Below are positions 1 to 64,000 of a stretch of 64,000 nucleotides of DNA, piece by piece. Numbering within the stretch: position 1 is the first letter of the stretch; each line of letters begins with the position of its first letter. Below the pieces are notes generated by a model. The model saw nothing but the letters and a program-made list of their open reading frames with translations. It did not search any database and had not been told where the DNA came from. The position numbers and the translations under genes were made by a program. The DNA comes from Chitinophaga lutea (GTDB lineage: Bacteria; Bacteroidota; Bacteroidia; Chitinophagales; Chitinophagaceae). The stretch lies in NCBI RefSeq assembly GCF_003813775.1, contig NZ_RPDH01000001.1:1612001-1676000 (forward strand), given 5' to 3'.

Positions 1-2
1 CC

Positions 3-200
3 TTTAATGACGTGAAAATCTATTTTTCGCAAAAAGGCATCTCAGAAACTGAAGCCACCCAGTTTTTCCTGTTTCATGACGGTAAAGCATGGACGAACCG
101 AAAAGGTCGTATCCGCCGCAACTGGAAAAATATCGCCTATCAGTGGATTCAGGGCTGCATCGCCGAAAATCCCTGGTTGTTCAGAAAAGATATCCATTAA
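3..200 (+). CDS. C-terminal part of an ICE replication-associated or conserved small protein (partial, runs off left edge)
   Basis: The reading frame is open to the left edge of the window, so the true start is probably outside; a GTG at 12 is the first internal start codon. The visible 65 residues (FNDVKIYF, then EATQFFLFHDGKAW and RNWKNIAYQWI) follow the layout I associate with the short C-terminal helical module found on Bacteroidota replication or primase-like proteins: a KxYF helix, an EAxxFF helix, then W-x5-Y-x-W. It is followed by three small genes and the mobilisation genes, which is typical of the area between an ICE replication block and mob. Assignment is by pattern only; it could also be a stand-alone small protein. 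Confidence 0.45.
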   Translation, partial: FNDVKIYFSQKGISETEATQFFLFHDGKAWTNRKGRIRRNWKNIAYQWIQGCIAENPWLFRKDIH

Positions 201-219
201 CTCAAAAAAAACCGCTCCC

Positions 220-465
220 ATGTATTTTATCCTGAAATTTTCCGAAACATGGTCGTTGTATGACGTAGATCATTCCAGCAGCCGGACCCTCGATGCCGCC
301 GAAACTGACCTGCTCAAAAAAATCTTTCCGGCACTCAATAACGGCAAAATTCTCACTGCACTGCAGGTTTCTCCAATTTCGCCCAACAAACTGATGGGCC
401 TTCCCATCGCTGAAAAGCCTGTCGCAAAACCTACAATGCAACTGAGTACCCCACCGCGCAACTAA
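220..465 (+). CDS. Small conserved-looking hypothetical protein (81 aa)
   Basis: An ATG at 220 opens an 81-residue frame 19 bases after the previous stop. The protein begins MYFILKFSETWSLYDVDH and continues with an amphipathic segment (AAETDLLKKIFPAL) and a basic, proline-containing tail. There is no signal peptide or membrane helix. I do not recognise a family. Its position in a tightly packed same-strand run ahead of the mob genes makes it a likely true gene, but the overlapping minus-strand frame at 202-441 means the call rests on context. Confidence 0.45.
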   Translation: MYFILKFSETWSLYDVDHSSSRTLDAAETDLLKKIFPALNNGKILTALQVSPISPNKLMGLPIAEKPVAKPTMQLSTPPRN

Positions 466-497
466 AACAATAAATCCGCTAAAAAGCCTACACGCTT

Positions 498-1007
498 ATG
501 GAACCGATTCAAAACGACAATGAATATACCACCACCGGTCGCGGGGATGCAGTAGGCGAAAAAGCCGGGCTACCCGAGCATATTATTAAAACCATGCAGG
601 CAATCGGCTTTGCAAAAGGTGATGATGATTTGCGTATTCAGCACCTGCCCGGCGTAACGATCATTACCATGCAGGAGCCTTACGATGCGTTTAGCGTCAA
701 TGATACCATTGGTTTTGCCTTCTTCACGGTGGCTGACCCGGATCAACATTCCCGCCTTTTCAGCATCACGCTGCAAATACAAAAGGGCGGCGACCGAACC
801 CGGACAGGTGTACAGTTACGGTATGACCACAGCACGGGTTTTATTCCGAAATCGGAGATGATCAAACGGCTGCATGAATTGGAACTGGCCCGCCGTATAC
901 AGGCGGTCAAAGATGAAAGGCTGCAACGGCGTATTGAACTGTTGCAGGGGCTGAAACAGGAACCGGTAGAGCGGCAGGATCGCGGGCGTGGTTTCCGCAA
1001 ATTCTAA
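498..1007 (+). CDS. Hypothetical cytosolic protein upstream of mob genes (169 aa)
   Basis: This is a soluble protein of 169 residues with no signal peptide. It has an N-terminal half with mixed alpha/beta composition (GVTIITMQEPYDAFSVND) and a strongly charged C-terminal helix rich in Arg, Glu and Gln (residues about 115-160, HELELARRIQAVKDERLQ), likely a coiled coil, ending in a basic RGRGFRKF tail. It starts 32 bases after the previous gene and is followed after 18 bases by another unknown, so the three are probably co-transcribed. No catalytic motif is visible and I do not recognise the family. Confidence 0.6.
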   Translation: MEPIQNDNEYTTTGRGDAVGEKAGLPEHIIKTMQAIGFAKGDDDLRIQHLPGVTIITMQEPYDAFSVNDTIGFAFFTVADPDQHSRLFSITLQIQKGGDRTRTGVQLRYDHSTGFIPKSEMIKRLHELELARRIQAVKDERLQRRIELLQGLKQEPVERQDRGRGFRKF

Positions 1008-1025
1008 CCATCCAATCAAACGAAC

Positions 1026-1472
1026 ATGATTATGACAACATTTGAGAAGTCAATTGCCCGTGAGCTAAAGGTACTGGGATTCGATCTACAAAACATCGAA
1101 TATGTTTCCACCGAAGCGGATGCCATTAGCCACACGCAACACGTAATGTATCGTGAACTCATAGACGTTGATATCAAACATATTCCGGAACAGCCCCGCA
1201 TATCCGTATCCATCCACATTATCATAAAAGAATCATCAACGCCGGTTGTCAATTCCATCGTAACCGGATTCGTCCCGGCTGGCCTGCCGTACAGGCATAA
1301 AACGCCTTCGTATACTCATTTCAAAACCTACGATTTAAAGAAAGACAACCGAATCCCCACACGGGCAGAGATAATAGATGAGGCCAGGATTAAGTTACGC
1401 GCTGCACAAATTATCAAAAATATGCCCATCAGAGAGGAATCACCGCCCTCAAAAAGGCGGATGCGGCATTGA
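1026..1472 (+). CDS. Hypothetical protein upstream of mob genes (148 aa)
   Basis: A 148-residue soluble protein; the start could also be the second Met at 1032 (MTTFEKSIAREL). It has a predicted beta-rich centre (ISVSIHIIIKESSTPVV) and a charged C-terminal helix with a basic tail (PPSKRRMRH). Its general build, with a beta-rich core followed by a charged helix carrying basic residues, resembles the preceding gene, so the two may be distant relatives. This is an impression, not an alignment. It is the last gene before the presumed origin-of-transfer gap and the relaxosome genes. Function unknown. Confidence 0.6.
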   Translation: MIMTTFEKSIARELKVLGFDLQNIEYVSTEADAISHTQHVMYRELIDVDIKHIPEQPRISVSIHIIIKESSTPVVNSIVTGFVPAGLPYRHKTPSYTHFKTYDLKKDNRIPTRAEIIDEARIKLRAAQIIKNMPIREESPPSKRRMRH

Positions 1473-1619
1473 CGATTTCAAAATAAATCCCAGTCTGCCG
1501 GAGCGGCGTTCATCACTACAACAACGACGTGATCGAGGAAAATCCGGGACTAACTCCCGGGGCAAGATGTAGTGTTGTTGACACAATACCGCCCTGCGGG
1601 CGATTAATACGGGCACAAA
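1473..1619 (+). other. Candidate origin-of-transfer region in front of the mobilisation genes
   Basis: A 147-base gap lies directly upstream of the relaxosome accessory gene. It contains short inverted repeats: CAACAAC at 1519-1525 against GTTGTTG at 1574-1580, a CCCGG-type palindrome near 1556-1562, and a CGCCC-tgc-GGGCG hairpin just before the gene. In Bacteroidota mobile elements oriT usually sits immediately upstream of the accessory/relaxase pair. The location is an inference; no nick-site consensus was matched. Confidence 0.3.
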
Positions 1620-2030
1620 ATGAGAAAAGGCCAAACAAAAGGCGAGGCAGGATTGACAAAACTGGTCTGGACACGGCTCACGGAAAAACAATACACCCGG
1701 CTGCAAAGGGTGTTGGATGGCACCAAAGGCGAAACCCTCAGCAGCCTGATCCGCAAAATCCTCCAGCGGCAGCAGATCAGGATCTATGTCGAAGAAGAAT
1801 CCATGCACGCCACGATGGAAGAACTGGCTGCCATCCGCGCCGAAATTAAGGCCATCGGTCACAACATTAACCAGATCACTCGGCATTTCAACGGGCATCC
1901 GGAACTCCACGAAAGGGTGTGGTCAGCAAAAGAGGCACTCTCCAGCTACACCAACATGGAAGCAAAAACCGACCAGCTTCTCGCCATTATTTCAAAACTC
2001 GCCAAAAAGTGGTTGCAAAATTCAAATTGA
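1620..2030 (+). CDS. mobA: Relaxosome accessory protein, MobA/MobC family
   Basis: This 136-residue protein has the build of Bacteroidota mobilisation accessory proteins. A basic N-terminus (MRKGQTKGEAGLTKLVWTRL) is followed by a likely ribbon-helix-helix DNA-binding segment (residues about 18-45, RLTEKQYTRLQ...LSSLIRKIL). Next comes the family-typical helix AIRAEIKAIGHNINQITRHFN (about residues 68-88). Such proteins bind oriT and help the relaxase nick and load. The 3' end overlaps the relaxase start by 22 bases in a different frame, indicating translational coupling. The symbol follows Bacteroides usage (MobA accessory, MobB relaxase, MobC coupling protein) and is not proven here. Confidence 0.75.
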   Translation: MRKGQTKGEAGLTKLVWTRLTEKQYTRLQRVLDGTKGETLSSLIRKILQRQQIRIYVEEESMHATMEELAAIRAEIKAIGHNINQITRHFNGHPELHERVWSAKEALSSYTNMEAKTDQLLAIISKLAKKWLQNSN

Positions 2031-3187
2031 TAAAAAACATGAATGACGCACTGGCATACAATGAAAACAAAGTTTCGAAGGGACAGGCACGGCTCATCAT
2101 GGCCTATCGCTTCGCTGCTAACGTAGAAGAGTTGTCATTCGGGGAAAAGCTGCGCCGTTTTACCCTCCTGAACGACCGCGCCCCCAATATCTCCAATAAC
2201 ACTGCCCACATCTTTTTGAGCTTCCATAGCAACGAAAAGAGTCTCCTGACGGACGAGCGGCTCGCCTCGATTGCCCAAAGTTATATGGAGCAGATCGGTT
2301 TCGGGGGTCAACCATACCTGGTATACACCCACACTGACACCGCCAACCCGCACCTGCACATTGTGACGACCCCGATATTGGTAACTGGCCGAACCATCAA
2401 CTGCCACAATATCGGCAAGCGCCTATCAGCCCCGGCCAGAAAACAGATCGAAGCGGCATTTCACCTGATCCCGGCAGAAAAGAGCCGTCAGCTGGCCCCG
2501 GAAGAACTAAAACCCTTAAACTTTCGCTATCAATATGGCAAAACGCCCACCATGCAGGAAATTTCAAAAAGGGTGCGCTATGTACTGTCCGCCTACCGGT
2601 TTACCAGTCTCCAGGAGTTTAATGCTGTTCTCCGCATCCACGGCATCATGGCATTTACGGGTAACCACGGCAGTAGGCAGGCACTTGCGGGCGGCCTTAC
2701 TTATCACGCCATTGACGAATCCGGGTGCAAAATAGGTGTGCCGGTCGCAGCCAGTAATATTGCCACCAGCCCCACGCTGCCCCACATTTTGAAGCAATGC
2801 GCCAAAAATGCCGTGACCGCTTCCCGGCGCAATCAACGGCTGGTTTCAAAAATCAACGAAATATTGGACACCCATCGGCCTCCACAGGAAATAGCGGCAG
2901 CCTTTCGCGCCGCAAAAATCTACGCTGTCTCCGACAGCAAGACCGCAGAAACATTTTTTATCGACGGGCAAAATAATGCCGTCATTCCTGCCACCAACAT
3001 CGCCACCCAAAGCAACCGTGAAAACAAACCACATCACCGGTTTCTCGACCACAGACTGCCCGATCAATCATCTACAACGGCTACGCTGACATACACCATT
3101 CTCGACGAACTACTTCGGCCTACAGCAACAGTTGACCAATACGCACAGTTTCAGAAAAAGAAGAAAAAGCGGCAAAAAGGAAGATAG
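2009..3187 (+). CDS. mobB: Relaxase / mobilisation nuclease (MobB type)
   Basis: A relaxase of 392 residues using a GTG start at 2009. That start gives MVAKFKLIKNMNDALAYNENKV, which matches the usual relaxase opening (MVAKI..GKN...AL.YN..KV), whereas longer starts upstream do not fit. The three-His metal motif is present as NPHLHIVTT, preceded by FGGQPYLVYTHTD, where the catalytic Tyr-containing and His-containing strands are expected. It nicks oriT and stays covalently bound to the transferred strand. The C-terminus is lysine-rich (QFQKKKKKRQKGR). It overlaps the accessory gene by 22 bases and is followed by the coupling protein after 38 bases, forming a mob operon. Confidence 0.88.
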   Translation: MVAKFKLIKNMNDALAYNENKVSKGQARLIMAYRFAANVEELSFGEKLRRFTLLNDRAPNISNNTAHIFLSFHSNEKSLLTDERLASIAQSYMEQIGFGGQPYLVYTHTDTANPHLHIVTTPILVTGRTINCHNIGKRLSAPARKQIEAAFHLIPAEKSRQLAPEELKPLNFRYQYGKTPTMQEISKRVRYVLSAYRFTSLQEFNAVLRIHGIMAFTGNHGSRQALAGGLTYHAIDESGCKIGVPVAASNIATSPTLPHILKQCAKNAVTASRRNQRLVSKINEILDTHRPPQEIAAAFRAAKIYAVSDSKTAETFFIDGQNNAVIPATNIATQSNRENKPHHRFLDHRLPDQSSTTATLTYTILDELLRPTATVDQYAQFQKKKKKRQKGR

Positions 3188-3225
3188 TCTACTGGTTTAC
3201 TCCACTTTCCTAAAATATCAAAAAC

Positions 3226-5226
3226 ATGCAAACCGGCGAAGATATCACCGCGCTCCGCAAGATCATCGACTTTGTAAGATTTGGCAGTGCAATCGTGTTG
3301 TTGATCCATTTCTATATCCAATGCCATCCGTTGCTACTCAGCTGGCAGCTCACCCATCCATTGGCCGACCGCCTGTTCAGCAATCTTTCCCGCGATCTTC
3401 CATTTTTCGATACTGCCACTGGTGAAAAATCCATTGCATTGCTTCTGCTACTGATCACCCTGGCTGCAGCAAAAGGCAGAAAAGACGAAAACCTGAAAGC
3501 ACGGCCGCTGGTTGGCTTTCTCCTGTTTGGCATTTGCGCGTTCTACCTATCCACATTATTGCTAAAGATGGCACCGCAGGATCATCTATATATAATATAT
3601 ATGGCGGTTACTGCTTGCGGTTACCTGACTATTTTAGAGACGGGCACCAAATTCAGCCGTTTACTCCACCTCAAGCACAAAGACGACATTTTCAATACCC
3701 TGAATGAATCTTTCCCCCAGGAAGAAACCCGGCTCGAAAACAAATACTCCTTCAATTTCGCTGCACAATACCGGTACCGCGGCCAGCTGCGCAAATCCCA
3801 TATTTCGGTCATTTCGCCCTTTCGTGCGCTAACGGTAATGGGCACACCCGGTTCCGGTAAAACATTCTACGTTTTCCGGGAAATCCTACAACAAGCAGCA
3901 GCCAAAGGGTACACGCTATTCGTGTTCGACTATAAATACCCTGACTTAACTAAAATTATCTTTCATCATGCCAAACGTAACCTCGATAAGTACGCGCATC
4001 CGTTAAAGTTCTACGTAATCAACTTCGACGACCTAAGCCGCTCTCACCGTGCCAACCCCATCCAGCCGCAAACATTTTCCGATATGACCGACGCCGCCGA
4101 AAGCAGCCGCACCCTGATGTTGTCGCTCAACAGAGACTGGATCAAGAAAACCGGGGACTTTTGGGCCGAAAGTAGCATTACGTTTTTTACGGCATTGCTA
4201 TGGTATCTGAAAAAATATGACGGCGGCAGGTTCTGCACCATTCCCCATGCAATAGAGCTGGCGCAAATTGATTACAAAAAACTATTTAAAGTTCTCATTG
4301 AAGAATCAGAAATACAAACCCTCATCAATGTTTTTATCTCTGCTTGGGCACGCGGCGCAAACGAACAATTAGAGGGACAAATTGGTTCGACAAAAATTGC
4401 GCTGGCACGGTTGGCATCCCCATCCATCTACTGGGTGTTGACCGGCAACGATTTCACGTTGGATATCAATAATCCCACCGCCCCGAAGATCATTTGCGCA
4501 GGCAGCAACCCCATGCGCCAACAGGTCTACGGCCCAGTACTCTCACTATTTGTGGAGCGAATGTTGAAAATGATTAATAAACCAGGGCAGTTACATTCGG
4601 CGCTGGTTCTCGATGAATTTGCCAGCCTCACTGTCAACAACATCGACCAACATATTGCCACCGCCCGCGGGCGGCTGTGTGCAACTTGTATCGGACTGCA
4701 GGATCTCTCCCAACTACGGCGCGACTATGGAAAAGAGCAGGCAGATGTAATAGTCAATACATGCGGCAATATCATTAGCGGCCAGGTATTAGGCGATACG
4801 GCCAAACTCATCAGCGACCGCATCGGAAAAATCAATCAGGAAAAAGAATCAACCAGCATTAGCAGTTCGGACACATCAGTCAGCAAATCCACCCAGTTAG
4901 AAGTCGCCATCCAACCGGCGAAAATCGCCAATTTGTCCAGTGGCGAGTTCGTCGGAGCAGTCGCCGACACCCCGCAGCAAAAAATCGCCCAAAAGGCATT
5001 TCACTGCGAACTGCTGGTAGACTTCGATGCGGTTGCAAATGAAGAAAAACAATATGAAGACTTTCCCGTCATCCGAAACATCACAGAGGATGAAGTCATG
5101 AAAAACTTCAACCAGGTCAAATATGACATACAGGATTTAATAAATAACGAAATGAAACGTATTGAAAGCGAAAACCCAACACCTGAGCCACCGCCAACAG
5201 AAGAAAAAAAACCTGTCAGCTTGTAA
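3226..5226 (+). CDS. mobC: Type IV coupling protein (VirD4/TraG family, MobC of Bacteroides elements)
   Basis: A 666-residue coupling ATPase that should link the relaxosome to the tra-encoded channel at the inner membrane. The N-terminal ~140 residues contain several membrane segments (for example AIVLLIHFYIQCHPLLL, LLLLLITLAAAKG and LVGFLLFGICAFYLSTLLL). A Walker A site (GTPGSGKTF) lies near residue 207 and a Walker B site (ALVLDEFASL) near residue 460. The region after residue 480 carries the ARGRLCATCIGLQDLSQL segment typical of the TraG/TraD motor. The C-terminus is Pro/Glu-rich. It sits directly after the relaxase and is probably in the same transcript. Confidence 0.88.
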   Translation: MQTGEDITALRKIIDFVRFGSAIVLLIHFYIQCHPLLLSWQLTHPLADRLFSNLSRDLPFFDTATGEKSIALLLLLITLAAAKGRKDENLKARPLVGFLLFGICAFYLSTLLLKMAPQDHLYIIYMAVTACGYLTILETGTKFSRLLHLKHKDDIFNTLNESFPQEETRLENKYSFNFAAQYRYRGQLRKSHISVISPFRALTVMGTPGSGKTFYVFREILQQAAAKGYTLFVFDYKYPDLTKIIFHHAKRNLDKYAHPLKFYVINFDDLSRSHRANPIQPQTFSDMTDAAESSRTLMLSLNRDWIKKTGDFWAESSITFFTALLWYLKKYDGGRFCTIPHAIELAQIDYKKLFKVLIEESEIQTLINVFISAWARGANEQLEGQIGSTKIALARLASPSIYWVLTGNDFTLDINNPTAPKIICAGSNPMRQQVYGPVLSLFVERMLKMINKPGQLHSALVLDEFASLTVNNIDQHIATARGRLCATCIGLQDLSQLRRDYGKEQADVIVNTCGNIISGQVLGDTAKLISDRIGKINQEKESTSISSSDTSVSKSTQLEVAIQPAKIANLSSGEFVGAVADTPQQKIAQKAFHCELLVDFDAVANEEKQYEDFPVIRNITEDEVMKNFNQVKYDIQDLINNEMKRIESENPTPEPPPTEEKKPVSL

Positions 5227-5250
5227 TCATTCATTTTAAACATTAATAAC

Positions 5251-6441
5251 ATGGAAACAATTATCGAACAAAACAAAAAAAATTTAAACCAATTAACGCA
5301 GAACACACTGCCAGACCTCGGTTTCAAAAATGTATTCGATAAACAACTGGTTGAAAGGCTACCCGCGGCATTCGAGAATGGGCTACGGGCATTTTCAATG
5401 GCGTGTAAAAGCACCGACAAAGAGCCTGTCACGCATATCATCACGTTTGAGCGTAAAAACGACAAAAGTGACTTTTATGTTCAGCGGATAGCTTCAACAC
5501 TTGAAATGCAGGACGGTAAAAAATCCACGCATATATTTGACATATATAACCGGTACAGCTATAACCGCACGCAAATGGAAAACTTATTGAAAGGTCGCTG
5601 GGTGCGTAAACTTTGGAAAAGCCAAAAGACCGGTAAACTTTTACCCTACTGGATGCGGTTAGACTTTAATAAACTAAACGATCAGAAAACTGGTTTTGAG
5701 ATCGAGCGAATATTTGAATCGCAGAAAAAAATAGATTATGCAGCAGATTTCAGTCGCATACCATTAGGAAATAAGAGCCAGGCTGAGAAGGAAGCATTGA
5801 TGCGTGATGTTGCCAATGGTAATAATCCTTTCACTTATGTTTGGATTGACAACCTCGAAACCGGCAAAAGGGAAAGCGTCGGGGTCTATCTGCTGGCGAC
5901 CCCAAACGAAGAAGAAAGGATCATTGGCATCGACAAAGATGGCAAAGAGCGTAAAGTGATGATTGATGAACTTTCTATCATCGACAATAAAAACTGGTTG
6001 GAAGACGCCATTGCTGCTGAACAAAGCAACCAACAACAACCCCTCGCAGCGCAAAATTCCGTCGGCGCGGATAATTCCCATCCAGGAGACGAACAAGGTT
6101 TCGATGAACTACCATTCGACCCTGACGTGATCCTTGACCAGTATCCCGTACCAGGAGAAAACAACCTAAACGGCAGCACTATCGGCACAGTGGCTGAACC
6201 CTCTGTACAGATCCCGCCCCCCGTGACTGAACAAACCTCCCACGTATCGAACGGCCAAAACCAAGAGTCGGTTGGTAAAAATGAAAATATCGAAGCTGGT
6301 AAAAATAGTGTGAGCAACAGCGTAAAACCCGAACAGGCTGACAACCAGCAAAACAAGCATCGAAAGGGAACAGATTTAGCGGACATGGTTAGCCAGGGAC
6401 CAGATAACAAAAACCCTAAAAGAACAGGAAAAGGAAAATAG
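5251..6441 (+). CDS. Conserved ICE hypothetical protein (396 aa), last gene of the mob operon
   Basis: The gene starts 24 bases after the coupling protein and ends just before a hairpin terminator at 6451. The first ~250 residues are soluble and globular, with motifs such as THIFDIYNRYSYNRTQMENLL and GRWVRKLWKSQKTGK. The last ~130 residues are low-complexity, rich in Gln, Asn, Pro and Glu, and end in a basic tail (NPKRTGKGK). Proteins of this kind commonly follow mob genes on Bacteroidota plasmids and ICEs, but I do not know a function. No catalytic motif, signal peptide or membrane segment is evident. Confidence 0.65.
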   Translation: METIIEQNKKNLNQLTQNTLPDLGFKNVFDKQLVERLPAAFENGLRAFSMACKSTDKEPVTHIITFERKNDKSDFYVQRIASTLEMQDGKKSTHIFDIYNRYSYNRTQMENLLKGRWVRKLWKSQKTGKLLPYWMRLDFNKLNDQKTGFEIERIFESQKKIDYAADFSRIPLGNKSQAEKEALMRDVANGNNPFTYVWIDNLETGKRESVGVYLLATPNEEERIIGIDKDGKERKVMIDELSIIDNKNWLEDAIAAEQSNQQQPLAAQNSVGADNSHPGDEQGFDELPFDPDVILDQYPVPGENNLNGSTIGTVAEPSVQIPPPVTEQTSHVSNGQNQESVGKNENIEAGKNSVSNSVKPEQADNQQNKHRKGTDLADMVSQGPDNKNPKRTGKGK

Positions 6442-6450
6442 GTAAATACA

Positions 6451-6485
6451 GAAAGTCGCCGAAAACACGGCGACTTTCATTTTTG
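6451..6485 (+). terminator. Rho-independent terminator of the mob operon
   Basis: Perfect 10-bp stem GAAAGTCGCC (6451-6460) / GGCGACTTTC (6469-6478), 8-base loop, followed by ATTTTT. It lies 9 bases after the stop of the 396-aa gene. Confidence 0.85.
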
Positions 6486-6537
6486 CTACATGGCTTTTTC
6501 GGGTATAAGCCTCAAGGATGGTTTAATGGTAATGGCT

Positions 6538-6825
6538 CTAATTAATAACTTCTATAACTTTTGAGGCGACAATATTCGCTTCAATGTCCACAACAATGAT
6601 TTTTATCTTCCCAATAGGTGGTTCCTTTGCTACTATAGTAATATTAACCACATTATAACCTTCAAAGGCGGCCATCGACAACATCGCCAGTATGCGGCGG
6701 CATGCTGTAACTACAGCAATCAATAGATATTCAATTTTATCATGGACGATTTCAATTTGAAATGTCGGATAGTTTATGACCGATGACACTATAATATTTT
6801 CCGGATTATGTTCTGCTTCTACCAT
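6538..6825 (-). CDS. Small hypothetical protein (95 aa)
   Basis: A minus-strand frame of 95 residues with a protein-like composition: alternating hydrophobic strands (IIVSSVI, FQIEIVHDKIEYLLIAVV, VVNITIVAKEPP, IKIIVVDIE). It starts with ATG about 50 bases from a large hairpin on its upstream side. I recognise no family. It could be a genuine small beta-rich protein or a chance open frame; its isolation from other genes keeps confidence low. Confidence 0.35.
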   Translation of the reverse strand: MVEAEHNPENIIVSSVINYPTFQIEIVHDKIEYLLIAVVTACRRILAMLSMAAFEGYNVVNITIVAKEPPIGKIKIIVVDIEANIVASKVIEVIN

Positions 6826-7558
6826 ACTTAAAACGAATGCGACACAAAACTTGTTAGACTGCCGTGAACTTTTTTTTTAGAAAAACGAGTGGGGCTATAA
6901 ACATAGCCCCACTTGTTTAAACACAATAACATTTCCGATGCTGTCGTCGTAAATACTCATGTTTAAAACCAAAAAAAGCCATACATCAGTTTTTTTTGGG
7001 AAACTGATAAAACCCCTTGATAAGATAGCAATCCTGCACTCTACAGGACACTTTGCACCCTACAAAGAATTGTTGGGTGCATTCAAGTCAAATTAATGGA
7101 CGAAAACCTGTCCAAATGAATACAACCCCTATGAGAGGCATAGGGAAGGGCTGTTTACAACATTGCTGTTGATATATAGCGAGTTTATATTTCACGCGCA
7201 GCAAAAAATCTTCCTATAGAAATAGGAAGACGATGTTATTTATTCACGGGCACAATGTTGTGCCTGATAACAATAATATAACGCGCACCTCGCCAAAGTA
7301 ACCATTCATTGGTCAATCAATCACACTCCATATTGTCGATTAATTATAAAGATTTAATCGTACAAAAATGCCTCCCTACACACTTTGGGAGGCATACATT
7401 CAAACTTAGTCAACGCTCCTTGTTGACATTTTCAAGGCTGTACTACTTCAAATTGAACAACCATAACATTCCCCAAATGAAAACAGTCGGGGGCAGTAGT
7501 TCATGCGATAGTATTAAAACGAAAATGAGAAAAAATTAACCATTCATTCATGTAACAA
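6826..7558. other. Gene-poor, hairpin-rich spacer
   Basis: About 730 bases without a convincing gene. It holds three clear hairpins: 6883-6918 (16-bp stem, one G-U pair, loop AAAC, T-tract on the minus-strand side), 7209-7230 (9-bp stem, loop AGAA) and 7368-7395 (9-bp stem ATGCCTCCC/GGGAGGCAT). The 76-aa frame at 7309-7539 runs across the last hairpin and does not look coding. Non-coding RNA or a decayed boundary between modules are both possible. Confidence 0.5.
6871..6918 (-). terminator. Strong terminator-like hairpin
   Basis: Left arm 6883-6898 pairs with 6903-6918 over 16 bp with one G-U pair and loop AAAC. On the minus strand the stem is followed by a T-rich tract (complement of 6871-6882). 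It would stop leftward transcription coming from the 247-aa gene region before the 95-aa gene. Confidence 0.6.
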
Positions 7559-8302
7559 TTACAAAAGAAAATCGTCTCCTATGGCAGATTGATGGTTATA
7601 CCCCGAATAGTGTAGGCGAAAACAAAGCAGGTAAAATGAGAAATGTTCAACAGACATGGCATCCCGGAGTTCCATATATACCACAGCACGTTTCGAAAAT
7701 ATTTCTTCCATCGTTACATTACCCGCATCAACTTGGGTTACAATAGGAACAGCTGCTATATAGCTTTTGAGAAATATTTGCAAATCCTCATGAGGTACTT
7801 TTTTCAAATGATCTGAAAGCCGGTGTCGCATTTCGGTAATCTGGTGGATGGTCACAAACCCGGCAATCTTTTTGGCGATATCTTTGATATCTCCACCCTC
7901 ATGCAACCTTGACAGCAGAAACGAACGCACATCAGAAAACAGAGCCAAAAAATCATCAACAGGGCCATCGACGGGTATTTCTTTTTGCTCTCTTAGCTTT
8001 CTAAATGAACGAACGGGTTTGATCTGTGCGCGGTGCAAAAGCTCTAAGTACGCAACTCGTTCACCCGAGCAGCTGGTTCGCACCGCCTGCTCGATGTTAG
8101 CAATACTCACATTAGGTTTTAGAGCCAACACTGCACAAAAAGCATTTAGGGTTAACAGCTCTGCCGTCGGCTCGTCTATTTCGCTCCTAATATTCTCGTC
8201 ATACATCCTGTCATATAATAATAAATACAGCAGGAACAGAACTTGCCTGTTATGCATATTGAGTTCACGAAGGAACCCCTTTTCGGTTTCACTATTTATC
8301 AT
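7559..8302 (-). CDS. Hypothetical cytosolic protein (247 aa)
   Basis: A 247-residue, mainly alpha-helical soluble protein with no signal peptide or membrane segment. It contains ELNMHNRQVLFLLYLLLYDRMYDENIRSE near the N-terminus and a central stretch DGPVDDFLALFSDVRSFLLSRLHEGGDIKDIAKKIAGF. It is transcribed leftward, divergent from the ECF sigma gene, with a 398-base gap between them. I do not recognise a domain. It lies between the mob module and the SusCD/peptide cargo, so it may belong to either, and nothing in the sequence decides that. Confidence 0.55.
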   Translation of the reverse strand: MINSETEKGFLRELNMHNRQVLFLLYLLLYDRMYDENIRSEIDEPTAELLTLNAFCAVLALKPNVSIANIEQAVRTSCSGERVAYLELLHRAQIKPVRSFRKLREQKEIPVDGPVDDFLALFSDVRSFLLSRLHEGGDIKDIAKKIAGFVTIHQITEMRHRLSDHLKKVPHEDLQIFLKSYIAAVPIVTQVDAGNVTMEEIFSKRAVVYMELRDAMSVEHFSFYLLCFRLHYSGYNHQSAIGDDFLL

Positions 8303-8700
8303 ATCGTTGATGACCGGGGCGACACCCGTCGCAAACCGGAAGGTCTATTTATTATAATAAAACATAATAAAGGGAGATAGGAGCTAACACTTGCCTACCG
8401 GAAACTTAACTTTTTATACGGTTTTTCCCAAAATAATTTTGTCGTTATTTATCACCTTTCGAAAAATTTTGAAAGACACTTTTTAACACTATTTTTTTCT
8501 ACTTTCGTTTCGAGAGAAGATTGTCTCCAGGTCTTATGAAAAATCGGGAGTACAATTGTGCGATTGATTTTATCTGTAGTATATATTTACCTAACCTTTC
8601 CTCCCTTGTTCTAATTTGTTAACCGCTCACCAGAGCGCCCCTCTCTCGTCCGGCAAGACAAAACCTTTTACCCATCCAAACCACCCAGCAGGGGCAGCTT
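8303..8700. other. Intergenic region between divergent genes; probable promoter area of the ECF sigma operon
   Basis: This 398-base AT-rich gap separates a leftward unknown from the rightward FecI-type gene and must hold both promoters. A TACTTTCG sequence near 8499-8506 resembles the Bacteroidota -7 element TAnnTTTG, but no partner at the right spacing is clear. I see no gene or strong hairpin here. Confidence 0.3.
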
Positions 8701-9306
8701 ATGGCACCGAATGACGTAATAACGCGATTCCATCGAGGCGATAAATCCGCCTTCGAGGAAATCCACCACAAATTCTTCCCCTTAACGTATGGCATAGCCA
8801 AATCCTACGTTGGGCCTGAACAGGCAAAAGATGCTGTACAAACAGCCTTTATTAGTCTTTGGGAAAACAGGGAAGGCTTAAAGACAGTGGATCATATCAA
8901 ATTCTGGCTCATTACCACCATCCGGAATATCTGTATTTCCATCCTAAGAGCGGAAACAAGGTTGAGTATAGCGAGAAAAAAGCTGCTTGATGCCAACAAC
9001 GAAGAAGCAAACGCTCATATATATCATATTGAAATTCAATCGGAATTGTTGCAGAAAATAGAAGCCGCTGTCACCAGATTACCTGCCAGATACCAAAAAA
9101 TATTTGACCTCGCATATAAAAGGCAATGGTCAGATGACCAAATCGCCGATATTCTCAATATCAGCAAAAAGTCTGTTACGGAGGGAAAATCCCGCCTACA
9201 TCATGAAGTAAGACAACAGCTGCTCAACAACGGCGAATTATCATTAGGAATGATGCTATTAGGAATGGATCAATTGATGACCATAATTTCCCAAAACCAG
9301 GTCTAA
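8701..9306 (+). CDS. ECF sigma factor, FecI-like (sigma-70 family)
   Basis: A 201-residue extracytoplasmic-function sigma factor. Region 2 is visible at about residues 8-80 (FHRGDKSAFEEIHHKFFPLTYGIAKSY, then DAVQTAFISLWENREG). Region 4 is at about residues 125-170 (RLPARYQKIFDLAYKRQWSDDQIADILNISKKSVTEGKSRL), a helix-turn-helix binding the -35 region. In Bacteroidota such sigma factors are held by a FecR-type anti-sigma and released when a SusC-type receptor with an STN domain binds its substrate. All three partners follow here on the same strand, so this gene very likely controls the SusCD pair and perhaps the convergent peptide operon. Confidence 0.9.
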   Translation: MAPNDVITRFHRGDKSAFEEIHHKFFPLTYGIAKSYVGPEQAKDAVQTAFISLWENREGLKTVDHIKFWLITTIRNICISILRAETRLSIARKKLLDANNEEANAHIYHIEIQSELLQKIEAAVTRLPARYQKIFDLAYKRQWSDDQIADILNISKKSVTEGKSRLHHEVRQQLLNNGELSLGMMLLGMDQLMTIISQNQV

Positions 9307-9429
9307 ACTGGCCTCAAAAAAAATCCTTAAAAATTTCCCATTTTTTTCGGCAAGAATTTGACACCCTGCGCGTATTAACAGTAATTCCCACTGCCAAGCC
9401 AGGGGATCTCCAGTGAAACATACGCACAG

Positions 9430-10638
9430 ATGTCTGATAACAAATTGATAATCAACATTCTCATTGAATCGCTGAACGCCCATTATACAGGCGTTCCGCT
9501 CGATCCGGTTAAAAAGCAGGTCGTCGATGAGTGGTTACAGGCCGACCGCTCTAATAGGGACTTCTACAATAATCTCCTCACTGCGAAGGGATTCAGTGCC
9601 GCGGTGGAAGAACTTGCTCTTGCCAAAAACGATAGCAAGCAGGCACTCCTGCAGCATCTCTATCCTGCACATCACCGCAAAAACACGTTCAATAAATCTT
9701 TCAAGATAATTTCAATCGCCGCCAGTCTAACCATCCTCATCGGGCTGGGTATCATTGCCGTTTACAAGAACCGCTTCACCGATGAAAAACCAGTACCCGG
9801 CACGCAGGCCGTGTCCATCCCGCCTATTCATCCCAAAGGGTCTGCAACCCTTGCTCTTGCCAACGGGCGGGTGATTCCTTTGTCTCAGCCAGGGACTGTC
9901 ATACCACTGCAGGGATCAACCCAGGTCACACAGCCCGCTGCCGGGGTACTGGCTTACTCACCCGATCCGGGCCAACCAATGCCCGAAACACCATTATATA
10001 ATACGGTAACTACTCCACGGGGAGGCTTTTACAAAGTCATCCTGCCGGACCAGTCCGTAGCATATCTGAACGCCGCGTCCAAACTCCGTTTTCCAACTAC
10101 GTATTCCGCTGATATACGTGACGTAGAAATCAGCGGCGAAGTCTTTTTCGAAGTTACCAAATCACAAAAACCATTTGTCGTAACTACTGCTAACAGCAAT
10201 AAACCCGCGAAAATTACCGTATTAGGCACCAAATTTAACATCACAGCCTACCCCGATGAACAAGCCATCACCACTACCCTCGTAGAAGGAGCTGTAAAAG
10301 TTGAAACGGAAGGCACTAACAGCAAAAAATTATCCCCCGGTCAGCAGTCAATCATTAGACATGATGAAAATGGTATTGAAGTAAACACCGCAGCGGACAT
10401 AGAAGCCATCACCAGCTGGACAACAGGTACCTACGTTTTCAGAGAAAACATAAAGAGTGTTTTAACCAAAATTTCCCGCTGGTACAATGTTGAGGTAGAA
10501 TTTAAAGGCAGACTTACCAACGACGAATTTTTCGGCAGGATCAACCGCAATACCGAACTGTCAGAAGTAATAACGCTTCTCCGCGCAGGAGGTGCAAACA
10601 TAGAGTATAGCAAAGGAAAAATAACTGTATTTCCTTAA
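9430..10638 (+). CDS. FecR-type anti-sigma factor
   Basis: A 402-residue inner-membrane anti-sigma protein. The first ~85 residues are cytosolic (sigma-binding), a single membrane helix follows at about residues 95-112 (IISIAASLTILIGLGIIAVY), and the rest is periplasmic. The FecR core is recognisable from NTVTTPRGGFYKVILPDQS through LNAASKLRFPT and ISGEVFFEV to LVEGAVKVE. The C-terminus (ITSWTTGTYVFRENIKSVLTKISRWYNVEVEF) matches the DUF4974 domain usual in Bacteroidota FecR, which contacts the receptor STN domain. It is placed between the sigma gene and SusC, the standard cell-surface signalling order. Confidence 0.9.
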   Translation: MSDNKLIINILIESLNAHYTGVPLDPVKKQVVDEWLQADRSNRDFYNNLLTAKGFSAAVEELALAKNDSKQALLQHLYPAHHRKNTFNKSFKIISIAASLTILIGLGIIAVYKNRFTDEKPVPGTQAVSIPPIHPKGSATLALANGRVIPLSQPGTVIPLQGSTQVTQPAAGVLAYSPDPGQPMPETPLYNTVTTPRGGFYKVILPDQSVAYLNAASKLRFPTTYSADIRDVEISGEVFFEVTKSQKPFVVTTANSNKPAKITVLGTKFNITAYPDEQAITTTLVEGAVKVETEGTNSKKLSPGQQSIIRHDENGIEVNTAADIEAITSWTTGTYVFRENIKSVLTKISRWYNVEVEFKGRLTNDEFFGRINRNTELSEVITLLRAGGANIEYSKGKITVFP

Positions 10639-11001
10639 CAATTAACACCACTATCCAAAGTATCAGATTTAGATGTTGATAAGGCCCGTTGTGTCTACAA
10701 CGGCCATGTGACTGTAATAACATGAGGAAGTGAAAATCTTCCTCTTTCCAAAAGCAAAATCATTGGACATGCAACCGAAAGGTGATGCCATGCAATAATA
10801 AATCCAATATCGCCGCTTCCACCGGCATATTGAAAAGCAAACAGGGAACTCTGATGAGGAATTAGTAGCAAATAATACTTTCCAGCAACATTAACCTTTA
10901 TTGTTGCCTTATTCCTTGTTTAAATAATGGGTAGAATACTTCCGGCATTGTCCGAATGTATATCCCTGCGAGAAAGTTTCTAAAACTCAAACAAGTCATA
11001 T
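10639..11001. other. FecR-SusC intergenic region with one hairpin
   Basis: This 363-base gap probably carries a separate, sigma-dependent promoter for susCD. A hairpin at 10683-10705 (stem about 9 bp with one bulged C, loop GTCT) has no T-tract, so it is not an obvious terminator. I see no gene. Confidence 0.3.
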
Positions 11002-14000
11002 ATGCAACAAAAAAAGGAACGCAGCAAACGCCTGCTATATTTGCTGGCATTGTTTTTCGCACTAACCATTGCGAAAAATTCAGCTGCTCAGACAGTATCC
11101 ATCCAATTCGAAAACGTCACGCTCGACAAAGCACTACAAGATATTTCTACCCAATCTGGCTACAACATCTTTTATAAAAAAGAGTGGATGAAAAATGCCA
11201 GAAAGGTAACGGCAAAATTCACCAATTCCGTAGTTAAAGACGCTCTAAAAACAGTGCTGGAAGGCCAACCATTTCATTTCGAAATTGTAGGTAAACAGAT
11301 TATCATTATACCTGCAAAATCGGACAACACCGAGAAAAGCGCAAAGCTGGCAAATCCTTCTTTAACGGTAATTGGAAAAATTACCAATGATAACGATGAG
11401 CCTTTACCTGCCGCAACAGTCATCAATAAGCGAACAGAAGAAGGTACGCAATCAAATGCAGCGGGACTCTATACGATACGCAACGTATTACCGGACGATA
11501 TTCTAACAGTCAGCTACCTGGGCTATCAAACGGAAGAGGTTACAAAAGGTGATCGGAATTACATAAATTTTTCACTCACCCCCGCAGCAAAAGAACTTGA
11601 CAAAGTAGTAATACAGGGTTATGGTGCAACATCCCAACGATATACGACCGGTAGTATTTCTACCGTCAACGCCGAAGAAATCGGCCGTCAGCCGGTAATG
11701 AATCCTCTGCAAACTCTGCAAGGACGTGTCACGGGTCTAAACGTGCAGGCTACCTCTGGTTATGCCAGCTCACCCGTAAAAGTGGAGCTGCGCGGGCGTA
11801 AAACAATCAACGAGCGAATGACCTCAGATCCACTATACATTATCGACGGAGTTCCACTTACTGTACTTGAGTCTGGTAGCAGTAACTATGAAACTGGTTC
11901 CCGCGGTGTTGCACAAAATGGCTTCATACTCGATGGTACAAATGGCCAAAGTCCATTATTCAGCCTAAACCCCTCCGATATTGAATCAATAACCGTTTTA
12001 AAAGACGCCGACGCAACCGCCATTTATGGATCAAGAGGAGCCAACGGTGTAATCCTCATTAATACAAAGCGTGGCCGACCGGGTAAATCGAAGTTCGATA
12101 TAACGATATACAACGGCATTAGCTACATATCCCGCTTCTACAATATGCTAAATACCGAGCAATACGTAGCGATGCGAAGGGAGGCTCTTCTAAATGACAA
12201 CCTTCCACTTGACGACGGGAATGCATATGATCTTACAAAATGGGACACAACGCGATACACAAACTGGCAAAAAATTATGTTTGGTAGTATCGGTCGTCAA
12301 ACTTCGATACAAACTGCCTTATCAGGTGGTGACGAGCGGACAACATTCAGAATTAGTATTGGGTATAAGCGAGAAACAAATGTAATGACTATATCAGGAA
12401 GTGACCAACGAGGCAGTCTCAATTTCAACTTTTCTCATAAAAGTAAAAATCAGAAACTAAAAATCTCACTTGTTAACTTCTACTCCTATGCTCAGTCCGA
12501 TCTGACAGCTGTTCCTGGAAACACATTGCTCGCACCAACCGCGCCTTCAATATTCAACGAGGATGGGAAATTTAATTTCTCGGAATATCGTATCTCTGGT
12601 ACATTTCCTTTTGAAAGCCTTTTACAACCCTATGTATCGAAGACACAATTTCTAAATAATAGATTGGGTATTGCATATGAGATCATACCAGGCTTAAACA
12701 TTAATATCGACGGTGGTCTATCAACCACGCGAAATACACAAAAGCGAATCGCACCAATCATCTCAAAAGACCCTTTATACAATCCAACAGGTACAGCAGT
12801 TTTCGGCAGTAATGATGGAAAAAACTGGATAATTGAACCCAAAGTTGACTTCAAAAAAATAATAGGAAAAGGACACCTGGATATTATTCTGGGAAGTTCA
12901 TTGCAAAATATTATACAAGATGGTTCGATGATCTCTGCTTCGGGTTATGCAAATGATAATTTAGTCCACTCAGCAGGCAATGCACCTACTGTAATTACAA
13001 CGGATAATAATTTAGTTTATAAGTATGCCGCAATATTCGCCAGGATAAACTGGAAATGGAAGGAAAAGTATGTTCTGAACCTTTCAGCTCGAAGAGATGG
13101 CAGTTCACGCTTTGGGACGGGCAATCAATACGGCAACTTCGGCGCAGTAGGAGGAGCATGGATAATAAGCGAAGAGTCTTGGTATAGAGGATTGGCATCA
13201 ATAGTTTCATTTGCAAAGCTACGAGCATCTTACGGGATTACGGGCAGTGATGCAATTGGAGACTATCAATACCTGACACGATGGGGCGCCCTTGCGATAA
13301 TGCCATACAATAACGTACAATCGTTTATACCACAGCAACATGCCAATCCAGATTATAAGTGGCAGCAAGATCGAAAAATGGAAATGGGTATACAGCTTGG
13401 ATTCTTACAGGAAAAACTAAATGTAGATTTCAGTCTATATGAAAATAGATGTGGAAATCAACTATTAAATTACAATCTGCCGGATGCGACAGGCTTTTCA
13501 TCGGTTGTCGCCAACCTACCAGCTTTGGTACAAAACAAAGGGATGGAAATATTAGTTGCTGGTAAATTCCTCAACAAAAAAGAGTTCAAAGCGAGTGCCT
13601 CAATTAATATCTCTATAAATAGAAACAAGCTCCTCAAATACCCTGGTATCGAAAACACTCCCTACGCATACTTTTTTTCCGTTGGCAAACCCTTAAATGT
13701 GAAAAAACTGTTACATTATACCGGTGTTGATGCAAAATCGGGAGAATATACTTTTGAAGATAAAAACAAGAACGGACAGGTAGATTACCGCGCCGAACTA
13801 AATGACAATCTGGACGATCTGTATTTCTATGACTTTACACCAAAATACTTTGGAGGGTTTGGACTCGACATTTCATTTAAGAGGATCAGCCTCACAACCT
13901 TTTTTTCCTACTATAAACAAATGGGCAAAAGCATATACTTCACTACCCAATATCCTGGTGCAATAAATGGCAATGTCCCTATTGAAGTGATGAACCGTTG

Positions 14001-14307
14001 GCAAAAGCCTGGCGACATAGCACGATTCCCCAAATTTACTACAATGCCGGTAAACGTTACCCAGTTTGCAGCTTCAACCGGAATAATGACGGACGCCTCG
14101 TTTATCCGAATGCAAAATGCTACCCTCAGCTTTGACCTACCGACTGCTTGGGCAAAACGGATAGGAACTGCTTCAGGAAAGATATTTCTGCAAGGACAAA
14201 ACTTGATTCTCATTACTGACTACAACGGCCTCGACCCCGAATCACAAGCGTTCGGTTCTCCGCCGACTCCCAAAGTTATCGTTGGCGGTATTCAAATCAA
14301 TTTCTAA
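11002..14307 (+). CDS. SusC/RagA-type TonB-dependent outer-membrane transporter with N-terminal STN signalling domain
   Basis: A 1,101-residue receptor that should import a ligand across the outer membrane together with the downstream SusD. A signal peptide ends near residue 30 (SAAQ). The STN domain follows (about 32-105, VSIQFENVTLDKALQDISTQ), then a carboxypeptidase-regulatory-like beta-sandwich (about 120-195, GKITNDNDEPLPAATV). The plug domain follows, with DPLYIIDGVPL and the conserved ESITVLKDADATAIYG and GANGVILINTK, then the beta-barrel ending in NF. The STN domain marks it as signal-transducing to the FecR/FecI pair upstream. The barrel half is visibly more AT-rich than the N-terminal half, hinting at mosaic origin. 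Confidence 0.93.
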   Translation: MQQKKERSKRLLYLLALFFALTIAKNSAAQTVSIQFENVTLDKALQDISTQSGYNIFYKKEWMKNARKVTAKFTNSVVKDALKTVLEGQPFHFEIVGKQIIIIPAKSDNTEKSAKLANPSLTVIGKITNDNDEPLPAATVINKRTEEGTQSNAAGLYTIRNVLPDDILTVSYLGYQTEEVTKGDRNYINFSLTPAAKELDKVVIQGYGATSQRYTTGSISTVNAEEIGRQPVMNPLQTLQGRVTGLNVQATSGYASSPVKVELRGRKTINERMTSDPLYIIDGVPLTVLESGSSNYETGSRGVAQNGFILDGTNGQSPLFSLNPSDIESITVLKDADATAIYGSRGANGVILINTKRGRPGKSKFDITIYNGISYISRFYNMLNTEQYVAMRREALLNDNLPLDDGNAYDLTKWDTTRYTNWQKIMFGSIGRQTSIQTALSGGDERTTFRISIGYKRETNVMTISGSDQRGSLNFNFSHKSKNQKLKISLVNFYSYAQSDLTAVPGNTLLAPTAPSIFNEDGKFNFSEYRISGTFPFESLLQPYVSKTQFLNNRLGIAYEIIPGLNINIDGGLSTTRNTQKRIAPIISKDPLYNPTGTAVFGSNDGKNWIIEPKVDFKKIIGKGHLDIILGSSLQNIIQDGSMISASGYANDNLVHSAGNAPTVITTDNNLVYKYAAIFARINWKWKEKYVLNLSARRDGSSRFGTGNQYGNFGAVGGAWIISEESWYRGLASIVSFAKLRASYGITGSDAIGDYQYLTRWGALAIMPYNNVQSFIPQQHANPDYKWQQDRKMEMGIQLGFLQEKLNVDFSLYENRCGNQLLNYNLPDATGFSSVVANLPALVQNKGMEILVAGKFLNKKEFKASASINISINRNKLLKYPGIENTPYAYFFSVGKPLNVKKLLHYTGVDAKSGEYTFEDKNKNGQVDYRAELNDNLDDLYFYDFTPKYFGGFGLDISFKRISLTTFFSYYKQMGKSIYFTTQYPGAINGNVPIEVMNRWQKPGDIARFPKFTTMPVNVTQFAASTGIMTDASFIRMQNATLSFDLPTAWAKRIGTASGKIFLQGQNLILITDYNGLDPESQAFGSPPTPKVIVGGIQINF

Positions 14308-14312
14308 CTAAA

Positions 14313-15773
14313 ATGATATTTATGCAACTTCTTAATAAATATATTTGCGATCCAACACACAAATTCTTTACAAGAATTGCAATATTGTATTGTTGTGTTG
14401 CTTTATCGTGCAATAAACTTGTCGAAGCACCGCACCCTGTAAATACGATAACAACAGAACAGGCATTCATAGACAGTGCCTCAGCAGAATCGGCAATATC
14501 AGGCATCTACAGTGCAATCGGCAATTCAAACGGAAATGCCAGCTTCGCTACGGGAACAATCACAACCACCACTGGACTATACTCAGACGAACTGATTTAC
14601 TTCTATAACTCAGAAACATTCAGACAATTCTATAGTAATCGCTTGCTTGCAGATAATGACATAATCTTTATTCATCTCTGGAAATGGCCCTATCAATACA
14701 TTTACCAAATAAATAGTAGCCTGGAGGCATTAAACGCCGCAGCGCAACTATCCGTAACTCAAAAAAACAAGCTTATTTCTGAATGTAAATTCCTCAGAGC
14801 ATTCTGCTATTTCTACCTAACTAATCTATTTGGGAGCATCCCATATATCGCCACAGGAGACTGGCGGGTTTCTCAGTCGATTCCAAACATAAGTCAGTCG
14901 GAGGTATACATTCACATATTAAGGGATTTACAAGAATCTATACAGGGATTACCGGACGACTATCAGATGTATAATAATGAAAAAGTGCGTGCAACACGAT
15001 ATGCAGCCTATGCACTACTGACAAGAGTTTATTTATTTCAAAGGAAATGGACAGATGCAGTGCAAGCAGCCAATAAGATCATAAATCAAACCAATATATT
15101 TGACCTCGAAGAAAACCTAAATGATGTATTCAAAAAAAACAGTAAAGAATCAATTTTACAATGGTTCGGACATCCGAATTATGCACCACATAATGCCACT
15201 ATTGAAGGGGCAACATTTGTTCCATACAGTGAAACACAGCCTCCTTTTTATCATTTAAGCGAATCTCTATTGGGTGCATTTCAGCCCAATGATAACCGAA
15301 AAAACACTTGGACCAAATCGACTACTTATGAGGCCAAAACATATTTCTTTCCCTTCAAATACAAAGTTGGCCCAGCGGAATCAAGACCGGGCATTCCACC
15401 AACGGAATACTATACAGTATTCCGACTTGCAGAAATTTTACTGATTCGCGCAGAAGCAAACGCAAATCTTAATAATATCACGGAGAGCCGGACTGATATC
15501 AACAAAATACGCCGAAGGAGCGGCTTAGAAGAGTTATCATTTCAAACCCAAAACGATGCTGTAATAGCTGTCAGGCAAGAGAGACGTTGCGAACTATTTG
15601 CTGAATGGGGCCATCGGTGGTTTGACTTGAAAAGATCAGATAGTTTCAACGAACAAATGCAAATCATTTCCCAAGCCAAAGGAGCAACCTGGAAAACAAC
15701 CGCCGCATTATATCCTATCCCAATCGCCGAATTACGAAAAAACCCGTTCCTCAGACAAAACCCAGGGTACTAA
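14313..15773 (+). CDS. SusD/RagB-type surface lipoprotein
   Basis: A 486-residue lipoprotein starting 5 bases after susC. The signal ends in a lipobox (VALSC, Cys near residue 33); a start at 14325 would give a more usual signal length. Typical SusD elements are the N-terminal TEQAFIDSASAESAISGIYSAIG, the helical-repeat region with ISECKFLRAFCYFYLTNLFGSIPYI, and the C-terminal FRLAEILLIRAEANANL followed by INKIRRRSGL and RQERRCELFAEWGHRWFDLKRS. It forms the lid of the SusC channel and selects the ligand. The cargo is unknown; proximity to the peptide genes suggests a peptide, but this is inference. Confidence 0.93.
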   Translation: MIFMQLLNKYICDPTHKFFTRIAILYCCVALSCNKLVEAPHPVNTITTEQAFIDSASAESAISGIYSAIGNSNGNASFATGTITTTTGLYSDELIYFYNSETFRQFYSNRLLADNDIIFIHLWKWPYQYIYQINSSLEALNAAAQLSVTQKNKLISECKFLRAFCYFYLTNLFGSIPYIATGDWRVSQSIPNISQSEVYIHILRDLQESIQGLPDDYQMYNNEKVRATRYAAYALLTRVYLFQRKWTDAVQAANKIINQTNIFDLEENLNDVFKKNSKESILQWFGHPNYAPHNATIEGATFVPYSETQPPFYHLSESLLGAFQPNDNRKNTWTKSTTYEAKTYFFPFKYKVGPAESRPGIPPTEYYTVFRLAEILLIRAEANANLNNITESRTDINKIRRRSGLEELSFQTQNDAVIAVRQERRCELFAEWGHRWFDLKRSDSFNEQMQIISQAKGATWKTTAALYPIPIAELRKNPFLRQNPGY

Positions 15774-15784
15774 AAAACATAAAG

Positions 15785-15814
15785 AATGGTAGCATCAATT
15801 GCGATGCTACCATT
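15785..15814. terminator. Bidirectional terminator between susD and the peptide operon
   Basis: Perfect 12-bp stem AATGGTAGCATC (15785-15796) / GATGCTACCATT (15803-15814) with loop AATTGC. It lies between two convergent stops at 15773 and 15825 and can serve both directions. Confidence 0.8.
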
Positions 15815-15824
15815 ACTTGAACTT

Positions 15825-16088
15825 TTAAGGCTTGAAATAAACGGGCAAGCTGCAAGAAGCATCACGATACAGCAAGTGTTGTGTTCCAGCATCGGAAAGA
15901 ATCTTGGCTTGGAAGCCAGAACCAGCACTCTCAGAAAACAGAGGATTTACAATTGTGTTGATGGCGGTACAAGCAGCACCTTGTTTTACATATGCTCTCT
16001 GATCAGTAAACTTTGTTGATTCCCTTCCCGCGAAAACAGCGGCAGCAGTCAGTACGAGTGCGCCAGCAGCAATTAATACTTTTTTCAT
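15825..16088 (-). CDS. Small secreted peptide 1 of a four-member paralogous family (87 aa)
   Basis: An 87-residue peptide with a Sec-type N-terminus (MKKVLIAAGALVLTAAAVFA, likely cut after VFA). A conserved core follows: DQRAY, GAAC, an LFSES segment, QAKI, LYRDASC and a terminal LPVYFK. It aligns over its full mature length with the three peptides encoded upstream. It has only two cysteines (C40, C79). The other members have two more, and here those positions are Q36 and P87. It is the last gene of the leftward operon. I do not recognise a named family; a role as a secreted peptide or RiPP precursor is inferred from the neighbouring LanKC. Confidence 0.75.
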   Translation of the reverse strand: MKKVLIAAGALVLTAAAVFAGRESTKFTDQRAYVKQGAACTAINTIVNPLFSESAGSGFQAKILSDAGTQHLLYRDASCSLPVYFKP

Positions 16089-16237
16089 AAAATAATCATT
16101 TAAAATTAATGCTTACTCTTGTTAGGTTTTCAGCTTCCCCTATCCACACTCAATTCCGGCTGTGGATGAACCGGCTTGTGGTAGCTACAGCACAATTATG
16201 TATTAGTATTATTGACACAATCGCATTTTCAGAATGT

Positions 16238-16528
16238 CTATCTATTGGGAGCCAACCCTGAACACGTTAGATATACTGGCAAGGTACAAGTGCTATTTCT
16301 CCATAGGTTTATCATTGTACCAGTATTGTCTTTAATTTGCGCTTGCATTGACCCATTTGTAGAGAAAAGCAAAGTTGGCCCACAGGTTACTTTGATGCAC
16401 AGCCCACCACAAATAATATATGCATCAGAGTTGGTAAATTTACTCGCCTTGCTTTTACTGAAAATGAAACTTGCTCCTAAAATGAAAAGAGCCAATCCGG
16501 TTGCTATCGCCATAAATTTCTTTTTCAT
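16238..16528 (-). CDS. Small secreted peptide 2 of the paralogous family (96 aa)
   Basis: The start was set at the ATG at 16528 (MKKKFMAIATGLALFILGAS) because it gives a normal signal sequence. The longer open frame to 16663 adds non-conserved residues that overlap the peptide 3 gene. The mature region is the most diverged of the four: SDAYIICGGLC, then LLFSTNG, QAQI, LWRNSTCTLPVYLTC and a unique 7-residue tail (SGLAPNR). It has five cysteines (C40, C44, C49, C81, C89). C40, C44, C81 and C89 match the family pattern; C49 is extra. It is separated from peptides 1 and 3 by 149 and 65 bases. Confidence 0.72.
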   Translation of the reverse strand: MKKKFMAIATGLALFILGASFIFSKSKASKFTNSDAYIICGGLCIKVTCGPTLLFSTNGSMQAQIKDNTGTMINLWRNSTCTLPVYLTCSGLAPNR

Positions 16529-16593
16529 ACTCAAAACATTTTTGGTGATAAAACTGAAAAATTGACTTACCAATAAATAAAAACATTCGAAAC

Positions 16594-16866
16594 TCAACAC
16601 GCCCGTAAATACACTGGCAACGTACAACTGGCATCGCGATACAAATAATGAACTACTCCCCACTCATCTATAATCTTTGCTTGCACTCCAGAACCAGGAT
16701 TCTCAGAAAACAGTGCGTTCACAACGGTATTTAGGGCAAAACAAGCAGCTCCACACTTCATATATGCTCTCTGATCAGCTTTCAATTCCGAGTTTTTGTT
16801 ATTGGCAAAAGATCCCAATACGAAGAGGGTTAATAAAACGATTTTGGTAGCATCGAACGATTTCAT
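16594..16866 (-). CDS. Small secreted peptide 3 of the paralogous family (90 aa)
   Basis: A 90-residue peptide starting MKSFDATKIVLLTLFVLGSF, a short hydrophobic export signal. The conserved mature part follows: DQRAYMKCGAAC, ALNTVVN, LFSENPGSG, QAKI, LYRDASCTLPVY and a final Cys. Its four cysteines are C38, C42, C81 and C90. The body is closest to peptides 1 and 4. The region upstream of its start shares an ACTTAAAACC-like stretch with peptide 4, suggesting duplication of the whole unit including the leader. The product is probably exported to the periplasm or beyond; activity unknown. Confidence 0.75.
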   Translation of the reverse strand: MKSFDATKIVLLTLFVLGSFANNKNSELKADQRAYMKCGAACFALNTVVNALFSENPGSGVQAKIIDEWGVVHYLYRDASCTLPVYLRAC

Positions 16867-17015
16867 AATAAATTGGTTTTAAGTGATGCATAATGAACTC
16901 GTTTGCACACATGTTCATGAACCCAAGAATAGTCCTATCTTACTACCATTAACTTCATTCGCTATCATTATACTTTTTAGAATAATTGTTCGAAATGATT
17001 AAGTTGCATTTAGGG

Positions 17016-17283
17016 CTAACACTTGAAATACACCGGTTGAGTACAAGTATTGTTGCGATATGATAAGTGCAGAGTACCGCCGACACTTACAATTGCAGCC
17101 TGTGACCCAAAACCATTTTCTGAAAGAAGCGGGTTCAATACCGTATTAAGTGCCTTGCATACTCCTCCACAAACAACAAAAGCTCGTTGGTCAGCAACGG
17201 CCATTGGCTTTTTTTCAACCGAGAAAAAGCCTAATGTTATGATTGCCAAAATAGCAATCCTTCGTATTTTCTAAAGATTTCAT
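17016..17283 (-). pseudogene. Small secreted peptide 4 of the family, reading frame broken in the leader
   Basis: An ATG at 17283, only 11 bases after the LanKC stop, opens MKSLE, matching the MKSF start of peptide 3, but this frame stops after 22 residues at 17215. The mature peptide is intact in the next frame to 17016. Removing one A from the four-A run (complement of 17267-17270) restores an 88-residue product. It reads MKSLEIRRIAILAIITLGFF and then DQRAFVVCGGVC, PLLSENG, NTCTQPVYFKC, with C38, C42, C80 and C88. The gene is therefore a natural frameshift, a sequencing error, or initiates internally (the TTG at 17249). The perfectly preserved mature part argues against long decay. Confidence 0.6.
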
Positions 17284-17294
17284 GTTGATCAGGT

Positions 17295-19973
17295 TTAAGT
17301 AAATGGAAATTTGATACCTGGACGAGCATATCGCAAAAGGAAATGAATGATTCCGCTGTTGCCAGTGAAAAATCCAGCTGAAACGTTCCTGCCATCCCCG
17401 GTAGACCAAAAGCAATAATCTTCGACCTGTTTGCGGGTATTACAGAACAAATCCGCTATCCATGCCGCCTGCTGCCGCCATCGTTCGTCTCCTAAAACAC
17501 CGTGGGCCTCCAAATACAATTCTCCGATTCCAGCCAGCCCATTATATTGTGAAAAATTCGTATGCACAATACATCCCGGAAGTGTTTCCAACAGTTCGGT
17601 TACGGCTCTATGGTATTCTGGTCGTTGATCGTTTTGGTATGCCTTCAACAGCACCCGGCAAAACTCCAACAGCCTGTTGCCTTCGCTCGATGCAGGCTCT
17701 AACACCGCGGTATATCCCTTTCTACTAAATAGCTGTCTGTACTGATCGGCCTGTTTGAGAATCGACGGCAACAGCCGGTCAGCGATACGCGACAAATTAG
17801 GAACATGACAACAGCCCGCGCGGTGTAATAGGTACCATATTATTCCAGTGTCCCCACTATCCCATCGCATATCAGCTACTGGCTTACCCGCTGACGAAAC
17901 CTCCATAATCCAATGGCCATTTTGCTGCAATGACTGGCATAGTATTTCGTCATAGCTTTTTAGCAACACTTCCTCATACTCTTGTAGCAGTGCATCCTCT
18001 CGCTTCTCCCGCAGAAAGTCCGTGCATTGCAATAACGACAAACCCATGCCAGCACACCCATTGGCGATATTCAAACCCGCATACCGGTCGGAAAAACACT
18101 TTGCCATCGCCTCAACCCCCTCCCGTTTCTTCAGTAATCCCGATTTTATACCGCTGATGACGGTTAGAGCCACCCCTGCTAACCCTCCGTACAATCCGGG
18201 TGCAACCCTGTCCGGGATCTCCAGCATATTCTGCTGAATAAATCGCCATCCTGATTCGTACGCCGGTTCGCAGTCTTTCACTGCATAACCCGCTTCAGCC
18301 GCTCTGCTGATCACATACATGACCCCGCCGATTCCCACCAGCCCGCCATAGGCAGCGTAGGTCGCCTGTGCAGGACCAGAAGGACCAGTAACCCCTTCTT
18401 CTTTCACCATCCACAGGTTATTCATCATAGGGGTAGGCGGGCGAACCAGGCCACGAAGAGCAGACGCCAGGACTTCATTTATTTGCCCAGCACCGGCAGA
18501 TAGGCCATTACGATACGCTACAGCTTTACTCTTCTCATAATTCTGTAGGAGCTGTCGAATCCCCCCGATAGTGGGTCGTTTTTCTGGTTGCTCTTGCAGG
18601 CAATCTCCAATCAGGTCTGCCAATAGGGTCGAACTGGTAAAAAATAGCAACCTGCTTTTCAATTCAGCCGCGGGCATCGGGCAAAGAAATCCCGGAAGCA
18701 ACCCGGTGAAAACCGATAACATCGTAGCCCCAACGGCATATATATCCTCCTGTACAGTGGGGCGGTCATAACGAAGCTGTTCTGCCGACATGAACCCTGC
18801 CGTCCCCAACCCGTAAGGAGGATCAGGGGTCGCCGCTTTTAATGAATATGCCATTTCACAATCAATGAGCCATAAGCGGCCCTTCTTGTCCACCATAAAA
18901 TTGAAAGGCGTAATATCCCGGTGTACGAAACCGGCGCGATGAATACTTTCCACAAATTCTACCATCTGCAAAAGGTAACCTACTATTTTACGTTGTATTG
19001 CAGCATCGAGCGACGACCAGCTGGCCGACTGCGGGTTGAGTGCATTGATTTCCGCCTGCAATGTCCTGCCCCTGACAAATTCCATTGATAAATACGATGA
19101 GCCATTCCACTCAAAGAACTCATATACTTGCGGCATACGGACAATCCCTTTCAACGATTCATACACCTGCTGTTGCCAAAGTAATCTATCCTTTATATCC
19201 CGCCCGTGATCGTCAGACCACGCATAGGCACTACCTTGCTTTAAAACACAAGTTAGAAACCTGAATAACCCTTTTATCCGGATAGCTTTCAATACAACCC
19301 CTTTCGGTTGGAATTGTAATGCCAGTAAAGGCTTGTATCGCCCAGCTATCAATTTATATATAGGGGCTGATGAAAATTCCCGGATAGTGCCAAACGGCCA
19401 ACTTACACCGTGGGGCAACCGAAAAGGAACTTCTTCAATATCTTTAATCAAATTCCCCGCTGGATCATATATGTAGGTCTCGTACGTGCCACCCGCATTG
19501 GTCGCCCGTACTCCTGCAATCGCACCATAACGAGCATATACACAACCACCGAGAAATGCCGCCGTGGGCACGTCCGGCCCCTTAAACGCCTTAGACAAAG
19601 CCACCAGGGCTGAAGCCACGCTAACGGCCTGTGCATCATTTTCGGGATATACGATTATCACCTTTCCAACCTGAACCATGCCAGCATGGCCGTCTAACAC
19701 CAATCTTGCGGCTTCAATATTTTGGACTACCCGAAACCCAACACCATGATCTATCAGCATAGGCAAAACCGTTTCAAGAGCGGCCCATAGCTGGGAGCGA
19801 ACCACCGACACATACAGTACCCATCCTTGCACCAGATCAACCTGCCCCACCTGGTAATAATAATCCCAGTTCGTAAAGGCAATCCCGCGTTTGGCGAGTA
19901 AATTACCATAGTCAACTATTTGGTTATCGGGCACCAATGTTGTCGAAACACCCTGGCTGAATACTTGATCCAT
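17295..19973 (-). CDS. Class III lanthionine synthetase LanKC-like protein (lyase-like, kinase and cyclase domains)
   Basis: An 892-residue enzyme with the class III order. The N-terminal domain (about 1-230) carries LanKC-type features, including GWVLYVSVVR and VIIVYPENDAQAV. A protein-kinase-like domain (about 235-500) has EFVRGRTL, the catalytic loop VHRDITPFNF (H351-D353, N358), a DFG equivalent IDCEMA (D371) and GTAGFMSAEQL. The C-terminal LanC-like toroid (about 530-892) has repeats such as YAAYGGLVGIGG, LYGGLAGVA, NGCAGMGLS, YNGLAGIGE and FTGNSGIIH. The Cys/Cys-His zinc ligands of class I, II and IV cyclases are absent, as in class III. Such enzymes phosphorylate and eliminate Ser/Thr, then add Cys. 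It follows the thioredoxin-like gene by 3 bases and precedes peptide 4 by 11. Confidence 0.85.
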   Translation of the reverse strand: MDQVFSQGVSTTLVPDNQIVDYGNLLAKRGIAFTNWDYYYQVGQVDLVQGWVLYVSVVRSQLWAALETVLPMLIDHGVGFRVVQNIEAARLVLDGHAGMVQVGKVIIVYPENDAQAVSVASALVALSKAFKGPDVPTAAFLGGCVYARYGAIAGVRATNAGGTYETYIYDPAGNLIKDIEEVPFRLPHGVSWPFGTIREFSSAPIYKLIAGRYKPLLALQFQPKGVVLKAIRIKGLFRFLTCVLKQGSAYAWSDDHGRDIKDRLLWQQQVYESLKGIVRMPQVYEFFEWNGSSYLSMEFVRGRTLQAEINALNPQSASWSSLDAAIQRKIVGYLLQMVEFVESIHRAGFVHRDITPFNFMVDKKGRLWLIDCEMAYSLKAATPDPPYGLGTAGFMSAEQLRYDRPTVQEDIYAVGATMLSVFTGLLPGFLCPMPAAELKSRLLFFTSSTLLADLIGDCLQEQPEKRPTIGGIRQLLQNYEKSKAVAYRNGLSAGAGQINEVLASALRGLVRPPTPMMNNLWMVKEEGVTGPSGPAQATYAAYGGLVGIGGVMYVISRAAEAGYAVKDCEPAYESGWRFIQQNMLEIPDRVAPGLYGGLAGVALTVISGIKSGLLKKREGVEAMAKCFSDRYAGLNIANGCAGMGLSLLQCTDFLREKREDALLQEYEEVLLKSYDEILCQSLQQNGHWIMEVSSAGKPVADMRWDSGDTGIIWYLLHRAGCCHVPNLSRIADRLLPSILKQADQYRQLFSRKGYTAVLEPASSEGNRLLEFCRVLLKAYQNDQRPEYHRAVTELLETLPGCIVHTNFSQYNGLAGIGELYLEAHGVLGDERWRQQAAWIADLFCNTRKQVEDYCFWSTGDGRNVSAGFFTGNSGIIHFLLRYARPGIKFPFT

Positions 19974-19976
19974 GCG

Positions 19977-20462
19977 TTACAATTTTATTTCTTGCAGGAT
20001 ATTGCTATAAGTGGCACTACCCAAAAACACTTGGCGCAACGCCTTATTCTTCCCGTACACCGCTGTCACCGGCACGGAACTAACGTCGAAAAGTTTTGGA
20101 AATTCGAACTTTGTGTCTTGCCCCACTTTAATATTGGCATACGTATTTAACTGATGATGCTTTACAAACCCCCTAATCTGCTCAACGGACACCAGACTTA
20201 GGAACACAAATTGTACATGCCTTAAAGAATCCATGTTATTTATGATGCTGCGGATTTCCGCATCGCAGTTCGGACACTCAGGATCAAACCATAGCAATAC
20301 TACTGGCTGTTGTTCCGTAAGACTATCAGTTAAAAAGGTGGATTTACCATCCAAAGCAGTCAGCCGTATGGAGGGGAGCTTTTCGATAGGAGACACTTTC
20401 GGTGTGCTACAACCGAATAATATAATGGACAAAACAATCGTGACAATAATAAGAATACGCAT
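19977..20462 (-). CDS. Thioredoxin-like (TlpA/AhpC-TSA type) lipoprotein
   Basis: The start at 20462 gives MRILIIVTIVLSIILFGC, a textbook lipoprotein signal with the lipobox Cys at residue 17. An upstream ATG at 20549 would add 29 polar residues before the signal and is less likely. The mature protein has the thioredoxin fold order: VVLLWFDPECPNCDAEI with a CPNC redox site, VQFVFLSLVS, and the cis-Pro loop SVPVTAVYG. It would sit in the periplasm and reduce or exchange disulfides, which fits the Cys-pair peptides encoded downstream. It is the first gene of the leftward operon with LanKC and the four peptides. Confidence 0.85.
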   Translation of the reverse strand: MRILIIVTIVLSIILFGCSTPKVSPIEKLPSIRLTALDGKSTFLTDSLTEQQPVVLLWFDPECPNCDAEIRSIINNMDSLRHVQFVFLSLVSVEQIRGFVKHHQLNTYANIKVGQDTKFEFPKLFDVSSVPVTAVYGKNKALRQVFLGSATYSNILQEIKL

Positions 20463-21017
20463 GAGCAAGGTATTTAGACGACGCGGTTTGCGGCTACCAA
20501 GACCACCTTTCCTAATGTCATTGCTGAAAAGGGAAAAGTTATCCGCCATCAGGGAAGATGATCACGGAGCCACAAACACTAATCAGCGCCGAACTATTAA
20601 ACTTTAATGTAGAATGTTAACCTTTTTCGAAAATTCCGTGATTAATAGGGTAACACAGTCACCAACACATGGTCGCGCGTGTGTGGTCTGTAGAGAATGT
20701 CGATCAGAGAAAAAATGAAATTTGCAGATGGGAAAAAATAGTGATACAAATATAGCCTACCGTTAAGCCCATACCAAAAAATAGTTACCGTAATCTGAAC
20801 TTTTAAGGGTTTTTCTGTAGCGATTTGCTCACCAACCATGTAATACACCGAATTTTCAAGTCAGAACACGGTTTATGATAACCGTTACGCTCAATTTTAA
20901 TTTTTGGACTTAACAATTTTTCTTTGCTTTGCCTACCTAACCCCCAACCAGACAGTACCCGTACCTGCCGCCCTGTATAATCCGTTCCCTTTCAAACCTT
21001 CATCCAAATCTTTGTCA
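20463..21017. other. Divergent promoter region between the peptide operon and the regulator block
   Basis: About 550 bases, including a possible N-terminal extension of the thioredoxin-like gene (to 20549). The rest is AT-rich and must contain the leftward promoter of the lipoprotein-LanKC-peptide operon and a rightward promoter for the 198-aa gene. I could not pick a -33/-7 pair with confidence. No hairpin or gene is clear. Confidence 0.3.
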
Positions 21018-21614
21018 ATGATTGCCCAGCAAACCTTTCGCCTTTCCCACGTCTGCGAACCACTGGTTTCCTCTGCGGAATACCCACCGCTGTATAAGCA
21101 TGACGACCAGCAAGCTGCCTTAACCATTCATGTCGCATCCGACAACGACATTGACGACCTCGCCAGCCGGGAGACGGCAGTATTCGGCGCGCGCGACACC
21201 AGGGCCATGTACACCGAGTGGGTGAAAGACGCCCGCAAGCTGGACTGCACCCAGTTCCTGATCGTCCGCCAAAACGGGCAGTTCAATTTCACCGTATGCC
21301 TCTCCCTGCCCGGCATAAATACCGGCCTGTCGCTACTGCATCCCCCTGCTAACGCTATTTACCTCGATGTAGAGATCCCGGCTCCATTTCCCGCAACTAT
21401 CACCGCCGCAATGGAAAGGGTCGTAGCCTTTCTGCACACTTTCCCGGAAGCAGCCGTCCTGCTCTGGCATATACCCGAAGCCGACGACCAGGCCCACCAG
21501 CTGGCCTGCGCCCTCCATTTTTCACCCGTTCCGTCTGCCCTGCTCAAACCCAGTGCCCGTGCTAAACTCCTTTCGCCAGGCCACCTGTATATCCATACCG
21601 AAGTTTGCAAATGA
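21018..21614 (+). CDS. Hypothetical cytosolic protein (198 aa) ahead of the two-component pair
   Basis: The ATG at 21018 (MIAQQTFRLSHVCEPL) is preferred over a longer TTG start at 20904. The protein is soluble, alpha/beta, with ALTIHVASDNDIDDLASRE, FLIVRQNGQFNFTVCLSLPG and a C-terminal stretch IPEADDQAHQLACALHFSPVP that recalls the end of acetyltransferase (GNAT) folds. There is no clear acetyl-CoA pyrophosphate loop, so this is only a resemblance. It lies 112 bases upstream of the response regulator on the same strand and may share its control. Confidence 0.5.
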   Translation: MIAQQTFRLSHVCEPLVSSAEYPPLYKHDDQQAALTIHVASDNDIDDLASRETAVFGARDTRAMYTEWVKDARKLDCTQFLIVRQNGQFNFTVCLSLPGINTGLSLLHPPANAIYLDVEIPAPFPATITAAMERVVAFLHTFPEAAVLLWHIPEADDQAHQLACALHFSPVPSALLKPSARAKLLSPGHLYIHTEVCK

Positions 21615-21726
21615 TCCTTTTTTCGTTAAATTAACAGTAGGAAATCGGCTATAGATACCCGGTATATAATAGACCTAACGAACGGCATAGCAGCTTTTGT
21701 AATTACTTTGGATAGTCACCTGAACC

Positions 21727-22464
21727 ATGCGCCACCCTATTCGCGTCGTTATCGTAGACGACGAGCCTGCCATTACCCATACACTCTCAACGTTTCTGGC
21801 GGGCCACCCTGATTTTTATGTAGTCGCTTCCTGCGCCACCGTGCAGGATGCACTGATCGTTATTCCCGCCACCGAGCCAGACCTGCTACTACTGGATATC
21901 GCCTTTCCGGACGGCACCGCGTGGGATATCCTGCGACCTTTGCTACCGCTGTCCTTCCGCGTAATCTTCATTACCGCATTTCATGAACACGCAATAAAAG
22001 CGATTAAGGTGGGGGCGCTGGACTACATTTTAAAGCCGGTGGATGAACTCGAACTAAGCGCCGCCCTGCAGAAAGCCCAAATAGACCCGCCACCTGCCGC
22101 CCAACAAATCACGATGGCAACCCGCCATAACGGCCATACCGCCCCGGCACAGTTGCTGCTGCGCGAGAACCATATTTATCATCTGGTAAATGTCGCCGAT
22201 ATCATGTATTTGGACGCCACCAGCGGGGGGCTACTCCTGTTTCATTTGCAGGATGGTCGCCAGATACCCGTCCACAAGACGATCCGGGATTACGAGGATC
22301 TGCTGCCGGCAGCCGACTTTTTCCGGCCACACCAATCTTATCTTGTCAACAGGCGGCACGTCACCCAGTACCACAGTGCCGGTCACCTAATCCTTAAAAA
22401 TACCCACCGCGTTCCCGTTTCGGTTCGCAAACAAGATCACATCCGCGATTACCTCAATGGCTAA
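21727..22464 (+). CDS. LytTR-family response regulator
   Basis: A 245-residue regulator. The receiver domain (about 5-118) shows IVDDEPAITHTL, the phosphoacceptor Asp in LLLLDIAFPDG, FITAFHEHA and the Lys in YILKPVDEL. The LytTR DNA-binding domain (about 140-245) shows ADIMYLDATSGGLLLFHL, KTIRDYEDLL and FFRPHQSYLVNRRHV. It is paired with the sensor kinase 12 bases downstream. In CTnDOT-type elements a two-component pair (RteA/RteB) drives rteC and hence excision. The position of this pair before RteC suggests the same role, although RteB is an NtrC-type regulator and this is not. Confidence 0.9.
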   Translation: MRHPIRVVIVDDEPAITHTLSTFLAGHPDFYVVASCATVQDALIVIPATEPDLLLLDIAFPDGTAWDILRPLLPLSFRVIFITAFHEHAIKAIKVGALDYILKPVDELELSAALQKAQIDPPPAAQQITMATRHNGHTAPAQLLLRENHIYHLVNVADIMYLDATSGGLLLFHLQDGRQIPVHKTIRDYEDLLPAADFFRPHQSYLVNRRHVTQYHSAGHLILKNTHRVPVSVRKQDHIRDYLNG

Positions 22465-22476
22465 ACCGTATTTGCT

Positions 22477-24342
22477 ATGAAATATTACCTCGGTTTTATT
22501 TTCCTGCTGTTCGCCTGCAACCACCGGCCCGCGCCGGTAGTTGAGCAAACAGACAACGCAATGTTAAGAACCCTCGATGAAATACTGTACCTGCTCAACG
22601 AAGAAGGCCGCGGCACAGAAGCGAACCTGCGACTGGACAGTCTGACTGATCTTGTTCACCGTGCAAGCAACGCCGCCGTACCTGCAGCCTGGCACCGTAT
22701 CAAAAGTGTTTACTTGATGAAGATGGAAAATTACGACAGCAGCCAATATCATATTAAAGAAGCGCAACGATACGCCCGTCAAATCAGCGACACCAATCTC
22801 CAGCTACTGGATGCCATGAGCCAGGAAGTGACTTTACTGACCACCAAAAACGACTATATCAGTGCCCTTGCTGTTGCCGGCAACGTCTACAATCTGGCAA
22901 AACGAGTGGACACCACCCAGCTGTCCGTCGTATGCCTGCGTATGGCCGAAACCCTTTTTAGACTGGGGCAAATGGATGCCAGCAGGCGGTACATGCTCGA
23001 AGCCTTGACCAATGCCATCACACCAGCACTGGCCGACGTAATCCGCAGGTCGGCAATGGGCGCAGAATACGGTTTCCCTCCTGATCAAATTGATTCAGCC
23101 ATCCGGTTCTATGAGCAACCAAAAAACCTGAAAATGCCGCGAAAACCCTTCGCACAGGCTGCCCTTTTGTATCATATCGGTAATTTGTACGCGGTTCGCG
23201 GTAACGTTCAAAAATTTGAAACCTACCTACTGCAAAGCCTGTACCTGAGCCGTAACACCCCGTTTGTTACTGCCACCATCTACCGCGATTTGGCCTATGC
23301 CACCAGCAAAACCGGCAGGCTGGACCAGTCCGACCGCTATCTGGACACAGCCGAAGCGATGCTCCGTGACAGCCTCCTGCCCCAACAAGAGCTGGGCCGT
23401 GTATTTCTGCAACGGGCAGACAACATGAAACTACGCGGCAACCACCAGGCCGCCACTGTCTGGCAGGATTCGGCAACTATCCACGCCAGCCGGTATAATG
23501 ACCAGCAGGCTTTATTAGATGCTGACCAAGCCGATGCCAACCTGAACCGGCAGGTCAACGAACGAAAAATTGCCGCCCTCGATGCCAGCAATAAAGCCAA
23601 CCTGCAAATCAGCCAGCAACGAAAGATCATCCTTGTGGTGGTGATCGTAGGTAGCCTGCTACTACTGGGTATTATCTTACTGCTTTTTCGCCGCCGCCAG
23701 CTGCAGAACAAGGTACGACAAGCACATCTTGAACTCAGCTTGCTGCGTACCCAAATGGAACCGCACTTCCTTTTTAATGCCCTTTCTGTCCTGCAACACC
23801 AGATCGCGCGTGCCCGCAACGAGGATGCCAGCTGGTACTTGTCCCGGTTGTCCCGCCTCCTCAAAATTACCCTGCTCAACGCCCGGAAAAATTACGTACC
23901 GCTGGCAGATGAAGTGTCGGCACTGGACAGTTATCTGTCTATGCAGCAAATGCAGTCCGACACCTTTGACTACCAGCTGGATATTTACGAGGGCTACCAG
24001 GACGATGATCTGCACATTCCACCGATGCTGCTGCAACCCTTTGTCGAAAATGCCATCCAGCACGGTGTTCGCTACCTGCAAGATCGCCGTGGCCTGATTA
24101 CGGTGACCATCACTCGCCAGCAGCATACCCTGCACTGTATCATTGAGGATAACGGCAGGGGACCGGCAGCAAAGGCGGCAGGGCAGTCAGATGAGAAACC
24201 TTCCCAATCCACCAACATCACCGCCCAGCGGCTGGAAATTCTCAGCCGGATGAGCCGCACCAAAGCCACCCTATCGGTCGTCGATAAGTCCACGATAGGC
24301 CAGAGCGGCGTAATAGTGACCCTGGTGATTCCCTTCCAGTAG
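22477..24342 (+). CDS. Sensor histidine kinase, LytS/His_kinase type with TPR-like periplasmic domain
   Basis: A 621-residue kinase. The N-terminus has a lipoprotein-like signal (YYLGFIFLLFACN). A ~360-residue periplasmic domain of helical TPR-like repeats follows, then one membrane helix (about 385-403, IILVVVIVGSLLLLGIILLLF). The cytosolic kinase begins with LRTQMEPHFLFNALSVLQHQIA, where the His of EPHF is the phosphorylation site, and ends with the ATP-binding N box (LLQPFVENAIQHG) and G box (IEDNGRGP). This architecture is common for Bacteroidota kinases that pair with LytTR regulators. The signal sensed is unknown. Confidence 0.88.
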   Translation: MKYYLGFIFLLFACNHRPAPVVEQTDNAMLRTLDEILYLLNEEGRGTEANLRLDSLTDLVHRASNAAVPAAWHRIKSVYLMKMENYDSSQYHIKEAQRYARQISDTNLQLLDAMSQEVTLLTTKNDYISALAVAGNVYNLAKRVDTTQLSVVCLRMAETLFRLGQMDASRRYMLEALTNAITPALADVIRRSAMGAEYGFPPDQIDSAIRFYEQPKNLKMPRKPFAQAALLYHIGNLYAVRGNVQKFETYLLQSLYLSRNTPFVTATIYRDLAYATSKTGRLDQSDRYLDTAEAMLRDSLLPQQELGRVFLQRADNMKLRGNHQAATVWQDSATIHASRYNDQQALLDADQADANLNRQVNERKIAALDASNKANLQISQQRKIILVVVIVGSLLLLGIILLLFRRRQLQNKVRQAHLELSLLRTQMEPHFLFNALSVLQHQIARARNEDASWYLSRLSRLLKITLLNARKNYVPLADEVSALDSYLSMQQMQSDTFDYQLDIYEGYQDDDLHIPPMLLQPFVENAIQHGVRYLQDRRGLITVTITRQQHTLHCIIEDNGRGPAAKAAGQSDEKPSQSTNITAQRLEILSRMSRTKATLSVVDKSTIGQSGVIVTLVIPFQ

Positions 24343-24654
24343 CCCCCGGCACCGGCCCCCAAAAACGAATCCGGGTAAATTACCCGCGCTTCCCGGTGTA
24401 CCCTGCCTGCCATCACCGCCCACGGGCCGGCTGTCAAAAAAGTCCCCATTTGCCCTGCTGCGCTGTATAAAATACCCACCTTCACAATAGCCAGTCACCT
24501 ACAGGGAACCACTTAGCCAAACGGGGAAAAACCCTTAATTGAAAAATTTCATGAGGCGGCAGGAAATTTCTCCCACGGATTTTGCGGGAGAAATAAACCG
24601 GCCCTGATAGCAGCTCACTGGCACCCACAACCGCAAACGTTAAAAGAACCTCCT
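24343..24654. other. Intergenic region before the RteC block
   Basis: About 310 bases of GC-rich sequence with no convincing gene; short open frames here are only GC-driven. It presumably contains the promoter of the 401-aa gene and rteC, the likely target of the LytTR regulator. I could not identify the paired direct repeats LytTR proteins bind. Confidence 0.3.
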
Positions 24655-25860
24655 ATGATCAATATGCTTGACATCCTGATCCGGGAAAAATTACAAACTA
24701 CCTCCCGCCAGGCAAACCTATCAGCACCCACCGTCTCCGCCTTTCTGGATATACTGCGCGCAGAACAGCAACACCTTATTGCCGCCCTGCAAACCCAACC
24801 CCTGCAAACCGGTACACCCGAAAGTCTCACCGTTTTTGTCCATAGCCAACAATATACCCTGCTCACCCTGCTGGACACCCTTTATGACGAGCGCCAGCAG
24901 CTGACCGGCCAGCCCAGTACCGCCGATCCGCAAAAATTGCGGTTAATCGACCGTTCGCTGGTGATTGTACTGGAGGTCTGGCAATTTGTCCAGCAGTTCT
25001 TTGCCGCCATGATCTTACCCGAACTGCCCATGCCCAAAATCGAGTGGGCAGCCGCCCGGCAGTGGCTCTGCGACCGGCTCCGCGAAATCCGCCTCCGGTT
25101 GTTGTCCACCGGCACCGTACAACTATTGTCTATTGCCATCCAGCCCATCGAGCAGGCCACCGACGAGGCCGCAGCCGTGCCCACCTACCGCAAATGCGAA
25201 TACCTGCAAATGCTGGCCGGCCAGCTGGCCGATATTCCCGCCACCGCCGATATCAACTGTCACCTGCGTACCGTACTGGGTAATATCGGCTTCAATAGTC
25301 CGGCCTTTCTGCAATACATGACCGAAATACTGTCGGAAGAACTCGCCGCCCAGGAGAGTACCGACGATAAACTGCAACTGCTGGCCCTGCGCGCCAAACA
25401 GATCAAACAGATTCAAGTCAGGCCGGGCTACCGGCTCTATGACAATCAGCCGGTGGCCAGCCAGTACGTGATCGCCTTCATTGCCGAAGAAATCGACTAT
25501 CTGCGCACCGTCAGCGCAATGATGCAATCCGTGGGGGCCGTCGCCGGCAGCCCCGAACCGGCAGGGGAAAAAATACAGACCAACTGGTCACTATCGGTAC
25601 TGGCCGGTTACCTGAAGGTGCAAATGGAAGCAGGCGGCTACAGCAACCGCGTCAAGGAAGAAGTACTGCGCACCGCGGCCAGGGTGTTTACCACCAAAAA
25701 GAACCAGCCTATATCTTATAGCAGCCTGCGCACCTTGTATAACAATATTGAACTCTCTACCGGCAAAGCCGTCATCGGCGTTTTTGCCCACCTGCACCAA
25801 ACTGCCCGCAAAATTTTTCACGGTCTCATTCCCTTGTCCCCACTGTTTTTGCTGGCCTAA
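24655..25860 (+). CDS. Hypothetical protein preceding RteC (401 aa)
   Basis: A soluble, helical 401-residue protein (start ATG at 24655, or 24664). The C-terminal ~110 residues (IQTNWSLSVLAGYLKVQMEAGGYSN, then YSSLRTLYNNIELSTGKAVIGVFAHLHQTA) follow the same order as the C-terminus of RteC: a WxxS..L..L..L helix, an asparagine-containing turn and a final helix pair. It may therefore be a distant RteC relative. It lies 78 bases upstream of rteC. Function is inferred only as part of the transfer-control block. Confidence 0.6.
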   Translation: MINMLDILIREKLQTTSRQANLSAPTVSAFLDILRAEQQHLIAALQTQPLQTGTPESLTVFVHSQQYTLLTLLDTLYDERQQLTGQPSTADPQKLRLIDRSLVIVLEVWQFVQQFFAAMILPELPMPKIEWAAARQWLCDRLREIRLRLLSTGTVQLLSIAIQPIEQATDEAAAVPTYRKCEYLQMLAGQLADIPATADINCHLRTVLGNIGFNSPAFLQYMTEILSEELAAQESTDDKLQLLALRAKQIKQIQVRPGYRLYDNQPVASQYVIAFIAEEIDYLRTVSAMMQSVGAVAGSPEPAGEKIQTNWSLSVLAGYLKVQMEAGGYSNRVKEEVLRTAARVFTTKKNQPISYSSLRTLYNNIELSTGKAVIGVFAHLHQTARKIFHGLIPLSPLFLLA

Positions 25861-25938
25861 TAGGAAAGTTTTCCGGAAAGACAGGAAAACTTACGCCTAT
25901 CATTAACCGCGAATTTGGTGGCATCAAAAACAGATGCC

Positions 25939-26796
25939 ATGTCCACCACCTTCGCGCAACTGCTGGCCCAGACCACCGCTAAACTTCGCCCTGTCGTCCC
26001 CGGCCAGGACACCGCCTCCCAACTTTCGGCCCTCCATTACAATATCGCCCTCGTCAGTGACGCACTGCTGGCGTTACGCCATTCTTTTGTCCAAACCAGT
26101 CCCACACCCGCCGACGAAATCCATTTCTTCCGCGAGGTAAAGCCCTCCCTTTCGGTTCACCTGGTCTACTACACCGACATTCTGCGCATCGTTCACAACC
26201 TGCCGATTGCCGACCGGGAGCGCGCCACCGCCTACCTGCAAGCACAAACCCACGCCCAACAGCAGTTTATTGAGCGACACCTGTTCTATTTCCAATATTT
26301 TAACAGCAACCAGCGGCACCTGGACGACAAACTGTTCATCCGGGGAGCCAGCCCCAAACCTGATCTGCTCTTTGCCATCGACACCGACGCGCAGTTTACG
26401 ACTGGGTACGATTACCTGAAAGCCGCACTGGATGCCTCCGGGCGTGTTTTACAATTCCTGCAGGATCTGACCCATTGGCTGCTGCATCCGCCACCGCCCA
26501 ACACCACGCCTGCAGTGCCGGCCACCGCCTTAACATGGACAGGAGCAAAAAGGGGACTGATCGAGCTGACCTATGCCCTCCACGAAGCCGCCGCATTTAA
26601 TAACGGCAACGTAGACCTGAAAACCATTCAGGATGGACTGGAAGTGGCTTTTAATGTTAAACTGGGCAATGCCTCCCGCATTTTTCAGGAAATACTGGGG
26701 CGCAAAAGTGGTGATACTAATTTCTTAGAACTACTCACCGGCAAACTCCGTCAGCGAATAGAAAAAATGGAGGAAAAAAATCTGCGCAAAAGATAG
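25939..26796 (+). CDS. rteC: RteC-family excision/transfer regulator
   Basis: A 285-residue protein read from ATG 25939 (MSTTFAQLLAQTT). It carries the RteC signature order: EIHFFREVKPSLSVHLVYYTDI, QQQFIERHLFYFQYFNSN, HLDDKLFIRG, FTTGYDYLKA, LTWTGAKRGLIELTYALHEAAAFNNGNVDLKTI and a FLELLTGKLRQRIEKM tail. In CTnDOT RteC activates excision genes once induced. Here it follows a two-component pair and precedes the tra operon, so it likely links a signal to excision and transfer. Confidence 0.88.
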   Translation: MSTTFAQLLAQTTAKLRPVVPGQDTASQLSALHYNIALVSDALLALRHSFVQTSPTPADEIHFFREVKPSLSVHLVYYTDILRIVHNLPIADRERATAYLQAQTHAQQQFIERHLFYFQYFNSNQRHLDDKLFIRGASPKPDLLFAIDTDAQFTTGYDYLKAALDASGRVLQFLQDLTHWLLHPPPPNTTPAVPATALTWTGAKRGLIELTYALHEAAAFNNGNVDLKTIQDGLEVAFNVKLGNASRIFQEILGRKSGDTNFLELLTGKLRQRIEKMEEKNLRKR

Positions 26797-26911
26797 CCTG
26801 TACGGGCACGTAAAAAAAAACTTCGCACAGCGGTCGCCCACCACTCCGTAAAACCGCCTTCCCGCCATCGCACTTTTGCTTCATCAGTTCACGCTAAAAA
26901 ATTTTACTTGT

Positions 26912-27403
26912 ATGGACACCGCTTTTATAATAGCTATTTGCGTATCGGCCATCCCCGTCCTTTTTTACTCGTTCATGTACTGGCGGCAACCGGCTAAACC
27001 AATCATTATCGAATTTAGCGAAACCGCCCATCCCGCCGCGACCCACTCCCTCGTTGATATCCCGCGGGCACCGCAGGGACCCCCAAATTTTACCGACACG
27101 ACGGCGGAAGATGAAGATGGTGAAGATGTACTGGAACCCGCAGACACAACAGGGGACTACCTGTTAAAAGCAGCCGAAAATGTCGTAGAAAAAATTCAGG
27201 AGCAGATCAACCATATCGCCTCTGACCCACCCAACCCGGAAGAAGTACACTCGAAAATCCGTGCGATACTCGTTAAATACAGCATATTCCATCATACCGA
27301 TTATTACGAAGCGATCAATACCTACATCAGCGTCAGCGTAGAGCGTGATCTCGATCTGCGCCTGACCAAAGCTGAAATAGAATCGCTCTGGCAACCCATC
27401 TGA
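26912..27403 (+). CDS. Conserved tra-operon leader protein (TraD-position hypothetical, 163 aa)
   Basis: Read from ATG 26912 (MDTAFIIAICVSAIPVLFYSFMYW), a single N-terminal membrane anchor. An acidic, proline-rich linker follows (residues about 40-90), then a helical C-terminal domain (IRAILVKYSIFHHTDYYEAINTYI, then LRLTKAEIESLWQPI). Proteins of this layout commonly sit just before traE in Bacteroidota ICEs. The function is unknown. The gap to traE is 117 bases. Confidence 0.6.
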   Translation: MDTAFIIAICVSAIPVLFYSFMYWRQPAKPIIIEFSETAHPAATHSLVDIPRAPQGPPNFTDTTAEDEDGEDVLEPADTTGDYLLKAAENVVEKIQEQINHIASDPPNPEEVHSKIRAILVKYSIFHHTDYYEAINTYISVSVERDLDLRLTKAEIESLWQPI

Positions 27404-27520
27404 CAAGTGGTAGGGCTTCCATAAGCATGCGTCCGGCTGGCTGACAGCCTCCGGTATTGGCCGCCGGGCCATGCTACTTTTTCCTGTCTTCTTCTTTCAC
27501 CCGCTCCTAAAATCAAACAC

Positions 27521-27847
27521 ATGCGTATCCGATCCATTCGGATAACCCCCACCGTTGGGTTATCCCTGCTACTGCTTTGCCTTTTGCTCACCGATGCCGC
27601 CCTTGCGCAAGATGGCGAGGCAGGCATCCGGGAAGCAACCACCAAACTGAAAAGATACTTTGAAACAGCACAAACACTGCTCTACGCCATCGGTGGCGTG
27701 ATCGGCCTGATCGGTGCCATCAAGGTATACAGCAAATGGTCACACGGCGACAACGACACCACCAAAACCGCCGCTGCGTGGTTTTCCGCCTGCATCTTCC
27801 TGGTCGTAGTGGCCACAGTACTCAAAAGTTTCTTCGGTCTTAATTAA
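27521..27847 (+). CDS. traE: Conjugal transfer protein TraE (DUF4134, VirB2-like)
   Basis: A 108-residue protein with a cleavable signal ending ALAQ and two membrane helices (LLYAIGGVIGLIGAIKVY and FSACIFLVVVATVLKSFF) separated by the SKWSHGDNDTTKTAAAW loop. This is the DUF4134 pattern. Size and topology resemble VirB2-type pilins. It is the first gene of the canonical tra order E-F-G. Confidence 0.88.
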   Translation: MRIRSIRITPTVGLSLLLLCLLLTDAALAQDGEAGIREATTKLKRYFETAQTLLYAIGGVIGLIGAIKVYSKWSHGDNDTTKTAAAWFSACIFLVVVATVLKSFFGLN

Positions 27848-27854
27848 TCCAGCC

Positions 27855-28181
27855 ATGAGCAGCGTTTTCCGCATCAACAAAGGAATCGGTAAGTCTATAG
27901 AGTTTCGGGGCATCAAAGCCCAGTTCCTCTACTACCTGGCCGCAGGCATGTTACTGCTGCTACTGGTGTTCTTCGGCCTGTACGCACTGGGCATCAATAT
28001 GTACCTCTGTGTGGGCATCACCCTGCCTGCCGGGGCGGGGTTGATCGCCCTCACCCAGCACCTGAGCAAAAAATATGGTGCCCACGGCCTCACCAAACGC
28101 CTGCAACAACACCAGCTGCCGGAGACCATCTACTCCCGTTCCCGCAAAGTCTTCACCCAGCTTAAACGTAGCCACCCATGA
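27855..28181 (+). CDS. traF: Conjugal transfer protein TraF (DUF4133, VirB3-like)
   Basis: A 108-residue inner-membrane protein opening MSSVFRINKGIGKSIEFRGI, the DUF4133 signature, followed by two membrane helices (LAAGMLLLLLVFFGLYAL and LCVGITLPAGAGLIAL). It overlaps traG by 4 bases. VirB3-type proteins work with the VirB4 ATPase, consistent with the order. Confidence 0.88.
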   Translation: MSSVFRINKGIGKSIEFRGIKAQFLYYLAAGMLLLLLVFFGLYALGINMYLCVGITLPAGAGLIALTQHLSKKYGAHGLTKRLQQHQLPETIYSRSRKVFTQLKRSHP

Positions 28182-30646
28182 ACCACCGCCATCCACTGGA
28201 CGATATCATGCCCATCTATAAGGTAGAACAGGACTGTATCGTGTCCAAACAGGGAGACGTGACCGTCGCCTTTCGGTTACACCTGCCCGAAATATTTACC
28301 CTCTCTACCGATGACTACCTGCAACTGCACGCGGCGTGGGTAAAAGCCATCCGCGTACTACCCAACCAAACTGTCTTGCACAAACAGGACTGGTTTACCC
28401 AAGCCCACTACCAGGGCCAATTTGAAAGCCAGGACACCTCCTTCCTGTCGCATTGTAACGAAAGGCATTTTCACGAAAGGCCATGGCTGGATCACCAGGG
28501 GTACCTGTACCTGACCAAGACTGCCACCACCACCCGTTCCCGTATGGGCTTGCTCGACCCGCGTAAATCAGTTTCCGTACTGCCGCATCTGCCGCTATCC
28601 CACACCGCCACAGAACAGTTTTTCGACAAAGTGGGCCAGTTTATTAAAATCCTGTCGGATTCCGGGCTGATCACCACTCAGCGGCTGACCACCGACGAAC
28701 TGGTCAGCACCACCGACCGGGCGGGCCTGTTGGAACGCTATTGCTACCTGCTGGACACCGACCAACCCGTGGTACAGGATATCCGCCTGAAAAAAGACTT
28801 GCATATCGGTCAGCGCCGCTGCCAGCTCTTTACCCTCGCCGATACCGAAGACCTGCCCGCCCTATGCGGCCCGCGCATCAACCACGACAAATACTCGTCG
28901 GAAAAAACAAAGTTCAGCGTCGGTTTTGCCGCACCGTTAGGGCTGCTGCTGGACTGCAATCATATCTATAACCAATACGTAGTCATTGCCGACCCCGCCG
29001 CCACCTTACAGGAACTGGAAAAAAAACGCCTCCGGCTGCAATCCCTTTCCGCCTACTCCCGCGAAAATTTCCTCGCAAAAGAGGCGACCAATGAATTTCT
29101 CAATGAAGCCATTGGCGACCAGCGCATGGCCCTCAAAGCTCATTTCAGCATACTGACATGGCATGAGAGCGAAGCGGACGCAAAGGCCGTCAAAAATCAG
29201 GTGGCCGCCGCCCTGTCCCAACTCGATGCCCGCTGTAAACAGGAAACCATCTCGACCGCCACCCTGTTTTGGGCAGGGGTGCCGGGTGCCGCCGCTGGGT
29301 TGCCAACACATGAAACCTTCGACACCTTCGCCGAGCAGGCCGCCTGCTTTTTCGCCAACGAAACCAACTACCGTACCTCTCTTTCTCCTACCGGCATCCG
29401 CTTCGGGGATCGCCTTTCCGGGGTTCCCGTAAAACTGGACCTCATCTCCGAACCCATGAAACGCGGCTGGTGCCAAAATCGCAATTTTTTCATCGTTGGC
29501 CCATCCGGATCGGGTAAATCTTTCCTGATGGCGCACCTGCTGCGCAGCCTGCACGCCACCGGCTCGCACCTGATCATCATAGATGTAGGGCACAGCTACA
29601 AAGGTCTCTGTGATATGCTCGGCGGCTATTATTACACCTACACCGAGGCAAACCCCATCCGGTTCAACCCTTTCATCATCGAAGGCGAACTGGACACCGA
29701 AAAAAAAGAAAGTATCAAAACCCTGCTGCTGGCCCTTTGGAAAAGGGATAACCAGGGCTTTACCCGTGCAGAGTACATTGCCCTGTCCAACGCCCTGCAG
29801 TCCTATTACAAATACCTCGATGCACACCCGGACATATTTCCATGCTTTAATTCCTTTTACGATTTCTTAAACGACCAGTTCATCCCGGAGCTGCGCGCGC
29901 AAGGCATCACTGCCAACATCTTCGACGTGGAAAATTTCATGTACGTGTTGCGGTCTTTCTACAAAGGCGGTGAATTTGATTACCTGCTCAACGCCACGGA
30001 GAATTTAGATGTGCTGGATCAGTCCTTCTTAGTCTATGAGCTGGACGCGATCAAAGATCATCCGATCTTATATATTGTCGCTATCCTCACGGTGATGCAG
30101 GTATTCATCACCAAGATGCGCCGGCTCAAAGGCGTCCACAAAGCCCTGATCATTGAAGAAGCATGGAAAGCCATCATGCGGGAAGGCATGGCCGAATATG
30201 TACTCTACCTGGTTAAAACTGTCCGCAAATATTTTGGTTCGCTGGGCGTGGTGACCCAAGAGATCGACGATACGGTAAAAAGCCCCATCATTAAAGATGC
30301 CATCATTAATAATTCGGATATAAAAATCCTCCTTGACCAAAGCAAATACCAAAACAAATTCTCCCAAATACAAGACCTACTGGGCCTGACCGATAAAGAC
30401 AAGACATTAATCCTTTCGATGAACAAAGGTATTGCCCCCGGTGATAGGTATAAGCATGTCACATTCATGCTCGGCCAACACGTCACCAAAGTCTACCGCA
30501 CCGAAGTATCACTGGAAGAATACCTGACATACACCACCGAAGAAAAAGAAAAAATTCAAGTACAAGCCTACGCGGAAAAATACGGCAGCATGGCAAAAGG
30601 CGTCGCCATGCTGGCCGCCCACATTCGCGCGGGCGGTTCACTTTAA
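28178..30646 (+). CDS. traG: Conjugation ATPase TraG (VirB4 family)
   Basis: An 822-residue ATPase that powers assembly of the transfer channel. Walker A (VGPSGSGKSF) lies near residue 441 and Walker B (KALIIEEAWKAIM) near residue 655. Other VirB4 features are HLIIIDVGHSYKGLCDMLGGYYYTY after the Walker A helix, FGSLGVVTQEIDD, and the C-terminal QIQDLLGLTDKDKTLILSMNKG. Full family length, no frameshift. ATG overlaps traF by 4 bases, and traI follows after 11. Confidence 0.93.
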   Translation: MNHRHPLDDIMPIYKVEQDCIVSKQGDVTVAFRLHLPEIFTLSTDDYLQLHAAWVKAIRVLPNQTVLHKQDWFTQAHYQGQFESQDTSFLSHCNERHFHERPWLDHQGYLYLTKTATTTRSRMGLLDPRKSVSVLPHLPLSHTATEQFFDKVGQFIKILSDSGLITTQRLTTDELVSTTDRAGLLERYCYLLDTDQPVVQDIRLKKDLHIGQRRCQLFTLADTEDLPALCGPRINHDKYSSEKTKFSVGFAAPLGLLLDCNHIYNQYVVIADPAATLQELEKKRLRLQSLSAYSRENFLAKEATNEFLNEAIGDQRMALKAHFSILTWHESEADAKAVKNQVAAALSQLDARCKQETISTATLFWAGVPGAAAGLPTHETFDTFAEQAACFFANETNYRTSLSPTGIRFGDRLSGVPVKLDLISEPMKRGWCQNRNFFIVGPSGSGKSFLMAHLLRSLHATGSHLIIIDVGHSYKGLCDMLGGYYYTYTEANPIRFNPFIIEGELDTEKKESIKTLLLALWKRDNQGFTRAEYIALSNALQSYYKYLDAHPDIFPCFNSFYDFLNDQFIPELRAQGITANIFDVENFMYVLRSFYKGGEFDYLLNATENLDVLDQSFLVYELDAIKDHPILYIVAILTVMQVFITKMRRLKGVHKALIIEEAWKAIMREGMAEYVLYLVKTVRKYFGSLGVVTQEIDDTVKSPIIKDAIINNSDIKILLDQSKYQNKFSQIQDLLGLTDKDKTLILSMNKGIAPGDRYKHVTFMLGQHVTKVYRTEVSLEEYLTYTTEEKEKIQVQAYAEKYGSMAKGVAMLAAHIRAGGSL

Positions 30647-30657
30647 ATCTAACCTCC

Positions 30658-31356
30658 ATGCTGTCGAAAACTTTTTTTCTCGCGCTCATGATACTGCTGC
30701 TGGCCGGCGTGACGGCACCACCGCCCGCCCGCGCACAGGTGTTCGTCCTCGATCTGCTCAAAACAGCTGCCAAAAAGGTCATCCGCGCCATCGACCTGCA
30801 AGTGCAACGCATCCAGAACCGCACCATCGTTTTACAAAATATCCAGAAGGAACTGGAAAACGTTTTTTCCAAACTCCGCCTCGATGAAATCTCCGACTGG
30901 TCTGAGCGGCAAAAACAGCAGTACAGCCACTATTTCGAGGAACTATGGCGGGTAAAGGCCGTGATCGCCTATTACCAAAAGATCCTGCGCGCCATCGACC
31001 GGCAAAAGGACATGGTAGAAGAATATAAACGGGCCTTTTCCCTGCTGCGCCAGGACAAACACTTCTCCGCCGCTGAAATCCGCTACATGTATGAGGTGTA
31101 TACCGCCATCATTGGGCGCAGCCTGCAATCTGCCGAACAGATCGTGCAGCTGGTCACTTCCTTCAGCCTGCAAATGACAGACGCCCAGCGGCTCCAACTG
31201 CTGGAAACTTATCAGTCCGAAATCGACCAATACTATGTAGACATGCGCCGGTTTACCGACCGCAATATTGCGGTGTCCATCTCCCGCGCCAAAACGGATG
31301 AGCAAGCCAGCCGCCTGCGCCAGCTCTACCAGCAATCGCCTCACCCACTGCCATAA
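30658..31356 (+). CDS. traI: Conjugal transfer protein TraI
   Basis: A 232-residue secreted protein: signal ending ARAQ (about residue 27), then a helical mature part (VFVLDLLKTAAKKVIRAIDLQVQRIQNRTIVLQNIQKEL, then KLRLDEISDWSERQ, YFEELWRVKAVIAYYQKI) that matches the Chitinophaga/Pedobacter-type TraI. A periplasmic, VirB5-like placement is plausible. Two shorter relatives follow directly. Confidence 0.8.
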   Translation: MLSKTFFLALMILLLAGVTAPPPARAQVFVLDLLKTAAKKVIRAIDLQVQRIQNRTIVLQNIQKELENVFSKLRLDEISDWSERQKQQYSHYFEELWRVKAVIAYYQKILRAIDRQKDMVEEYKRAFSLLRQDKHFSAAEIRYMYEVYTAIIGRSLQSAEQIVQLVTSFSLQMTDAQRLQLLETYQSEIDQYYVDMRRFTDRNIAVSISRAKTDEQASRLRQLYQQSPHPLP

Positions 31357-31386
31357 CCGATTTTCTCACCCGTTGCCGCTCTTTTT

Positions 31387-32043
31387 ATGAAAGCGATCCT
31401 GTTGATATTGATCTATGCCTGCTGTACCGGCACCCTTCGCGCCCAAACGTGGAACGAATGGTTTCGGCAAGGTAAAACGCAACGCAAATACCTGCTGGAC
31501 CAAATCGTCCTGCTGCAAACGCATTTGCAGAAAGTAAAAAAAGGCTATAAGACGCTACGCGATGGCCTCGCCGTCATCGGCGATATCAAAAACGGTGACT
31601 TTACCATCCACCGCATTTTTCTGGACAAACGCCTGCGCGTCAGCCCGCTGGTTAAAAAACATGCAAAAGCTGCGGCCATCGTGGCCCTGTACGCCGCAAT
31701 GACAGACCGCTATCGCCGCTGGCGTACCGAGCTGGCCCGTCACCCGGTTGCCAATGCCCGGCAGGTTGATTATTACTACCGCCTCACCGGTCAGCTACTC
31801 GATGACGCCGCACTGCTCACCGCTGACCTGCTCATGATCCTGCAGGACGGCCAGCTGGCCATGACAGACGCCGAACGTATCAGCGCCATTGATCACCTCT
31901 ACACCCAAGCCATCCGCCACCAGGCAAACCTGCAACAGTTCTGCGACCAAACCCTGCAAGCCGCCCGGTATCGGGGCCAGCTGGACGCCCAGCGGCCCCG
32001 CCTGCAGCAAACCATTTCTTCCACCAGCCCGCCGGGGCAGTAA
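31387..32043 (+). CDS. Secreted helical tra protein A (often labelled TerB-like)
   Basis: A 218-residue protein with a signal ending LRAQ and an all-helical body: QIVLLQTHLQKVKKGYKTLRDG, IGDIKNGDFTIHRIFLDKRL, VSPLVKKHAKAAAIV, QLAMTDAERISAIDHLY. It is clearly paralogous to the next gene (same GYxxxxxG...G-[DN]-F-[ST]-[IM]-H-R-[IL]-F-L-D block). Database entries of this kind are sometimes named tellurite resistance TerB, which the tra context does not support. Probably a periplasmic component of the transfer apparatus. Confidence 0.75.
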   Translation: MKAILLILIYACCTGTLRAQTWNEWFRQGKTQRKYLLDQIVLLQTHLQKVKKGYKTLRDGLAVIGDIKNGDFTIHRIFLDKRLRVSPLVKKHAKAAAIVALYAAMTDRYRRWRTELARHPVANARQVDYYYRLTGQLLDDAALLTADLLMILQDGQLAMTDAERISAIDHLYTQAIRHQANLQQFCDQTLQAARYRGQLDAQRPRLQQTISSTSPPGQ

Positions 32044-32054
32044 CCACCATTATC

Positions 32055-32690
32055 ATGAAACAGCTATTCATATATTGTCTTCCCCTGTTGCTCTGTGCCA
32101 GCAGTTCGGCCCGCGCCCAGTCCACCGAGTTGCAACAACTGGCCCTCAACATTGAAAAACTCGCCCAGCTGCGCAGCATCCTCAATAATATGTACCGGGG
32201 TTACCAGATCATTTCCCGTGGGTATACGACCGTGAAAGATATTTCCGAGGGCAATTTTTCCATGCACCGGCTTTTTCTCGATGGCCTGCTGGCCGTCAGC
32301 CCCACCGTGCGCCGCTACCATAAGATCGCCGCCATTATCACCATGCAGCAGCAGATATGGCAGACTTACAGCCGCGACCGCCAGCGGCTGCGCACCCTGT
32401 CGGTATTCAGTGCCGGCGATATCGACTACTGCATGGGGGTATACAGTACGCTGCTCGACCAGTCCCTGCGCCACCTCGAAGACCTGCTGATGGTCACCAC
32501 TGCCGGTAAACTGCGCATGAGCGACGCCGAAAGGATCGCCGCCATCGACCGGGTGTTTACCGCTACCCGCCGTAACCTCGACGCCACCCGCCAGTTCTCC
32601 GATCATTTTAAACTGGCCGCCGCCCAACGACAGGCCAAACAAGACCAATATCTCCAACTCAAAAAACACTACCGTCATGAAAGCCATTAA
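32055..32690 (+). CDS. Secreted helical tra protein B, paralogue of the preceding gene
   Basis: A 211-residue paralogue of the gene 11 bases upstream: signal ending ARAQ, then IEKLAQLRSILNNMYRGYQIISRGYTTVKDISEGNFSMHRLFLDG, VSPTVRRYHKIAAII and KLRMSDAERIAAIDRVF. It overlaps traJ by 14 bases. The pair arose by tandem duplication and then diverged, possibly forming a heteromer in the periplasm; this is inference. Confidence 0.75.
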   Translation: MKQLFIYCLPLLLCASSSARAQSTELQQLALNIEKLAQLRSILNNMYRGYQIISRGYTTVKDISEGNFSMHRLFLDGLLAVSPTVRRYHKIAAIITMQQQIWQTYSRDRQRLRTLSVFSAGDIDYCMGVYSTLLDQSLRHLEDLLMVTTAGKLRMSDAERIAAIDRVFTATRRNLDATRQFSDHFKLAAAQRQAKQDQYLQLKKHYRHESH

Positions 32691-33861
32691 CCCCCGGGCA
32701 TTGCTGCCCTTTTTCTCCCTATTGGCCCTCTGCCTGCTGGTGCCCATGCTGGCCTCCGCCGAATTTGTCGCCGGGGTAGGCGATAAGATGAGTGCAGAAT
32801 TTCGCCAGCTCGTCAAGGTCATGCAGCCGCTCTGCAAAGACCTGATCAACACGGCCCGCGCACTGGGCGGCTTCGGAGCATTATGGTATATCGGTTACCG
32901 GGTCTACAAACACCTGGCCGCCGCCGAAGCTATCGACTTTTTCCCTTTGCTGCGGCCATTTTTTTTGTCCATACTCATCGGCATCTATCCATTAGCGTTA
33001 GATACGCTCAACGCACTATTGGAACCTACCGTAATAGCCACCGATGCCATCGTTAAAAAATCCCGCGGGGATATCAATGATATGATGGACAAGCAGATCG
33101 AAGCCATATTTAACCCCGACTACGGCGAACTGAGCGGGGGCATGAACCAGGGAGATATCAAAGACTGGTACCAATATGAAAAAAAAGAAGGTGAGGATGG
33201 TCAGGTCAGCGAAGGCATGCAGTTTTCACTGGGCATGATCGGCGATTCGATCATGTGGGTCATCAAAGCATTTTTCTCTTGGGCCTTACAGCTGGTATAC
33301 CTGGCCGCCGCCTTATGTATCAACGTCCTCAGAACATTCTATTTGGTCATATTGGGCATCATCGGCCCGCTGGTACTGGCCATCTCCATCTATGACGGCT
33401 TTGCCCATACGCTGGTGATCTGGATAGGTCGTTATATTAATGTGTTCCTCTGGCTGCCTATCTGTAACCTGATCGCCGCCCTGACCAATCGCATCTACGC
33501 CGGCGTACTGTTCATGGACGCAGACCAAGGATGGACACTCAAACATTCTCCTACCGATATCACCTACCTGATCTTTCTGTTCGTCGCTATCTACGCATAT
33601 TTTTCTGTGCCATCCATTGCCAACTTCATTGTTCACGCCAGCGGAGGGGCCGCACTCACCCAAAAAATGAACAGTATGGTACACTCCACTTTCAAAGCGG
33701 CGGGTACAGCCTTCGGTGGCCCCGCAGGGGGAGCTGCTGCTGGTAGCATGACGGCAGACAAGCCCGGCCCGGATCAACAGCACGGCAATATGGCCGATGC
33801 CAAAAACTCCGAACCCTACCACAAAGACGCCTATCAAGTCAGCCAGATAGCCGGGAAATAA
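32677..33861 (+). CDS. traJ: Conjugative transposon protein TraJ (VirB6-like polytopic membrane protein)
   Basis: A 394-residue inner-membrane protein with a signal (ending ASAEF), a family segment ELVxVMQPLCKDLINTARALGGFGALWYIGYRVYKHL (read LVKVMQPLCKDLINTAR) and about six further membrane helices (for example FLSILIGIYPLALDTLNAL, LVILGIIGPLVLAISI and INVFLWLPICNLIAAL). The C-terminus is a soluble Gly/Ala-rich tail. Expected to form part of the inner-membrane channel. Confidence 0.88.
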   Translation: MKAINPRALLPFFSLLALCLLVPMLASAEFVAGVGDKMSAEFRQLVKVMQPLCKDLINTARALGGFGALWYIGYRVYKHLAAAEAIDFFPLLRPFFLSILIGIYPLALDTLNALLEPTVIATDAIVKKSRGDINDMMDKQIEAIFNPDYGELSGGMNQGDIKDWYQYEKKEGEDGQVSEGMQFSLGMIGDSIMWVIKAFFSWALQLVYLAAALCINVLRTFYLVILGIIGPLVLAISIYDGFAHTLVIWIGRYINVFLWLPICNLIAALTNRIYAGVLFMDADQGWTLKHSPTDITYLIFLFVAIYAYFSVPSIANFIVHASGGAALTQKMNSMVHSTFKAAGTAFGGPAGGAAAGSMTADKPGPDQQHGNMADAKNSEPYHKDAYQVSQIAGK

Positions 33862-33880
33862 TTTTCTAAAAACACCTGTC

Positions 33881-34504
33881 ATGATCTTTCAGTCATTCCG
33901 TAACATCGACACCGCCATCCGCCACATGCGGCTGTTTGCGCTGGCCCTTACGCTGGCCAATTGCCTGGTCTGCGGGGCTGTACTCTATTACGCAGACCGC
34001 ACCGTAACACGGCTATCGGCCAAAGTATACGTGATCGCCCATGATAAACTACTGGAAGCCGTAGCCGAAAACCGCAGCGAGAAACTACCGGTAGAACTGC
34101 GCCACCATGTGACCATGTTTCATCAGTCCTTCTATTCACTGGAACCCGACGAAAAAGTGATTGAGCGCAACCTGCTCAAAGCCTTTTACCTCGCAGACGG
34201 TTCGGCCAAAGCCGAAGCCGACAATCTCCGCGAAAGCGGCTATTATACGTCAATCATCGCCGGTAACATCAGCCAACAGGTACCCCCGCCCGATAGCATC
34301 TACCTGGACCGCCGTACCACACCCTGGCATTTCCGCTATTATGGTAAGCTCGTCCTCATCCGCGCCACCAGTATCGTTACCCGGTCATTGGTGACGCAGG
34401 GCTACCTGCGACCAACAGAGGCATCGGATAACAACCCGCACGGCTTTCTGATCGAACGCTGGCAGGTACTGGAAAACAAAGACCTCCAAATTGAAAAACG
34501 ATAA
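33881..34504 (+). CDS. traK: Conjugative transposon protein TraK (VirB8-like)
   Basis: A 207-residue protein opening MIFQSFRNIDTAIRHMRLFAL, typical of TraK, with one membrane helix (ALALTLANCLVCGAVLYY) and a periplasmic NTF2-like domain. Recognisable parts are ELRHHVTMFHQSFYSLEPDEKVIERN, ADNLRESGYYTSIIAGNISQ and YGKLVLIRATSIVTRSL. VirB8-type proteins nucleate the inner-membrane complex. Confidence 0.9.
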   Translation: MIFQSFRNIDTAIRHMRLFALALTLANCLVCGAVLYYADRTVTRLSAKVYVIAHDKLLEAVAENRSEKLPVELRHHVTMFHQSFYSLEPDEKVIERNLLKAFYLADGSAKAEADNLRESGYYTSIIAGNISQQVPPPDSIYLDRRTTPWHFRYYGKLVLIRATSIVTRSLVTQGYLRPTEASDNNPHGFLIERWQVLENKDLQIEKR

Positions 34505-34506
34505 CC

Positions 34507-34857
34507 ATGCGACTACTTTCCCGCAGTAAAAAAACCGAACCGGCGCAAAAAGTATCACCCAACCCGTGGATGCGCCATCAACTGGACGGGCTGGCCGACT
34601 GGCTGGGCCAGCGACAGCACCGGTTTTCCCTTGTCCAGAAAAAAAATATGCTCATCCTGTTTTTGCTGGCAGGCACCGCCTATTATTCAACCGTCTTATG
34701 GCAGGTATTGAGCAGTCCGCCAGCTACCGCCGCCCCCGGCATTCCGGGATTTGCTTCCCCTGAGCCATTACCGTCGCCTGGCCGCCAACCGGCCCACAAC
34801 CCGCAGAGCTACCACCACTACCGCGACACCACGGCCGTCAACACTCACAAAAAATAA
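34507..34857 (+). CDS. traL: Small membrane protein in the TraL position
   Basis: A 116-residue protein between traK and traM, starting 2 bases after traK. A basic N-terminus with LDGLADWLGQRQHRFS precedes one membrane helix (NMLILFLLAGTAYYSTVLW) and a Pro/Ser-rich periplasmic tail. Size, topology and position match TraL, but the sequence itself offers few landmarks, so the name rests on synteny. Confidence 0.65.
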   Translation: MRLLSRSKKTEPAQKVSPNPWMRHQLDGLADWLGQRQHRFSLVQKKNMLILFLLAGTAYYSTVLWQVLSSPPATAAPGIPGFASPEPLPSPGRQPAHNPQSYHHYRDTTAVNTHKK

Positions 34858-36084
34858 ATGAACATGAAACCAAACGTCAACAAAAAAAAGCTGCCGCTGC
34901 TGTTTTTGCCGCTGCTGGCCGTGCCCATCACACTGATTGCGATCAGCCTGTCTGCCAAGCACTGCGGTCAGCAGGAGTCCGAACCATCCGGCAAAAGTGC
35001 GTTCAATAGTAAAGTGCCTGCCGCTAACCAGCAGCCACAGCCGAAAAACAAACTGGAAGCCTACCTCGCCGCACAAGCCGATTCTGTCAAAAAAAGCCAG
35101 GCACTGGCCGGCGACCCTTATGCGGCCACCGACCCAGTGGTGATAGACCCGCTGCCCGACCAGCACATGACCTATCCACGCATAGCACCAGCCCGCCCCG
35201 GCTCCCAAGACCGGGAACAACAAATGGAGCAGCGACTGGCTGACCTCTACAAAGCACTACAGCCCTCCCCAGCCGATAGCGGTGGCTCTGTCCCGCCACC
35301 AATACCAGCCCGCACGGAAGCAGAAGCCCCCACCGCACAGCTGGAACAAATGATGCAAATGCTCCAGCAGCAAAGCGGTGATGATCCGGAAATGGCACAG
35401 TTAAAATCTGTCCTCGAAAGTGCCCTTGACCTGCAATACCCGCAGCGGGTGAAAAACTGGCTATCAGCACAGGCTTCCGCCGCCAGGCCGAAACCGGTCG
35501 CTGTGCGCCTTTCGCCAATGGATACTGATAGTAGTGAACAGCGACCGGTTACCGCGCTGGCCCCTGCTGGCAACCGCTTCTATCCGGTCACCTATTCGAT
35601 GACCACCGCCACCGATCCGGCAGCCACCTTTGTTGCCGCCGTCATCCACGACAACCAATCTGTACTGGAACGGGCCACCGTCAAACTGCGCACTTTGCAG
35701 GACATTTTTATCGGGGCCGACCGCATCCCCCGCAACAGTTTCATTTTTGGCAAAGCCACCCCGCAGGCTGACCGGCTGATGATAGAAGTTACCACCGTCA
35801 ATTTCAACCAGGTCATCTACCCGGTCAAAGTCACCTTATTTGATGGAGTGGACGGAATGGAGGGCGTACGCATCGAGCGCACCATCGGCAATGAATCATC
35901 CAAAGAATCCATGACCGACGCCGTTTCACAACTGCAACTGGCCAGCCTGGACCCCTCCATTGGCCAGCAGGCTGCCAACACCGGGTTGCAGGCCATCCGG
36001 GGCCTGATGAACAAAAAAATAAAGCGCAAGCCCGTAGCCCTCAAAGCCGGCCATCAACTGCTGCTAAAATTCGAACAACCTTAA
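34858..36084 (+). CDS. traM: Conjugative transposon protein TraM (VirB10-like)
   Basis: A 408-residue protein whose ATG directly abuts the traL stop (second Met at 34864). One N-terminal membrane helix (LPLLFLPLLAVPITLIAISL) is followed by a long Pro/Gln-rich linker (about 45-215). The conserved C-terminal TraM domain then follows: VIHDNQSVLERATVKLRTL, IPRNSFIFGKATPQADRLMIEV, VTLFDGVDGMEGVRIERT and a LKAGHQLLLKFE ending. Like VirB10 it would span from the inner membrane to the outer-membrane core. Confidence 0.9.
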   Translation: MNMKPNVNKKKLPLLFLPLLAVPITLIAISLSAKHCGQQESEPSGKSAFNSKVPAANQQPQPKNKLEAYLAAQADSVKKSQALAGDPYAATDPVVIDPLPDQHMTYPRIAPARPGSQDREQQMEQRLADLYKALQPSPADSGGSVPPPIPARTEAEAPTAQLEQMMQMLQQQSGDDPEMAQLKSVLESALDLQYPQRVKNWLSAQASAARPKPVAVRLSPMDTDSSEQRPVTALAPAGNRFYPVTYSMTTATDPAATFVAAVIHDNQSVLERATVKLRTLQDIFIGADRIPRNSFIFGKATPQADRLMIEVTTVNFNQVIYPVKVTLFDGVDGMEGVRIERTIGNESSKESMTDAVSQLQLASLDPSIGQQAANTGLQAIRGLMNKKIKRKPVALKAGHQLLLKFEQP

Positions 36085-36116
36085 CACTGCTTCATTCACC
36101 CTTTTAATTCTTTTAT

Positions 36117-36962
36117 ATGCGTACCATTATTTTTTTGTTGCTGTTGCTGAACTATCTATTTTTATTTGATTCGGTCGCCTCCGCCCAATCCACCCGGCCA
36201 CTGCCCGGCCAGACCGAGGTGCCCCCCTTTAGATTAGAGGTGGGCTACGATTTTACGACCGTGTTGCGGTTTCCATCTCCCATCTATCCGTCCGACAGGG
36301 GTACCCAACAGGTCATTGCCCAAATCGAACCGTCTACCTCCAATATTTTAAAACTCAAAGCAGGAGAAAGAAATTTTTCACCCACCAGCCTGCATGTGTA
36401 TACGCACGATAACCGGGTGTATGCCTTTGAACTGGTCTATGCCGAAAAGCCCAGCTGCACCACCTACGACCTGAGCCAGCTGGAAAGCAGTTTAAAAAAC
36501 CTGCCTGCTGCCGGCAGTAGCCCGAAGGCCAGCGCCTACCAGTTGGCTACCGTCTGCGAACTGGTGAAATTCCGGCTACCCTTCCTACAGCTGGCAGATC
36601 ACCGCTTCGGCATGGGGTGCCGCCTGCAGGGTATTTATCTGTTTGGCGATCACTTGCTCTTTGACTGGGAACTGTCCAACACTTCCAATATCCCCTATGA
36701 AATTGACTTTGCCCGTTTTTACATGAAAGATGCCCGGCGTGTAAAATCCTCCTCCACCCAACAAACGGCTTTGCAGCCCGATTACAGCGACGCCCAAACG
36801 CTGATCGGCGGCAACCAGACTATCCGGTACGTAATGGCCATCCCCCGTACGACCATTCCCGATAACAAGGAGTTTTATTTTGAACTGTTTGAAAAAAACG
36901 GCGGGCGTCATCTTTCCTTACGGATAAAAAACCGCCATCTCTTAAAAGCCAGAACACTGTAA
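36117..36962 (+). CDS. traN: Conjugative transposon protein TraN (DUF4138, VirB9-like)
   Basis: A 281-residue secreted protein (signal ending ASAQ). Beta-rich DUF4138 features include LEVGYDFTTVLRFPSPI, FSPTSLHVYTHDNRVYAFELVY, LQGIYLFGDHLLFDWELSNTSNIPYEIDFARFYMKD and FYFELFEKNGGRHLSL. It is expected to be the outer-membrane-side core partner of TraM. It follows traM by 32 bases. Confidence 0.9.
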   Translation: MRTIIFLLLLLNYLFLFDSVASAQSTRPLPGQTEVPPFRLEVGYDFTTVLRFPSPIYPSDRGTQQVIAQIEPSTSNILKLKAGERNFSPTSLHVYTHDNRVYAFELVYAEKPSCTTYDLSQLESSLKNLPAAGSSPKASAYQLATVCELVKFRLPFLQLADHRFGMGCRLQGIYLFGDHLLFDWELSNTSNIPYEIDFARFYMKDARRVKSSSTQQTALQPDYSDAQTLIGGNQTIRYVMAIPRTTIPDNKEFYFELFEKNGGRHLSLRIKNRHLLKARTL

Positions 36963-36967
36963 CCGTC

Positions 36968-38146
36968 ATGGATAACGTTCATTTCTTCCAGCCGCCACCA
37001 CCGGCCCAACCGCAGGATCGCGCGGCCTTTTTGCTCTACGAGATGGCCGTGCAAAACGCCCAGTTATACATACATCATCCGCATGGATTGCCGGGCAAAG
37101 ACTTGCTGCAAATTGAGCTGGAACGCTACCAGCAGATTTATCACCACATCCGACGGCAGCCAGCGACAAAAACGGAGAAGGACACCCTCAAATTTGTCAC
37201 ATTTGAAATCAACCGCATACAGGCGCAACGAAGCGGGGGAGCATTGCGCCGGTTCTGGTACTCGCCGCTGGTAGCCACCCTACGGATATGGGCCAGCCGC
37301 AGAACTGACCTTTATAACTATCATTATAATAAGATCAATGCCGTCAAAACTGACATCATCCAAAACCATAACCTGCAAACCCTGTCTGGTGCATTAGCCG
37401 GACAGGGGTTTGCTGCCAGCATGGAAGGGCCGCTAAAAAAAATGATCAGCCAGGGGCTGGACAGCTTTCAGTTACCCTACTCCGATGACAACCACAAACG
37501 CGCTACGTTCCTGTTGCATTTTGATAAAATACCGGGTACCACCCTATATTACTTTTCCAGTTTCGAGGCCATTGCCAAATCCAGCGTACAAAGCCTGTTG
37601 GCCGGCGGCGGTCAAGGCCCGCGCTTACATTTTTCCTGTCTTGATAACGTACAAATCTCCGCCACGCAGGCAGCAGCCTTACTGGACGGACGCCCCGTAT
37701 GCCTGCACATCAACCAGCAGGACAAGTGGCTGACACTGGACACCGGTAAGGTCGGCACCAAATTTCCCTTCACCCAACATGCCTATGACCTGGACGCCTA
37801 CCTGCAGCAGTTGCCATTGGCCAACGGTAAATCCAACCAGTTACCTGCCCTGCGGGAAGCGTTGCGGCAGGGACAGTCAAAAACGGTGGCCTTACTCATC
37901 GACGGGCAGATTCAGAAAATCACTATCGCCGTAGACATTACCCGTCAGACACTTCAGTTGACGGATGCTGAGGGAAAAACCCATCCGTTCAGTTTTAATC
38001 AAACTACCGTAAGTCCCGTCAACCTTCAACACCAGCAGGGCCATACCCGCCAGGACGTGACCACCCAACAGAAATACAAACCGGAACTGCCACAGGGGCC
38101 GGATATTGACCAGATCATCCGCAACCGGGCGGGCCGGAGTAGATAA
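36968..38146 (+). CDS. Hypothetical cytosolic protein closing the tra operon (392 aa)
   Basis: Starts 5 bases after traN and ends at the operon terminator. It is soluble, with no signal. The N-terminal half is helical; the C-terminal half (about 205-350) contains two similar beta-rich units: VCLHINQQDKWLTLD...FPFTQHAYDLDAYLQQLP, and ALREALRQGQSKTVALLIDGQIQKITIAVD...HPFSFNQ. The second resembles the DUF3945-type segments often found in Bacteroidota ICE proteins. In place of traO-Q, this is what the operon has. Function unknown. Confidence 0.6.
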   Translation: MDNVHFFQPPPPAQPQDRAAFLLYEMAVQNAQLYIHHPHGLPGKDLLQIELERYQQIYHHIRRQPATKTEKDTLKFVTFEINRIQAQRSGGALRRFWYSPLVATLRIWASRRTDLYNYHYNKINAVKTDIIQNHNLQTLSGALAGQGFAASMEGPLKKMISQGLDSFQLPYSDDNHKRATFLLHFDKIPGTTLYYFSSFEAIAKSSVQSLLAGGGQGPRLHFSCLDNVQISATQAAALLDGRPVCLHINQQDKWLTLDTGKVGTKFPFTQHAYDLDAYLQQLPLANGKSNQLPALREALRQGQSKTVALLIDGQIQKITIAVDITRQTLQLTDAEGKTHPFSFNQTTVSPVNLQHQQGHTRQDVTTQQKYKPELPQGPDIDQIIRNRAGRSR

Positions 38147-38147
38147 C

Positions 38148-38173
38148 AAAAGCTACACGCTGTGTAGCTTTTT
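38148..38173 (+). terminator. Rho-independent terminator of the tra operon
   Basis: Perfect 11-bp stem AAAAGCTACAC (38148-38158) / GTGTAGCTTTT (38162-38172), 3-base loop GCT, T-tract. It begins one base after the last tra-operon stop. Confidence 0.85.
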
Positions 38174-38187
38174 ACAACCGACTGATA

Positions 38188-39282
38188 ATGAATGTTGAAC
38201 GGCAGCTATTACAAGACGTAACCGCCATTTTGGAAGCGGCCCGCAGCCGTGCCGCTGCCGCGGTCAATACCGCCATGATCCGGGCCTACTGGCTGGTCGG
38301 CCAGCGCATCGCCGAACAGGAACAAAATGGTAAACGCGCGGCCTACGGCGAGGCGTTGATAAAGACCCTCTCCCGGCAACTCTCCGGCCAGTTCGGTAGC
38401 GGCTTTTCGGTGGCCAGCCTTAAATCGTTTAGGCAGTTTTATTTGACCTTCCCCGCGCTGGGCGCCACCGGGCAGTTGCCCTCCGCACTCTCATGGAGCC
38501 ACTACCGGCTGATCATGCGGGTCACGGACACCAATAGTCGCAACTATTACCTGCGCGAAGCCGCGCAGCAAAACTGGACGGTACGCCAGCTGGATCGCAA
38601 TATTCAGACCCTGTATTATGAACGCCTGCGCCGTGCAGCTGCTGGTACCGATCTTTCACCTACCAGTGCCGAAAATATTCCCCCCACTATTCCCCCGGTT
38701 TCCAACAACCCAACCCCAGTTTCCACCAATACACCACCAGGTACACCACCCACAAACCCGGCTCCGCCCGCCGACAGTTTTTTTAAAGACCCCTATGTGT
38801 TCGAGTTCCTGAACGTGGCCCAACCCTTTAGCGGCAGCGAACGGGATTTGGAAACTACGCTGATAGCGCACTTGCAACATTTCCTGCTCGAACTGGGAAA
38901 AGGGTTTGCTTTCGTGGGCAGGCAGGTGCGAGTACCGACCGAAACGGCAGATTACTACGTGGATCTTGTCTTTTACAACTACCTGCTCAAATGTTTCGTG
39001 CTGTTCGACTTGAAGCTGGGAAGGCTGTCCCATGCCGACGTAGGGCAGATGGATATGTACGTGCGGTTGTTTGACGAGCTGAAACGTGGCGAGGGAGATG
39101 CGTTTACATTGGGCGTCATCCTTTGCACCGATAAAGACGAAACGGTGGTGCGCTACTCCGTATTGGCAGATAATCCCCGGCTTTTTGCCGCCCGTTATCA
39201 ATTATACATGCCCTCTGAGAGCGAACTGATCGCTGAAATTGAGCGCGGGCTTTCGGCGCACCGGCACCAGCGGCAGGACTGA
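38188..39282 (+). CDS. DUF1016 (YhcG-type) PDDEXK nuclease-fold protein
   Basis: A 364-residue protein. The N-terminal DUF1016 helical domain (about 1-150) has AAAAVNTAMIRAYWLVGQRIAEQEQNGKRAAYGE, FSVASLKSFRQFYLTFP, LSWSHYRLIMRV and YYLREAAQQNWTVRQLDRNI. An unusual ~45-residue Pro/Thr/Asn-rich linker (about 155-200) follows. The C-terminal nuclease fold (about 205-350) has FEFLNVAQPFSGSERDLE, FVGRQVRVPTETADYYVDLVFYN, VLFDLKLGRLSHADVGQMDMYV and LGVILCTDKDETVVRYSV; the D...D-L-K core is visible. Family members are linked to DNA-end processing or defence. It sits alone right after the tra terminator. Confidence 0.88.
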   Translation: MNVERQLLQDVTAILEAARSRAAAAVNTAMIRAYWLVGQRIAEQEQNGKRAAYGEALIKTLSRQLSGQFGSGFSVASLKSFRQFYLTFPALGATGQLPSALSWSHYRLIMRVTDTNSRNYYLREAAQQNWTVRQLDRNIQTLYYERLRRAAAGTDLSPTSAENIPPTIPPVSNNPTPVSTNTPPGTPPTNPAPPADSFFKDPYVFEFLNVAQPFSGSERDLETTLIAHLQHFLLELGKGFAFVGRQVRVPTETADYYVDLVFYNYLLKCFVLFDLKLGRLSHADVGQMDMYVRLFDELKRGEGDAFTLGVILCTDKDETVVRYSVLADNPRLFAARYQLYMPSESELIAEIERGLSAHRHQRQD

Positions 39283-39722
39283 GACGAGCGCGGCGGCAGT
39301 GTTAAGAAGGGGGAGCAGCGACGCCCGTGCAGAGCCGGGCGACAGGCGCGCGCCTTCCGCTGCAATTCCTCGCAGCCGCCCACAGCCCCGCGCTTCGCTG
39401 CGGGATTTCCGCTACAGTCACGGCTATGCGCAGCTGCCGTGCAGGGCCGGGCGGTAGGTACGCTCCGGCCAGCCGCTACCGGATAGCAGCCACCCTGACG
39501 GGTCAAGCCGCCGTTGTCTGTCGTGGCGATACCTTACACCAAGGTATAACCGTAAATGTTGCCCCAATGGTGTCCACCAGTTTTACCACGCCTTTACCGC
39601 CAATATCAGGCCATTATCCGCCTCCATATCCCACCGTTTGCCTATTCCATTTCCCGGAGCCCAGCAAGGCAAAAAGGCCGGCAAAGCTACAACCCTGCCA
39701 AAAAATTCCAAGTACCAACACA

Positions 39723-39772
39723 GGACAGGGGCAGCGGCGGCGGGCCTGAAAAGGTCGCCGCTGCCCCTGTCC
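39723..39772. repeat. Perfect 17-bp hairpin
   Basis: Left arm 39723-39739 (GGACAGGGGCAGCGGCG) pairs perfectly with 39756-39772 around a 16-base loop (39740-39755). No T-tract follows, so it is not a simple terminator. Confidence 0.8.
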
Positions 39773-39796
39773 CGCCGCGCTGCAGGCTTGCGCGAT

Positions 39797-39846
39797 AAAA
39801 AAAATGCCCCGGCCCGCGCCAGTGCCTGGCTGCGGGCATTTTTTTT
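39797..39846. terminator. Bidirectional terminator-like palindrome
   Basis: Arms AAAAAAAATGCCC (39797-39809) and GGGCATTTTTTTT (39834-39846) are perfect complements, and the inner CGGCCCGCGCC...TGGC part can add pairs. The A8/T8 flanks allow termination in both directions. Confidence 0.7.
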
Positions 39847-39977
39847 CCTGCCCGCTGGCCCTCTTTGGGCACTTGGAATTGTTTGGCGGACGGGTCGTAA
39901 AGCCGGCCTTTCTTTTTGCCTTGCTGCCCTCCGGGAAAATGTTTCAGGGCAAAAAAATATCACAAAAAAAATGTTGT

Positions 39978-40391
39978 ATGCAAACATTCTCGCTCAAATC
40001 GCACCTTCCCGACAGGGCCGCGCAGCCCTCCGCTTTTTTCGTGCAGTCCCGCGGACGCAACACGGGGCGGCCTTCCTACGCTCCCCGGCGTAATTGCTAT
40101 GTCATTGCCTGTCAGGAACAAGACTTGTCCGTGACTTACTGGCTGGTGTATGCGCTTTGGAAGTCCGGCCACTTCCGGCGTAACCTGCAAGGCACCCGCA
40201 CCCCTTACATCCGGGTAGGCCACATGCGCCACCTGATTGCGCGGGCCGTTCGCCGCTACGCCCATGAGTTGGAACCCGTACAACAACTTCAAAAAACCCT
40301 GCAATCTGAAATGCGCCTCATCCGTGAGCTGGACAGGGTGGCCCGTATGCGCACTGTCCTGCTGGCCGACCTGATCGACCACATTGCCTAA
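39978..40391 (+). CDS. DUF6943-type conserved ICE protein (137 aa)
   Basis: The ATG at 39978 (MQTFSLKSHLPDRAAQ) is chosen because the upstream extension lies in the palindrome region. Landmarks match DUF6943: FFVQSRGRNTGRPSYAPRRNCYVIAC, YWLVYALWKSGHFRRNLQGT, TPYIRVGHMRHLI and a C-terminal helix pair. These small cytosolic proteins recur on Bacteroidota ICEs near anti-restriction genes. The function is not known. Confidence 0.75.
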   Translation: MQTFSLKSHLPDRAAQPSAFFVQSRGRNTGRPSYAPRRNCYVIACQEQDLSVTYWLVYALWKSGHFRRNLQGTRTPYIRVGHMRHLIARAVRRYAHELEPVQQLQKTLQSEMRLIRELDRVARMRTVLLADLIDHIA

Positions 40392-40420
40392 CCACATCAT
40401 TACACACTTAAAAACAGTTT

Positions 40421-41359
40421 ATGATGAAGCAAGCCACCACCGCCCGCCGCGACATTCACCAAGAGGTAACGGATATCATTATCCGACAACTGGAAACCGG
40501 CACCATCCCATGGCGCAAGCCGTGGGACAGGTCTAAAAAGATGCAGGAAATCACGGTGACCCTGCCGGAAAACGGCACCACCGGCAGCCGGTACCGGGGT
40601 ATCAACATCCTGATGTTGTGGGGTACCTTCTTTTCTAACGGCTACACCTCCCCGCAGTGGGCCTCCTATAAACAATGGGGCGCAACAGGCCAGCAGGTAC
40701 GCAAAGGGGAAAAAGCGACCATGATCGTGTATTATAATACGCGGGAAGTCGAAAAGGATGGCGAGATCGAAAAAATCCCATTTATCAGATTCTCCTATGT
40801 ATTCAACCGCTGCCAGCTGGACAGCTACGACCCCGGCGTAACCGACAGTACGCCCGCAGTGGATTTGGTAGATCGTATCGCAGCAGCCGACGAGTTTGTC
40901 ACCCACACCGGCGCAACGGTATTGCATGATGGCGGTAACCGGGCCTTTTACCGCCATGCAGACGACAGCATACACATGCCGCCGCCACCCCTGTTTATTG
41001 ATACGCCCGGTTGCTCTGCGACCGAAGGGTACTATTCCACGCTCCTGCATGAACTCACCCACTGGACGGGCGCACCCCACCGGATGGCGCGGAATATGGG
41101 TAAAACACACGGCGATAGAAACTATGCCGACGAAGAACTGGTGGCCGAGCTGGGGGCCGCATTCCTGTGTGCAGGCTTTGGCATTAACCGGCTCGATAAC
41201 GGCCAACATGCCGCCTACATTCAGTCATGGCTGCCAAAACTAAAGGATAGCAAATACGCCATTTTCACCGCTGCCTCCGAAGCCTCCAAAGCGGTAGACT
41301 TTCTTTATCAGCTACAACCCCATCCCGTAACCGAAACCGCCGAACTGGTAGAAGCATAG
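40421..41359 (+). CDS. ardC: ArdC-type antirestriction protein with zincin metallopeptidase domain
   Basis: A 312-residue protein (MMKQ start at 40421; 40424 also possible). The N-terminal ssDNA-binding ArdC domain (about 8-125) has IIIRQLETGTIPWRKPW, RYRGINILMLWG, SPQWASYKQWGATGQQVRKGEKATMIVYY and FSYVFNRCQLD. The C-terminal zincin has the HExxH site in YYSTLLHELTHWTG followed by ADEELVAELGAAFLC, which supplies the third ligand Glu. It would protect incoming single-stranded DNA during transfer. It heads the anti-restriction cluster with the methyltransferase downstream. Confidence 0.9.
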   Translation: MMKQATTARRDIHQEVTDIIIRQLETGTIPWRKPWDRSKKMQEITVTLPENGTTGSRYRGINILMLWGTFFSNGYTSPQWASYKQWGATGQQVRKGEKATMIVYYNTREVEKDGEIEKIPFIRFSYVFNRCQLDSYDPGVTDSTPAVDLVDRIAAADEFVTHTGATVLHDGGNRAFYRHADDSIHMPPPPLFIDTPGCSATEGYYSTLLHELTHWTGAPHRMARNMGKTHGDRNYADEELVAELGAAFLCAGFGINRLDNGQHAAYIQSWLPKLKDSKYAIFTAASEASKAVDFLYQLQPHPVTETAELVEA

Positions 41360-41418
41360 CCGCATGGTGGCAATTGCTTTCCCCTATCTGCATTCATTCA
41401 CCATCAATACAAATTACA

Positions 41419-41703
41419 ATGGACAACACGACGCAACAACCCTTGCCAGACAGCCCGGCACAACTGGCCCGCATTATTGCCCGCGATTGGGAAAACGTTG
41501 ACCCCAATGCAAAGCCTTATCTACAGGCCATGTACGCACTTCATTCAATCGGCGATAAGGTGGGGATGAACACCGGCAGCCATATCGTTATCCACTTTCT
41601 GGCCTTCGCCCGCAATTGGACGGGAGACACTGCCCAACAGGTGAAATCCAAACTAAGCAGTTTAGTGGTACCCTCATCCATTGCCAGCCCACCCATACCC
41701 TAA
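41419..41703 (+). CDS. Conserved small ICE protein (94 aa)
   Basis: Read from ATG 41419 (MDNTTQQPLPDSPAQL). The pattern IARDWENVDPNAKPYLQAMYAL, then GMNTGSHIVIHFLAFARNWTGDTAQQVKSKL, matches a small protein family repeatedly seen on Bacteroidota ICEs (D-W-x-N-V, P-Y-L-x-A-M, S-I-V-x-F-L-x-x-A-x-x-W-x-G). It is all helical and soluble; function unknown. It lies between ardC and the DUF3560 gene. Confidence 0.7.
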   Translation: MDNTTQQPLPDSPAQLARIIARDWENVDPNAKPYLQAMYALHSIGDKVGMNTGSHIVIHFLAFARNWTGDTAQQVKSKLSSLVVPSSIASPPIP

Positions 41704-41763
41704 CTGATTCCTAACGCAGCCGGTTACCCGGCTGCCAATTTCCTCACTGCAAAAACTCACATC

Positions 41764-42537
41764 ATGAAACACAATTATGAAGAACACAAGAAAAGTAGGA
41801 TTGACAACGCCCGCCGTCAGGCAGAAAAGCAAAGACAAATTTCCGAACAGCGACACAACGCCGCCCATCAAATAGCCAGTTGTATATCACCCGGTCAACC
41901 GATTTTAGTAGACCATTACAGCCGTAACCGCCACCGCCGCGACTTGGAAAAAATTAACAACAACATGCGCGCCTCTATCGAGGCGGACAAAAAAGCGGAG
42001 TACTACGACCAAAAGGCCGTCACCATTGAACAAAACACGGCCATCAGCAGCGACGACCCGAACGCACTGGAAAAACTGCGGGCAGAACTTGCCGGATGCG
42101 AGGCACGGCAAGCCTTCATGAAAGAAACCAACCAATGTATCAGGAGCCAGGACAAAGCCCGCTTCCTGCGAATGGAGGGCACCAGCGAAGAATTGTGGGA
42201 AAAAGTCAATTCGCCCAATGTGGTCGGCCATAAAGGATTTGCGCACTCTAAACTAACGAACAACAACGCCAATATCCGCCGACTGAAAGACCGGATTGCT
42301 GATCTGGAAAAAGCCGCCGCCATCCCCTTCGCCGAAGTGGTCTACAAGGGCATCACTCTGCGGCAAAACCCACAGATCGGTCGGATACAAATAATATTCC
42401 CCACCAGAACCGATTTGGCGGTTCATAAACAGCTGCGAAAGCTGGGGTTTGTTTTCTGCCGTTCGGAAAATGCCTACCAACGGCAATTGAACCACCGCAG
42501 CATTCGGGCCGCGATGGATTTCGCACGGGCATACTAA
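41764..42537 (+). CDS. DUF3560 domain protein
   Basis: A 257-residue cytosolic protein. The first ~95 residues are the DUF3560 signature: YEEHKKSRIDNARRQAEKQ, HQIASCISPGQPILVDHYS, RHRRDLEKINNNMRASIEADKKAEYY and TAISSDDPNALEKLRAEL. The centre is coiled coil (RRLKDRIADLEKAAA). The C-terminus is a small alpha/beta unit (LRQNPQIGRIQIIFPTRTDL, KQLRKLGFVFCRSENAYQRQLN). Common on conjugative elements; molecular role not established. Confidence 0.82.
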   Translation: MKHNYEEHKKSRIDNARRQAEKQRQISEQRHNAAHQIASCISPGQPILVDHYSRNRHRRDLEKINNNMRASIEADKKAEYYDQKAVTIEQNTAISSDDPNALEKLRAELAGCEARQAFMKETNQCIRSQDKARFLRMEGTSEELWEKVNSPNVVGHKGFAHSKLTNNNANIRRLKDRIADLEKAAAIPFAEVVYKGITLRQNPQIGRIQIIFPTRTDLAVHKQLRKLGFVFCRSENAYQRQLNHRSIRAAMDFARAY

Positions 42538-42587
42538 CAAAGATCAGTAGCCGCGGTAAGCGGCTACACTTCATACAAACACACATC

Positions 42588-42857
42588 ATGAAAGACACCA
42601 TTACCGCTATCGCCGCCGCTTATGGCTGGACAGTGCAGCAAGTCGCCGCCACTTGTGAATTATACAACCGCGCGGGAGCAAGGGTTTGCATTGTCAGTGC
42701 CAAAGGCTCCCGGTATCATTTCCGCGATACCACTGGTACGCTCATCTATTCCGGTACCGACCTTGCCCGATCGGTAGAATGGGTACTAACCAAATACTAT
42801 TACACACAAAAAATCGCCCATGCAAACCATGCAAAGGAAAATACATCCGAAAGCTAA
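42588..42857 (+). CDS. Small hypothetical protein overlapping the methyltransferase gene (89 aa)
   Basis: An 89-residue soluble protein (MKDTITAIAAAYGWTVQQVAA...) with a helix followed by a beta-hairpin (CIVSAKGSRYHFRDTTGTLIYSG) and a C-terminal helix (DLARSVEWVLTKYYY). It overlaps the 5' end of the methyltransferase frame by 38 bases, implying coupled translation if that start is right. I do not recognise a family. Confidence 0.55.
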   Translation: MKDTITAIAAAYGWTVQQVAATCELYNRAGARVCIVSAKGSRYHFRDTTGTLIYSGTDLARSVEWVLTKYYYTQKIAHANHAKENTSES

Positions 42858-44217
42858 CAGGCGGCAACCCGGCCAACAGGAACGGGCACCCCTCTTTATT
42901 GTGGTAGACCTGTTTTGCGGTGCGGGTGGAGACGCCACCGGCTTTAACAATGCAGGCGGTCTGGCACTGGTGATCGCCTGCGTCAATCATGATGCCGTTG
43001 CCATCCGCAGCCACCGGCGCAATCACCCGTACGCCGCCCATTATAGTGAGGACGCCCGCACCTTTGACATACGCAAACTGAAAACACACGTAGACAAATA
43101 CCGGTTGATCTATCCACATGCCAAACTCATCTTATGGATATCGGCAGACTGTACCCATTATTCCGATGCCGCAGGTGGCAAGCCCCGCGACCCGGACAGC
43201 CGCTCAATGCCGGAGATCCTGCACAAAGTCTATGACCCGCTGACAAAGACCTACCAGCCAGGTGACAGCTACCTGCAAATACTACAGCCCGACTATGTGC
43301 AAATGGAAAACGTAGAGGAATTTATGGCGTGGGGGCCACTGGACAAAAAAGGCAGGCCCATCCGCCGCCGCAACGGGGAGGACTGGTTACGCTGGCGAAA
43401 GGAAATTTGCGCACTGGGCTACCGGGACCAGTGGCGTAAACTCTGCGCGGCTGACTATGGCGCACATACCCACCGTACCCGTCTGTTCGGCATCTTTGCC
43501 CGCCCCGGCCTGCCCATCGTATTCCCACAGGCTACTCACAGCGAAATGCCCACCAATGGCGGGCTGTTCGGTGATCTGCTGCCGTGGAAACCTGTCCGGG
43601 AAATACTCAATCTGTCCGACACTGGCCCCAGCATCTTTTCCCGCAAAAAGCCACTGTGTGAAAACACCCTCCGCCGCATGATCGTCGGGGTAAAAAAGAC
43701 CGTGGCTTTAAATGAAGATCAATTTTTTTCCCTGTACTACAGCGGGGGCGGCACCTATGCGTCACTATCCAGACCATCACCTGTTGTTCCCACCAGAGAC
43801 AGAATCAGCCTTGTGACGCTGGTCAGACCGCAGCACACGCACACGATCTATAACCCATCTTGGGGCGGGCATTTTGTCGGGGTAGGCCGCCCCTGCCCGG
43901 TCGTCATGGCCCGGCAAGACAAAGCCCCGCTCCACCTGATCAGCATGACCGCCAGCCGCCCGCTGCTGACCTATCCGACCGACAGCCCGGCCACCGCCGA
44001 ACTAAAGGAGCTGATGAGACGGTACGGCATCACCGATATCAAATGGCGGCTGCTTTCCATCCCCGAACTGCTGGCGATACAAGGCTTTCCACGCGATTAC
44101 CAGTTAACAGGCGGAAGAACACGGCAAACAAAACATATCGGCAATGCCGTGGTACCGGTGGTGATCACCCGCTGGACACAAGCCCTTGCAGCCGCTGTAT
44201 TACAGCTGGCTGCATGA
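42820..44217 (+). CDS. DNA (cytosine-5) methyltransferase
   Basis: A 465-residue solitary methyltransferase. Motif I is VVDLFCGAGGDATGF (near residue 30). Motif IV, the catalytic Cys, appears as ISADCTHYSDAAGGK rather than the usual PCQ form. Motif VI is QMENVEEFM. Motif VIII is DYGAHTHRTRLFGIFAR. The C-terminus has RLLSIPELLAIQGFPRDYQLTGG and KHIGNAVVPVV (motifs IX-X). No restriction endonuclease is next to it, so it most likely modifies the element against host restriction. It works alongside ardC. This C-T motif IV form is frequent in ICE-borne Bacteroidota enzymes. Confidence 0.9.
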   Translation: MQTMQRKIHPKANRRQPGQQERAPLFIVVDLFCGAGGDATGFNNAGGLALVIACVNHDAVAIRSHRRNHPYAAHYSEDARTFDIRKLKTHVDKYRLIYPHAKLILWISADCTHYSDAAGGKPRDPDSRSMPEILHKVYDPLTKTYQPGDSYLQILQPDYVQMENVEEFMAWGPLDKKGRPIRRRNGEDWLRWRKEICALGYRDQWRKLCAADYGAHTHRTRLFGIFARPGLPIVFPQATHSEMPTNGGLFGDLLPWKPVREILNLSDTGPSIFSRKKPLCENTLRRMIVGVKKTVALNEDQFFSLYYSGGGTYASLSRPSPVVPTRDRISLVTLVRPQHTHTIYNPSWGGHFVGVGRPCPVVMARQDKAPLHLISMTASRPLLTYPTDSPATAELKELMRRYGITDIKWRLLSIPELLAIQGFPRDYQLTGGRTRQTKHIGNAVVPVVITRWTQALAAAVLQLAA

Positions 44218-44299
44218 CGAAGAGAGAGACGCTAACGGCGGCTACTGTCCAGTAGCTGCCTTTTGCAACACGCATTTACTCACTTTAAAAAATACAATT

Positions 44300-44800
44300 A
44301 TGCTAAACATGGAAACCACGATTTCATTTTCATTAGTAAGAAACGACGAAACGATTGCTTTTGCTTCCGCCGTCACTATACAGGATGCCGGGCCACTGTT
44401 ACGGCGACCTCTGACCGAAGGTGAACGCTTGGCAATTTTTAGTTACGAGGATGGCAATCAACTTGATCATGACGAATTAATCGCCCTGCTCGATAAACAC
44501 CCGGTAGCCTATCCGGATAGCTTTCCGATTATTATTTCGTGCGTGACCGCTACGATGTTTGAACACGGCGACGCATTAGCGGACGGCCTATGTGGGCAAG
44601 AGTATACCGATATTTTCCGGACGGCCACAACATGGGCCTCCGAATTTTACCGGCGTTTCCCCTTGCAACTATCCGGGCCGGAGCAGGACATTGACTGCCC
44701 ACCCAACCCCTATAATGCCAGCTTTTGGGCCGATCTGGTGCATCAGTTCACCCGCGAAAAAATAGCGCAATTGATTACACAAAAAACATCCGTCGCATGA
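44300..44800 (+). CDS. Hypothetical protein (166 aa)
   Basis: Read from ATG 44300 (MLNMETTISFSLVRNDETIAFASAVTI). A soluble alpha/beta protein with SYEDGNQLDHDELIALLDKHPVAYPDSFPIIISC and a helical C-terminus ending FTREKIAQLITQK. Its stop overlaps the next start (ATGA at 44797-44800), so the two are translationally coupled. No recognised family. Confidence 0.55.
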   Translation: MLNMETTISFSLVRNDETIAFASAVTIQDAGPLLRRPLTEGERLAIFSYEDGNQLDHDELIALLDKHPVAYPDSFPIIISCVTATMFEHGDALADGLCGQEYTDIFRTATTWASEFYRRFPLQLSGPEQDIDCPPNPYNASFWADLVHQFTREKIAQLITQKTSVA

Positions 44801-45165
44801 AACCAGCAGCAAAAGCCTATGCCGTCATGAGTGCCGCCGAAAAAATCCGGCTACTCTGTGACCTGTTCCCCTGTGCCGCTGCCGACATGCTGACCTATAT
44901 CAGTATGGCGGCAAAAAATGCCGCCGCCTGTAAATCGGAACTACCGGAGCGGATGACCGCCATACCCACCCGCGCCCACTGGCTGACCATAGCCAACGAT
45001 ATACGGCGTATCGCCGCGGGCAAGGGCACACAACAAGGCAAGCTACAGGAAATATTTAGCGGGTACCGCATATCATTTGCCTGTCACTATCTGCGGCAGT
45101 TCGCTTTATGGGACGCCTGTCCTGTCAAGGTCTCCCTGTGCATTAAAATGCTATTCGGTAGTTAA
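44797..45165 (+). CDS. Hypothetical protein (122 aa), coupled to the preceding gene
   Basis: Starts within an ATGA overlap. A helical, Cys-containing soluble protein: SAAEKIRLLCDLFPCAAADMLTYISMAAKNAA, ANDIRRIAAGKGTQQGKLQEIFSGYRISFACHYLRQFALWD. It ends 28 bases before the first member of the tandem paralogue array. No recognised family. Confidence 0.55.
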   Translation: MKPAAKAYAVMSAAEKIRLLCDLFPCAAADMLTYISMAAKNAAACKSELPERMTAIPTRAHWLTIANDIRRIAAGKGTQQGKLQEIFSGYRISFACHYLRQFALWDACPVKVSLCIKMLFGS

Positions 45166-45193
45166 TCATATTTCATCATCAAAACTTTTGAGT

Positions 45194-45631
45194 ATGTCAC
45201 CACAACTTTTAGATATTGTGATTTTCCCGGCGATTTGCCGCACACTGTTACATGCCACTGGCTACCAGCCGGGCGACGCCCGGCACATACCCCATTGCTT
45301 TGCCATCAGTGAGGCTACCATCATCGAAATGGTGTACGACTGGCACCAGCTGAATTTGGATAGTTACAACGGAAGAAGCGAAGATAAAGTGTCGCGCTCG
45401 TTAGACATCCTGAAAATGACAATACCCGGCACACCTGTCAGCCCGGTGCAGTTGTGCAAATGGCTGCACGCCATTTATGACAACATTGAACTGGAAGCCA
45501 TTATTAACGACCGACCACTGACAACAAAGGAAATGAAAGCCTTTAAAGGGTTGGTGAAAATTCTGGAAGATGTACAGCGCGTCATCCTCCGGTCCCTACC
45601 GGAGTATATCGTTGCCCAAACAGGGGTATAA
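45194..45631 (+). CDS. Tandem unknown family member 1 (145 aa)
   Basis: Read from ATG 45194 (MSPQLLDIVIFPAICRTLL). It shares with the next three genes the order [VI]-[FL]-P-x-I-[CY]-R near the N-terminus, a histidine/cysteine step (HIPHCFAISEATIIEMVYDWHQLNLDSYN) and a K-W-L-[RH] block (VQLCKWLHAIYDNIELEAI). A C-terminal helix follows. Soluble, no signal. Here the C-H pair before the W-x-x-L segment is in HC order. It is not a family I recognise; the repeats suggest a multi-copy accessory or immunity-like set. Confidence 0.6.
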   Translation: MSPQLLDIVIFPAICRTLLHATGYQPGDARHIPHCFAISEATIIEMVYDWHQLNLDSYNGRSEDKVSRSLDILKMTIPGTPVSPVQLCKWLHAIYDNIELEAIINDRPLTTKEMKAFKGLVKILEDVQRVILRSLPEYIVAQTGV

Positions 45632-45644
45632 CGTGTAAAGGTGA

Positions 45645-45678
45645 CCGGGAGCGCCGCCGGTTAAACAAGGGGCGCAAA
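45645..45678 (+). repeat. GC-rich intergenic repeat, copy 1
   Basis: About 33 bases (CCGGGAGCGCCGCCGG then TTAAACAAGGGGCGCA) lie after the first member of the paralogue array. A near-identical copy sits after the second member at 46239-46270. Confidence 0.7.
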
Positions 45679-45781
45679 CACCAACAAATCACAGCAGCAA
45701 AAAAATGACAACGATAGTGACGGCGACATTCCGACGATCACCATTATCATTTTCTAAACTTCCATTTAAACATAGTCTAAC

Positions 45782-46225
45782 ATGAATAATAAACTCATCA
45801 ACAAGACCGTACTGCCGCAGATTTACAGGAAACTCCGTCCGCATGCAAAAAGGGATGAGGGCGACATTGATTTCACGCATACTTGCCACTATTTGGACGC
45901 TACCACCATCGCAGAATTGGTGCTAACATGGTACAATCTCCACCTTGAGACCTACAACATCGAGGAAGACAAAGTGATTGACTTTCTGACGGACGCAAGT
46001 GCGCTTATTAACAACGACAACCCACCTAATACACTTCAGTTTCTAAAATGGCTACGGCATATAAGGAATGGGGTGGATATTGAATTATTAGACCGTGAGC
46101 GGACATTTATTGACACCGAAGCGGCAGCCGTTGACTATCTGGATAGTATCATCAATGCAGTTTTGTGGGAAGTAGTCAGCACCCACTCCCGTTATGAGGC
46201 CGCCAGCGACGACCTGCTATCGTAA
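45782..46225 (+). CDS. Tandem unknown family member 2 (147 aa)
   Basis: A 147-residue soluble protein, clearly related to member 3: VLPQIYRKLRPHAKRDEGDIDFTHTCHYLDATTIAELVLTWYNLHLETYNI, then TLQFLKWLRHIRNGVDIELLDRER and a final YLDSIINAVLWEVVS helix. The H-x-C-H motif and the W-Y-x-L-H-x-E-T-Y block are shared with member 3. It has a 150-base upstream gap containing the first GC-rich repeat. Function unknown. Confidence 0.65.
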   Translation: MNNKLINKTVLPQIYRKLRPHAKRDEGDIDFTHTCHYLDATTIAELVLTWYNLHLETYNIEEDKVIDFLTDASALINNDNPPNTLQFLKWLRHIRNGVDIELLDRERTFIDTEAAAVDYLDSIINAVLWEVVSTHSRYEAASDDLLS

Positions 46226-46238
46226 GCCCGGCCCACAG

Positions 46239-46270
46239 CCGGGCGCGCCGCCGGCTAACAAGGGGCGCAC
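46239..46270 (+). repeat. GC-rich intergenic repeat, copy 2
   Basis: CCGGGCGCGCCGCCGG then CTAACAAGGGGCGCA; differs from copy 1 (45645-45678) at about three positions. It lies between members 2 and 3 of the paralogue array and is preceded by an extra GCCCGGC...GCCGGGC palindrome (46226-46243). Confidence 0.7.
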
Positions 46271-46294
46271 ATTTTTTCATCCTAAAAAAATTTT

Positions 46295-46762
46295 ATGAAC
46301 GTAAACCTCATCAGCCGCGATATTTTACCAGCCATCTACCGGAAAATGCGGCCTTCACCAGAAAGTGACGACACCGATATTGTATTCAGGCATGGCTGCC
46401 ATTTCGTGAATGATGCTATGATAGCTGCTGCCGTTCATACATGGTACCGCCTGCACGTTGAAACCTACTGCATCATTAGCAATGTTACCATTGACGTAAC
46501 CATCACCCCCACCAGCCTGATCACCAACGGCCCGCCACCCAGTACTATTCAGTTCGTCAAATGGCTGCGGCACCTAAAGGAATGCCTGGACATTGACCTG
46601 ATCGACAGCAGGCGGTACACCACGAACGACGAAGTTCGATTTGTCACTTATTTGGACGACATACTGTACGAAGCGATGTGGTGCGTCATCAGCAGCCTGC
46701 CCGCCTACACCACTGCGAGTAACGGCACCACAACAGGAAACACCACAACATTCATCTTGTAA
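46295..46762 (+). CDS. Tandem unknown family member 3 (155 aa)
   Basis: Closest to member 2: ILPAIYRKMRPSPESDDTDIVFRHGCHFVNDAMIAAAVHTWYRLHVETYCI, TIQFVKWLRHLKECLDIDLIDSRR and VTYLDDILYEAMWCVISSLPAY. The C-terminus adds a Thr-rich tail. Starts 69 bases after member 2, with the GC-rich repeat between them. Same-strand and probably co-transcribed. Function unknown. Confidence 0.65.
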   Translation: MNVNLISRDILPAIYRKMRPSPESDDTDIVFRHGCHFVNDAMIAAAVHTWYRLHVETYCIISNVTIDVTITPTSLITNGPPPSTIQFVKWLRHLKECLDIDLIDSRRYTTNDEVRFVTYLDDILYEAMWCVISSLPAYTTASNGTTTGNTTTFIL

Positions 46763-46772
46763 AATACAAACT

Positions 46773-47252
46773 ATGTACATAGAACAACTTCCGGTACAAA
46801 TCTATCCGGAACTCATCGAAAAAATGCGCGATGCCGGTCGGCAAAGCCACGGCAGTGCCGATTTCAACAAGGCTTGCTATAATAAGACCCGCTCACAGAT
46901 GGTGGAATACGTGCGCTGTTGGCATAAAGTCAACACCCTCAGCGCAAAACTATTTGCGCAAGACTTTTCCGCCGAGGATATCCATTTGGAATATGACAAG
47001 ATAGACCTGCCCGCCCGTTATCCGCTCATGGATACCTTCACGTTCATCAGGTGGCTACACCAACTCTACAGCAACTATCATTGGCAAGGGTTCACCGAAG
47101 ACGACACCGATCCGGAAAGTCAAAAGGAAAAAGAGGCTTTTCAATGGCTGAAAGACCTGCTCTTAGACGCCTTGCTACAAGGCACCGCCGATGTAACCGG
47201 CATTTACGACATAGATGTGTATGATAACCTTCCGGACGACTTTGTAGACTGA
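46773..47252 (+). CDS. Tandem unknown family member 4 (159 aa)
   Basis: Read from ATG 46773 (MYIEQLPVQIYPELIEKMRDAGRQ), 10 bases after member 3. The most diverged member, but with the same order: a Y-P-x-L-I start, FNKACYNKTRSQMVEYVRCWHKVNTLSAKL, TFIRWLHQLYSNYHW and a WLKDLLLDALLQ helix. An acidic C-terminus (DDFVD) is unique to it. Function unknown. Confidence 0.6.
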   Translation: MYIEQLPVQIYPELIEKMRDAGRQSHGSADFNKACYNKTRSQMVEYVRCWHKVNTLSAKLFAQDFSAEDIHLEYDKIDLPARYPLMDTFTFIRWLHQLYSNYHWQGFTEDDTDPESQKEKEAFQWLKDLLLDALLQGTADVTGIYDIDVYDNLPDDFVD

Positions 47253-47349
47253 TCGCCGGTTCAGCCGACCATTAATTTATTATAATGATCGCTGCATTTT
47301 TTCATTGCACCTTGCGCGAAAATTTTACGGCGGAACCCGGCGATTCCCC

Positions 47350-47357
47350 TATTTTTG
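47350..47357 (+). promoter_or_regulatory. Bacteroidota -7 element of the tRNA-Arg gene
   Basis: TATTTTTG fits TAnnTTTG and lies 7 bases upstream of the tRNA 5' end. The upstream partner, around TTTTAC at 47323-47328, is weak. Confidence 0.45.
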
Positions 47358-47364
47358 CAGCCCC

Positions 47365-47439
47365 GGCCCTGTAGTACAATGGATAGTATAGGAGTTTCCG
47401 AAGCTCTTGATACTGGTTCGATTCCAGTCGGGGTCACCA
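47365..47439 (+). tRNA. tRNA-Arg, anticodon CCG
   Basis: A full cloverleaf can be drawn. Acceptor GGCCCTG/CGGGGTC (G-U at positions 2-71 and 6-67); D stem 47374-47377 with 47386-47389; anticodon stem 47391-47395 with 47403-47407; loop TTCCGAA with CCG at 47398-47400; T stem ACTGG/CCAGT with loop TTCGATT. The CCA end is encoded. It reads CGG codons. It stands within or at an inner boundary of the mobile region and has its own terminator. Confidence 0.9.
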
Positions 47440-47460
47440 AAACCCGGTGTATACTTGTTC

Positions 47461-47490
47461 AAAAAACGGCATCAGTTGATGCCGTTTTTG
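47461..47490 (+). terminator. Terminator after tRNA-Arg
   Basis: 12-bp stem AAAACGGCATCA (47463-47474) / TGATGCCGTTTT (47477-47488) with a two-base loop as drawn (four in practice), followed by T and G. Confidence 0.85.
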
Positions 47491-47634
47491 CTTTGGTAGA
47501 TTAACACCATTAAAATTTATAAACATCAGGAGTATGCCCCTGCCACTCTGCAAAGGCAGCTGGCCTCCGCCTCATTTTTGTATGGTTGCAACCCCGTACC
47601 CGCCTATCATCCACCATCATTACCAACCAAAAAA

Positions 47635-48987
47635 ATGAGTATGAAAATTTTAGCCATTGTTTTGTTATCAGCGGTGTGTTTCATTTCCTGCAGGAAAATT
47701 GGCCCCAGCCCGGCAGCACCCTCACCAGCCAATATCTTCCCGGCTACGGCGACTTCAACACTCGATCCCCGGTTACGCCGCGTAATGGCCAGCCTGCAAG
47801 CCTCCGCACCAGCAACCCGCCACCTGTTGGCCGCACTGCCGCCAAACGCCGTCCCGTACTGGCAGTTCGCGTTAACGGGAACGCGCCAGCAGACCTTTGT
47901 CACCCTCATTCCGTTTAAGACCAGCCAGGACAGCCTGTTCACGGGCTTTATCGCACTGGAAGCCGACAGCCTCATTCACTTTTCCGCCTTTGACACTAAA
48001 GACCCCGGCAGTATGCCGCCAGCTTTTGCGTCCGCTCCGGAAAAATTTGAGATCAATCACGCGCTCAACGCGCTCAACCACCGGGGATTCGGAAAAAAAG
48101 TCTATTCGACGGCAGGGTTATCGGCTGCCGACCTTCACCGGTTGGATCAGGTCAAACGGCCTGCCGACAGCCAGTTACAGGAAGACGACATTTTCCTGCC
48201 GGTAGAGAGTTGCTATAATTGGTCTACCTGCATCGGTGACGGTTACGGCAACTGTATTGGTGAAACCTACTACTTTTCGGAATGTATCACCATCACCTAC
48301 TGGATCGACACGAGCAACCCACCCCCCGGTTACCCCTACGATGAACCCGGCATGGGTGATGGTGGCGTCCAGCCACCGGACCCCAGCCATCCCGGCGGCC
48401 CCAGCGGTACACCTCCAGCACCCATGCCGCCGCCCCAAACGCCCATCGACAACCTGCAGCAATACCTGGACTGCTTTACCAGTCAGCTGCCGGCCAAAGT
48501 CACCATCTACGTGGATCAACCAGTACCCGGTAGCACAGAACCGGTGTCCATACTGGGCGGCATCGGACATGCTTACCTGTCCTTTGAACAACAGGCAGAC
48601 GACCAGCTGATCCGCCGGACGATTGGGTTCTATGCCGCAGACGGCGTTGACCCCTTCCGGCACAAATCCAGTGCAGCAATCTTAGGTAATGATGCCGGGC
48701 GTACATATGATGTAAAACTGACCATCGAGGTTTCGGGGGCGCAGCTGGAAGCCATGCTGGTGGCCGTCAAAGGATATCCCGAAGCATACCACATGGATGA
48801 TTACAATTGCGTCAACTTTGTCCTTGATGTGGCAGGCCCGGGCGGCATTGTGCTGCCACGTACCCGCGGCTGGTGGTATACCGGAAGTGGCCTAAATCCC
48901 GGTAATTTAGGGGAAGATCTTCGCAAACAGACGGGTGCCATTGGACAAAGCGGGCAATGCCTACCAGATACCGGCAGTTGCCAGTAA
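47635..48987 (+). CDS. Lipoprotein with C-terminal possible Cys-His (permuted NlpC/P60 or LRAT-like) domain
   Basis: A 450-residue lipoprotein (MSMKILAIVLLSAVCFISC; a start at 47641 is equally good). An N-terminal globular half contains a Cys-rich patch (SCYNWSTCIGDGYGNC, then FSECITITYW). A Pro/Gly-rich linker follows (about 250-290), then a C-terminal domain (about 300-430) with GIGHAYLSF and, later, YHMDDYNCVNFVLDV. A conserved-looking His upstream of a Cys in Y-N-C-x-N-F is the order of circularly permuted papain-like folds, so a surface amidase or peptidase is possible. That catalytic reading is inference. It is single, with its own terminator. Confidence 0.6.
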   Translation: MSMKILAIVLLSAVCFISCRKIGPSPAAPSPANIFPATATSTLDPRLRRVMASLQASAPATRHLLAALPPNAVPYWQFALTGTRQQTFVTLIPFKTSQDSLFTGFIALEADSLIHFSAFDTKDPGSMPPAFASAPEKFEINHALNALNHRGFGKKVYSTAGLSAADLHRLDQVKRPADSQLQEDDIFLPVESCYNWSTCIGDGYGNCIGETYYFSECITITYWIDTSNPPPGYPYDEPGMGDGGVQPPDPSHPGGPSGTPPAPMPPPQTPIDNLQQYLDCFTSQLPAKVTIYVDQPVPGSTEPVSILGGIGHAYLSFEQQADDQLIRRTIGFYAADGVDPFRHKSSAAILGNDAGRTYDVKLTIEVSGAQLEAMLVAVKGYPEAYHMDDYNCVNFVLDVAGPGGIVLPRTRGWWYTGSGLNPGNLGEDLRKQTGAIGQSGQCLPDTGSCQ

Positions 48988-48991
48988 TATC

Positions 48992-49019
48992 AATGGGTAC
49001 CACAACGGTACCCATTTTT
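48992..49019 (+). terminator. Rho-independent terminator
   Basis: 10-bp stem AATGGGTACC (48992-49001) / GGTACCCATT (49007-49016), loop ACAAC (49002-49006), then TTT. It immediately follows the lipoprotein gene and also faces the convergent gene ending at 49032. Confidence 0.8.
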
Positions 49020-49031
49020 ACATGAACTTCA

Positions 49032-49331
49032 TCAGTTGGGAGGTTGAAAGTAATTAACGGGGGGGCTGTTTCGGTAATCATTGACCGCACCACAATGACT
49101 GTCCATTTTTGCCCATCGTTTGACCAGGCGGGTCATTCGGTCAGAAAATATGGCGTTGAAAAGGATTGACTTCCCCGCGCTCAGGTTATGGTGCATTTCC
49201 TGTACCCAAAGCTCCAGCCTTTTTTCACTGATGGCATCCATGCCGGTGATCACTAATAATGAACCGTTTAGCCGCGCCGTCGCGGCGAGTTCTTCGGAAA
49301 TCTCTTTTAAGAGCCGTTCTTTTTCAGTCAT
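49032..49331 (-). CDS. Small hypothetical protein (99 aa)
   Basis: Read from ATG 49331 (MTEKERLLKEISEELAATARLNGSLLVITGMDAIS). The longer frame to 49541 would overlap the neighbouring gene by 119 bases and is rejected. The protein is helical and soluble, with KRLELWVQEMHHNLSAGKSILFNAIFSDRMTRLVKRW. No recognised family. It is read leftward after the 248-aa lipoprotein-like gene, likely as its partner. Confidence 0.45.
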   Translation of the reverse strand: MTEKERLLKEISEELAATARLNGSLLVITGMDAISEKRLELWVQEMHHNLSAGKSILFNAIFSDRMTRLVKRWAKMDSHCGAVNDYRNSPPVNYFQPPN

Positions 49332-49422
49332 AGGTGCAGGGCTTTCTATAAAGATACCATTGCCCCCATCATGAAAAGCACGGGAAATCCACCGTTTTTT
49401 CACGGGCCGGCGACCGTCAAAA

Positions 49423-50169
49423 CTACCGAAGCTGTATCTGTTCAAGGTCTGGCAGCAGTCGCCGCTGAAGTCCCTGAAATAATGAATCCTTTCTATTGTA
49501 ATAATAGGAACCAGATTGGCCCGCATAATCCATTGGCGCATCTACAAAACTGATGCGTAAATCGTTTATATGTTGATCCCGTAGAAAAATGTAGGAGTAT
49601 ATCAGCACTGCGTAGTAGTCTGCCGTATTATTATAATCCTGAATGGTAGGCAGGTTGTAAATTTTTCCATTTAATCTAACCGCAATTACGCCAGCAATAC
49701 TATCCAAACTAATCGTACTGCTCCGCGGCAACGCCGCAGCAATACGGTTTAATCGTTGTTGGGTATTATTGCAAAAAGTAGGCGGTTGGTCAAGCAAATT
49801 AGCAGGTATTGCCTTATCACAATAACTATTTTCCCTTTTTCCATCTATCAGAAAACAAAACAGCACATTCTCAGCCACATTCGAGGAATCAGCAAAAACA
49901 AAATCGTATACAAGCTGCGCCTGGCCCCGCGCACGTTCCCACATTTTTTTGTCTTCTCCCGGTGGAACCGGGCCTGCAAATGGATACTTAAAAAGCAATG
50001 TTATTTTTCCTGTAGTGTGGTCCGTAACGGCTACCCATTCAGCCGTAGGGTACATTGAAGCTGCAACCACCAATCGTTCCTTAAAGGTTAACGGGGTAAA
50101 AGCAATACCGGCACCAGTACGACAAGCATAGCAAACGACACAGCACAAACAAAACAAAACACATTTCAT
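49423..50169 (-). CDS. Putative lipoprotein or secreted protein (248 aa)
   Basis: Read from ATG 50169 (MKCVLFCLCCVVCYACRTG), a short Cys-rich signal with a plausible lipobox at CYAC. The mature part is alpha/beta with VAVTDHTTGKITLLFKYPFAGPVPPGEDKKMWERA, AENVLFCFLIDGKRENSYCDKAIPANLL and a Tyr-rich C-terminus (DYYAVLIYSYIFL, YAGQSGSYYYNRKDSLFQGLQRRLL). The family is not recognised. The divergent neighbour begins at 50355. Confidence 0.5.
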   Translation of the reverse strand: MKCVLFCLCCVVCYACRTGAGIAFTPLTFKERLVVAASMYPTAEWVAVTDHTTGKITLLFKYPFAGPVPPGEDKKMWERARGQAQLVYDFVFADSSNVAENVLFCFLIDGKRENSYCDKAIPANLLDQPPTFCNNTQQRLNRIAAALPRSSTISLDSIAGVIAVRLNGKIYNLPTIQDYNNTADYYAVLIYSYIFLRDQHINDLRISFVDAPMDYAGQSGSYYYNRKDSLFQGLQRRLLPDLEQIQLR

Positions 50170-50354
50170 ATATAGGGTTTTTGATGACAAACAGCAAACG
50201 ACTTCCGTGTTAGAAAACACGACTACAATATGACGTTTATGTTCGCATTTTACCCATCAAATCATTGAAAACGATATCCTTAAAAAAGTGCGGCACTGTT
50301 GGTCGCGCTATAGAAAAGGCAATCTTTTTTTTATTGAATTGTAAATCGAAAAAT

Positions 50355-50771
50355 ATGGACCTCTCCGGGGTGTTATACGGATTTTACTCCAACAAAGAAA
50401 TGTCAGTCGTTTTTGACGAGCTAAAAAAAGTAGCAGAAAGCATACAATATGTTTTCCAACTTGACGCATTTGACGAGTATGATAATATGCTTTTCTCCAA
50501 AGATGAAAACTTGCTCCTGTTGCACTATGAAAAAGGGTACAATACAGAACTTGCAGTTGAGGGCTGCTTTCACATAGAAGCAAAAAAGACGAAATTGCAT
50601 GGCATCGCCCGATTGTTGGAATTTGAAGGAAAGTCTGACTTTGAACCGTTCGATATCAACCTGGCCTTTACTACGGTTTACTATTATGTACTCACTGTTC
50701 CGCACTTTACAGAGCAGAATGCGTTCTCTAAAAAAATCTACGATTCGCTATCGCGGGTATTAGCAAAGTAA
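50355..50771 (+). CDS. Hypothetical cytosolic protein (138 aa)
   Basis: The ATG at 50355 (MDLSGVLYGFYSNKEMSVVFDELKK) is preferred over a TTG at 50265, because the upstream residues are Lys/Cys-rich and lie in the divergent promoter area. An acidic alpha/beta protein: YVFQLDAFDEYDNMLFSKDENLLLLHYEKGY and FDINLAFTTVYYYVLTVPHF. No recognised family; it stands alone in AT-rich accessory DNA. Confidence 0.5.
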   Translation: MDLSGVLYGFYSNKEMSVVFDELKKVAESIQYVFQLDAFDEYDNMLFSKDENLLLLHYEKGYNTELAVEGCFHIEAKKTKLHGIARLLEFEGKSDFEPFDINLAFTTVYYYVLTVPHFTEQNAFSKKIYDSLSRVLAK

Positions 50772-51389
50772 TCAATCCTTCCAAAATTCTATTCAAATAC
50801 TGGTAATACAACTATGAAATGGTATAACATTGCTACGAAATAAATTGCTCTCATAGATATTAATTGAGGGTTATAAATTTGATTGGTTTGAAGATGCAAA
50901 AAGTAATAACAAACAAAAAACGATCAGAAAAGCACACTTGAAAACAATCCATTATAGGACAGAAGTAGCTATACAACTGATTATTTGAGAAGATAATTTT
51001 CTACAATTCCAACAAACGAGTAACAATGAAAACCATTGTAACGGGCCAAACACTATTATAATCGGGTGCGTCAAGATTTTGGATAAACAATTTTCTTTTT
51101 TCATGAATGCTGGAACAAACGTGCGATTACCTCACCAAATTACCAATAACACAAACGTGTTATAGACTGCACCTTAAGTGTGAATACAAGAAAGTTCGGC
51201 AGTCGCCACATCTCGCAAACCTGTTTGTGAAAATTTCTGAAATTGAAAAACTTTTCCCCAAACTTCACCCCAGATTGATAAAAATACACTCATAATATAT
51301 ACCAGCGTGGCATAACGACCCAAAACGGAGCAAACCAAACCAATCCAAATCTTAACCTCCACCCCACCCACAACCGAATTGTCGTAAAG
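50772..51389. other. AT-rich intergenic region
   Basis: About 620 bases with low GC. The only frame of note (51107-51295, 62 aa) lacks a credible start context or composition. The final 90 bases are purine-poor on the + strand (runs of CCAAACC and CCACCCCACCC) and probably form the leader of the hybrid kinase gene. I see no RNA gene. Confidence 0.35.
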
Positions 51390-53042
51390 ATGAAGAAGAT
51401 AACCCTACTATTAACGGAAATCGCCAATCTTCTGACATCCGATTCTATGCGCTGGCAGTTTTTGACCCGGATTAATCTCTTGCTGGCCTTCATGACCACT
51501 TTATATGGTACGGGTTTTTATCTGTACACCCATGACCTCCGTGGACTGGTCCCGAACCTGATAGAAGCACTCCTGTTTATAATAATTGCTACAATTAACC
51601 AATTTCGGCTACACTTTATGGCTGCCCATTTAACGGTACTGGTCAGTAATTTAACCATCGTGTACTATAGTGCCTTACTGGGTAGTATCGTGGAGGTGCA
51701 TTTACTCGTCATTTTTTATGTTGGATTGGCCTTTTACCTCTTCCGGGATAATATTACACACTGTGCCATCTCCGTATCTATTACGGCGTTTGCGTGGATT
51801 TGTTGTGAGGTAACTTACTATCTTGAATGGGTACATCCAATCGAGATAAGCCGTGACCACCTTTTTGCCACCCGCTGGCTGGCAATTCCATTTATACTGA
51901 TACTGGACATACTGATGATCTCACTGCACATTTATATTATTTGGCGGCAGCTCAAAAGCAGAACACAAAAATTCGCAGAATCTTCGCATGAATTGCGGAA
52001 TGCTTTCCAGCTAATTCTTAGCATCATTGAAAAAGAGCGCCGGGACGGCCACAATTCACCGCAAATGGATGAGATCTATCGTTCGGCGTTATTTGTTCGA
52101 CAGCTTGTTACCTCAGAACTTGACACCGCCAAAATAGAAGCCGGCCAGGAGGACCAGATTACACTTCATTCGGTTGAAATCAAACCATTTTTGGATAGTA
52201 TCGTTGCACAGAACCGTTTTCTGGCTGCCGACAAAAACGTGACCATCGACTACAGTTGCAAAATGCCCACCTACATTCTGACCGACCAACCAGCTATTAT
52301 TAAAATCGTGAACAATCTGTTGAGCAACGCCATCAAATTCACCCCCATCGGCTCTACCGTTTCAGTACAGATTTTCTATTCAGAAGAAAGGTGGCAAATC
52401 AACGTAACCGACCAGGGTCCAGGGATTGACCAAACCCTGCTGCCCAAAATCTATGCGCCGTATGTGTCAAAAGGGGGGAGCCTCGAAGGGACGGGCTTAG
52501 GACTCTTTATTACCCGCAAACTGGTACGGCAATTAAGAGGCAGCATCAGCCTGACCCCTTTTGACGGAGGAACAAAAGCGACCATTATTTTACCCCTGAA
52601 AATTGGCACCCCGCCAAACGCGCATAGCCCTATATGGGACCGGCAACCATTGGGAGGCAAAACCGTGCTGATCATAGAAGACAACGAAATGATGCTCACC
52701 CTGACTGGCCGGTTTATGGAGCAAGCGGGGGCAGCGACGTTGTTAGCACGGGACGCACTTGTTGGATATGAGCTTGCCCAACGACATATACCGGATGCTA
52801 TTATTCTGGATCTCGAAACAAGCGATAAGATTTCCGGTCCGGCTGCCATACGCATGTTCAAATCGTACGTTCCCTTGCAGAAGGTACCTATCATCGTGTT
52901 AACGGGTGCCACGATGAAGGAAACGCTTGCTCAGGCAACAAATGCGGGAGCCGCCAAGTGCTTTTCAAAGCCATTACCCTACAGTGATGTGTTAATTTTT
53001 ATGCGTGATCTGTTTCCTAAAAATGCGGCTATCGAATCCTGA
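51390..53042 (+). CDS. Hybrid sensor histidine kinase with C-terminal receiver
   Basis: A 550-residue membrane kinase. About six membrane helices occupy residues 25-190 (for example FLTRINLLLAFMTTLYGTGFYLY and WLAIPFILILDILMISLHIYIIW). The H box is ESSHELRNAFQLILSIIEK (near residue 198). The ATPase domain has NNLLSNAIKFTPIGSTV (N box), VTDQGPGID (G1) and GTGLGLFITRKLV (G2). The receiver (about 430-550) has VLIIEDNEMM, the phosphoacceptor in IILDLETSD, VLTGA and FSKPLP. There is no separate output regulator next to it. The 3' end overlaps the convergent terpene synthase by 14 bases. Confidence 0.9.
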   Translation: MKKITLLLTEIANLLTSDSMRWQFLTRINLLLAFMTTLYGTGFYLYTHDLRGLVPNLIEALLFIIIATINQFRLHFMAAHLTVLVSNLTIVYYSALLGSIVEVHLLVIFYVGLAFYLFRDNITHCAISVSITAFAWICCEVTYYLEWVHPIEISRDHLFATRWLAIPFILILDILMISLHIYIIWRQLKSRTQKFAESSHELRNAFQLILSIIEKERRDGHNSPQMDEIYRSALFVRQLVTSELDTAKIEAGQEDQITLHSVEIKPFLDSIVAQNRFLAADKNVTIDYSCKMPTYILTDQPAIIKIVNNLLSNAIKFTPIGSTVSVQIFYSEERWQINVTDQGPGIDQTLLPKIYAPYVSKGGSLEGTGLGLFITRKLVRQLRGSISLTPFDGGTKATIILPLKIGTPPNAHSPIWDRQPLGGKTVLIIEDNEMMLTLTGRFMEQAGAATLLARDALVGYELAQRHIPDAIILDLETSDKISGPAAIRMFKSYVPLQKVPIIVLTGATMKETLAQATNAGAAKCFSKPLPYSDVLIFMRDLFPKNAAIES

Positions 53043-54003
53043 CAACCGGCCTGTTCAGCAGCGGCACAAAACGATACCGTTGCGTATCTACAGTTGACCA
53101 AACAATATTTGCATTCATCATCACACCCAGCCCTTGCGTAAAGCGCACCACTTCGGCATCTACCAGCGTATCGCCAAATACCGGAGGATTCCACCCCAAC
53201 TGAATAAATTCCTTCACCCATTTATCATGAAAACGCACAGCAGCATGAACTGCTTCTTTAATACTGCCCCCCCTTTCCCGCCGCAATAACATCACCAGGT
53301 TCAGTTCGTCGCCTTCAGCCAATTCTTTCCTAAACGAAAAGATATCATTTGCCCAGCAGATGGTGGATGCAGCCAAGTGCATGAGCCTTTGCATCGTGCA
53401 ATTCTCATAAACATAATCTGGAAGATCTATTTGTTCCATGACCAGCAGCAGATAGGCGAAAAAGTTGGCTCCGCCGATCATGGGACGAAATTTCAAATAC
53501 TCACTAAGATCAGGCGATACATCCCTGTCCACAATTTCCATACGCCAAAGATTGGCCTGCAGTGCAGCTTTTAAACTTGCTTTAAATCTGTGTTGCCATA
53601 CCTGCGTACTGATGGCCATCAACCTATGCCAAATATCAGCAAAGCCAGTCAGTACAGCACTATCTACCGGAGCCGCGGTATTTTCCATGATAGAGATCAT
53701 GCTATTGACCATGCCTTTGAACATCCGGCTTTTCATACCTTTAGTCTGATGGCCATCAAAATCGTCGTCCAGTAAAAATAGTAGGGCATTAAAATCGGAG
53801 GCAACACATAGCCGCTCCAAGTCGGCATGAGGGAACATTCGCGCGACCATCCAGGTGAAATTCCCTTCACCGTTCATCCGGCGCTCTCTATCAGTCGGCA
53901 ACAATCCATAGCGGGACATCCACAAAGCAGTGGAATCTTCAGCTAATTGTAAAAATGGGTTTAGCTTTCCCGGGAATGGGGAAAGCAGCTTTACGTGTAC
54001 CAT
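53029..54003 (-). CDS. Class I terpene synthase
   Basis: A 324-residue cyclase of typical bacterial length. The Asp-rich metal motif is in ALLFLLDDDFDGH (near residue 78). The second metal motif is CWANDIFSFRKELAEGDELN (near 215; N, S and E positions of the NSE triad). An Arg-Tyr pair is present at the C-terminus (QRYRF). It would ionise a prenyl diphosphate, probably farnesyl or geranyl diphosphate, to a cyclic terpene. No prenyl transferase or P450 lies beside it. It is convergent with, and overlaps by 14 bases, the hybrid kinase. Confidence 0.9.
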   Translation of the reverse strand: MVHVKLLSPFPGKLNPFLQLAEDSTALWMSRYGLLPTDRERRMNGEGNFTWMVARMFPHADLERLCVASDFNALLFLLDDDFDGHQTKGMKSRMFKGMVNSMISIMENTAAPVDSAVLTGFADIWHRLMAISTQVWQHRFKASLKAALQANLWRMEIVDRDVSPDLSEYLKFRPMIGGANFFAYLLLVMEQIDLPDYVYENCTMQRLMHLAASTICWANDIFSFRKELAEGDELNLVMLLRRERGGSIKEAVHAAVRFHDKWVKEFIQLGWNPPVFGDTLVDAEVVRFTQGLGVMMNANIVWSTVDTQRYRFVPLLNRPVVRIR

Positions 54004-54621
54004 AATCTGCGCTTTTATAATGGTTATTAATCTATTATAATATAACTATTATAAATCATGGAAGATGTTAATTGCGCGGATAGAAGATTGTTAATGTGGG
54101 GTGCAGAAATAGCGCAGTGAAAGCGTTTGTTTCATCTGTTTACCTTGCCCAAACATTTGTATCAGGCAATTTAAATGCACTGCTCCCAGAACGAACCTAT
54201 AGAAAGTGGAAAAGGATAATTGAAGCGAAGGATTCAATACATACGTGGCCTTTTTCAATGCCGCGATTCTATTTTAAAAAAGGAATTCGTTCTTTGAAAC
54301 GGAAAGCAATAAACGATATTCTAAAGCCCTTACATTTGAAACTGCAGCATACATTTAAATTCATAAGAATATAAAAAAAGAATATTTATGGAATTCACTA
54401 TTTTATGTATCTTTTAAATGGCAAAAGGCCGAGCGGTTAAATAGAAAAGCACCGATTACTCCCATGTAGCAACAAATTCGCTCAGCAGAGATCATCTTGG
54501 TTGCGCTTTATTTTCCCAACTGTATTATGATATTCTTTGTTCATTATTCCATATAAACAGGGAAATGATTGCTCTATGATTTGCCCGATGGAAAACACCC
54601 TCGTTAATCCAATCCCATAAT
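54004..54621. other. AT-rich intergenic region between divergent genes
   Basis: About 620 bases holding the upstream regions of the terpene synthase (leftward) and the metallopeptidase lipoprotein (rightward). The frame at 54096-54374 (92 aa) is Lys/Arg-rich and could be a small gene remnant, but I see no support for it. No strong hairpins. Confidence 0.35.
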
Positions 54622-56106
54622 ATGAAAAAGTGCTTATCGTTAACTTTAATTGCCGTCACTGCCGGTCTGTTATTCTATGGTTGCTCAAAGAATAACGCAA
54701 CAGAGAAACCCACCCCGCAGGAACAACAAGGAGATTTCTCCTTAGACAACGCGAAGTCCTATTTCGAGGATTACATAAAATCCGTCGATAATGCTTCCAT
54801 CATTGGGAACGCCCCTACCAAATACCATAATATTCCCGACTGGCAGAACGCCAAACTCGAAAAAGGGGACAATAATATTTTATTCTGGAAAGTCCCCCTC
54901 AACAGTAAAAAAATAACGCTTCGGCGTCTAACCGAGTTCAGGAATGGACAGAAGCCAAAAGATATTTTTTTGCCCAGCCCCTGGCTTCTTATATACCAGG
55001 ATTCAACGCGAACCATGCAAATGCTGGTTATGCAGGCGGTGCCTGCCAAATCTACATTTGAGCCATCCGGATTCGATGGGGAGGTAAAAATGTTCACCTG
55101 GACGGGAGATTATCAAGTCGGTTTTATATACGAAAACGGCGAAAAGTGCAAACAAATCACACCGGCTAATACCACTCGAAAAAGAAAATTCGATCCTAAT
55201 GCTCGGTATGAATATACATGCAAGGAATATTTGGAATGCGAATATCAGTCGCAATGCTCTGGCATGACCTCAGATGGGTTTCACGTTTTTGTAGCGTTCG
55301 CAACCGTACGCGATGAATACAGCTGCTTTTCGCCTTCAGAAGACCCCCACCTTTCCGCGTTTAGTGCGAATCCCTCTGTGTCTTGGAGTTGCGGTGTTTG
55401 GGAACAAACAAACACCACTACAACGGTGATCTGCGAAGATGTTTGGATTGATGACATTCCTGACAACGACCCGGAGCCTGAACCGTATATACCCGACCCG
55501 ACACTACCAGAAGGTTACGGCGTGGAAACCGTCGACGTGAAGTTGAAAAATCCGTGCCATAAGGAAACGGCCATTGACATGATGAATTACCGGATGATGA
55601 GTGATATTGTTGAAAAAGCCCAGCGGATTTTTGGAGTCTCCCGTAAAGTCAACTTAACATTTCAGGATAAAGAGCAATTTGCCATCGACTACCCCAGTAC
55701 AACATGGCAAAATTCATGGAACGGAGCAACCGGCACTAAACACGTTGGTGACAAAATGAATGTGACAATTTATTTAAATTCTCCCAAATTTGCCGACGCT
55801 TCGAAAGAGGCACTCATGCAAGTTTTTCTCCACGAGTTAGTACACGCTATACTGGCGGATGAAGGAGATTATACAGAAACTTACGAACATCAGTTGATGG
55901 CAAAAAATTATTATGAGGAAATGAACGCCTTTATGATGGATATGTTTGGCATGAGCAAGTCAGACGCTGAATTGCTAAATCTTACGGGACTGGGCAACAC
56001 TATTTTGGGAGCAACTCTATTGCAGGCTTTTCCAGAAAGGTATGAGGCAGCTCGGCTACTTTTTATTGAATATCGAACCGGTGCGAAGGGTACAAAATGC
56101 GACTGA
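54622..56106 (+). CDS. Lipoprotein with C-terminal zinc metallopeptidase-like domain
   Basis: A 494-residue lipoprotein (MKKCLSLTLIAVTAGLLFYGC). The N-terminal ~230 residues are beta-rich, with a Cys cluster (YTCKEYLECEYQSQCSG). An acidic linker follows (near 280-305, WIDDIPDNDPEPEPYIPDP). The C-terminal domain (about 310-494) has LMQVFLHELVHAILADEGDY, an HExxH site with a later Glu/Asp-rich helix (EHQLMAKNYYEEMNAFMMDMFG) that could supply the third ligand. Related Chitinophaga lipoproteins with this layout are common, but the substrate is unknown. It is followed by a small secreted gene 66 bases downstream. Confidence 0.72.
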   Translation: MKKCLSLTLIAVTAGLLFYGCSKNNATEKPTPQEQQGDFSLDNAKSYFEDYIKSVDNASIIGNAPTKYHNIPDWQNAKLEKGDNNILFWKVPLNSKKITLRRLTEFRNGQKPKDIFLPSPWLLIYQDSTRTMQMLVMQAVPAKSTFEPSGFDGEVKMFTWTGDYQVGFIYENGEKCKQITPANTTRKRKFDPNARYEYTCKEYLECEYQSQCSGMTSDGFHVFVAFATVRDEYSCFSPSEDPHLSAFSANPSVSWSCGVWEQTNTTTTVICEDVWIDDIPDNDPEPEPYIPDPTLPEGYGVETVDVKLKNPCHKETAIDMMNYRMMSDIVEKAQRIFGVSRKVNLTFQDKEQFAIDYPSTTWQNSWNGATGTKHVGDKMNVTIYLNSPKFADASKEALMQVFLHELVHAILADEGDYTETYEHQLMAKNYYEEMNAFMMDMFGMSKSDAELLNLTGLGNTILGATLLQAFPERYEAARLLFIEYRTGAKGTKCD

Positions 56107-56172
56107 ACCTATTTTAGCAAAAAAGTACTACTTTAAATTATAGCTACAAGATTAAACAAAACGATAGATCTT

Positions 56173-56691
56173 ATGAAAAAAGCAATATTTCTGATCATGA
56201 TATTGACTATTGGCTATCTTCAAGGATATGCACAAAAGCTGCCGGCAGATTTAATTAAATCAATTTCAAATGCTATCACCCCCAAATTTACGGCGCACGC
56301 CGATTCGGTAGATATATATACCGTTGCACTCGTATTGTCAGCCGACGGCAAACGACAATCCCTAACGTTTTCAGCTGGAACACCGGCATCTGTCAAAGAT
56401 GATATAGTACGGCGATTAAATGCAGCTTACGTTCACCTTACACCATTGGACACGTACTGGAAGGAATATTGCAAAAAAAATGACATCCGAAACAATACCT
56501 GCTTTATTCAACCGGTGCTCGTGCGATTTGAGGAAACTGACAAGAGGATTTTCACAGTGGACCAGGTATCTGACAAGGTTACCGCTGCTTTAACTTTTGA
56601 AGACATGTATTTGGGTGTCAAGGAAAATATGAAGATTGTATGGTTACCCGCAAAAACCTCACGTATATTACGTGAACGGGTGGTACAGTAG
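56173..56691 (+). CDS. Small secreted hypothetical protein (172 aa)
   Basis: A 172-residue protein with signal MKKAIFLIMILTIGYLQGYAQ. The mature part is alpha/beta: ISNAITPKFTAHADSVDIYTVALVLSADGKRQSLTFS, HLTPLDTYWKEYCKKNDIRNNTCFIQPVLVRFEE. Two Cys flank a 13-residue loop and may pair. No recognised family. Same strand as the metallopeptidase lipoprotein; possibly co-transcribed. Confidence 0.6.
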   Translation: MKKAIFLIMILTIGYLQGYAQKLPADLIKSISNAITPKFTAHADSVDIYTVALVLSADGKRQSLTFSAGTPASVKDDIVRRLNAAYVHLTPLDTYWKEYCKKNDIRNNTCFIQPVLVRFEETDKRIFTVDQVSDKVTAALTFEDMYLGVKENMKIVWLPAKTSRILRERVVQ

Positions 56692-56869
56692 GCGACCAGA
56701 AATATACCAGTGTCGCGTTGATGGGCAGCAGGTTAAACAAAGTGAGAAAATATCTGCTTTATAATGCATTTCCTGAAATAATTTGGATATTTAAGGTACT
56801 CATACGATTATCTTTCGCATGTGTTGACCGCTGAAAGCAAGACAAACACTTTGAGCACAAAATTCTAAA

Positions 56870-58090
56870 ATGAAGAGTCTTTTTAGGGGATACTATAAAT
56901 TAACTTCTGAGGAAATAAACGAAGTATGGAAAAAAGGGTTTATTTCGCTGGACACAAACGTCCTTTTCAATTTTTACAGATACTCTGAAAATACACGCAT
57001 TGAGATATTTCGCGTACTTAAAACCTTTGGAAATCAACTTTGGCTACCTTACAACGTAGCACAAGAATTTCACAAAGGGCGGATTGAGGTCATTGCAGGC
57101 GAGGTTAAGACTTATGAAGATGCCATAAAGAATTTTTCTGAATTGGAAAAATCGATACTTCAAAACAAGCGTTCCCCTCATTTGAGCGATAGTATAGTTG
57201 AGGCATTTAAGAATAATTTTAAAGCCTGTGTTGAAGATTTGGGAGCCAAACGGGATTTTTATAACAAGTTATTACATGAAGATGCCATCCTCAGCGAAAT
57301 AACGGAGCTATTTGATGGCAAAGTCGGTAAACCTATGAACGCAGAGGAAATCAAATTAATTGAAAAGGAAGGAGAAGAAAGATACAAAAACAAAGTCCCA
57401 CCTGGATATGAGGACGCAGCAAAGCAAACTAACAAATTCGGAGATTTATTCATCTGGAAACAATTGATAGCTCGTTCAAAAGAAACTGCCCAACCCTTTA
57501 TCTTTATCAGTGACGACATAAAAGATGATTGGTGGCTTCGATCCCGCGGACAGTCCATATCTCCAAGACCTGAACTGCAACAGGAACTTTTCGAATTTAG
57601 CGGCCAGATACTTATCCTCTATACGTCCGACAGATTTTTAGATCGCTATTCAGAATCTACGAAAGGTCATGCAAAGGTCGAGGAAGCCGTTATTGAGGAA
57701 GTTAGGTCGGTAGGTAGTTTGCCCAGTAAGGCTCCTGAAAATGAGAACGATCGTTTGAATCGTTCAGTTTATGAAAAAATTGTAACCCTCCTTCTGAGTA
57801 AAGAATTTAATACATTCAATAAATTCAACAATACAATAAATAGCCAAGATTTTAAGGATTTCACCAAGAATGCTCAAATGGTGTCATTTTTTCATGATTA
57901 CCTACACGCAATGTCCCAAAAAACAGAATTACCTAAAATCTATTTTAGTATAGATTCACTTCACGACGGTTTTAACATTGACAATAATCTGAATGAAGAA
58001 TCGAAAAACAACTCAAAAGACAATAGCACAAATGACCGAAACCATGAGGAAAATGGTGCTGCTGACAACCAGGACGCCCCCTCTCTTTAG
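56870..58090 (+). CDS. PIN-like domain nuclease (PIN_8 / DUF4935 type)
   Basis: A 406-residue cytosolic protein. Residues about 15-260 form a PIN-like domain: FISLDTNVLFNFYRYSENTR (first Asp), WLPYNVAQEFHKGRIEVI (Glu), an inserted helical region, GDLFIWKQLIARS (Asp), PFIFISDDIKDDWWLR (Asp pair) and LILYTSDRFLDRY. The rest is a low-complexity, Asn/Asp/Glu-rich tail. PIN-like proteins of this size cut RNA and are frequent in defence islands. No partner gene lies adjacent, so activity and trigger are unknown. It is the last gene before the attachment region. Confidence 0.75.
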   Translation: MKSLFRGYYKLTSEEINEVWKKGFISLDTNVLFNFYRYSENTRIEIFRVLKTFGNQLWLPYNVAQEFHKGRIEVIAGEVKTYEDAIKNFSELEKSILQNKRSPHLSDSIVEAFKNNFKACVEDLGAKRDFYNKLLHEDAILSEITELFDGKVGKPMNAEEIKLIEKEGEERYKNKVPPGYEDAAKQTNKFGDLFIWKQLIARSKETAQPFIFISDDIKDDWWLRSRGQSISPRPELQQELFEFSGQILILYTSDRFLDRYSESTKGHAKVEEAVIEEVRSVGSLPSKAPENENDRLNRSVYEKIVTLLLSKEFNTFNKFNNTINSQDFKDFTKNAQMVSFFHDYLHAMSQKTELPKIYFSIDSLHDGFNIDNNLNEESKNNSKDNSTNDRNHEENGAADNQDAPSL

Positions 58091-58251
58091 TCTAACAATC
58101 ATCCTCTTTTAAGGGGTGCAACATCACAGTACATTTCCTGTTAGTTGGAAATTTTCGTAACTTTGTATGGTAAAAGTTCTTTTAAAATAGTTGCCAGTGG
58201 CAGGGTTCAATGAATGAAAATTTTTTGATCTATGCCGGACTAAATTGGTAT

Positions 58252-58497
58252 AAAATACGCGGGTACCTGTCCGGGTACCTCACTGTTTATACGCTATTTT
58301 GTTGACTGACAATGAGCCTATAACACCGCGAGGTTCGATTCCTGATGGAACTTGAATACTTTGGAAAAAAATAGCCTCCGGTACCTAATCGGGTACCCAT
58401 CAAGTTTACCAACTTCTTTCTATTTGATTTCCAGACTTTCAGATGAACAGGTTCGATTCCTGGCGGGGCTACCAAAAATCCTTCAAATGCCCGTTTT
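58252..58497. repeat. Tandem pair of putative attachment units with 118-bp period
   Basis: Equivalent elements recur 118 bases apart. GGTACC occurs at 58262-58267 and 58274-58279 and again at 58380-58385 and 58392-58397, each pair 12 bases apart. The core AGGTTCGATTCCTG occurs at 58331-58344 and again at 58449-58462. The rest is diverged. The core is the T-arm of a tRNA. Paired motifs at a fixed distance inside the core look like integrase arm sites. This is the right end of the mobile region. Confidence 0.65.
58448..58474 (+). other. tRNA 3'-end fragment (attachment site, right junction)
   Basis: CAGG, TTCGATT loop, CCTGG, CGGGGCT, A and CCA form the 3' half of a T arm plus the acceptor strand, discriminator and encoded CCA of a tRNA. 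Nothing upstream can form the D and anticodon arms, so only the 3' end was kept. This is the usual footprint of an element integrated in the 3' end of a tRNA gene. It differs from the 3' end of the tRNA-Arg at 47365, so another tRNA was the target. Confidence 0.7.
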
Positions 58498-58527
58498 CGT
58501 TTCATCGAAGACGGGCATTTTTTATTG
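58485..58527 (+). terminator. Terminator of the original target tRNA
   Basis: 15-bp stem from AAATGCCCGT (58485-58494) to ACGGGCATTT (58511-58520), extended inward by TTTCG/CGAAG pairing, loop TTTCAT, then TTT. It follows the tRNA fragment by 10 bases, as expected for a tRNA transcription unit. Confidence 0.85.
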
Positions 58528-58597
58528 CGTTGAAACTTATTTTTGACCAAACAGTATAATATTGTAATTTCGTGTTCCATCAGATAAACATAAGAAT

Positions 58598-59467
58598 ATG
58601 AGAACGGCAATTAACATCATCCTGCTGGCCCTGCTGCTGACGGCACAGGTCGCTTCTTCACAAACCCGTAAATCACTGCAATGGATTGGCGGGCCTACCT
58701 TCGTTTTACACCTGGGCAGTTTCAAAATACTGACGGACCCGATGCTGGGACCTGTATCCGATACCGGCTTCATGATAAAAAAACATCCTTCTACCGGCCA
58801 ACTGAACGCCCCGATCAAACGCCTTGCCCCGCCGGCCCCGTTAGATACTTCCCGCATCGACCTGTTGCTGATCAGTCACCTGCATGCAGATCATTTTGAT
58901 GCCACCGCCAAGTCATTCCTCCAAAAACAGCTGCCGGTGATAGCGCCGGCATCCAACCGCGACATGCTCGTCCAATGGGGCTTTCACAATACCCGCGGCC
59001 TGCCATGGACCGACACCGTCCTGCTCGCCAAAGGCGCCGAAACCCTCCGCATCATCGCCATAAAAGCCAGGCATGCGGCGAAAGAACCACTCAACTCGGA
59101 ACTCGGCGAGGTAAACGGTTATGTGCTCGAATATAAATCCGGCCGCAGCAGCTACCGCATATACTGGTCCGGCGACACCGTCTGGTTCGATGATATGCAA
59201 AACCTCCTGCAGTACGGCCGCATCGACCTGTTCATTCCCCACATGGGCGCCGTAGGTGCGGACGGGCACATCGGGCGCCGGGGGCTCAATACAGCGGAAA
59301 CCCTGCAAATCATCCGCCTCTTGCAACCTTCCCTGATCATACCCGTGCACCACACTACTTTTACTCATTATGTGGAGCCGGTTTCCGTTTTGTATAATGC
59401 CGTGCACCAGACACCGTTTAAAAAACGGATAGTGAAGGTGAAAGAAGGAAAAATCGTTTCGCTATAA
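58598..59467 (+). CDS. Secreted metallo-beta-lactamase-fold hydrolase
   Basis: A 289-residue protein with signal MRTAINIILLALLLTAQVASSQ. The fold motif HLHADHFD (near residue 95) supplies zinc ligands; further ligands are likely in IYWSGDTVWFDD and IIPVHHTTFTH. It resembles UlaG/N-acyl-phosphatidylethanolamine-type hydrolases in the WIGGPTFVLHLGSFKILTDP opening. It is the first chromosomal gene after the attachment region, with an own terminator. Substrate unknown. Confidence 0.85.
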   Translation: MRTAINIILLALLLTAQVASSQTRKSLQWIGGPTFVLHLGSFKILTDPMLGPVSDTGFMIKKHPSTGQLNAPIKRLAPPAPLDTSRIDLLLISHLHADHFDATAKSFLQKQLPVIAPASNRDMLVQWGFHNTRGLPWTDTVLLAKGAETLRIIAIKARHAAKEPLNSELGEVNGYVLEYKSGRSSYRIYWSGDTVWFDDMQNLLQYGRIDLFIPHMGAVGADGHIGRRGLNTAETLQIIRLLQPSLIIPVHHTTFTHYVEPVSVLYNAVHQTPFKKRIVKVKEGKIVSL

Positions 59468-59484
59468 CAACACTGCCTTACCAT

Positions 59485-59517
59485 AAAATGCCGGTCCGCC
59501 TGGGCCGGCATTTTGTC
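59485..59517 (+). terminator. Terminator after the metallo-hydrolase gene
   Basis: 13-bp stem AAAATGCCGGTCC (59485-59497) / GGGCCGGCATTTT (59502-59514) with one T-G pair and a four-base loop. Confidence 0.85.
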
Positions 59518-59522
59518 TATAT

Positions 59523-60024
59523 GGCTCTTCTTCCGGCGCCGCGCTCGCGCTGCTCGCTGCCGCGAAACTCGGCCCCGGGAAAATAACCAAACTGGCGTTG
59601 TATGAACCGCCCTACGGCTCCGGGGTTGTGAGGTTTCCCGAAGAGAAAAGGAAGGTCAACGAGCTCATAGGAGCCCGTAGGCCGGGTGATGCCGTAACCG
59701 TTTTCATGGAAAGCAGGGGCACTCCGCCTGAGGCGATGGAAGACATGAAAAATCACCTCAATGGAAGGAAATGGAACGGGTAGGCCACACACTCGAATAT
59801 GATCCTGAAGTTTGGGAGATGGGACAATCCCCACCGACACCGCAAAAAAGATCGCCATGCCAACGCTTGTCATGGATGGCGGGAAGAGCTTTTATTTCGT
59901 GCATGCAACAGCCGACATGCTGGGGAAAATTATCCCAGTCGCCTCACGGAAAACGCTCAAAGACCAGCCCCACCAGGCTGCAGCTGAGGCCATGGCACCT
60001 GTGGTGAAAGAATTTTTTGCGTAA
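59523..60024 (+). pseudogene. Decayed alpha/beta hydrolase
   Basis: Protein-like remnants occur in three frames. GSSSGAALALLAAAKLG (nucleophile elbow G-x-S-x-G) and LALYEPPYGSGV, then GDAVTVFMESRGTPPEAMEDM, lie in frame 59523. ERVGHTLEYDPEV lies in the frame of 59771. AMPTLVMDGGKSFYFVHATADML and APVVKEFFA lie in the frame of 59812. The order matches a small alpha/beta hydrolase, but the N-terminal ~90 residues are gone and at least two frameshifts are needed. Located just inside the chromosome next to the att region. Confidence 0.75.
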
Positions 60025-60115
60025 TACACACTCCGCTTCATAAAAAAGCAGCTGCACCCAAAACAAAAGGCGCCGGGAATTGCTTAAGTGATTGCCTGTT
60101 TTCATCAGGCGCCCG

Positions 60116-60151
60116 AATAAAAAGGAGCTGTATCAAAAGTGATACAGCTCC
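60116..60151 (-). terminator. Terminator for the two leftward secreted-protein genes
   Basis: 11-bp stem GGAGCTGTATC (60124-60134) / GATACAGCTCC (60141-60151). On the minus strand it is followed by TTTTTATTC (complement of 60115-60123). It lies 9 bases beyond the stop at 60161. Confidence 0.85.
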
Positions 60152-60160
60152 CTTCTGTTA

Positions 60161-60481
60161 TCAGGACTGTGCTGCAGGTTTCTTTTTCGGTTTGATGATC
60201 TCCTTTAGCCGTTCCATCTGTTGTGGTGTCAGCATCTGACTGATCTTCTTATCCCTTTTTTCACTGATCTGCTTCATTTCCTGCTTTCGTTCTTCGGGCG
60301 TGAGCGTTTTATCGCGGAATACCACGCCCAGGTCAGTTCTGGACTGATCAATCAGCCCCAGCACACTGTCTGCCACCGTACGGCTCACCTTCAGTTCAGT
60401 GGTTAGCCGGTCTGCCAAGGACTGCGCGCGGCCGGCCATGCACAGCGCCATGAACAGCAGCAGGGTCGTCAGTTTTCTCAT
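60161..60481 (-). CDS. Small secreted helical protein (106 aa)
   Basis: Read from ATG 60481 (MRKLTTLLLFMALCMAGRAQ, clear signal), one base after the upstream gene's stop; an ATG at 60493 would overlap it by 11 bases. The mature part is helical and charged: RTVADSVLGLIDQSRTDLGVVFRDKTLTPEERKQEMKQISEKRDKKISQMLTPQQMERLKEII. This recalls Spy/CpxP-like or DUF4890-type periplasmic proteins (L-T-P-x-Q repeats) without a firm match. The C-terminus is Lys/Pro-rich. Confidence 0.65.
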   Translation of the reverse strand: MRKLTTLLLFMALCMAGRAQSLADRLTTELKVSRTVADSVLGLIDQSRTDLGVVFRDKTLTPEERKQEMKQISEKRDKKISQMLTPQQMERLKEIIKPKKKPAAQS

Positions 60482-60482
60482 A

Positions 60483-60911
60483 CTAATATTCATTTACGTT
60501 GTGAACGACATAATCTTTCCACCAGGTTACATAAGCATCGTCGTAATACGTTTCAACAACACCGAAGCTGTAGCCGGTACTACCGGGTGACAGCTCATCT
60601 TCCTGCCTCCAGCTGAGATCTTCCTGCCGTGAGTATTGCACGGCGGTGTAATCGATGGAGCCGCCATTGACCAGCTCGTCGTCGAACACCACTTCATAGG
60701 AATGATATTCGATGTACATGAACGTGTCTGAGTATTCCCCCTCGTAAGTTACCACGAGGTTCCAGCCCATTCTTTTGTTTTCGCCCACCTGTACGATGCC
60801 TGATTTCAACACTTTTTTGTCACCGGGCTTTTTTTCAACGGCCATTGCTGAAAACTGGAAAGTGGCCAGCAACGCCAACAGACAAAGGAGCTTTTTGCTT
60901 TGAATTTTCAT
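60483..60911 (-). CDS. Secreted beta-rich hypothetical protein (142 aa)
   Basis: Read from ATG 60911 (MKIQSKKLLCLLALLATFQFSAMA), because the frame to 60950 would put 13 residues before the signal. The mature part is beta-rich and acidic (SGIVQVGENKRMGWNLVVTYEGEYSDTFMYIEYHSYEVVFDDELVNGG, VVETYYDDAYVTWWKDYVV). No recognised family. First gene of a two-gene leftward operon. Confidence 0.65.
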   Translation of the reverse strand: MKIQSKKLLCLLALLATFQFSAMAVEKKPGDKKVLKSGIVQVGENKRMGWNLVVTYEGEYSDTFMYIEYHSYEVVFDDELVNGGSIDYTAVQYSRQEDLSWRQEDELSPGSTGYSFGVVETYYDDAYVTWWKDYVVHNVNEY

Positions 60912-61190
60912 AACATTTGTTTTTGGTTTATGGAATTTTAAAAAAAACATGGTACCGGTTCAATGGCTCGGGGCCGGGGAGTTTACAATAAGGCTAACAC
61001 ATCACTATCTTAAGCTACATTGAATTAACCAATATTTTACAGCCCACGCAATAGCACATTTGTTTGATCTTACCGCCCCCCCACATTTTCGGTCATACAA
61101 GCGCGGCCGTAGCGGGAATCCCTCCGGTTCCGGAGCACTATAATTCTTCCCGTATATTTTCTACCTTACCATATCACCTAAACGTAATCC

Positions 61191-61814
61191 ATGTCAACAC
61201 TCGACCATATCCTCGAGCATAAAATCATCGCCATCGTAAGAGGCGTTCAACCGGCCGACGTGCTGTACCTGGCCGAGGCCATGTACGCCGGCGGCATCAG
61301 ATTACTGGAAGTAACGATGAACTCCGCTGAACCGCTGGAAGTCATCCGTGAAGTATCGGCCAAAATGGGCGACAAAATGATCATCGGCGCCGGCACCGTG
61401 CTGGATGCCGCCACTGCCCGTGCCGCGGCTGCTGCGGGAGCGCGTTTCATCCTGTCACCTATCCTCGATACCGACGTGATCAAAACCGCCAGGGACCTGG
61501 GCATCGTCTGCATCCCCGGCGCTTATACGGCCACGGAGATTTACGCGGCCTATAAACAGGGAGCGGATATGATCAAAGTATTTCCCGCTACTTCAGCGGC
61601 ATACATCAAAGACATTTCCGCACCGCTGCCCAAAATGCACCTGCTGCCCACCGGTGGCATCACGCCGGAAAACATCAAGGATTTTCAGCGGGCCGGCGCC
61701 GCTGGGTTCGGTATCGGCAGCGCGTTGGTGAACGCCAAAGCGGCCGTTACGCCGGATTACCTGCAACAGCTCACCCGGCAATCGCAACGGTTCATACAAG
61801 CCCTTCAATCCTGA
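61191..61814 (+). CDS. 2-dehydro-3-deoxy-phosphogluconate/-galactonate aldolase (KDPG/KDPGal type)
   Basis: A 207-residue class I aldolase. The active-site Glu is in [12 protein letters not shown] (near 41), the phosphate-site GAGTV is near 68, the Schiff-base Lys is in [10 protein letters not shown] (near 130) and the phosphate-binding [12 protein letters not shown] is near 154. It cleaves KDPG or KDPGal to pyruvate and glyceraldehyde-3-phosphate. With the galactonate-type dehydratase 16 bases downstream it suggests a KDPGal substrate, but the fold alone does not separate the two. Confidence 0.9.
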
Positions 61815-61830
61815 AAAAGCAACGCCCGTT

Positions 61831-62979
61831 ATGAAAATAAAAAGCTACGAACTCTTCCAGGTGCCTCCGCGCTGGCTGTTCCTGAAAATAGAAACCGATG
61901 CCGGCATCACCGGCTGGGGGGAGCCCGTGATCGAGGGAAAAGCCGCCACGGTAAAAACGGCGGTGGACGAACTAATGGAATACCTCCTCGGCAAAGATCC
62001 CATGCACATCGAAGATCACTGGAACGTGATGTACCGCGCTGGCTTTTATCGCGGCGGCCCCATCCTGATGAGCGCCATCGCGGGTATCGACCAGGCGCTG
62101 TGGGATATCAAAGGGAAATATTACAACGCTCCCGTCCACCAGCTGCTCGGTGGCCTGGCGCGCGATAAAATGAAAGTGTATTCGTGGATCGGAGGCGACC
62201 GTCCCGCTGAAGTAGGCCTGGCCGCCAAAAAAATGGCGGAGCAGGGTTTCCTGGCGGTGAAGATGAACGCCACCGAAGAGCTGCAGTACATCGACAGTTA
62301 TGAAAAAATTGATGCCGCCATTCAGCGCATCGCCGCGGTAAGGGAAGCCGGCGGGCCGGGCCTTGGCATCGGCATCGACTTCCACGGCCGTGTGCATAAA
62401 CCGATGGCTAAAATACTGGCAAAGGAACTGGAACCATTCCGTCCCATGTTCATCGAAGAACCGGTACTGCCGGAGAACAATGAAGACCTCCGGGAAATCG
62501 CCCGCCACGTGGCCATCCCGATTGCCACCGGCGAGCGCATGTTTTCCAAATGGCAGTTTAAAACGCTCCTGAAGGAAGGATATGCAGACATCATACAACC
62601 CGATGTATCACACGCCGGCGGCATCACCGAATGCAAAAAAATCATTTCCATGGCGGAGGCCTTCGACGTAGCCGCCGCGCCGCATTGCCCGCTGGGTCCC
62701 ATTGCACTGGCCGCCTGCCTGCAGGTAGACGCTACCTGCCATAATGCGTTCATCCAGGAACAAAGCCTGGGCATCCACTACAACCAGGGCAGCGACCTGC
62801 TCGACTACCTGACCGACAAAACCGTGTTCCATTACGAAAACGGCTACGTGAACATTCCCGATAAACCGGGCCTGGGCATCGATATCAACGAAGCGCATGT
62901 GCGAAAAATGGCCGAAGAAGGGCATAACTGGCGTAACCCCGTCTGGCGACATACAGACGGCAGTGTGGCAGAATGGTAA
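61831..62979 (+). CDS. dgoD: D-galactonate dehydratase family enzyme (enolase superfamily)
   Basis: A 382-residue enzyme with the galactonate dehydratase layout. The N-terminal capping domain has [23 protein letters not shown]. The barrel has the Mg ligands in [14 protein letters not shown] (Asp near 183), [11 protein letters not shown] (Glu near 209) and [13 protein letters not shown] (Glu near 235), and a catalytic His in [12 protein letters not shown] (near 285). It dehydrates D-galactonate to 2-dehydro-3-deoxygalactonate; related acid sugars cannot be excluded. Operon with the aldolase upstream and the MFS transporter 17 bases downstream. Confidence 0.9.
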
Positions 62980-62996
62980 ACACCGCAAAACTCCCG

Positions 62997-64000
62997 ATGA
63001 AAACACCCAAACCCTCCAAAGTGCGCTACCAGGTGCTGTTCCTGATTTTCGTGAACGTGGTCATCAATTACATGGACCGGAGCAACCTGGCCGTAGCGGC
63101 CTCGGAAATAGACAAGGAATTTCATTTCACGCCCGTACAGCTCGGCCTCATTTTCTCGGCGTTCAGCTGGACTTACCTGGCCTTCCAGATTCCCGGCGGC
63201 ATCCTGGTGAACCGTTTCAGTCCGCGCATCCTATACGCTTTCAGCCTCATCACCTGGTCGCTCGCCACGGTAATGCAGGGTTTTGCCAGGGGATTCGCCA
63301 CATTGTTCGGTTTGCGCATGGCTACCGGTGTATTCGAGGCGCCGGCATTCCCGATCAACAACCGTGTGGTCAGCAACTGGTTTCCCGATCAGGAACGCGC
63401 CTCCGCCATTGCCGTGTACACCTCGGGGCAGTTCCTGGGGCTGGCGTTCTTAATGCCTGTACTGTCTACTATACAGTTGGAAGTGGGTTGGAAAGGCCTC
63501 TTTGTGGTCACCGGCCTCGTAGGGATAGTATGGGGCATCGTATGGTATATTTTTTACCGCGACCCACAGCATCATAAGAGCGTCAACGATGCCGAGCTGC
63601 AGTACATTGAAAAAGGCGGCGGGCTGCTCGACAAACAACAGGCTGCACAAAAGAAGGCCTTTCAGTGGGCCGACCTGAAAGCGGTCTTGTCGTATCGCAA
63701 ACTGTGGGGCATCTACATCGGCCAGTTTGCCGTGAACGCCACCCTCTGGTTTTTTCTCACCTGGTTTCCCAAATACCTGGTAGACTACCGCGGTCTTGAT
63801 TTCATCAAATCCGGTTACTGGGCTTCCATACCATACCTCGCCGCTTTCGCGGGTATCCTGTGCTCCGGCTTTTTATCGGATTACCTGGTAAAAAGAGGCG
63901 TTTCGGCCGCCAAGGCCCGGAAACGGCCTATCATCATCGGTTTGCTGGTATCCGCATTTATCCTGGGCGCGAATTATGTGGACACACCCGGGCTGATTAT
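62997..64000 (+). CDS. MFS sugar-acid transporter (partial, runs off right edge)
   Basis: Starts at ATG 62997 (MKTPKPSKVRYQVLFLIF) and is open to the window edge (334 codons). The first helices have VNVVINYMDRSNLAVAASEI, the YMDR signature of anion:cation symporters, followed by LGLIFSAFSWTYLAFQIPGGILVNRF and FGLRMATGVFEAPAFPINNRVVSNWF. These are typical of the galactonate/hexuronate (DgoT/ExuT-like) group. It imports the substrate of the upstream dehydratase. Confidence 0.88.
   Translation, partial: MKTPKPSKVRYQVLFLIFVNVVINYMDRSNLAVAASEIDKEFHFTPVQLGLIFSAFSWTYLAFQIPGGILVNRFSPRILYAFSLITWSLATVMQGFARGFATLFGLRMATGVFEAPAFPINNRVVSNWFPDQERASAIAVYTSGQFLGLAFLMPVLSTIQLEVGWKGLFVVTGLVGIVWGIVWYIFYRDPQHHKSVNDAELQYIEKGGGLLDKQQAAQKKAFQWADLKAVLSYRKLWGIYIGQFAVNATLWFFLTWFPKYLVDYRGLDFIKSGYWASIPYLAAFAGILCSGFLSDYLVKRGVSAAKARKRPIIIGLLVSAFILGANYVDTPGLI

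Follow-up and report, generated by a model that had tools for sequence, protein, structure and literature searches.

Genes for small, signal-bearing peptides and a SusC/SusD pair facing them appear to form a conserved unit, a view supported by the gene comparisons described below; the LanKC-like enzyme that accompanies them in the window (the whole 64,000-nucleotide stretch of Chitinophaga lutea DNA analysed here) is an optional member. As judged from the neighbouring genes, the locus is carried by a CTnDOT-like conjugative element. We tentatively regard it as a system for secreted peptides that travels on the element and brings its own SusCD/FecIR sensor-importer, a function that is suggested by the gene content and that we hold as a serious possibility.

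Structure of the locus

The gene positions and families that the first-pass annotation had assigned between 8701 and 20549 were confirmed by profile matches to these families (Table 1). Two operons converge there. In the plus-strand one, domain profile matches place the STN-bearing SusC, FecR and the ECF sigma factor next to each other on one strand, and the four-gene set, completed by SusD, contains no degradative gene. The minus-strand one encodes the peptides, the LanKC-like enzyme and a thioredoxin-like lipoprotein. The palindrome between them had been taken for a shared bidirectional terminator; in the terminator scan the minus strand alone gives a pass, and the bidirectional function is therefore half supported.

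Table 1. Features of the peptide/SusCD locus and of the conjugative element around it
Feature	Position	Strand	Evidence
Mobilisation block: relaxase and T4SS coupling protein (YWFCY)	1919..5226	+	Relaxase 6e-24, YWFCY 3.4e-46
ECF sigma factor (FecI-like)	8701..9306	+	Sigma70_r2 1.6e-10, Sigma70_r4_2 2.8e-6
FecR anti-sigma/sensor	9430..10638	+	FecR 1.5e-13, FecR_C 2.1e-11
SusC/RagA TonB-dependent transporter, N-terminal STN	11002..14307	+	TIGR04056 635 bits; STN 2.4e-11
SusD/RagB lipoprotein, module type	14313..15773	+	SusD_RagB 1.9e-32; tree placement
Palindrome between the converging operons	15785..15814	.	13-pair stem, T-rich tail on -
Peptide a, 87 aa, signal-like N terminus, Cys40 and Cys79	15825..16088	-	
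Peptide b, 96 aa, 5 Cys	16238..16528	-	
Peptide c, 90 aa, 4 Cys	16594..16866	-	
Peptide d, 4 Cys, no in-frame ATG (TTG at 17249)	17016..17249	-	
LanKC-like enzyme: RamC_N lyase-type, kinase and LanC-like domains	17295..19973	-	
Thioredoxin-like lipoprotein (CPNC)	19977..20549	-	AhpC-TSA 2.4e-8; MauD TIGR02661 below cut-off
rteC and transfer block: RteC, TraG, TraJ, TraM, DUF4138	25915..36962	+	

The four small peptides had been described as Cys-containing paralogues, and both their alignment, which has 14 invariant columns, and their Cys counts agree with this. The start of peptide d needs correction: its frame opens at the TTG, and the ATG at 17281-17283 belongs to another frame. This copy is possibly broken, misread or unusually started. 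The N termini of the peptides read as Sec-like. Peptide a is 43% identical to one peptide of locus L044. In 396 genomes of the order, the peptide profile (A1) detected only the four window peptides and one weak match, which lies inside a 1752-aa frame (G327) and was judged to be due to chance; among 5.8 billion proteins, it gave only three matches, all from the window itself. Because this profile found no kin, relatives were reached through LanKC and SusD instead of the peptides. None of the four peptides matched PF20130 (DUF6520) at E 1, and no match to this family was found in G000 at E 0.001; one sister peptide of locus L045 matches it with 30.4 bits (cut-off, 25.4). Since the AlphaFold model of peptide a, built from 11 sequences, was useless (pLDDT 54, pTM 0.26) and was set aside, the disulfides proposed below are inferred.

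Conservation of the peptide/SusCD pair

Of 29 Bacteroidota LanKC loci, 21 have a downstream SusD gene that faces LanKC, none has it on the LanKC strand, and four have no SusD within reach (in the LanKC protein search, scoring was limited to the 8000 candidates with the most words in common). When 38 regions were chosen by SusD similarity, about 24 were found to have a facing small signal-like peptide, and 13 to 14 had none. A detector of facing small signal-like ORFs within 5.5 kb was positive in 23 of these 38 regions versus 3 of 33 control SusDs, all taken from the window genome (Fisher p 5.9e-6). It was positive in 16 of the 29 LanKC loci and misses, for example, L062 and L066, both of which have a facing peptide. 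The layout thus exceeds chance, both in the facing SusD at LanKC loci and in the excess of facing peptides over the control SusDs.

LanKC was present in 1 of the 38 SusD-chosen regions. In 18 of 20 DUF6520-type regions, SusD is faced by a small signal-like ORF, and no LanKC was found in the middle 11 kb of any of the 20. Two further modules found in the window genome have no LanKC either. LanKC, to which a central role had been given at first, is therefore optional. The peptides occur mainly without LanKC, which counts against the original proposal, while SusCD was not found to be conserved independently of the peptides: the pair stays together.

The SusD tree, whose 30 background SusDs are the best PF07980 scorers and not a random set, groups the window SusD with the module SusDs of L044, L046, L051 and L062. 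One SusD of the module lineage in the window genome (L263) has no facing peptide. Within one SusD lineage (14 loci), the distances of LanKC and of SusD are correlated (r 0.65, permutation p 2e-4), a value that ignores species ancestry and omits eight facing loci, most of them from the other SusD subgroup. An STN domain was found in 20 of the 29 SusCs scanned (that of the window and 28 from sister loci), and none was detected at E 0.001 in the remaining 9. Among the nearest facing peptides, 22 of 24 have at least two Cys, and L050 holds seven tandem, variable paralogues.

The LanKC-like enzyme

RamC_N (6e-28), Pkinase (7.4e-19) and LANC_like (6e-10) domains all occur in one protein of the window, and profile A2 matches solved LanKCs (8car, 8e-74). 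Its NCBIfam scores are below the cut-offs (LanKC, 243 vs 575 bits; LanL, 336.7 vs 650). The kinase catalytic residues K245, D353, N358 and D371 are kept, as they are in all 38 covering rows of the family alignment. According to the accessible part of a study of ThurKC variants (PMC10604976), the acid/base residues of the lyase are His67, Lys94 and Asp152. The window enzyme has Y54, R81 and A138 at the aligned sites, and all three residues are kept in 20 of the 34 family rows covering all three sites. The K-to-R change is a mild one. The class III core motif S/T-x2-S/T-x2-5-C was found in none of the four window peptides; among 32 peptides picked by eye from other LanKC loci, 19 have it and 3 have no Cys at all. 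L056 lacks the same three lyase residues, yet its four peptides keep the motif; in the L044 enzyme the lyase residues are intact. Given the lost lyase residues, the intact kinase residues and the missing core motif, the window enzyme is likelier to be a peptide kinase than a lanthionine maker, and the lanthionine or labionin formation first attributed to it is unlikely in this copy.

Redox genes

The thioredoxin-like lipoprotein carries a lipobox-like LFGC and a CPNC motif, and its best NCBIfam model is MauD (TIGR02661; 3.4e-6, 26.7 vs a cut-off of 188.6 bits). Relatives of the module often have MauE and/or thioredoxin-like genes: MauE was found in 14 of the 29 LanKC loci, in 14 of the 20 DUF6520-type regions and in 18 of the 24 SusD-chosen regions having a peptide, and it is absent from the window locus itself. 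As a module marker, MauE is unspecific, since 117 of 119 genomes match PF07291, with many matches in longer frames. The idea that redox genes track the Cys content of the peptides was dropped after inspection of the Cys-poor loci L046, L051 and L062, which have neither a LanKC-side thioredoxin nor MauE; a DUF4369-thioredoxin family protein is encoded near SusD in these loci, and Cys is present in one L046 peptide and one L051 peptide.

Association with conjugative elements

The transfer block downstream of the locus gave matches to RteC (1.9e-52), P-loop_TraG (3.1e-197), CtnDOT_TraJ (3.8e-15), Transposon_TraM (3.9e-42) and DUF4138 (4.4e-49). The module was repeatedly found just upstream of rteC: of the 30 strong RteC matches in 40 genomes, 9 are no more than 12 kb from a module position, where 0.19 were expected, and all nine have identical order and orientation. 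The tra/mob genes were matched in 9 of 97 loci and in 0 of 70 control regions, a weak control (439 kb vs 1537 kb, from one genome) beside which the RteC count is the real test. The element and the recurrent rteC-adjacent position had escaped the first-pass annotation.

Proposed mechanism and alternatives

In the mechanism that we propose, the peptides would reach the periplasm through Sec and fold with one or two disulfides, possibly aided by the thioredoxin lipoprotein (at sister loci, also by MauE). The SusCD encoded opposite them would be their cognate outer-membrane receptor or importer, and its occupancy, reported through STN, FecR and the sigma factor, would raise SusCD expression, so that peptide and SusCD/FecIR might make up a self- or neighbour-sensing loop. 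The window LanKC would most likely phosphorylate the peptides on Ser/Thr before they are exported, with no efficient elimination or ring formation. A bolder version, which we consider quite unlikely, is a self-recognition device of Bacteroidota conjugative elements, in which the element's own SusCD/FecIR, encoded head to head with the element-borne peptide, would sense this peptide across the outer membrane, optionally phosphorylated or dehydrated by LanKC, and inform the element, via the rteC-tra control region, whether neighbours carry it. If true, the peptide-controlled transfer of Gram-positive elements would have a Gram-negative counterpart, and relatives of LanKC would have become plain peptide kinases.

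The locus could instead be a class III lanthipeptide cluster, whose LanKC dehydrates and cyclises the peptides for export and subsequent re-import or sensing by SusCD. The full domain order, the kinship to solved LanKCs, the lyase residues kept by many family members and the motif in peptides of other LanKC loci speak for this; it is nevertheless unlikely in view of the three lost residues, the motif-free window peptides, the scores below the cut-offs and the Cys-free peptides at other LanKC loci. About equally improbable is that the element spreads the peptides as bacteriocin-like competition factors, with SusCD serving for producer uptake or as the target's door. Such a role would suit tandem, variable paralogues carried on conjugative elements; no immunity gene was recognised in the general annotation of the genes, and the convergent sigma-FecR-SusCD set more directly fits sensing or uptake.

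Pairing with particular SusD lineages might also be expected if the small proteins were periplasmic or outer-membrane accessory subunits of SusCD (a lid, an adaptor or a displayed ligand) and not diffusible signals, which seems rather improbable to us: a structural subunit would not usually be encoded in an operon of its own that converges on its partner's, vary strongly in sequence or come as several paralogues. With 109 matches in the window genome, SusD is a common gene, and unrelated cargo operons could converge by coincidence; the recurrence at LanKC loci, in SusD-chosen regions and beside RteC makes this explanation very improbable, and at the level of gene order it is already refuted.

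If the sensor-importer reading is right, some SusCD pairs of Chitinophagaceae and their relatives would be partners of a self-encoded secreted peptide and not nutrient importers, which would provide a concrete, testable ligand for orphan SusCDs. It would also mean that a lanthipeptide synthetase can keep its kinase while its lyase decays, and modules that recur next to a conjugative element's transfer regulator could influence gene spread there.

Comparison with known systems

The first-pass annotation knew of no described system of this kind, and the literature search, which drew on partly accessible sources, likewise yielded no description of the peptide/SusCD pairing as a unit. It also returned no paper on DUF6520 and nothing on SusD with a secreted peptide in Bacteroidota with TonB-dependent transport. 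With class III LanKCs (ThurKC, CurKC), the locus shares the lyase-type N-terminal, Ser/Thr kinase and LanC-like domains and an operon that also encodes small peptides containing Ser/Thr and Cys; it differs in the Sec-like leaders, in the missing lyase acid/base residues, in scores under the curated family cut-offs and in having no ABC exporter gene in the operon. In the chryseobasin-type or DAG-RiPP clusters of Bacteroidota, as far as the accessible text describes them (PMC12636315), RiPP precursors likewise bear SPI or SPII signal peptides, whereas MNIO replaces LanKC and there is a C-terminal recognition motif; a converging module, a MauE/thioredoxin set and a link to conjugative elements are not among the features described there. 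The accessible part of one preprint reports SusC/SusD adjoining other signal-bearing RiPP clusters.

SusCD/RagAB importers with FecI-FecR signalling have the same STN-bearing SusC, SusD, FecR and ECF sigma factor, but the window operon lacks a degradative gene and faces a dedicated peptide operon. MauD and MauE are a redox pair in methylamine dehydrogenase maturation; the window lipoprotein best fits the MauD model and MauE occurs at many sister loci, whereas the window locus itself has no MauE gene. CTnDOT-type elements share RteC, TraG, TraJ, TraM, DUF4138, the relaxase and the coupling protein, and the window element differs in the peptide/SusCD module upstream of rteC. In ICEBs1, element transfer is controlled by the PhrI/RapI peptide system. 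By analogy only, an element-borne secreted peptide could here signal that neighbours already bear the element, with the difference that the proposed sensor would be the outer-membrane SusCD/FecIR.

Layout of the locus

The ORF and family searches of the window bore out the ORFs, strands and families that the first-pass annotation had assigned at this locus (see table). The rightward operon encodes, in this order, an ECF sigma factor, FecR, SusC with an STN domain and SusD, and the leftward operon encodes a thioredoxin-like lipoprotein, then an enzyme resembling LanKC, and four small peptides (a to d) that are related to one another. The stop codons of SusD and peptide a are separated by 51 bases, and a palindrome lies in this gap. 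It had been regarded as a bidirectional terminator; in the palindrome and terminator scan it was terminator-like for the leftward operon but not for the rightward one. The frame of peptide d has no in-frame ATG, an out-of-frame ATG adjoins it, and the gene is a broken copy, contains a misread base or uses an unusual start.

Coordinates of features in the window and in fetched genomic regions (L-numbers)
Region	Coordinates	Feature	Remark
Window	1919-5226	Relaxase and coupling protein	Family match
Window	8701-15773 (+)	Sigma-FecR-SusC(STN)-SusD operon	
Window	15825-20549 (-)	Peptide operon	
Window	17016-17290	Peptide d	
Window	17295-19973	LanKC-like enzyme	
Window	19977-20549	Thioredoxin-like lipoprotein	
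Window	25915-36962	RteC, TraG, TraJ, TraM, DUF4138	Family matches
Window	38188-39282 and 42820-44217	YhcG-type PDDEXK nuclease, C-5 cytosine methylase	Downstream of transfer genes
Window	53029-54003	Terpene synthase gene (Terpene_syn_C_2, 4.3e-40)	Histidine kinase/response-regulator hybrid adjoins
L045	7823-9436	~530-aa multi-pass membrane protein	Upstream of LanKC
L062	8304-9887	Same protein	Upstream of LanKC
L057	6271-9417	Same protein	Upstream of LanKC
L050	12671-16062	One LanKC, then seven tandem variable peptide paralogues	
L064	8495-13120	LanKC antisense	Between FecR and sigma gene of SusCD operon
L065	9911-12028	LanKC relative that seems to lack the lyase part	Preceded by a small HTH gene, as in L067; signal-like peptides on SusD strand in both
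L070 (Mucilaginibacter pedocola)	6436-12490	Relaxase and coupling protein directly upstream of LanKC	A further LanKC module that adjoins mobilisation genes

LanKC loci in Bacteroidota

From the 335 confirmed stretches that the LanKC profile gave in the genome contigs, the 80 best were retained. Those ranking 1 to 29 (L044-L072) are Bacteroidota LanKC relatives and were used. The remaining 51, for the most part from other phyla and matching in the kinase region alone, were excluded. A facing-strand SusD was found within 10 kb downstream of LanKC in 21 of the 29 loci, and a same-strand SusD in none. Nine loci carry no module label: SusD is elsewhere in L049, L052, L055 and L064, there is no SusD in L054, L059, L063 and L069 (the sequences of L059 and L063 end no more than about 2 kb after LanKC), and L072 is cut. 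For 14 loci, namely the window plus 13 of the 21 with a facing SusD, the LanKC distances correlated with those of SusD (r 0.65) and SusC (r 0.54), with p at the permutation floor of 2e-4 in each case; L058, L060, L061, L065, L067, L070, L071 and L072 were left out, their SusD belonging to the other subgroup or being an outlier or cut.

In most of the 29 loci, L053 included, small peptide genes lie behind LanKC. MauE occurs around LanKC or beside SusD in 14 of them, and thioredoxin-like proteins, S8 or S9 peptidases, a GT2 glycosyltransferase and a multi-pass protein of about 530 aa without a Pfam match are further neighbours of LanKC or SusD in part of the loci. This conserved multi-pass protein is fused to an FAD amine-oxidase-like domain in some loci and lies beside GT2 in some; judged by eye, it looks like a GT-C glycosyltransferase.

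Modules without LanKC

LanKC is optional in the modules, that is, in SusCD operons converging with small signal-like peptide genes. One L045 peptide matches PF20130 (DUF6520); 26 of 298 genomes contain this family, the window's genome not being among them. Twenty regions were sampled among the 30 listed matches. In 18 of them (the exceptions are L160 and L163) a SusD faces a small signal-like ORF, MauE is present in 14, and no LanKC was found in the middle 11 kb inspected in each. LanKC is present elsewhere in some of these genomes. The window's own genome has two more modules, with MauE-type genes and without LanKC, and the N-terminal domain family of LanKC, RamC_N, has matches in just 12 of 294 genomes of the bacterial family.

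SusDs similar to that of the window (E 1e-70 or better, with up to 8 scored in each genome) were found in at least 63 of 195 genomes. Forty were sampled: counted below the window's own SusD, ranks 2-18 and 20-22, together with 20 spread by hand over lower ranks; ranks 1 and 19, already seen as modules, were excluded, while rank 2 (L312) was kept despite its known LanKC. Two regions (L315 and L335) ended too early. Among the 38 usable regions, the detector found a facing small signal-like ORF within 8 kb in 25, one of which (L337) resembles an unrelated lipoprotein, and within 5.5 kb in 23. By eye, 24 were modules, 18 of them with MauE; LanKC occurred in L312 only. As a control, we took 40 other SusD regions from the same genome as the window, hand-picked from weaker PF07980 scorers (two overlap), which left 33 SusDs after removal of duplicates, short SusDs and short flanks. 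A facing ORF was found within 5.5 kb in 3 of the 33 (Fisher p 5.9e-6 against the SusD-chosen regions), and none of the three was module-like by eye. Since 13 to 14 of the 38 regions are without a facing peptide, the results show that this SusD lineage is not exclusively paired with a peptide.

In a tree of 82 SusDs, 47 rows grouped together with support 97 and divided into subgroups of 26 rows (support 99) and 21 rows (support 97). This group contains 42 of the 43 module-labelled SusDs and 5 of the 9 labelled 'other'; the SusD of L058 lies outside it. The background, made up of the 30 SusDs of the window's genome with the highest PF07980 scores, is separate from this group and is biased by that choice.

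The peptides and the LanKC-like enzyme

A profile of the four window peptides gave no convincing match elsewhere, and their nearest kin, reached via the LanKC search, are in L044, two peptides of which show 43% and 41% identity to peptide a. The window peptides begin like Sec signals, with a short basic segment followed by a hydrophobic one; peptide d, read from TTG, is without the basic segment. An early additional Cys is found in peptides b, c and d together with another Cys at, or close to, the C terminus, and both are missing from peptide a and the two L044 peptides. Because both Cys are gained or lost together, a disulfide appears, from these few sequences, to fit better than a Ser/Thr-Cys ring.

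The residues of the LanKC relatives were compared with ThurKC (PMC10604976). Kinase residues are retained in all 38 covering rows. Among the lyase residues, His67 is retained in 25 of 34, Lys94 in 27 of 37 and Asp152 in 28 of 36 covering rows, and all three in 20 of the 34 rows covering them; none of them remains in the window (where they are Y, R, A), L056 or L069, and the lyase part is seemingly absent from the relatives in L065, L067 and L072. Of the ThurKC variants, H67A is reported to halt at intermediates that are dehydrated and phosphorylated, K94A not to modify the peptide, and D152A to give at most 5 dehydrations. Since the kinase residues are kept, the lyase residues are lost and the ThurKC variants are impaired, the best reading of the window enzyme is a kinase whose lyase part is failing. 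None of the 4 window peptides has the class III motif, versus 19 of 32 peptides of other LanKC loci, these being picked by eye and the motif being loose enough to arise by chance in Ser/Thr-rich peptides. L056 has lost the lyase residues too, yet all 4 of its peptides carry the motif, which counts against a simple link between the two losses. In L065 and L067, a DUF4221-family protein lies close by.

Association with a conjugative element

The locus is cargo of a CTnDOT-like conjugative element, between the mobilisation genes and the rteC-tra region. Similar element genes were found in 9 of 97 fetched loci (L068, L070, L164, L167, L172, L237, L325, L328 and L329). Forty module-bearing genomes, whose modules were chosen independently of RteC, gave 51 RteC matches, 30 of them at 150 bits or more. 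Of these 30, nine are no more than 12 kb away from a position in a list of 52, versus 0.19 expected from genome sizes, the window being one of the nine by design and any unlisted modules in these genomes raising the expected count. A tenth, at G331:C2, falls within 20 kb (0.32 expected). The positions comprise 48 modules and four LanKC genes taken without a check of the SusD side (G331:C2, G168:C11, G257:C1:497911 and G285:C35), none of the latter being among the nine. According to the coordinates, rteC is on the SusD strand, beyond the peptide operon, in all nine cases. They are not nine independent events, as the elements may share ancestry, and most of the 52 positions have no detected RteC within 20 kb.

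Possible function and comparison with known systems

Gene order, its recurrence, residue loss and element context are observed; beside them, a route may be proposed in which the peptides would be exported by Sec, the thioredoxin lipoprotein would help their disulfide folding, the LanKC-like kinase would phosphorylate them, and the facing SusCD would bind them and import or sense them. Since the locus lies next to rteC, one may speculate that the peptide informs transfer. In the parts of related published work consulted, no description of the peptide/SusCD module was found. According to the portion consulted of a genome-mining study (PMC7268733), which dropped ORFs without Cys, most LanKC and LanL are from Actinobacteria and Firmicutes.
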